A stretch of 22,199 bases of DNA from a virus: positions 1 through 22,199 of the IMG/VR virus record IMGVR_UViG_3300022907_000110. The stretch is one strand, 5' to 3'. Below the pieces are notes generated by a model. The model saw nothing but the letters and a program-made list of their open reading frames with translations. It ran no database searches and was not told the DNA's origin. Made by a program: the position numbers and the translations under genes. Shown here one piece after another: positions 1 through 22,199 of the stretch. Every line of letters begins with the position of its first letter. Positions within the stretch are counted from its first letter, which is position 1.

Positions 1-648
1 CCTGAGGAGCTCTTTAGTTGTCAGATACCAAGAGCTTTTGACATTGTCCACTGCCCACTGCTGAGCCCTACCTATTTCGGGAGTTCTTTTTTCAATTAAA
101 AAAGAGTCTAAGTTTATAGAAACTATACTCTCGACTGGCATAAACGAAATTTTGTTTGAGATGTCTTCCCTAGTGTGCCAAGGTAGAGTTGGCACATAAG
201 TCTTGGGCCAAGGCAAGTTAGTAAACTTGTAGGCAAGCGAACTTGCACTTTCTTGGTGCTTGGAGTCAAGGGCTGCTGCGTAGTTTTTTCTGTTTACATA
301 AAAAGACCCAAAAATTTGATCAGGATCTCTTTTAAAAGCATTTAAGCTATTTTTGTATTGCCAAACTTGAGGGCTGTCAACTACTAATCGCAATTTCGGG
401 GATTCATACATAAGATTCAAAAGATTGATGGCACCGTATATATGATTTGCCCCCATTGAAGTCGGAGGGCTGAATCCCACTATAATCTCGTCGAAAGATT
501 CTAAGTCTGATTTTTTCCAATTTAATTTTGGCTCGGACCAAGTTACTGAAGCAAATTCTTCATAAGCTTCAGCCAGAGTTTTAAAGAAGCTCTGATTCTT
601 ACTTGGCTTACAGTGGGACGAACTCATCCCAGTGAAAAGAACTTTCAT
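1..648 (-). CDS. Partial gene: N-terminal 216 residues of an unrecognised, possibly glycosyltransferase-like protein
   Basis: An ATG at 646-648 opens a frame with no stop for 216 codons up to the window edge, so the C-terminus is missing. An AGGA motif at 655-658 lies six bases before the ATG and supports this start. The protein begins MKVLFTGMSSSHC, a hydrophobic first strand of the kind that opens Rossmann-like GT-B folds. Two more hydrophobic strands follow, FDEIIVGFSPP (about residue 58) and LRLVVDSPQVWQY (about residue 91). No catalytic motif can be assigned from this half, so the glycosyltransferase idea is a weak resemblance only. The gene is visibly richer in A and T than the SSB-like gene upstream and sits beyond a terminator, which would fit a separately acquired accessory gene, for example one acting on host surface or virion sugars. 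The reading frame is well supported; the function is not. Confidence 0.8.
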   Translation of the reverse strand, partial: MKVLFTGMSSSHCKPSKNQSFFKTLAEAYEEFASVTWSEPKLNWKKSDLESFDEIIVGFSPPTSMGANHIYGAINLLNLMYESPKLRLVVDSPQVWQYKNSLNAFKRDPDQIFGSFYVNRKNYAAALDSKHQESASSLAYKFTNLPWPKTYVPTLPWHTREDISNKISFMPVESIVSINLDSFLIEKRTPEIGRAQQWAVDNVKSSWYLTTKELLR

Positions 649-649
649 A

Positions 650-703
650 TTAAATCCTAAAAGCTGGGCGGGGCACTTTCGCACCCCGCCAAGCTGTTGT
701 CAT
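650..703 (-). other. 17-codon mini-ORF spanning the terminator hairpin
   Basis: Directly after the stop of the SSB-like gene (TAA at 704-706) an ATG at 701-703 opens a 17-codon frame beginning MTTAWRGAKV. It reads through both arms of the hairpin at 662-695 and stops at 650-652, one base before the ATG of the next gene. It has no Shine-Dalgarno of its own and would depend on ribosomes finishing the upstream gene. A frame this short can easily arise by chance; the tight fit to both neighbours is the only reason to list it. Confidence 0.25.
658..695 (-). terminator. Rho-independent-type terminator with GAAA loop after the SSB-like gene
   Basis: On the minus strand the arms at 690-681 and 676-667 form a 10-bp stem, GGCGGGGTGC with GTGCCCCGCC, including two G-U pairs. 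A GAAA tetraloop (680-677) closes it. After one mismatch an AGCT/AGCT outer stem (695-692 and 665-662) adds four more pairs. Four T residues follow at 662-659. This is a strong GC stem with a short U-run, placed nine bases after the stop of the last recombination gene. The short U-run may allow partial readthrough into the next gene. Confidence 0.75.
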
Positions 704-1246
704 TTAGAACGGCTGGTCGCCACTTACTGGCGGTGCTGGAGCTGCTGCAGGAGCAGGAGCAGGAGCAGGAGCAGCTGCTGCAGGTGCTGGAGCTGCTGCA
801 GGAGCCTCGGTAGCAGGAGCAGCACTAGCAGTTGTAGCTGGGTAATAGCGCTTGATCTCGTTGCTCTGAGTGCCATTGTAGGTGCGAGTTCCTAGGGTTG
901 CTCGGAAGCTACGTCCTAGAAGAGCCTGCTCTACCTGAGCATTAGATGGATTAGCATCCCAAAATGCTGTATTTAGGCCCATTGCTCCAGCCTTCATAAA
1001 GAACATCTGGGCTGCCTTCGGATTGTCCGAAGTCACAACTAGCTGGTCCCAAACGCGACGCTTGTCGTAAGCGCCACCCTGAACCTCGTTAGTTACCTTG
1101 AACATCAACTTGCCAGTTTGGCTAGTTGTTGCAGAAGCCTCGATAACCTTCAGGTCGTAATCACCGTCAGGAAGAGGCTCGTAGTTAGTGCTGGATGCTG
1201 CAGTTCCAGCCTGCTTTAGCAGCTCTGAGAAATTAACAGTACTCAT
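704..1246 (-). CDS. Single-stranded DNA-binding-like protein (SSB-like, 180 aa)
   Basis: The 180-residue protein has a beta-rich N-terminal domain (about residues 25-135, with GDYDLKVIEA, KLMFKVTNEV and RRVWDQLVV), a low-complexity Ala/Pro linker (about 137-172), and a short tail ending SGDQPF. A folded OB-like domain, a flexible linker and an acidic-aromatic tip is the architecture of bacterial and phage SSBs, in which the tip recruits partner proteins. The domain resembles the DUF669-type proteins often found in phage recombination cassettes, but I cannot confirm the family. It follows the Sak4-like ATPase gene by two bases (TAACAATG), so translation is probably coupled. It would coat single-stranded DNA during replication and assist the annealing or recombinase partner. 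The domain assignment is moderately sure; the tail and linker are directly visible. Confidence 0.75.
   Translation of the reverse strand: MSTVNFSELLKQAGTAASSTNYEPLPDGDYDLKVIEASATTSQTGKLMFKVTNEVQGGAYDKRRVWDQLVVTSDNPKAAQMFFMKAGAMGLNTAFWDANPSNAQVEQALLGRSFRATLGTRTYNGTQSNEIKRYYPATTASAAPATEAPAAAPAPAAAAPAPAPAPAAAPAPPVSGDQPF
732..805 (-). repeat. Short direct repeats encoding the Ala/Pro linker of the SSB-like protein
   Basis: The plus strand has the hexamer GCAGGA repeated about 4.7 times at 747-774. A 23-base direct repeat lies at 732-754 and again at 783-805. Both fall inside the Ala/Pro linker codons of the SSB-like gene. Such repeats can expand or contract by slippage without shifting the frame, so linker length probably varies among relatives. 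Confidence 0.85.
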
Positions 1247-1248
1247 TG

Positions 1249-2016
1249 TTAACTCGCTTTCTTATTAGTTGTTTCAGCCTTCTTCTCTCCGAAGACCATG
1301 TCCAGCATGCGTTCGACCCCAAGGTCTCCCTGCTGTACTACTTTACCTAGACGTCCCTGGACGCGCTCGCCAGCTTCATATTCAGGGGTACGCTCTACAT
1401 ACATGCGGCGTACCTTGAATGGTGGCTGAAGTGGGTCTGGATTTGGCTCTGTCTCCACCACAATTGCACCAAGGATGTCATAGAAATACGGGGCCTGAAT
1501 CGCTAGCTGGCCTTGGAGGTAGGGACGGTATACGCCATCCTGACCCTTACGTGCCATAGCGGTCAGTACCACAGCCTCAAGAGGCTGGGTTGGGTGCATC
1601 GTTAGGTCACGGAGGTCACGAAGTAGTGCACCCATGTGGCGGAGAAGCTCTCCCCACTGCTGCATCTTCATCTGCTCTGTGCCTGCGATGTTGTCCATGC
1701 ACTTGACTTGGAGCTCCGAAATGGAGTCAATAATCAAGGACTTGAAATGGTGCTTACCAGACTGCAGCCACTGGAAGGCCTTCATGACAACGTCGTACTC
1801 ATTTACTTTGACTACAACGGTGTCCCAAGTACCATCTGCTAGTGGCGGCTCCTCGGTAAGCGGGTCCCAATACTTGACATTGATTGGCAGGAAGCGGTGG
1901 CCTCCCTCAACGTCGAGCATTAGGCGTGGGTAAGGTGCCGTGACTGCAAAGCTGGATTTACCAACCTTAGACTCGCCATAAACCATAATTGTTAAACTGC
2001 GTTCTACGTCTGACAT
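1249..2016 (-). CDS. RecA-fold ATPase, Sak4-like recombinase (AAA_24 type, 255 aa)
   Basis: This is a P-loop ATPase of the compact RecA-core kind used by many phages for single-strand annealing or strand exchange. A Walker A motif, GESKVGKSS, lies at residues 14-22. A Walker B strand, SLIIDS, lies at 93-98 with Asp97. The 255-residue length and the lack of the N- and C-terminal domains of full RecA match Sak4 proteins. The gene starts within the stop of the nuclease gene upstream (TAATG at 2014-2018), and an SSB-like gene follows two bases after its stop. Sak4 proteins are known to work with a cognate SSB, so the neighbourhood supports the role. Another P-loop ATPase role in replication is possible, but the nuclease-ATPase-SSB order argues for recombination. 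Confidence 0.8.
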   Translation of the reverse strand: MSDVERSLTIMVYGESKVGKSSFAVTAPYPRLMLDVEGGHRFLPINVKYWDPLTEEPPLADGTWDTVVVKVNEYDVVMKAFQWLQSGKHHFKSLIIDSISELQVKCMDNIAGTEQMKMQQWGELLRHMGALLRDLRDLTMHPTQPLEAVVLTAMARKGQDGVYRPYLQGQLAIQAPYFYDILGAIVVETEPNPDPLQPPFKVRRMYVERTPEYEAGERVQGRLGKVVQQGDLGVERMLDMVFGEKKAETTNKKAS

Positions 2017-2951
2017 TATTCCTCACTTCCCTTCTTCTCTTCGATTCCGTAATAACCGTATGGGTCGGATGACTCAAACGCATCGCTAAGTGCTGCTTCG
2101 GCGGCGCTTCCGTCGTCGAATAGCGGGCAAATAGCGAAGAATTGACACTTCCACTTGCAGTCCCTGCTTGGTTTAGGGTATGCATGGCGGAAGTGACTCT
2201 CTCCGTTGTCTAACGCCTCGCGGACGTCAAGCATGTCGGAGAGCACTCCTTCTAGTTGGTCTAGAAATGCACGGAGTGTAAACCTGTTGTGTCGTACTTC
2301 AATCTGATCATAAAATGGTGGCTTAGCGTAAGCACCACGCTTGACCTTGCGAAGCATTGTAAAAATAGCACCGTCAGTGCGTTCACCTGTTTCGTTTTCT
2401 TGGGCCTCATCTAGAAGCATGTAAGTCTTCACCTGCTCGTTCATGTGAGCCATAGCCCCGAAGTCGGCAAAAGAACCGCCTACAGTCTTGAAGTCACGGA
2501 TCATACGAGCACCGTCAATCTTACGACGAACACGCATGTCAATTTTTCCCTGGAGGACTACTCGACCATCCATCATTGGACGCTCAAGAATCTCTTCAGT
2601 AGAAATCATTTCAAGCTCGGCATCAATGCCTTCTTGCTCTACCCACTCTAGGTATCCTTCAAGCATCACGCGACCAAGCTCTGCATCAGCTTCTAAGCTA
2701 GAAGTGTCACGGAACTCTGCTTGCATTTTCTCTATATCCTCTTTAACAAGGTCAGCATGAGCTTCTAGCAAGTCTTGTCCAGTTGAATAGTGCCTGTCAA
2801 GAGCTTCGTGTATGCGAGACCCTAGAGCTAGTGCTCCAGTAAACTCTGTTACTTTTGGCTTTAGGCGGCGGTAGTAGGTTAGCCACCAACGCCTGCGGCA
2901 ATCTTTAAATGTTTGTACTTCTGAATTAGAAATTCTTACTGGACTTGTCAT
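2016..2951 (-). CDS. PD-(D/E)XK exonuclease with Fe-S cluster cysteines (Cas4/RecB-like, 311 aa)
   Basis: The protein carries the PD-(D/E)XK core. His48 lies in GSRIHEAL, Asp138 in QGKIDMR, and the Asp153-x-Lys155 pair in RDFKT; a QVKTY motif near 173 matches the QhxxY motif of RecB-like nucleases. Four cysteines (Cys18 in DCRRRWW, and Cys265, Cys269 and Cys275 near the C-terminus) fit the split Fe-S cluster of AddB and Cas4 proteins. It would resect DNA ends or process intermediates to give single strands for the Sak4-like recombinase encoded next. Its ATG overlaps the stop of the SNF2 gene (2949-2953), so the genes are probably translationally coupled. There is no CRISPR context in the window, so the Cas4 likeness concerns fold only. 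The family call is confident; polarity and substrate are not visible. Confidence 0.85.
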   Translation of the reverse strand: MTSPVRISNSEVQTFKDCRRRWWLTYYRRLKPKVTEFTGALALGSRIHEALDRHYSTGQDLLEAHADLVKEDIEKMQAEFRDTSSLEADAELGRVMLEGYLEWVEQEGIDAELEMISTEEILERPMMDGRVVLQGKIDMRVRRKIDGARMIRDFKTVGGSFADFGAMAHMNEQVKTYMLLDEAQENETGERTDGAIFTMLRKVKRGAYAKPPFYDQIEVRHNRFTLRAFLDQLEGVLSDMLDVREALDNGESHFRHAYPKPSRDCKWKCQFFAICPLFDDGSAAEAALSDAFESSDPYGYYGIEEKKGSEE

Positions 2952-4795
2952 TATTTTCTTCCCTCTTTAAGGAGTTCTAGTAGCTTAGCCTTGTCTCTCA
3001 CAATTTGCTCAAAGTTGTCAGCTTTTACATCTAGAGCCTCAATTACACGTTCTTCAATTGTTCCCTCAGTCACGTAGTCAGTAATGAGAATCGAATCGTG
3101 AATCTCAGAGCCAATGCGGTGAACGCGGTCCAGAGCCTGCTTGTAGTCAACAAGAGACCATGGCCTCTGAAGCATAACAAGTCGGCGTGCTGCTGTCAAG
3201 GTGACACCAACACCGCCAGCCTGGGCAGTGAACAAAATCCACTTAATGCGTCCAGACTGGAAATCATCAATAGCTTTTTGACGCTCGTCAGAACTCTGAG
3301 CACCAGTGATGAGACCATGTGGAATCTTTTCCTTGGTCATGCGAGCACTAAGAAGCTCGATGAGCTGGCGGGATACTGCACATACTGCAACAGAGTCTTC
3401 GCCAAAGTCACCGCTCTTGATATCATCCATTAGAGCGTCAACTTTACAAGAGGGGTCTGACAATAACATTTTTTCTTGGCCATCAACTAGCTCAATTTGA
3501 CCGTAGGCACTGGCGAACTGAACTAAACGACCAGTCTGAGTCAGCGGATTTGGGGCTACTACCACTCCGCCATCAAGAACGCCAGCGTCTAGTTCACCGT
3601 TCTCAAATCGTTCTTCAGGAGTTGTCTCGAGCATTGCCATCATGTTTTCTAGCATCTGCTTGTAAGCCTTAGCTTGTTTGGCACCCATCTCGACATCACG
3701 ACGATCATGGACAACTTCTGGAAGCCAAGGAAGTACTTTTGCTTTTAACATCCTTCTCATGCGGGGGAATATGCCAGCATAAAATTCTGACTCCATGGCA
3801 GGCTTCAGTCCAAGAATCATGAGACCGCCAAAGGCGTTAATTATGGTATTTATGTATCGATCAATCCACTTAGTTCTGCTCGGCCACTCTTTTTCGTCAA
3901 GCCAGTGGAGAATTGGCCACAAATCAACGACGTTGTTTGCTATAGGTGTGCCTGTAAGTGCAAATCGTAAGTCAGCCGCGCCAGATGCAGACCATAAAGC
4001 TCTAGTTTGTTTTGACTTAGGGTCTTTAGAGCGGTGAATCTCGTCAGCAATGACCGATTTAAAATTTATCTCGTTAAGTTCGCGGTTATGTACTTCACAG
4101 CGTGCGGTTGTAATCTTAGAGTCATGGCCGCCACATTCAGTGCATCGGGCAAGTGCAATTGGTCCGTAGGCTGAAAGCCTAGAATGCGTTCTTAGGGACT
4201 CCCAGTTAATTACGTATACCTGTGCTTCGCGGTCAAAAGCCTTACGCCGCTGTGTGGCAGTGCCTTTTACTACTTGCACGTCAACTTCAGACCACCATTT
4301 ATCAAACTCCCGCTCCCAGTTACTTTTTAGAGTGTTGGGACATACGACCAAGGCAGGAAAAACCTGCTCTCCGCGGTCCTGTAGGCGCTTTAGAGCCCGT
4401 ATGGCCTGTGCAGTCTTGCCGAGACCTGGTTCGTCAGCTAAAAGCGCTCTACGGGCCGTAGCGAGGAACTCTACGCCTGCTCTTTGGTGCGGAAATAGGT
4501 CTTCGTCGCCCTCGTCGGACGCTTCTACATCTCTTAGGGCATTGGCGGGGTCAATTCTTGTAGACCTCTCATTAAACGCCCAGTCTGCAAGGTTTTTTCC
4601 AATTTCTAGCTGATCGCCAAAAGTAGCTCTAAGAGCAAGACACGCAGTCCAAGATACTGGAATACGCCAAATGTTTTTATTAGTGTCCCATTTAGACCCA
4701 GGTAGGGCCTTACAAATCTCTTTTAAGCGCCATTCAGCGTTAATAATGATGTGTTCGCCATCTAATTCTACAAAAACGCCCAACAGGGTCTCCAT
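2951..4795 (-). CDS. SNF2-family DNA helicase/translocase with inserted zinc-finger-like motif (614 aa)
   Basis: A superfamily 2 ATPase of the SNF2/Rad54 branch. It has Walker A ADEPGLGKT (residues 120-128), DEIH box (251-254), TGTP (281-284), motif V AGGVGVTLT (526-534) and motif VI QALDRVHRIG (553-562). Residues 1-60, including WDTNKNIWRIP, resemble the small HARP-like N-terminal region of SMARCAL1-type fork-remodelling enzymes, a weak but visible likeness. Between motifs Ia and II lies C218xxC221 and C233xxH236, which could bind zinc. In phages such enzymes accompany replication and recombination, moving on double-stranded DNA or remodelling forks. The ATG at 4793-4795 has no good Shine-Dalgarno, and the AT-rich spacer upstream may hold its promoter. 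The nuclease gene downstream overlaps its stop. The family call is firm; the remodelling role is inferred. Confidence 0.9.
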   Translation of the reverse strand: METLLGVFVELDGEHIIINAEWRLKEICKALPGSKWDTNKNIWRIPVSWTACLALRATFGDQLEIGKNLADWAFNERSTRIDPANALRDVEASDEGDEDLFPHQRAGVEFLATARRALLADEPGLGKTAQAIRALKRLQDRGEQVFPALVVCPNTLKSNWEREFDKWWSEVDVQVVKGTATQRRKAFDREAQVYVINWESLRTHSRLSAYGPIALARCTECGGHDSKITTARCEVHNRELNEINFKSVIADEIHRSKDPKSKQTRALWSASGAADLRFALTGTPIANNVVDLWPILHWLDEKEWPSRTKWIDRYINTIINAFGGLMILGLKPAMESEFYAGIFPRMRRMLKAKVLPWLPEVVHDRRDVEMGAKQAKAYKQMLENMMAMLETTPEERFENGELDAGVLDGGVVVAPNPLTQTGRLVQFASAYGQIELVDGQEKMLLSDPSCKVDALMDDIKSGDFGEDSVAVCAVSRQLIELLSARMTKEKIPHGLITGAQSSDERQKAIDDFQSGRIKWILFTAQAGGVGVTLTAARRLVMLQRPWSLVDYKQALDRVHRIGSEIHDSILITDYVTEGTIEERVIEALDVKADNFEQIVRDKAKLLELLKEGRK

Positions 4796-4856
4796 TTCGT
4801 CACTATGTCTATATTATCAGAAAAAACTTCTGACTACAATATTTTTGATAATATTT
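4796..4856 (-). promoter_or_regulatory. AT-rich spacer with symmetric -10-like elements, possible promoter/operator for the recombination genes
   Basis: This 61-base gap is the longest non-coding stretch in the replication block. A perfect 9-bp inverted repeat, ATATTATCA (811-819 of the 4000s) and TGATAATAT (846-854), is separated by 26 bases. Read on the minus strand, the arm at 4819-4811 gives TGATAATAT with a GATAAT -10-like hexamer at 4818-4813. A weak TTGTAG -35-like element lies 15 bases upstream at 4839-4834. A start near 4805 would leave almost no leader before the SNF2 ATG, which also lacks a Shine-Dalgarno. The symmetry could equally be a repressor operator. Confidence 0.35.
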
Positions 4857-5324
4857 TTAGTCTTTTAGTAATCTTACAGGTTTCCAGCCTAATTTCACTA
4901 ATTTTAGTAGAGCGTGTCTAATTGCATCTAGTGCGTGACCCTTCCCACCACGGTGCCAGTACTCAAGCTTCTTAAGTTTTTCGTTTGTAAACATGCCCAT
5001 TGCTTCGGAAGGTGCTTGGAAGTAAATATCATCCATAGGTTTTCCGTTGTCATAAAGACACTGTTTGACAATACCTATTACTTCTAGAGAATACGGGGCC
5101 TGAGCATTACGAACAGTCTGGGCATTAATTACAAATCGCTCGCAAACAACATCTACGTTATGTCTTATCGTGGCTGTCCACAGGGTGGCTCGTACGACTT
5201 CCGCGACTTCATGCTGCTCTAGCTCCTTAGACCACTCTAAAACAGGCTCAGAGCCGCTCTCATAGCTAAATAGGGCCATTCCCGTCATCTTGCCAGGATC
5301 AACTGCCAAAACATATCTAGGCAT
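4857..5324 (-). CDS. RuvC-like Holliday junction resolvase (RNase H fold, 155 aa)
   Basis: The sequence opens YVLAVDPG, the first acidic strand of RuvC and RNase H-fold nucleases, with Asp9. A second acidic site, Glu62, lies in DVVCERF. The C-terminal helix GHALDAIRHAL supplies His130 and Asp133. The order Asp-Glu-(His)-Asp and the 155-residue length match bacterial and phage RuvC-like resolvases, which cut four-way junctions or branched DNA with metal ions. In a phage it would resolve recombination intermediates or debranch DNA before packaging. The ATG at 5322-5324 lies inside the end of the polymerase gene, overlapping by 8 bases, which suggests coupled translation. Activity on Holliday junctions specifically, rather than other branches, is inferred from the family. 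Confidence 0.85.
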   Translation of the reverse strand: MPRYVLAVDPGKMTGMALFSYESGSEPVLEWSKELEQHEVAEVVRATLWTATIRHNVDVVCERFVINAQTVRNAQAPYSLEVIGIVKQCLYDNGKPMDDIYFQAPSEAMGMFTNEKLKKLEYWHRGGKGHALDAIRHALLKLVKLGWKPVRLLKD

Positions 5325-7140
5325 ACTTTGAGCCCCAGTTGTCTAGCGGACCGTCCGCATCTGCAGTCAGCGGGACGTCCCAAATTCCTCCAGTAGTAGT
5401 CATACACTGCTTCACCAAATGTTTCACCTCTTCTGCTTCATTGCGAGGAGCGTTAAGTACTATCTCATCATGAACTGGAACAATTAGCAAATCAGTTAGG
5501 TCTGCTTGGTCTAGCTTAACGAGATTAGATTTAAAAATTTCTGCAGCACCGCCCTGAATCAGATAGTTGACTAGTGTGTAAACGCGATCTTCGTCACAGG
5601 GCAATCGACGGCCTGTCCAAGTGTTTACATAACCAAGGCCCTCGGACTCTAGACGCTCTAATCCTCTTTGTTCTACAGCTTTTTGAAAAAGCTGCATGCC
5701 AGGGTAGTTCTCGTCGAAAGCGTTAGATACTGCACGCATCTGCTCTTCAGGAACGCCAGCGGTAAGTGCCTGCTTAGCGACACCTGCACCATATAGACGC
5801 CCATACACAACGCCTTTAATTAGAGCGCGACGTTTGTCAGATTTCTGCATATGCGGATCCCCATAGACATCACGACCAATTTCAGTAAAGGGGTCAGAGC
5901 CTTCAGCATCAGCTCGATGAAAAAGATTAATAAGATTTTCATCCTTCGAGAGTGACGCAAACATACGAAACTCGACTTGGTCAAGGTCGGAAGTGATGAT
6001 TACGTGGTCGTCATCTTTAGGGAGGAATGCACGGCGAACGGTGTCATCGCCCTTAGGAAGGGTCTGCAGGGCAGGGTTCTGAATGGACATACGTCCAGTA
6101 CGAGCACCCATGGTGTTTACGGACGGATGCACTAAACCATCATTGTTGTCATTGAGGAAGTTTAAAAAGTAGGTATTAGCCAGCTTGAGGGACTTGCGAT
6201 AGCTCAGGGTGGTCTCGGCCAGCTGCTTAGCTTCTGGGTTGCCGTCACGTGCAATCATCTTAAGCTGGTCAGCGCTTGCAGATTTTTGACCCTTTTCTGT
6301 TCGTTCTACTATAGGCGAGCCAAGTTTTTCAAAAACATCTACAAGCTTCTGATTACTTCCTATGGGAAGGCCGTAAGTATCTAAAGACCACTTTTTAACT
6401 TGATTAGTGTAGTCAATAAGCTCGTCATACTTTTTCTGCGAGTAGTTCAAGTCAACACGAGCTCCGTTGAGCTCCATCTGAGTGACAATGCGGCGAGTAT
6501 TCATTTCGAGCTCGTAGGCCATACTAAACGGCTTACCTGGAGCACATTGCTCCCAAAAGATTTCAAATAGACGCATCGTCAGTACAGGGTCAAGAGCTCC
6601 ATACTGCCAGTATGGATCAAAGTTGACTGGAACAGTTCCCCAAGTCCAACCATTGTCTACTAGCCCATAATCAAGAACAGTCTGAGCCGCCGCGGCCTGC
6701 TCGTCTACATACTGAGAAGTTAGCTTCTTAAGAGCACCAGACCCCAGCGGATCAATGAGCTTGGCCATAAGCATTGTGTCATGAGAGCGGTGCCAAGGCA
6801 CTTTCCAAGTTGACTGCTGGTCAAACCACTTAGCCTCGAAGGCAATATTGTGACAAACAATAGGACCATCAAACTTGTCCATTGCTTCGTAGAAGACGCC
6901 CTTCCAGTCTTCCCACGGTATGGACCAGCCAGTCATACCATCGCCAACTTGAACTAGACGTAGCCGTCCGTGCCAAGGGGAGAGCGCGTCTTTACGAGGA
7001 TTACCGGGGAGCTCGCCAGTTTCGGTGTCAATTGCAATTGCATTTAGTGGACGCCGCTCCCCCAGCCAATGAATAAACTCTCGGGCTTTCTCTACCGAGT
7101 CAACCAGATGAAGTTGAACTCCGTCTAGCCCTTGTGTCAT
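5317..7140 (-). CDS. polA: Family A DNA polymerase (PolI-like) with 3'-5' exonuclease domain (607 aa)
   Basis: The replicative polymerase of the phage. The N-terminal proofreading exonuclease shows Exo I AIDTET (Asp38, Glu40), Exo II around HNIAFEAKWFD (98-107) and Exo III YGALD (180-184). The polymerase part shows motif A SDLDQVEFR (Asp385), the O-helix RALIKGVVYGRLYG (438-451) and motif C VPVHDE (Asp558, Glu559). There is no 5'-3' exonuclease domain, as in T7-type phage enzymes. The O-helix position equivalent to E. coli Phe762 is Tyr446. The gene starts 13 bases after the small protein upstream, preceded by a purine run AGAGAGAGA as a weak ribosome site, and its end overlaps the resolvase gene. 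No primase or replicative helicase gene is in the window, so those functions must lie outside it or come from the host. Confidence 0.95.
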   Translation of the reverse strand: MTQGLDGVQLHLVDSVEKAREFIHWLGERRPLNAIAIDTETGELPGNPRKDALSPWHGRLRLVQVGDGMTGWSIPWEDWKGVFYEAMDKFDGPIVCHNIAFEAKWFDQQSTWKVPWHRSHDTMLMAKLIDPLGSGALKKLTSQYVDEQAAAAQTVLDYGLVDNGWTWGTVPVNFDPYWQYGALDPVLTMRLFEIFWEQCAPGKPFSMAYELEMNTRRIVTQMELNGARVDLNYSQKKYDELIDYTNQVKKWSLDTYGLPIGSNQKLVDVFEKLGSPIVERTEKGQKSASADQLKMIARDGNPEAKQLAETTLSYRKSLKLANTYFLNFLNDNNDGLVHPSVNTMGARTGRMSIQNPALQTLPKGDDTVRRAFLPKDDDHVIITSDLDQVEFRMFASLSKDENLINLFHRADAEGSDPFTEIGRDVYGDPHMQKSDKRRALIKGVVYGRLYGAGVAKQALTAGVPEEQMRAVSNAFDENYPGMQLFQKAVEQRGLERLESEGLGYVNTWTGRRLPCDEDRVYTLVNYLIQGGAAEIFKSNLVKLDQADLTDLLIVPVHDEIVLNAPRNEAEEVKHLVKQCMTTTGGIWDVPLTADADGPLDNWGSKYA

Positions 7141-7153
7141 TTATTGTCTCTCT

Positions 7154-7624
7154 CTAAGGTATTACTTCGACATTGTACACGTCTGCAATGTCTGTATCCA
7201 CCTTAGCAGCTTCTTGCAGCAAACGCTGCGCGACACTCGTTAAATAGTAAGCGCCGTTGTCGTCATATTTGTATAGAGCATCAAGTACAGCTTCTGGATT
7301 GTTACTTACCTGAGCCCAGTACCTGTACTTTTCTGGAAATACTAAGTCTAAGCTGTCGTCTGGCTTACACTCTTCACAGGGGGTAGCATTCCTTTTTAAA
7401 TCATATATAGGAGCTTCAGTCAGTTTATATTTAGAAACTAGAGTGCAAGCTGCCCCGTGGAATATTAGAGAAACACCAATACGAGAGAGTATATAAGAAC
7501 CGCTCTCGGTCTTATAGAGCTCAAACTCTATCCAACGGTAAGCGCCTCTACGAGCTGAAGTTGATTTAGCTAGCAGGGTGCCATTGAACTGGAGCTCTCT
7601 ATCGCCGTCTTTTACTGAATACAT
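7154..7624 (-). CDS. Small protein of unknown function with possible zinc-binding HxxxC...CxxC motif (156 aa)
   Basis: I do not recognise a named family. The protein has a beta-rich first half (LQFNGTLLA, YRWIEFELYKTESGSYILSRIG) followed by His56-x3-Cys60, then a TPCEECKP segment with Cys83 and Cys86. This spacing recalls Ada-like metal-binding knuckles that end PCxxCxP, so a structural zinc site is plausible. The C-terminal third, with DALYKYDDNGAYYLTSVAQRLL, looks helical. The ATG shares a base with the stop of the fibre gene (TAATG at 7622-7626), and the DNA polymerase gene follows after 13 bases, so it sits at the boundary of the structural and replication blocks. It could be a DNA-associated regulator or an accessory to the polymerase, but nothing in the sequence decides this. 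Confidence 0.75.
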   Translation of the reverse strand: MYSVKDGDRELQFNGTLLAKSTSARRGAYRWIEFELYKTESGSYILSRIGVSLIFHGAACTLVSKYKLTEAPIYDLKRNATPCEECKPDDSLDLVFPEKYRYWAQVSNNPEAVLDALYKYDDNGAYYLTSVAQRLLQEAAKVDTDIADVYNVEVIP

Positions 7625-10536
7625 TAGATACCTGCAGCATCCATTCTAGCCTGCAGGCTTGCTACTGTATTTTGCAGCTCCTCTATCTGAGATTTTTGCT
7701 GACGAACAATGTGTTGACCAAGGGCATTAATTGAGTGGAAGTCAAGAGACAGAGGGAGAGAACTGTCTAGCGGGTTTCCAGCTTCGTCTGTATCTGCTTG
7801 GTAGACAACTAGGTTAGTTAGCCCTGCTGATTCAAGATCTTCAGCAATAAATCCATAAACAAGATTGTCAGGATCTTCGTTTGGATTAAACTGTTTTACT
7901 GGTACAGAAAGAAACGCTTCTACCATTTCTGGCGTGATTTGTATTTCCTGAATGTTGCTCTTAAATCGACTAGCAGAAGTGTAGGCAAAAACTTGGTTAC
8001 TGCCGTTTACATGCAAAGGCGTTCCGCTAGTGGAGCTTGTAGGCGGCGAGTAGTACATAGTGCCACCAACGTTTAAGTCAGCATTGGCCCTAAAGTTATT
8101 TCTTGACTCTAGTCTGTTGTTCTCGATTGACAGCCTATACGTGTCGTAGTCAGCCGAGCTACTGCTACCAATTACAATGCCCTCATTAAACAGGGCCCAG
8201 CCCGCTGTATAGAAGCCTACCCTCGATGCGGCACCTACAGAGCCTCCAGGCAGGTAGGTACCAACAGATCCAGCAACTCCAACCGTAGTAGTGTTCCCGT
8301 TAATTAGAGTTGCATCCGCATCGCCTATAAACATGGACCAGCCGTTGTTGCTAGTTCCTACGGGATTTATCCTGAGTTTTGGCAAATAAGTGCTAGTACC
8401 AGCGTCGGCATAAATATTTGCTGTCATAGTGCCGTTATATAGGAACTTTAAGTCGGACCCTACAATGTCAATATTTTTGGAAGAGGTTTGAGTGGTCGTG
8501 AGCCTACCACCAGAAACCGTAGAACCAGTAATAGTTCCGCCGTCAATTATGTTACCGCTAATGGTTCCAGTAACAGTTATGTTGTCAGCGTCTAACGTGC
8601 CGCTAGTTATCGAGGTGGCACTTATGTTTGATACCGTAATCTCGTTTGCATCTATTGTTCCAGAGGTAATCGAGTTGGCATTTAAATTATTGACTGTAAT
8701 TTGATTACCATCAATAGTGGTGTTTGTTATCCCTGCACCTAATTGAACAGATCCATCTGAACTATTCATGCGGAAAGTTTCTATTCCGCTAGTTTTATGT
8801 ACTGCCCTCAGGAAGTTTGCATTCAACTGAATTTCATAGACGCTGGTGTTACTAGTGGCATTAATACTTTCACCGTTAAGGATGTAAGTAGAAATTGCTC
8901 CCGCTTCTATGGAAGCACCATCAACTTGAGAGATTCTAGCTGCAGTCTGAGCAGACCCTCCTGTGCTGTTTCCAGCCGAATCAACGGCAACAAATTTAAA
9001 GTAGTAATCTTGACCATATTGCATGTCTAGCAAATCGCCAGTGCTACTTTCTCTGTACTGATAGATGCTGCTGTAATTGTCGGTCCCAGCGGCCATAGAG
9101 GCTACTCTAGTGCTCGAGCTAGTTGTGAAGGGGGAGACGTCAGAGACGTGCGTTTCAATGTATCTAACGGATGGGTGCATATTGACGCCCGTATTGTCTA
9201 GTCCGTCCCACTTAGCCGTAACTACCCCCAAGTCCGATGACAAGTCAGGTGCACTTGGCGGATTTAGGGTTCCTGCAAAAGTTCCACTTGTGGTGTTAAA
9301 AGCTACAGCAGTAGATCTGTTCAAACTAGTGTCAACAGCAAATATGTTGAAATAGACGGTCACAGCAGGATCTAAGTCAGCGATAGTGAAAGTTGTCTCT
9401 GTGCTCAAAAGGCCACTCTTGGTCCACTCGGAGCCCGACACATACGAAGCCCAAACCTCGTAGCCAGCTAAATCATTTAGCGAGTTTCCATTGGCATCGT
9501 CAGTGGGGGCGTCCCATTCAAGAGTTATCTTTGCCCTGTGAGCCCCACTACCATCTGTGTATCCTCCAGATTCAGCAGAAACTACAGCTACGTTAGATAC
9601 AACGTTAGGGGCAACACTGTCGCCTCCGACCGCCTGAGTGCTAGAGGTAAACTCTGCCCAGCGGAGACCAGTCCAATAATAGGTAGTGTCGGGATTAGTG
9701 CTGGTATCAATCCAAGTATCACCAACTGCGGACCAGTTTCGCGCAGTTGGGTAGATGTATACGTCAGCAGTGGGGGTAATGGTTCCCGTGGGGGAGTCTA
9801 CGCCTGCAGAAAGTTCGTACTCTAGGGTGTTGCTAGTAACTGCTGTAACTGCAAATATTCCATCAACTCCGCTGGCTGTTACAGACTCTTGGTTATTAGC
9901 TGCATCGTCGTTAATGCTTGTAAAAATAACATCGCCGACCTCAAACTTGTGGTTAGTAGAAGTTGTTACGGTGACCGTAGTTCCAGTTATAGAAAACGAG
10001 CTTATTTGGAACTTAGTGGCAAGTCTTTTACGAGTTGTCCACGTAGACGGACCTAGGCTCTCGGGGGTAAACGAGTAGCTGTATCCAATAACGACTCCTG
10101 CATCTTGATCCTGAGTGGGGTCGTGCTCATAGGACTCTCTGCCACTCCACGGGGAAGTGTCCGTGTCGGTTACAGTAAAATTATTACTAGTTACATCAAC
10201 AATTTCTGCAGTAGTGCCGTGTATACCGCTAACCTCTATTCTTCCGCTTTCGCTCAGACTGCGAAGAACTGGCTGAGTGTATACCTCAACATAGTCGGCA
10301 TCTTTTCCTGTTAGTTTTTTGGGGTAGTAATATGCATCCTCGACTCGCGTGTATGTGTTGGGAGCAGATGATGCAATATAAAAGTTCTCATCAGCGGTGG
10401 CAATTCCTAAGTCTATGGCCGCATTAATCTGGGCACTAGTTAGGAGGGATATTGGCCTAAGCTCTACGGCTCTTATTCTCTGATCATAGCTACTAAGAGT
10501 AGTAGTTAGTCTCTTTCTACGCTTTCTAATTCCCAT
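7624..10536 (-). CDS. Tail fibre/minor tail protein with FN3 domains and C-terminal S74 intramolecular chaperone (970 aa)
   Basis: A receptor-binding or fibre-type virion protein. Residues 1-45 are basic then helical, probably the attachment to the tail tip. A beta module with NHKFEVGDVIF lies at about 178-258. Two fibronectin type III-like domains follow (about 307-415 and 425-536), then three 20-residue repeats (611-670) typical of trimeric beta-stranded shafts. The end (about 853-970) matches the peptidase S74 chaperone: SASRFKSNI aligns with the usual SDxRLKxNI, giving Ser854 and Lys859 as the likely dyad, followed by YGFIAEDLE and a C-terminal coiled coil. Such domains trimerise the fibre and then cut themselves off. 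The Asp of the usual motif is Ala here. The ATG overlaps the stop of the hub gene (TAATG). The receptor cannot be predicted. Confidence 0.85.
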   Translation of the reverse strand: MGIRKRRKRLTTTLSSYDQRIRAVELRPISLLTSAQINAAIDLGIATADENFYIASSAPNTYTRVEDAYYYPKKLTGKDADYVEVYTQPVLRSLSESGRIEVSGIHGTTAEIVDVTSNNFTVTDTDTSPWSGRESYEHDPTQDQDAGVVIGYSYSFTPESLGPSTWTTRKRLATKFQISSFSITGTTVTVTTSTNHKFEVGDVIFTSINDDAANNQESVTASGVDGIFAVTAVTSNTLEYELSAGVDSPTGTITPTADVYIYPTARNWSAVGDTWIDTSTNPDTTYYWTGLRWAEFTSSTQAVGGDSVAPNVVSNVAVVSAESGGYTDGSGAHRAKITLEWDAPTDDANGNSLNDLAGYEVWASYVSGSEWTKSGLLSTETTFTIADLDPAVTVYFNIFAVDTSLNRSTAVAFNTTSGTFAGTLNPPSAPDLSSDLGVVTAKWDGLDNTGVNMHPSVRYIETHVSDVSPFTTSSSTRVASMAAGTDNYSSIYQYRESSTGDLLDMQYGQDYYFKFVAVDSAGNSTGGSAQTAARISQVDGASIEAGAISTYILNGESINATSNTSVYEIQLNANFLRAVHKTSGIETFRMNSSDGSVQLGAGITNTTIDGNQITVNNLNANSITSGTIDANEITVSNISATSITSGTLDADNITVTGTISGNIIDGGTITGSTVSGGRLTTTQTSSKNIDIVGSDLKFLYNGTMTANIYADAGTSTYLPKLRINPVGTSNNGWSMFIGDADATLINGNTTTVGVAGSVGTYLPGGSVGAASRVGFYTAGWALFNEGIVIGSSSSADYDTYRLSIENNRLESRNNFRANADLNVGGTMYYSPPTSSTSGTPLHVNGSNQVFAYTSASRFKSNIQEIQITPEMVEAFLSVPVKQFNPNEDPDNLVYGFIAEDLESAGLTNLVVYQADTDEAGNPLDSSLPLSLDFHSINALGQHIVRQQKSQIEELQNTVASLQARMDAAGI
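8527..8706 (-). repeat. Three tandem 20-residue repeats in the fibre shaft
   Basis: Residues 611-670 of the fibre consist of three consecutive 20-residue units starting NQITVNNLNA, NEITVSNISA and DNITVTGTIS, the first two each ending SITSGT[IL]DA. The pattern of alternating hydrophobic and small or polar residues fits a trimeric beta-helix or beta-prism shaft. Unit number probably sets shaft length. Confidence 0.8.
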
Positions 10537-12830
10537 TAGTCTAAGAATGCCTTTCCATCAATAACAGTTATTCCGCTAATCGGCACTGAAGGCTCTATCA
10601 CTAGCTCTAGCTCTACTTCTTCAGGGTAACTTGGAGTGTCGGGTACGTTTACATCGAAAGAAGCTATCTTTCTTACAAGAATTCCGCTGCCATCGTCATA
10701 AGTTTGCTCTAGGCCACTGCTGGCTCTTTGGATCAAGAAATCGTCAGCAAGACGGACAGTACACCAGTCTCCAGGATTGTAGTCACCAAGTTTTGGAAAC
10801 GCAGACCCGTTAACTCCAATAGTAAATGTTCCAATAGGAGGAACTGACTCCTCCAACATACGCTGAGCTTGTTTGTATAGAGTAGTTTCGTCCATTGACT
10901 CTAGAGTGTCTACAGCATCTAGCAGTGCCCAGCCGTCATTCAGGAGTAGGTGGTTAGACGCAGCCGAATATGGCTGACTTGCATCTGATGAAAGAGCCTC
11001 GTCCGTACCTCTAACAAAAAACCTAGTTGCCGCGTCCTCTGCAGATTCGTCTAAACTTGCCTCTAGTATGTTCCCTGGGTATTCAAATATTAAAGAGTCA
11101 GCGCCGTATGCACTAACTGGTATAGGACCAGAAAATCCCGTTGCTTGCGTTGCAAGATAGCTAGTCAGTTCAGCTGGAACTAGGGGTAAAAATTTAAATT
11201 CGCGCTTAAACTCGTTTGTATTCGAGTTGTAGCTGCAATCAACTCTATATTCAAAGCCGCCAGGTTTAGTCGAGTAGTCTTCTAAAACTTCTGCAACAGT
11301 TTTTAGCTCAAATCCGCGTACTATTGGATTAGCTTCATAATTACCACTAGTAGCAACGTTGGGGAAGTCAAAACCTAAATCACCCGAAGTCGTGTGCTCC
11401 CCGAAAGTTCCGTAAGTCACAGCTGCCCTACGAGTCACCCTAGGAGGCTGCGACTCAGCGGTTCCTCCCGAGCTATAAGTGTCTACATTGCTGCTTGCTA
11501 CAGTAAATGTAGTGTCTGTTCTAGATTCTACATAGTAGTCTCCATCAAAAGAAGACGGCGTTACGTTAGAGACTGCAACAGACGCCCCGACCGTGAAGTC
11601 ATTTTCGGCAGTAAAGGTTACGCTAACACCGTTTCCAGTAGCACCAGTTATGTCAGTTATTGAGTAGACAGAGGTGTAGCTGAGAGCAATGTCAGATCCA
11701 AACATGACAACCCTAAAACTTGTAGAAGTCGGGACATCATAAACCGTAAAGTAGCCATCAAAAGTTTCGCTAACGTGTTCTATATAGACAATGTTATTCG
11801 CGGTGTAGCCATGTGCAGATGTGGTGTTGTATGTTGCAATGTTGGAGTCTCTAGAGAAAGAAACAACATTAGCGACATAGTTTGTCTCTGATATAGAGGC
11901 AACATCGCTTCCTGTATTTACATAACTAAAACTATTATTACTGACAATGTCGCTTACCACGGCTTCGCTAGCATTGAATGCCGAATCTGTAGTCACATCA
12001 GTAATTGTCACTTTTTGACCCTCTACCAGCTCGTGAGACTTAGTGAGAGTTAAAGTTGCTACGTTATTGGTTCTTTCTACAGAATCAATCTCGTTGAATA
12101 AATCAATTCCGGGCCGAATTGCATCATTAGCAAAGTCAAAGTCAAAAAGATCTGTATTTAACTCTTGCATTAAATCTTTTGCGTAGTCGTAAGTATCTTG
12201 ACGAGTTTGAACAGTAATTGGAGACTCTGAGCCCATAGTCAGGTTCGGCATAACTTTAGTGGTATTAGTAGCGTCAACATACTCTGCATCTACTGTTATT
12301 ACAGACTTACCATCAACATTAGTGGTAGCAGTGTTTACAGTAAAATACCCAGTGTATTTAGCGTAGTCAGTGCCCCAGTCAATCCAAACGGCTTCATTAG
12401 CTTCGAAGCCGTATTGTCCGTTAGACAAAGTTATGGTGGCTATTCCATCAACTACCTGAGCAGTTGCCTCATAGTCTGAGCTCCAAGTTTTCCATACAAC
12501 CCTGTGAGACAAGTAGCTAGTAAACTCGGAGGCGCTAACGCTTAAGACTTTGTCAATTAGGCTGTAGTTTCTGCTCCAAATAATTCCTCCCCAGACACAA
12601 ACATTGTTTCTAACAATATAAAGTGCTGTTTTGCCCGGAAGTGTCGTGTTGTATAGATCTAAGTTGTAAGTGTCAGCAATAATAGGCACATCACCAGAAA
12701 AACGACCAGCCTCGACTAGTGACCTAGAATAGTTAACTGATTTAAATGGAATTTCAGCGAGCAGGGTATTAGTGAGCAAGTCAGTGGTGAAGTATCTGTA
12801 CTCCACTGCTTCAGTAGTGTTTACTGTCAT
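10536..12830 (-). CDS. Minor tail protein, probable baseplate hub with inserted repeat modules (764 aa)
   Basis: The position between the distal tail protein and the fibre is where siphophages encode the hub or tail-associated protein. The N-terminal 118 residues (YIVRNNVCVWGGIIWSRNYS, then SVSASEFTSYLSHRVV) and the region from about 500 on (FELKTVAEVLEDYSTKPGG, then LGDYNPGDWCTVRL) match the split hub fold seen in actinophage minor tail proteins of the Gp37-like kind. Between these halves lie four beta modules (about 120-195, 248-322, 323-390 and 391-460) with the pattern hydrophobic strand, then H-x-hydrophobic, then G-x-x-V-x-I. They probably decorate the tail tip. No lytic domain is visible. 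The start is an ATG with AGGGA eight bases upstream. The end overlaps the fibre gene by the TAATG junction. Confidence 0.75.
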   Translation of the reverse strand: MTVNTTEAVEYRYFTTDLLTNTLLAEIPFKSVNYSRSLVEAGRFSGDVPIIADTYNLDLYNTTLPGKTALYIVRNNVCVWGGIIWSRNYSLIDKVLSVSASEFTSYLSHRVVWKTWSSDYEATAQVVDGIATITLSNGQYGFEANEAVWIDWGTDYAKYTGYFTVNTATTNVDGKSVITVDAEYVDATNTTKVMPNLTMGSESPITVQTRQDTYDYAKDLMQELNTDLFDFDFANDAIRPGIDLFNEIDSVERTNNVATLTLTKSHELVEGQKVTITDVTTDSAFNASEAVVSDIVSNNSFSYVNTGSDVASISETNYVANVVSFSRDSNIATYNTTSAHGYTANNIVYIEHVSETFDGYFTVYDVPTSTSFRVVMFGSDIALSYTSVYSITDITGATGNGVSVTFTAENDFTVGASVAVSNVTPSSFDGDYYVESRTDTTFTVASSNVDTYSSGGTAESQPPRVTRRAAVTYGTFGEHTTSGDLGFDFPNVATSGNYEANPIVRGFELKTVAEVLEDYSTKPGGFEYRVDCSYNSNTNEFKREFKFLPLVPAELTSYLATQATGFSGPIPVSAYGADSLIFEYPGNILEASLDESAEDAATRFFVRGTDEALSSDASQPYSAASNHLLLNDGWALLDAVDTLESMDETTLYKQAQRMLEESVPPIGTFTIGVNGSAFPKLGDYNPGDWCTVRLADDFLIQRASSGLEQTYDDGSGILVRKIASFDVNVPDTPSYPEEVELELVIEPSVPISGITVIDGKAFLD
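11451..12473 (-). repeat. Region of four diverged beta-module repeats in the hub-like protein
   Basis: Four units of about 65-75 residues lie at residues 120-195, 248-322, 323-390 and 391-460. The last three are directly in tandem. Shared features are a strand like VATLTLT or IATYNTT, a KSHELVEGQKVTI or SAHGYTANNIVYI segment, FDG[YD][FY]xV, and a final TSFRV or TTFTV strand. They resemble small beta modules scattered through phage tail proteins. They are too diverged to show as DNA repeats. Confidence 0.7.
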
Positions 12831-12867
12831 TTTTATGTCCCTACGATTTACCTATATATTTTACCAG

Positions 12868-13884
12868 CTAGTAGAGCCACCCAGAGCGGTAGATAACTTT
12901 ACATTTAGCACTGCTAGAAGCGTTAGAGGTGTCTTCAAATTCAATCTGATTGGCACCAGGTTCAAGGTATATCCACCCGACAAGGACCGATGCTTTAGCC
13001 CTACCGCTCACTACAGTTTGAGTAGTGTTTAAAGTATTTGCTGTCTCCACGCTGTCCGTCACCGAGAGAATTTCTCTTTCTAGGGTGTCAATTTGGAGAG
13101 TCTCGCTTAATGTGTAATCACCTACGGCCGTGTTCCAGTAGGTAGTGTCAATAATCTCTATTGTCTGGCCGTTAGTTGAATTTAAAATTGTTGCTGGTGC
13201 AGACGTGGAAGATGTTAGCGCATCGTCGTAAATTTCTATAATTACAGGAACTGCAGTGTCACCGTAGTTAAATACGTTTGCAGAGCCGCCCGAAGTTATT
13301 ACGTTAGAGCGAGTACCGTCTCCATCAGGCGAGCTGTCATACCACTCGTACTTGATGGGGTCCGCAGCTTTTAGCCCAATAGAGAAGTCGTGACGTCCCC
13401 TAGCTCCGACGCTAGCAATCTCTGGCTGACCATTTAGTCGAACATTTGCAGCTCTAGTTCCTCCGGGCTCCTCTACTTTAAGCCAGCCGCCATCCTGAGT
13501 TTTTACAAGATTTATGGCTTGAAGCAACTGAATCCTAGCATTTGCAGCATTTGCAGGGTCAGTAGGAATGAATGATCCCTCTAGAGTTATGAGCCTGTCA
13601 GTGTAGCGACCAATGGCATCGTAAGAACCGTCACCCCAGCCTCGTGTCAACTCTGGAAGCTCTGGCTCTGGAAGGGTCCACCAACCTTCTAGCTCGGTCA
13701 TTACCCAGACTACGTTATTAGTGGTGTCTAACTTGTTGAGAGTGAGGCCATTAATCTCTACATCTTCAGCCAGCTTTAGGCCAGATATCTCGGGAGTGGG
13801 AAGATTAGTTAAAGCCTTATTGACAATTTTGTTTTCTTCAGCCTGCTCTTGGGCCGCTACGGGGGATTCATAGTATTCTGACAT
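12868..13884 (-). CDS. Distal tail protein-like minor tail protein (Dit-like, 338 aa)
   Basis: Directly after the tape measure gene is the usual place for the distal tail protein, the ring that joins the tube to the tail tip. The N-terminal half contains GLTLNKLDTTNNVVWVMTEL, then RGWGDGSYDAIGRYTDRLITLEGSF and the later RHDFSIGLKAADPIKYEWY. This series of segments, with a short strand, a glycine-rich turn and a Phe/Ile-rich strand, is characteristic of actinophage Dit-like proteins. The C-terminal half (about 205-338) is another beta-sandwich-like region that could contact host carbohydrate or the hub. The ATG shares one base with the tape measure stop (TAATG at 13882-13886). A 37-base spacer separates its stop from the hub gene. 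The family likeness is from memory; the position supports it strongly. Confidence 0.75.
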   Translation of the reverse strand: MSEYYESPVAAQEQAEENKIVNKALTNLPTPEISGLKLAEDVEINGLTLNKLDTTNNVVWVMTELEGWWTLPEPELPELTRGWGDGSYDAIGRYTDRLITLEGSFIPTDPANAANARIQLLQAINLVKTQDGGWLKVEEPGGTRAANVRLNGQPEIASVGARGRHDFSIGLKAADPIKYEWYDSSPDGDGTRSNVITSGGSANVFNYGDTAVPVIIEIYDDALTSSTSAPATILNSTNGQTIEIIDTTYWNTAVGDYTLSETLQIDTLEREILSVTDSVETANTLNTTQTVVSGRAKASVLVGWIYLEPGANQIEFEDTSNASSSAKCKVIYRSGWLY

Positions 13885-16800
13885 TAGATGCTGCCCTTCC
13901 TAATCTCAAAGGCAATGCGGCGCGAGACAACTTCTGCAAGCTCTCGCTCGTTCATTCCGGGGGCTGGATTTACTGTTACGTTGACGTTCGAGCCCATGCG
14001 GATTTTTTGGTTGTTATTTATAGCATCTAGCAAATCCCTATTTGCAGAAGTAGCGCGAGCATTTACGACATACTCTCCGTTCGAGAGCATTGCTGGGATT
14101 GAGTCAGAGCGAGCTGTACCCAAGCCCGAAACAATTCCGCCCGTACTAAACTTTTGAATAGCCCCGACTAAGCCTCCATCTTTAAACGGATAGCTCAGCC
14201 CCGTGGTGTTCATGATTCTTCTAATGTTAGGAGTAATAGAGTCATACATACTGAACGTCTTGAGCTCTTCGTTGATACCCTCTCCTAGGGCAGCGGCAGC
14301 CTGCTCGCCCGCTTGACCATAAAGGTCAATGAACTTTTGTTTTTCCTCGTCAGTGCCGTCAACTAGTGCTTGAACGAGAGCAGCTCCCGCTTGACCCATC
14401 TCTTCTACTTGAGCATAGACATCCGCGGGGAGCTCTTTGTGGAGCTCTGCAAGATTATCTTTCCAGTTTTGTTCTGCTAGAAGTTGATCCTCCAGCTGCT
14501 GCAGGTAGACCTCTAAGTTAAAGCTTTGGCCGTCGTAGTAGTCTTCCCAGCTATCGCTAGCATCCTCTGTATCCTCGGCCATTTGAATTGCCCACGCCAT
14601 TGTGGCATCTTTATTTCTAGAAAGTGCTCCATCTAGATCAAGGAGTTCTCCCACTGCTGCGTCAAATCGAGCTTTTTCTTCTCGACGGATTCGCTCCATC
14701 TCGATGTTGGCTTCTTCAGCTGCCGCGAGCTGTTGCCGTATGGCAACCTCTCCTTCACCAATGGCCAAGTTGACCAACTTTTGCTTGTCAATGGTTCCAT
14801 CCATGTTGTGGATGGTAATCCCCATTTGGTCAGCTTGGTCGATGAGGGCTTCTTTATACTCGTCCATTTCATCAATGGCAACAATGAGCTCGTCCTTACT
14901 TAGACCAACCTCTGCACCAAACCTTCTGAGCTGCTCTTGAGCCCTTGGAAGGTCCGTGACGGCAATGTCAGCAAGAGACCTACCAATTGCTCCAAAGGAG
15001 TCAGCTAGGGCAGTAGTTCCACCATTTGAGTAAATGTAGTTTTCTTGCGCTTTAGCGAGTCCACCAATTTTTTCTTTCATCTGGTCAATAGACTTAATGC
15101 TGTCTTTGATGCCGTTCGGAACAGCAAGAGTTGCTTTTTCCCAAACCGTAGCCGCGTCAGCGCCGTCTTCGAATGCGTCAGTTATGCCGCTAGTGGCCTT
15201 TTCCATTCTTTTACCATGTTCAGCCACAATAAGTGTGACCGCAGCCACGACTCCGCCAATTACGGCAGCTAGAGGCAAGAACGGAAGTAAGGCAGCTTGA
15301 ACTGTTGCTGTAGCTGCAAGGGCAGCACGACTTAGCCCTCCCATGACTGCAGTAGCACTTCCAGCAGCTGGAGCGATGAGACCCACGTAGGTAAGAAGTC
15401 TAATTATAAATCCAGTACCAACAAGACCAATTTTCCCTAGCATGGTAAACAAGAGTCCGAAAGCACTAAGCACAGCGAAAGCTTGACCAACAACATTATC
15501 TAAAAGTGGCTTTAAAGCATTTACAATCTCTTCTATGCCTTGGAATGCATAGTTAAGGGTCTCCAAGAAAGTCTGAGGAACTCCTGAATCTGTAAAGGCT
15601 GCGATAATTCCTGTAAGGGTGCTTAGGATTTCTCCAAGGGCAGGCGCTGACTCTACCATTGCTGTTAGCAACTGAGAGAATTCATATGAACCTTCGTCTA
15701 GAGCTTCCCAGAATTCTGCCACAGCAGGGTTTGCTCCTAGTCGAATTAGGGTCTCGAACGCCCCTCCTAAAGCATTACCTATTGCAATAAAGTTGTCCGC
15801 TGACCTAGAGAAGTATGTCTCTAGGAAAGCCTGATCTGCATCAGCCCAAGCTCCCGTGATTTCATCTAGCCAGTCAAGTATCTTCCAGCCACCAGTTCCA
15901 GGGGTAAAGTTGGCTGCTACCATGTTGACTATAAAATCAAATGTTTGACCAAAGATTTCTCCAAGTTTTGCAGCATTGTCTCCAGCTTGAGTGAAGAAAG
16001 CTTCCAGCTCTCCAGTTTGGGCTTTTATGTCCAAGAAGGTTGCCCAGCTGCCCGCCTTGTCGTCTAGGTACTCTAGGAATCTTCTAGTGAGGGGATCCGC
16101 TTCCTTAACTGCAGTAAGAAGGGCATCAAATAGGTTTCCAAATATTGACCCAAAAATAGGTATATTTTCTGCCATATCGCCCAAGACGTCATCTAGCTTT
16201 TGTAGGTTATCTCTAGCTAAAAGAATGTCCGTGAAGTTTTCTACAGCACCGCCAACAGCTACACCTAGGTCGTAGAACCTGTCCTTCAAAATTACTGGCA
16301 GACCGCTGTCAATAATCCTCTTCATTTGCTCTTCAAGAATCGGGAGGAATCCAGAAGCAGCAGCCTCTTTTAGCTCTTCTTGTATAGGAGCTATAGATAC
16401 GAGGAACTCTGCAAACGCCCGCTGAGAATCCGTTAGACCTGCAAACGGGTCGGAACCAGCACCACCACCCCTAAGTCCGTCAATGCCCTTATTGACTTGG
16501 TCGTTGAGGTCCTCGCGATTTGCAATTGCTTTTCTATAGGCAAGTTCTGCTTCTTTGAAGGCAAGGCTTGCTTCCCTACGAACCCTAGAGTTGGGGGCAA
16601 GGTCAGCTGTTCTAAGAAGATTTTCTCTAGCTTTTTCTAGATTTAGTGCAGCACGCTCTTCACCTAAAGCAGCATCTTCAGCAGCAAAAAGTAGATCTTC
16701 GTATTTTTTAGTGAGATCTTCTACGCTCTCGCTGAGTCCGCTCGTCGCATCCGTAGCCTTTTCTACAGCAGAGCCAACGTCGCCTAGTGCAAACGTTGCA

Positions 16801-17207
16801 ATGCCTAGTCCAACCCTAGCCGTAATAGCAGCACTACCTAGGCCAATCAAAGCTGGAACAGCTGCTCCGACCGAACCAATTAGAGCACCAAGTCCGCCAA
16901 CTAGTGCACCAACTGAACCAGCTAGAGCACCGATAGCAGTCTGAGCAACATAGCCTCGACGAACCAATCGAGTAAATGCTTCAGCACTTCTCTCGGCTTC
17001 TGGGTATAGCTCTCTAAGTTGGTCCGCTAATGCATTGAATTTATTTTGTCTTGCCCCTCGGTTTAACCCTCTAGTCAGAGCGTTACCCATTTCCCCGCCA
17101 GAGCGGTAGGCAGTCCTAGTGGATCTGCTGAAAGCGCGTTGAATGTCGCCTTCAACCTTATCGGTTATGGCGCGTACCATTACGTACGCTGAACCTACAA
17201 CAGCCAC
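13884..17207 (-). CDS. Tape measure protein (1107 aa)
   Basis: The longest gene in the window, directly after the chaperones, as in nearly all long-tailed phages. It sets tail length and is ejected with the DNA. An amphipathic N-terminus leads to a Gly/Ala-rich hydrophobic stretch (about 87-143), then a charged coiled coil (about 155-240). A second hydrophobic stretch lies at about 575-665, with TLIVAEHGK at its end, and further helices follow. The C-terminus has GGIVSGLGTARSDSIPAMLS followed by GEYVVNA (around 1020-1055), a motif common to tape measure proteins. No peptidase or muramidase motif is visible. At about 0.15 nm per residue the tail would be about 165 nm. The GTG start at 17205-17207 is decided by an exceptionally good ribosome site seven bases upstream. 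Confidence 0.95.
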   Translation of the reverse strand: MAVVGSAYVMVRAITDKVEGDIQRAFSRSTRTAYRSGGEMGNALTRGLNRGARQNKFNALADQLRELYPEAERSAEAFTRLVRRGYVAQTAIGALAGSVGALVGGLGALIGSVGAAVPALIGLGSAAITARVGLGIATFALGDVGSAVEKATDATSGLSESVEDLTKKYEDLLFAAEDAALGEERAALNLEKARENLLRTADLAPNSRVRREASLAFKEAELAYRKAIANREDLNDQVNKGIDGLRGGGAGSDPFAGLTDSQRAFAEFLVSIAPIQEELKEAAASGFLPILEEQMKRIIDSGLPVILKDRFYDLGVAVGGAVENFTDILLARDNLQKLDDVLGDMAENIPIFGSIFGNLFDALLTAVKEADPLTRRFLEYLDDKAGSWATFLDIKAQTGELEAFFTQAGDNAAKLGEIFGQTFDFIVNMVAANFTPGTGGWKILDWLDEITGAWADADQAFLETYFSRSADNFIAIGNALGGAFETLIRLGANPAVAEFWEALDEGSYEFSQLLTAMVESAPALGEILSTLTGIIAAFTDSGVPQTFLETLNYAFQGIEEIVNALKPLLDNVVGQAFAVLSAFGLLFTMLGKIGLVGTGFIIRLLTYVGLIAPAAGSATAVMGGLSRAALAATATVQAALLPFLPLAAVIGGVVAAVTLIVAEHGKRMEKATSGITDAFEDGADAATVWEKATLAVPNGIKDSIKSIDQMKEKIGGLAKAQENYIYSNGGTTALADSFGAIGRSLADIAVTDLPRAQEQLRRFGAEVGLSKDELIVAIDEMDEYKEALIDQADQMGITIHNMDGTIDKQKLVNLAIGEGEVAIRQQLAAAEEANIEMERIRREEKARFDAAVGELLDLDGALSRNKDATMAWAIQMAEDTEDASDSWEDYYDGQSFNLEVYLQQLEDQLLAEQNWKDNLAELHKELPADVYAQVEEMGQAGAALVQALVDGTDEEKQKFIDLYGQAGEQAAAALGEGINEELKTFSMYDSITPNIRRIMNTTGLSYPFKDGGLVGAIQKFSTGGIVSGLGTARSDSIPAMLSNGEYVVNARATSANRDLLDAINNNQKIRMGSNVNVTVNPAPGMNERELAEVVSRRIAFEIRKGSI

Positions 17208-17220
17208 TGGATCACCTCCT
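17208..17220 (-). promoter_or_regulatory. Extended Shine-Dalgarno for the tape measure gene
   Basis: On the minus strand AGGAGGTGATCC (17220-17209) precedes the GTG start. It is fully complementary over 12 bases to the universal 3' end of bacterial 16S rRNA, GGATCACCTCCT. The AGGAGG core is seven bases from the start codon. It is by far the strongest ribosome site in the window and fixes the GTG start. Confidence 0.85.
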
Positions 17221-17228
17221 CGGAAGGG

Positions 17229-17585
17229 CTACTGGATGGGGGAGTCTAAGACTCCACCAAAGGGGTCACTACTATCTGCGTCAAACTCTGTCGGAGGTAT
17301 GTACCCCTTAACAGCTGGCTCTACGCTCTCTCCCGAGGTTTTGTTTGAACTTCCATACTTATATGGTCGGTTATACAAAGAACCATATAGCGTATGTCTA
17401 ACGCTTGAATGCATCTGGGCGGACTCAGGCGTTGCATACCTCATGTCTTCATCTAGGAAGTAGTGGATTACATCAAGCATTTCCACTGCATCCATTTCTA
17501 GAAGATTTAAGTTATGCACTATCGCCTTTCCATTAACGTGGGGCCAGAGGTCTATTGCCCAGGTGAGGAGTCCTCTGGCTGCTGA
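17229..17585 (-). CDS. Tail assembly chaperone, frameshift extension (gpT-like part of a gpG-gpT fusion)
   Basis: This frame is entered by a -1 shift at 17585-17591 from the upstream chaperone frame. It is open from the slip site to its stop at 17229-17231, adding 118 residues (SAARGLLTWAIDLWPHVNG onward) and giving a 224-residue fusion. The region LEMDAVEMLDVIHYFLDEDMRYA is an acidic helical segment typical of the longer chaperone, which binds tail tube or tape measure. A GTG at 17517-17519 could start the frame independently (96 residues), but no ribosome site precedes it and codons upstream of it are open, so the fusion is preferred. In lambda the G/GT ratio governs tail assembly, and the fusion is absent from the finished virion. 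The sequence supports frameshifting strongly; its efficiency is unknown. Confidence 0.8.
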   Translation of the reverse strand, partial: SAARGLLTWAIDLWPHVNGKAIVHNLNLLEMDAVEMLDVIHYFLDEDMRYATPESAQMHSSVRHTLYGSLYNRPYKYGSSNKTSGESVEPAVKGYIPPTEFDADSSDPFGGVLDSPIQ

Positions 17586-17591
17586 TTTGGG
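17543..17591 (-). promoter_or_regulatory. Programmed -1 frameshift signal: CCCAAAT slip site plus downstream stem-loop
   Basis: On the minus strand the heptamer C CCA AAT (17591-17585) sits in the exact zero-frame register of a canonical X XXY YYZ slippery site. Five bases later an 8-bp perfect stem, GCCAGAGG (17579-17572) with CCTCTGGC (17550-17543), begins, with a 21-base loop containing the zero-frame stop (17554-17552). The -1 frame is open beyond the site. Register, spacing and stem all match stimulators of ribosomal frameshifting in phage tail chaperone genes. Confidence 0.85.
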
Positions 17592-17902
17592 CGGTCAGAG
17601 TACTGCTCAATCAGCCATGAAACAATTTCGCTTAGAGTCTCTACGTGTACAATTTTTTCCTTGTCGTGTACAAGCTTGTAAAATCTCTTGTAGCTCTCGT
17701 CAAGTAGAACATTCTCGAAGAAATCAGTGATCACTTTTGCAGATGCACCAGCTTCCTCTGAAGTTGATTTAGCAATCAGGTCCAAAAGAACGCTACCCTG
17801 AATGTGCTTTACGCACTCAAAATCTTCTTCATGAAGTTTGAATGAAATTGGCTCTTTGTCTTCTAGAGACTTACCAGCCCCGAAGTCCTTGAATCTAGTC
17901 AT
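17552..17902 (-). CDS. Tail assembly chaperone, short form (gpG-like, 116 aa)
   Basis: A small acidic helical protein beginning MTRFKDFGAGKSLEDKEPISFKL placed just before the tape measure gene, the position and size of the lambda gpG family. The segment EEDFECVKHIQGSVLLDLIAKS, then a helical ASAKVITDFFENVLLDESYKRFYKL region, is typical of the actinophage tail assembly chaperones. It chaperones tube and tape measure during assembly and does not stay in the virion. Most ribosomes would end at TAG (17552-17554), while some shift at codon 106 to make the longer form. The ATG at 17900-17902 has only a weak purine run (AAGAAAG) upstream. The 65-base spacer before it may carry transcription or translation control. 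The family call is strong from position, size and the frameshift. Confidence 0.85.
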   Translation of the reverse strand: MTRFKDFGAGKSLEDKEPISFKLHEEDFECVKHIQGSVLLDLIAKSTSEEAGASAKVITDFFENVLLDESYKRFYKLVHDKEKIVHVETLSEIVSWLIEQYSDRPNQQPEDSSPGQ

Positions 17903-17967
17903 TTTTGTAGTACTTTCTTATATCAATTTGTCTATAATTTGCGGCTCTATGCCGCATATCAATTGTA
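17903..17967 (-). promoter_or_regulatory. Structured AT-rich spacer ahead of the chaperone gene, possible promoter or processing site
   Basis: The 65-base gap holds a compact hairpin, TGCGGC with GCCGCA around ATAGA (17940-17956). It lies between two direct copies of ATATCAATT (plus strand, 17920-17928 and 17956-17964). An outer inverted repeat, GTAGTAC (17907-17913) and GTACTAC (17965-17971), encloses both. On the minus strand TTGATA (17961-17956) followed 17 bases later by AATTAT (17938-17933) is a weak promoter match. No U-run follows the hairpin, so a terminator is unlikely. The role is undecided. Confidence 0.3.
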
Positions 17968-18486
17968 CTACCTTATGTGAACCCTAAGTTGGTCTGACAG
18001 GTACCTGTTAGCCTTAGTTCCGGGGTGCAGTACCATTTTTGTATAAATAATCCTCGAGTTTTTTCTAAAAACTAGCGAGCCCGCACTGCCCTCTCTAGGA
18101 GTAATTATGTGGGGCCTAGTTCCTTGGTGATGCATATAAGCGTAAGGCAGGCCAGATCCAATTTTTAGTGTTTGACCTTTATAAGGAATCCCCCTGTGCT
18201 CCATATAAATAGAGTCCCTAAGTCTGCCAGTTTTGACACCCACCTGAGCCTTGGCCCCAACCATAATTTGTCTGCCCAATTCATGCATGTGGCGGCCTAC
18301 CATGCCCATAGGATTATTTAGCTCAAAATTTAAAATTGGTTTGTAGATTACAAGTTTTTCTACAGTTATTTCTAGAGCTAGTCTTGCTCTGTAACTACTA
18401 GGCCTTCGAGCCCTTCTTGCTGCTCGAATTCCTTTTCCAGCCCAATAAAAAATAGGGCTGTCAGGTATTAGTCCCCAAGCTGGCAT
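17968..18486 (-). CDS. HK97 gp10-like head-tail/neck protein (172 aa)
   Basis: The central segment VGVKTGRLRDSIYMEH, followed by KIGSGLPYAYMHHQGTRPHII and then LHPGTKANRYL, is the recognisable signature of HK97 gp10-like proteins. It contains a TGxLrxSi motif, an aromatic-His segment and a closing HPGTxAnxYL. Members sit at the neck between connector and tail and are needed for head-tail joining or tail completion. The N-terminal 45 residues are unusually basic (AARRARRPSSYRAR). The gene begins one base after the stop of the tail-terminator-like gene, and a 65-base spacer follows it before the chaperones. The family call is firm; the exact ring it forms is not visible. Confidence 0.85.
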   Translation of the reverse strand: MPAWGLIPDSPIFYWAGKGIRAARRARRPSSYRARLALEITVEKLVIYKPILNFELNNPMGMVGRHMHELGRQIMVGAKAQVGVKTGRLRDSIYMEHRGIPYKGQTLKIGSGLPYAYMHHQGTRPHIITPREGSAGSLVFRKNSRIIYTKMVLHPGTKANRYLSDQLRVHIR

Positions 18487-18487
18487 T

Positions 18488-18997
18488 TTATGGCACCGCC
18501 ATTGTTACAATCATGTTAGTAGTTTGAAATCCACCCTCTGGCGGTGTTGCTTCAAGAGTTGCAATAACTCCAACTCCATACCCAGTCTCGTCCCATTGGT
18601 CGAGTTGATTGATAGATTCCATAAGTACCCATGAGTCAATCGCCATAATTTCAGAAGCAGCTGATATCGCTTCAGGCGATGGGGGTCTACCGTTTTGCCC
18701 AACAATAGGAGTTTGACGGGCAATTGAAATGGTTAAAGTAGCACTCCTAGGGACGTGGCAACGCTGCGGTTCGCCAACCTGCGCCCCCGGAGGGCCTAAG
18801 TAAAGCTGTTGGAAATAGACAACTACCTGTTCGCAGTCGATAGCTGGAGTTGACATTGACCAGTAACGGCGCTGCGGCAACTCCACGTTATACGACTGAA
18901 AAACGGATTGTACCCTCTCCAGTACACCTTCCATCATATCCCTGAGATGGACCGCATCCTCAGAGACTCCAGATAGATCTAATTCCTGACTTACCAT
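18488..18997 (-). CDS. Tail terminator-like / neck protein (169 aa)
   Basis: The 169-residue protein starts with helices (LRDMMEGVLERVQSVFQSYN) followed by LPQRRYWSMSTPAIDCEQVVVYF and a beta-rich core with RSATLTISIARQTP, then ESINQLDQWDETGYGVGVIATLEA. This series matches the tail terminator-like proteins that actinophages encode between connector and chaperones, which cap the tube and dock it to the head. I recognise the pattern from memory and cannot confirm it by search. Its ribosome site, GAGGAG, is formed by the last two Glu codons of the preceding small gene, with its stop two to four bases later, so the two are translationally linked. Another neck role is possible. Confidence 0.65.
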   Translation of the reverse strand: MVSQELDLSGVSEDAVHLRDMMEGVLERVQSVFQSYNVELPQRRYWSMSTPAIDCEQVVVYFQQLYLGPPGAQVGEPQRCHVPRSATLTISIARQTPIVGQNGRPPSPEAISAASEIMAIDSWVLMESINQLDQWDETGYGVGVIATLEATPPEGGFQTTNMIVTMAVP

Positions 18998-19000
18998 TGA

Positions 19001-19192
19001 TTACTCCTCGGTGGAGGTCTCCTCAACGGCAGGAGCCTCTACGGTCTCCTCAACAACAGAAACAGCTGGTGCTGACACGATTGGCTCTGGCGTTGGAGCT
19101 GGAGCAGATACGCGTGGAGCAGGGGCTGCCTTCTTTGCGGGCTTCGCGGCACCCAGCATGTCCTGGGCACGGAAGTTAGTCTGAATTGACAT
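19001..19192 (-). CDS. Small Ala/Pro/Glu-rich protein of unknown function (63 aa)
   Basis: A short frame starting MSIQTNFRAQDMLGAAKPAKKAAPAP, preceded by AAGGA at a proper distance from the ATG, so it is likely translated. Residues 15-25 are basic. The rest is a disordered Ala/Pro/Val stretch that ends strongly acidic (VEETVEAPAVEETSTEE). No fold or family is recognisable. Its two final Glu codons double as the ribosome site of the next gene. The location between connector and terminator suggests a minor virion or assembly factor, for example a flexible tether, but the composition gives no firm clue. Confidence 0.65.
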   Translation of the reverse strand: MSIQTNFRAQDMLGAAKPAKKAAPAPRVSAPAPTPEPIVSAPAVSVVEETVEAPAVEETSTEE

Positions 19193-19206
19193 ATTTTCCT
19201 TCTTTC

Positions 19207-20319
19207 TTAGTACATCGTAACTTTTAAGTTACCTGTAGCTAGTTCGACCAGACTCTCGACACCATCACCATCAGTGCTTGAGGCGTAAAGTGTCCATGTT
19301 CCTGGGTCCACCAACCCCAGTGCAGTTTTTGCACTTGTGTAAGGAATGGTGAAATCTAGTGTGTCATCGCTGTCATCAAGAGTAATTGATGCTGCGGGAA
19401 GTGTCACAGAAGTGGTGTCTCCGTAATTCCTCAAGATAACTTTTGGAGTGTAAGTGGAGTTTAGCGGGAAGAAGTTACTTAAATCAGTTCCGCTGTCTGC
19501 TGACGTCCAGCTAATCGAGCCTGTTGGCTGAGAAAGCGTGAGGTCGAAGTCTGCATTTGCAGTTAGCTTTAGCGGCTTAGCTGTGTATTTACGAGCACGA
19601 GGAGCATCTACAGAAAAGACCTTAGAGCGACGACGGGCGTTGTCTGGGTTTACCGTTTTAAGGAACAGGTCAATCTCGTATAGTCCCGTGCGGAGCTCGT
19701 CGATAAATTCTTGGTTGTCTAGGATGGTGTAAGAGACGCCCTGACGTGAAACGGAAGTTACACGCTGAGGCAGCTCACACATCTCGTCGCCAGCCCAAAG
19801 GCGGGCAAATTCAATGGCTAGCTTACGAGCTGCCATTTTCCCCGCAGTAGGAACTGCAATTCCATACTGATAAGTAATCTCTACGTTGCAAGGAGTCCAA
19901 GGCGTACCAGCCTTGATGTGAATAGTTGAGTGGTCTACGAGGTAGTAGCTCGATGGGTCAAGAACAACGCCGTTCTTGTTTCGCATCGAGATAATCTTAG
20001 TTACTGGACGCCCTCTGAGTCGGATTCTTGCGTCTGGCGAGAGTCCGTCAGCAGTGAGCTCAGAGTATTCGTCATAATCTCCTGACGGAATATTATAAAC
20101 ATCACCGCCGAATAGTACAGGACTGTTAGTCCTATCGGAAGGGCCCATGCGATTATTTCGAAGGGTGCAGGTGTAACGCTCGGTGACAATGGTCTCTCCT
20201 GTGTATTTACGTCCAGACATGGCCCAGAGTAGGTTGGACGCTACTTGGATGGCCTCTTCCGTATATTCGGTGTAAGAGTAGTCCCCAAGCTCGTCTGCTG
20301 TAATCCATGAATTCGACAT
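19207..20319 (-). CDS. Head-tail connector/adaptor with C-terminal beta domain (370 aa)
   Basis: Residues 1 to about 245 look like a head-completion adaptor. A helical start (WITADELGDYSYTEYTEEAIQVASNLL) leads into a beta region (PVTKIISMRNKNGVVLDPSSYYL) and a helix with GKMAARKLAIEFARLWAGDEM, then LPQRVTSVSRQGVSYTI. These features recall gp6/gp15-type adaptor proteins that dock on the portal. Residues about 250-370 are a separate beta-sandwich-like domain (DFDLTLSQPTGSISW, then TLDFTIPYTSAKTALGLVDPG and TWTLYASS). Adaptors are usually 100-200 residues, so this is a fusion with an extra, probably exposed, domain. The start has an AGAGGA ribosome site and follows a long hairpin after the tail tube gene. 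The connector role is likely; the partner of the added domain is unknown. Confidence 0.7.
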   Translation of the reverse strand: MSNSWITADELGDYSYTEYTEEAIQVASNLLWAMSGRKYTGETIVTERYTCTLRNNRMGPSDRTNSPVLFGGDVYNIPSGDYDEYSELTADGLSPDARIRLRGRPVTKIISMRNKNGVVLDPSSYYLVDHSTIHIKAGTPWTPCNVEITYQYGIAVPTAGKMAARKLAIEFARLWAGDEMCELPQRVTSVSRQGVSYTILDNQEFIDELRTGLYEIDLFLKTVNPDNARRRSKVFSVDAPRARKYTAKPLKLTANADFDLTLSQPTGSISWTSADSGTDLSNFFPLNSTYTPKVILRNYGDTTSVTLPAASITLDDSDDTLDFTIPYTSAKTALGLVDPGTWTLYASSTDGDGVESLVELATGNLKVTMY

Positions 20320-20339
20320 GATTTCCTCTTTATAAGTTT

Positions 20340-20382
20340 AACGGGTGGTAGCCCAAGCTAATTGCTCAAGCCACCACCCGTT
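20340..20382 (-). terminator. 19-bp inverted repeat after the tail tube gene, probable terminator or RNA-stability hairpin
   Basis: On the minus strand AACGGGTGGTGGCTTGAGC (20382-20364) can pair with GCTTGGGCTACCACCCGTT (20358-20340) around a five-base loop. The outer ten pairs are perfect; the inner nine include four G-U pairs. It starts eleven bases after the tail tube stop. Only two T residues follow on the minus strand, whereas a T-rich run, tttcttta, follows on the plus strand. It may therefore act as a bidirectional, partial or mRNA-protecting hairpin rather than a full terminator for the minus transcript. Confidence 0.6.
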
Positions 20383-20392
20383 TCTTTAGCTA

Positions 20393-21499
20393 TTAGCTAG
20401 GGTTTTCGTTCGAAGCGATGATGTTGTCAATGCTGTTGTCAGCGTTGTAGTCCTTGCTTCCAGGAACGTTGTAGGTAGAGCCACCAGCGTCGAGGCTTGT
20501 GGTTGCCGTGTAGCTTGCGGCCTCAGTTACGCTGTTAACAACAGTTACCTTAGCGTTGCGAGCGACGTTGAAGGAGCTGATGTCAGCAGTGATTCCACTG
20601 GATACGTAGGTAACAGTGTTTCCAACAATCGAGTCAACAGCGAAGGTTCCATTGAATGGAGTTCCGACGTTCTCAATCTTGATGGAGTCACCAGCAACGA
20701 TGTTCGGGTTCGCGCTGAAGGTAAGAGTTGCAGCGGTTCCAGAAAGAAGTGCTGCGGCACTGTTAACGGTAATCGAGCTTGCGTCAATTGCGGTAGCCGA
20801 GGTGAAGTAGACAGGTCCAGTCTCGTCGGTCCAAGTGTAGAACCCGTTGAGTCCAGTTGGAGCCCAGTCTGCACGTGCGTAAGCGTATGGACGCTCAGCT
20901 GCAACTGGGAACTCCCAGCGGCCATCTGGGCCAGACTGGAATGCTGCGTTTCCAAGACCGTAGCCTTCGAAGGTGTTAGCCATCAGACCGTTTTCAATTA
21001 CACGGTCACCAGACTGACGCATCTTGACGAATGGGAATACCCAGTGGAAGTAAGGAAGAACAGAAGCCTTCTTACCGTCCTTAACTGCGTGCGACCATAC
21101 CTCGAGAGCAACACCGTTTCCAGCTGGGTCGTCTCCAACACCAGGTGCTGCCCAACCAATTGACTTGTGGTCTGGGTCAGCTGCAGTGTTTAGGTTCTTG
21201 CGAAGTAGCAAACCACCAGAAATCAGAGCAGAAAGCTCTGGGTCTGGCTCACAAATAGCGAGCTCCATGGTGATTCTCTTAAGGGTGTCTGGGGCCTTGT
21301 ATGTTACGCATACAACACCGTTGGCACCCTTCTCTGTGATTTCGTCGCCCTCTTCATATTCAGGGGTGAACGAAACCCTCATAAACGCGGAAGTGGTGTA
21401 TGAATCCGCACTTCCCGTCATTAGGTTACCAGCAGCATCTAGGCGGGTGACACGGATTGACACACCCTGAATGCTGGCTGCATATTCTTGAGTAGCCAT
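20393..21499 (-). CDS. Major tail (tube) protein with inserted/C-terminal beta module (368 aa)
   Basis: The first 235 residues carry segments typical of actinophage tail tube proteins: MRVSFTPEYEEGDEITEKGANG, then APDTLKRITMELAICEPDPEL and SALISGGLLL, later YFHWVFPFVKM and GRWEFPVAAERPYAYARADW. The protein would polymerise into hexamer rings of the tail tube. Residues about 238-322 add a small beta module (TLTFSANPNIVAGDSIKI, FNGTFAVDSI, NTVTYVSS) of the same kind seen in the hub and fibre. A short Ala/Thr-rich tail follows. The start has AAGGAG nine bases upstream. The gene directly follows the capsid gene, ahead of the connector, whereas the tube gene normally lies after the tail terminator. 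A capsid-associated decoration role is the main alternative, but the motifs favour tail tube. Confidence 0.75.
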   Translation of the reverse strand: MATQEYAASIQGVSIRVTRLDAAGNLMTGSADSYTTSAFMRVSFTPEYEEGDEITEKGANGVVCVTYKAPDTLKRITMELAICEPDPELSALISGGLLLRKNLNTAADPDHKSIGWAAPGVGDDPAGNGVALEVWSHAVKDGKKASVLPYFHWVFPFVKMRQSGDRVIENGLMANTFEGYGLGNAAFQSGPDGRWEFPVAAERPYAYARADWAPTGLNGFYTWTDETGPVYFTSATAIDASSITVNSAAALLSGTAATLTFSANPNIVAGDSIKIENVGTPFNGTFAVDSIVGNTVTYVSSGITADISSFNVARNAKVTVVNSVTEAASYTATTSLDAGGSTYNVPGSKDYNADNSIDNIIASNENPS

Positions 21500-21524
21500 C
21501 TAGCTATTCTCCTTAGTTTCTTGG

Positions 21525-22199
21525 TTAAGCCGAGAGGTCAACTCTTGCGGCTAGGTGGATGGATGTGTCAAAGAGAACCGAAGCAGTTCGGAACGCTTTG
21601 ATACGCATGTCATTTGCATTTCCCGACACGTCGTAGCCCTGGGCTAGCGAGTCGTTTACAACCTCTGGGTTGCCAAGGTGAATTGCCATGGCTCCAGTGG
21701 CGTAAATCCATTTGTTGGTGATGGTAGCAGCAGCTCCAGTAGCACCGACAGGTCCATTACCAGAGTATCCAGCTCCGATAACAACTTTGGTTCCCAGTCT
21801 GGTGACAAGTACATCGTTGTCCTTATCAAACTGCAGCTTGGTACCCAAGACTGAAGCAACATCTGCTGTCATGTGGATAATTGGCTGCTCTCCAGTAGGG
21901 GAGACATTTCTGGCATCATGCTCTACAGCAGCAAGAGCTAGTGCAGCGGACATAGCGGTTCCGCTGTTCAAAGTCGTGACGCTAGCTGCTTTTGTCAAGT
22001 ATGGGTTGGACAGTGACTCAGCTATAGTAATTTCGCCGTCCCACAGCTCTTTCTCTACAGCCTTCTGAGTAGCTGCATCAAGCTGCTTTAGGACACGGCC
22101 GAAACGGTCCTGTCCGAGAAGTCCGAAAGTTGAGTCAAGGTCCTCTACTTCAATAAAGAAGGGGTCAAGCTCGATGAAGCGGTCTGGCTTGTCTGCCGT
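21525..22199 (-). CDS. Major capsid protein, C-terminal 224 residues (partial, HK97 fold)
   Basis: The frame is open from the window edge to the stop at 21525-21527, so the N-terminus is missing. The visible part reads DRFIELDPFFIEVEDLDSTF near the edge. It continues with DRFGRVLKQLDAATQKAVEKELWDGE, then MTADVASVLGTKLQFDKDND and RLGTKVVIGAGYSG, and ends WIYATGAMAIHLGNPEVV with FRTASVLFDTSIHLAARVDL. A long spine-like helix, a beta P-domain and a closing strand pair of this type are the C-terminal features of HK97-like capsid proteins of actinophages. A TTG at 21996-21998 inside the frame is not a credible start, because codons upstream are open and coding-like. The gene is followed 25 bases later by the tail tube gene. 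Whether it has a scaffold or protease upstream cannot be seen. Confidence 0.85.
   Translation of the reverse strand, partial: TADKPDRFIELDPFFIEVEDLDSTFGLLGQDRFGRVLKQLDAATQKAVEKELWDGEITIAESLSNPYLTKAASVTTLNSGTAMSAALALAAVEHDARNVSPTGEQPIIHMTADVASVLGTKLQFDKDNDVLVTRLGTKVVIGAGYSGNGPVGATGAAATITNKWIYATGAMAIHLGNPEVVNDSLAQGYDVSGNANDMRIKAFRTASVLFDTSIHLAARVDLSA

Follow-up and report, generated by a model that had tools for sequence, protein, structure and literature searches.

A small β-barrel module of about 70-95 residues recurs in the hub, the fibre and the tail tube of a virus encoded by the window, the 22,199-nucleotide stretch of viral DNA analysed here (IMG/VR record IMGVR_UViG_3300022907_000110). 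We propose, with moderate confidence, that it is a mobile module of the endosialidase-barrel/E1-FCCH type making putative weak contacts with glycans along the tail.

The module in hub, fibre and tube

The first-pass annotation had described one module four times in the hub, once in the fibre and once in the tube, at positions that fit the genes (hub 10536-12830, fibre 7624-10536 and tube 20393-21499, all on the minus strand; Table 1). The copies sit in two stretches of the hub core, in the N-terminal half of the fibre, and in the tube between its core and C-terminal arm. In a Pfam scan, the fibre has a Peptidase_S74 match above its cut-off, and a fibronectin-like stretch probably lies between the module and this chaperone (first Fn(III) match, 19.7 bits vs a cut-off of 27.3). 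The model of the tube core, when compared with solved structures, matches tail tubes and Hcp over approximately residues 11-200.

Table 1. Modules and neighbouring features of the three tail proteins; bits are pooled-HMM scores.
Feature	Position	Strand	Details
Hub module 1 (m1)	12249..12476	-	residues 119-194; weakest copy; 12.9 bits
Hub module 2 (m2)	11880..12104	-	residues 243-317; 61.2 bits
Hub module 3 (m3)	11664..11879	-	residues 318-389; 72.1 bits
Hub module 4 (m4)	11445..11663	-	residues 390-462; 38.6 bits
Hub core, N-terminal part	12477..12830	-	gp27/VgrG-type hub fold; phrog_1885 minor tail protein
Hub core, C-terminal part	10539..11405	-	residues 476-764; same fold and phrog_1885 basis as N-terminal part
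Fibre module	9757..10008	-	residues 177-260; 53.1 bits
Putative degenerate half-module, fibre	10156..10254	-	residues 95-127; 5.4 bits
Tail fibre	7624..10536	-	module and C-terminal endosialidase-type chaperone (Peptidase_S74); phrog_1330 tail protein
Tail tube module	20531..20815	-	residues 229-323; model pLDDT 77-95 over residues 231-320
Tail tube core	20816..21499	-	residues 1-228; phrog_792 major tail protein, E 2.5e-24
Tail tube C-terminal arm	20396..20524	-	residues 326-368; present in DSL-LC01, which lacks the module

As judged from their family profiles, the six segments are homologous, and the idea of one module shared by three virion proteins holds. With profiles built from relatives, hhalign linked all 15 pairs at probabilities of 93.5-99.3%, and similarity was significant also between different proteins (hub m3 vs tube, 99.0%; hub m3 vs fibre, 97.3%; fibre vs tube, 97.7%; hub m1 vs the five other copies, 94.0-96.8%). 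Family HMMs of single segments were run against the 14 window proteins, with E-values scaled to a set of 5000, and gave the following cross-protein matches: the tube was reached by the HMMs of hub m2 (5.8e-7), hub m3 (5.2e-6), hub m4 (2.9e-4) and the fibre (7.1e-4), the fibre by that of hub m3 (3.3e-6), and the hub by that of the tube (2.8e-6, 1.6e-5 and 2.6e-4). In this set of 14 proteins, the fibre was absent among the matches listed for the tube HMM, the fibre HMM reached the hub with 0.13 at best, and the hub m1 HMM attained no comparable E-value against tube or fibre. None of 1414 shuffled or reversed decoys was matched by any module HMM. Pooled-HMM bit scores are partly circular because the window segments were used in building that HMM; hub m1 is the weakest of the six copies, and its support comes from the profile-profile scores together with its strand pattern (predicted strands at residues 119-127, 130-135, 147-151, 161-170 and 176-181).

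Two control stretches scored as well. The first, hub 560-640, adjoins the site at window hub residues 554-566 where 8 of 48 family hubs have an extra module copy. The second, fibre 90-175, scored up to 87% against hub m3 (hhalign) and may hold a seventh, degenerate copy at its start.

One may argue that the similarity reflects convergence on a simple β pattern with V-G-D turns, without common descent, since Thr, Ser and Val are abundant in the module and only part of the copies match the two motifs by which the first-pass annotation had recognized it. Taken literally, these motifs proved too strict and were dropped as evidence for the module: the first has a single match (hub m2, residue 266) and the second three (hub m3, hub m4 and tube), while the fibre module and hub m1 match neither. 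In shuffled window proteins, they have 0.005 and 0.015 matches per 14-protein set, respectively. Convergence is at odds with the full-length profile similarity and the unmatched decoys, with the like strand order of the copies, with the best structural match shared by two proteins, tube and hub, and with the DNA-level relationship of Dit and tube copies in one relative, L080. It is scarcely credible, and both chance and convergence are rejected on the family profiles, decoys and models.

Fold and distant kinship

Predicted structures of tube and hub lead to the same solved fold, and in these models the module of both proteins is the β-barrel of endosialidases and E1 FCCH; for tube vs hub copies, this identity is based on common best matches and strand order. 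Against a background of Z 7-8 for models without a clear match, the tube module matched the phi92 endosialidase barrel (4hiz) with Z 10.4 (rmsd 2.1, 82 residues, 22% identity) and residues 424-510 of K1F endosialidase with Z 9.6, the rmsd to endosialidase barrels overall being 2.0-2.1 across 80-82 residues. The Foldseek E-value of the endosialidase match was modest (0.019). The hub model matched the phi92 and K1F barrels with Z 10.2 and 9.3, and E1 FCCH with Z 10.2 (UBA6) and 10.0 (S. pombe Uba1). Its phi92 match starts at residue 243 in m2, and the 80 aligned residues spread to 478, over more than one module; the match of m4 alone (residues 388-462) to UBA6 FCCH (Z 8.6, rmsd 1.8) is cleanly one module, and among the rows listed there was no single-module structural match for m1 or m3. 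The hub core matched Mu gp44 (1wru) with Z 8.5, and since the 166 residues involved span 9-549, the modules are looped out of it.

By sequence, a broad module profile found phi92 endosialidase (4hiz) with E 3.9e-5, which fell to 0.2 with the smaller alignment A4; thus the endosialidase sequence link hinges on the broad profile, and the structural links are independent of it. The top solved-structure sequence match of the module profile, a TAL effector, was rejected as a repeat artefact consisting of 21 tiny pieces, none individually significant. The earlier remark that such modules are sometimes hit by E1_FCCH was borne out at the level of fold, by the hub model, whereas sequence kinship is weak: PF16190 matched 13 of 64 modules at E ≤ 1 (best 0.0028) and hub m2 at E 0.019 (residues 256-303), and none of the scores listed for the window hub (15.5 bits) or the 64 modules (one further module, 14.1 bits) reaches the curated cut-off of 29.5. 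PF12195 (End_beta_barrel) matched 3 of the 64 modules at E ≤ 1 (best 0.003) and the window yielded none at E ≤ 10, nor one at its curated cut-off.

The module resembles the endosialidase barrel (PF12195; phi92 4hiz, K1F EndoNF) in its modelled fold, in the phi92 kinship of the broad profile, in its tail location, and in that the window's module-bearing fibre also has an S74 chaperone. However, the endosialidase barrel is part of a catalytic tailspike, whereas the window barrel is repeated across hub, fibre and tube; when nine window proteins were scanned with Pfam, no sialidase propeller was found. With ubiquitin E1 FCCH (PF16190), the module shares the fold, by the hub model, and an H-G-x-x-x-G-D turn (H-G-L-x-x-G-D-x-V in the E1 alignment), but FCCH belongs to a cellular ubiquitin enzyme, and no ubiquitin function is implied.

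Distribution, divergence and exchange between tail genes

In relatives, the module is also found in Dit and head-tail adaptor genes, and module counts differ from one relative to another. A tblastn search of phage records with one canonical module (E ≤ 0.01) returned nine records, seven of Microbacterium phage and two of Caudovirales sp. ct2KA10; the viruses carrying the module probably infect actinobacteria. As is characteristic of a decoration, the module is present in more than one virion protein per phage (hub, fibre and tube in the window, also Dit and adaptor in relatives) and forms a dispensable insertion in conserved proteins. The tube of phage DSL-LC01 (271 residues) has the core and C-terminal arm without a module and, going by its sequence, is a natural empty site; Gordonia phage Phendrix and Arthrobacter phage Mimi have tubes of 217-218 residues that consist of the core alone, with no module HMM match; and hub m4 is missing en bloc from most hub relatives, at least 60% of it being occupied in 15 of 48 members of the family. 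The module was not found in the annotated major capsid protein of DSL-LC01.

The tube module has a median identity of 54% where core identity is 90-95% (62 pairs), and the hub modules have mean identities of 0.29-0.40 (13 relatives for m4) vs 0.57 for the hub core (47 relatives). On these figures, tube and hub copies diverge fast relative to their host protein, a pattern suggestive of surface-like evolution. The dN/dS of the tube module is 0.07-0.38 vs 0-0.12 for the core, exceeding the core value in 14 of 15 pairs but never reaching 1, which indicates that the module is maintained as a functional protein; that of the C-terminal arm is likewise raised (0-0.34). Among seven stretches measured in the fibre, conservation is highest in the module (mean identity 0.47 vs 0.24-0.46), which is unlike a host-range arms race.

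The first-pass annotation had also suggested duplication and transfer of the module within one virion. This is supported in part, by a case of DNA-level exchange in L080, but a recent event in the window virion is not supported: the window copies are only 22-33% identical to each other, so their split is ancient, whereas their best orthologues in other phages are 49-97% identical (near-identical contigs collapsed). In L080, identity between the Dit and tube modules is 78-85%, and the two genes share identical tracts of 32 and 37 bases; the longest tract among 860 cross-virion matched pairs is 23 bases, and same-virion pairs outside L080 have none longer than 17. L080 is the only case in which tail genes of a single virion show exchange at the DNA level.

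Besides L080, recent duplication and transfer inside this phage lineage would be supported by pooled same-virion cross-protein identity, which is above that of label permutations (0.302 vs 0.272; maximum 0.290, n=500) and was equalled in 0 of 400 permutations within clades at 50% and again at 60% hub-core identity. However, the excess shrinks within clades at 70% hub-core identity (0.2963 vs 0.2910; 1 of 400 permutations as high) and further when L080 is removed (0.2912 vs 0.2875; 8 of 400). Similarly, Dit and hub modules exceed expectation in having their best cross-protein partner within the same virion (Dit, 3.6 of 41 vs 0.73 expected; hub, 6.0 of 172 vs 2.9), but the corresponding counts are 0 of 38 for the fibre, 0 of 8 for the adaptor and 1.0 of 37 for the tube. 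The permutation excess is weakly indicative of exchange limited to certain lineages.

A quick tree (226 rows) joined 24 fibre and 20 tube modules of the window type, including the window fibre copy, in one set (SH-aLRT 95), with the fibre label requiring two changes instead of one. This set is a point for transfer and would favour an ancient fibre-tube link, but a focused tree did not retain it. The latter contained 97 of the 226 rows, with the hub sampled at 22 rows, to which three of the window were added, and Dit at 16; it left out two fibre rows that were long or odd (L018_fib_1 and L048_fib_2), the Dit rows of L078, L068 and L005, the hub rows of L078 and nine rows labelled 'other'. In each of the 200 bootstrap trees checked for it, the fibre modules (23 rows) group together as a single clade, and window-type tube modules form a separate clade. 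Placing all tube modules in one clade was disfavoured (AU p 0.029, for a group chosen after seeing the tree and with 67 columns that resolve little), a hint that tube modules may have been replaced at least once. Taken with the low identity of the window's own copies, recent transfer as their origin is quite improbable.

Adhesion or a structural role

Shared glycan adhesion would be the best functional reading, the analogies being the K1F barrel and the Ig-like coat of phage Douge. The barrels would project outward from tube, tip and fibre, contact host surface glycans weakly at many points, and hold the particle along these parts during the search for its receptor. Their outward placement is one that we infer, as the model of the tube core is of low confidence. 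Taking 1.5 Å per residue of the tape measure protein (1107 residues) and 4 nm per tube ring, the tube alone would display an estimated 250 or so module copies in ~40 rings. In the K1F study, polysialic acid is bound at three sites, one of them the barrel, which is largely permissive to mutation, and substitutions of S460, S468 and G504 alter host discrimination (PMC12632334). The adhesion idea gains weight from having a polysialic-acid binding barrel of this type as the nearest solved fold. All three substituted residues presumably fall within the matched range 424-510, provided that the numbering is the same.

Several observations weigh against adhesion, namely the mutational permissiveness of the K1F barrel, the conservation of the fibre module, the raised dN/dS of the tube arm, the modest Foldseek E-value and the rarity of PF12195 matches. 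In addition, we know of no glycan role for ubiquitin E1, which has the same fold, and because the H-G-x-x-x-G-D turn is common to E1, the conserved residues look structural, with no conserved binding site visible. The barrels may instead be structural, stiffening or protecting the tail or docking tail proteins together without host contact. This would suit the best conserved module positions, which read as core and turn residues, as well as the varying module counts, a dN/dS below 1 and the well-conserved fibre copy. Nevertheless, related tubes without the module indicate that it is not required for assembly as such, the closest fold is a known glycan-binding site, and the tube core changes much more slowly than the module does, which makes a structural role rather unlikely. 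Weak adhesion is the reading we prefer. In a far more tentative extension, which we consider doubtful, one barrel family would coat the tail from neck adaptor to fibre and grip sugars, refreshed by module DNA moving between tail genes and phages, with stickiness retuned as a set.

Weak host binding has been suspected for Ig-like domains on phage particles, and lambda, through gpV, is a further tailed phage with such a decoration domain. In the recent account of Douge, a mycobacteriophage and actinophage, Ig-like domains on capsid and tube bind host glycans (PMC13033339). The module may be an analogue of these decorations on another fold: as far as that account goes, both are one small β domain type added to several virion proteins, whereas the module is also in hub and fibre, and in Dit and adaptor of relatives. 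BACON repeats of crAss-like phages are likewise reported as domains of a carbohydrate-binding type that a phage protein carries in tandem (PMC6949934), but are a different domain and have predicted Bacteroidetes hosts. In the open-licence literature, FCCH on phage tails was not found by title or abstract start, nor were endosialidase, barrel and major tail protein found together; End_beta_barrel is named in a table of receptor-binding-protein domains.

The module family may account for E1_FCCH or endosialidase-barrel matches on major tail proteins. In relatives, it is present on up to five virion protein kinds, with natural empty sites, and cultured Microbacterium phages among them would allow removal of single modules. 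With a different fold whose nearest relative binds polysaccharide, this barrel family would provide an independent test of the Ig-like adhesion idea.

Homology of the module in hub, fibre and tube

The window, a viral sequence of 22,199 bases from IMG/VR, has a tail cluster of siphophage type on its minus strand (tube, adaptor, small neck genes, tape measure, Dit, hub and fibre). Its closest annotated relatives are large Microbacterium phages and phage DSL-LC01 from Dishui Lake, for which Actinomycetia are the predicted hosts (PMC10611076). The first-pass annotation saw one small beta module in three virion proteins, four times in the hub and once each in fibre and tube, and this observation is confirmed. 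After redundancy was removed, relatives of each segment (48 hub, 28 tube and 32 fibre sequences; 15 for hub module 4) went into a family profile. In comparisons among these six profiles and eleven further stretches of hub, fibre and tube, all 15 module-module pairs scored 93.5-99.3%. Among the best 45 of the pairs compared, from which all scores quoted here come, non-module pairs above 20% were two overlapping tube stretches (98.7) and two adjacent fibre stretches labelled fibronectin-like (93.2). Two further stretches scored against modules: hub 560-640 against hub modules 2, 3 and 4 and the tube (66.9-95.7), because eight of the 48 family hubs have a further copy at window residue 554-566, and fibre 90-175 against hub module 3, tube and hub module 4 (69.1-87.0), which may begin with a degenerate copy. 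Single-segment family HMMs matched modules in other window proteins, but not in all directions, and gave no match among 1414 decoys. The motifs as first written were found only in part; the families instead give the consensus V-A-T-L-T-T-x-x-x-H-G-[FL]-x-x-G-[DQ]-x-V-x-V ... F-[ND]-G-x-[FY]-x-V-x-x-V-P.

Predicted structures of tube and hub both point to the phi92/K1F endosialidase barrel and to E1 FCCH domains. As a whole the tube is modelled poorly (mean pLDDT 52.9), though residues 231-320 reach 77-95; the hub model averages 80.4. The phi92 barrel is among the best solved matches (Z 10.4 from the tube model, 10.2 from the hub model), with K1F at 9.6 and 9.3 and FCCH domains at up to 8.4 and 10.2, respectively. 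Since models without a clear match usually reach a best Z of 7-8, the tube-to-FCCH match is weak taken alone; the Foldseek E-value of tube against K1F is 0.019. The top hub barrel matches align 75-81 residues spread between 241 and 478 and are thus not cleanly one module, while those on residues 388-462, module 4 alone, include UBA6 (Z 8.6, rmsd 1.8). By sequence, a broad module profile reaches phi92 endosialidase at E 3.9e-5, and a narrower one at 0.2. Matches to known hub proteins extend from about residue 9 to 590, yet only a fraction of that length is aligned (Mu gp44: 166 residues over 9..549), so the model indicates a standard hub interrupted by inserted barrels.

Distribution, gain and loss among relatives

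With a pooled HMM, which includes the window segments, modules turn up in tube, adaptor, Dit, hub and fibre orthologues across 81 loci including the window; hubs have one to five that pass the cut-off (low counts include partial genes), Dits up to nine. With near-identical loci collapsed, 63 loci hold 311 modules: 177 in hubs, 41 in Dits, 38 each in tubes and fibres, 8 in adaptors and 9 elsewhere. A search of the 21 whole records behind loci already in the set matched all 21, as expected, and some have copies also beyond the tail cluster. In DSL-LC01, a 2853-residue protein (WJZ48558.1) near collagen-like genes contains at least 10 modules in one frame; its annotation, 'ALK tyrosine kinase receptor', looks wrong, and a large virion or fibre protein is more likely.

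Over residues 1-228 the DSL-LC01 tube is 76% identical to the window tube; it also has the C-terminal arm, but no module. In Gordonia phage Phendrix and Arthrobacter phage Mimi the tubes (217 and 218 residues) have neither. Of 48 relatives, only 15 fill hub module 4, and precisely this block is absent from many hubs. As to gene order, the adaptor usually comes first, followed by the tail tube gene.

Features of the window and of related phages (window genes on the minus strand)
Feature	Position	Observation
Window hub	10536-12830	modules 1-4
Window fibre	7624-10536	one module
Window fibre residues 95-127	10156-10254	resemble second half of an extra degenerate module directly before the recognised one; 5.4 bits (pooled HMM)
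Window tube	20393-21499	one module
Window tube and adaptor	19207-21499	tube gene ahead of adaptor; order shared by DSL-LC01 and Pumpernickel
Window head-tail adaptor	19207-20319	additional C-terminal stretch, about residues 245-370, past phrog_783 match (residues 19-244); adaptor of some relatives bears the module
Window Dit	12868-13884	no match with module HMM, whereas Dits of many relatives have one to nine copies
Third hub insertion site	window hub residue 554-566	further module in eight hub relatives
Hub with third-site module, L049	9974-12400	
Hubs with third-site module, L050, L051, L052, L066, L074, L076, L080		
DSL-LC01 (L084), WJZ48558.1	4222-12783	
Pumpernickel (Microbacterium phage, L083)	28519-38887	hub and two tail proteins with runs of ~30-residue partial module matches, like half-barrel repeats

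History of the copies

The first-pass interpretation, duplication and transfer within one virion, is partly supported: modules have moved within a genome at least once, but the window's own three-protein pattern is old. Its modules are 22-33% identical to one another and 49-97% to their best orthologues. In a careful tree, the fibre modules (23 rows) stay together as a clade in each of the 200 bootstrap trees checked, and window-type tube modules form a separate one (20 rows, 100/99), with the remaining tube modules placed elsewhere, some beside Dit modules. An old fibre-tube link is possible, since in a quick tree with all 226 rows one supported set unites 24 fibre modules with 20 tube modules.

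Same-virion similarity across proteins exceeded permutation overall. Within clades at 70% hub-core identity it does so only slightly (0.2963 vs 0.2910; 1 of 400 permutations as high), and without locus L080 the values are 0.2912 vs 0.2875 (8 of 400). Movement within a genome is supported by this locus, whose Dit and tube genes have stretches of 37 and 32 identical bases in common. Among the 488 same-virion pairs these are the longest, followed by 17; in 860 cross-virion, cross-protein pairs at ≥45% identity the maximum is 23. Modules probably also move between genomes. Compared with the window, dS in related phage L016 is 0.91 in the tube module and 0.22 in the core, but in L005 it is 0.20 and 0.25, a contrast consistent with block replacement of the module from phage to phage.

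Possible role of the module

A shared adhesion surface had been proposed, and by analogy weak, many-copy glycan adhesion is the somewhat favoured role; the main rival is that the module is purely structural. In K1F, three sites of the tailspike bind polysialic acid, and the barrel is one of them; variants at positions 460, 468 and 504, inside the matched range 424-510 if numbering agrees, alter host discrimination, although the barrel overall was largely permissive of mutation (PMC12632334). Elsewhere, the Pfam domain End_beta_barrel has been taken as a marker of receptor-binding proteins (PMC9230537). Phage Douge binds one class of host glycans with Ig-like domains of capsid and tube and with other domains of fibre and baseplate (PMC13033339). 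A similar fold by itself, however, is no proof of binding, and the module shows no conserved site for it. The tube module diverges fast, yet its dN/dS is 0.07-0.38; the fibre module, unlike it, has the highest conservation of seven fibre stretches compared.

Domain shuffling is established for receptor-binding and baseplate proteins (PMC10684548). Tails decorated with small beta domains are likewise known, and the window, with its small beta domain on several tail proteins, presents a new version of this practice.
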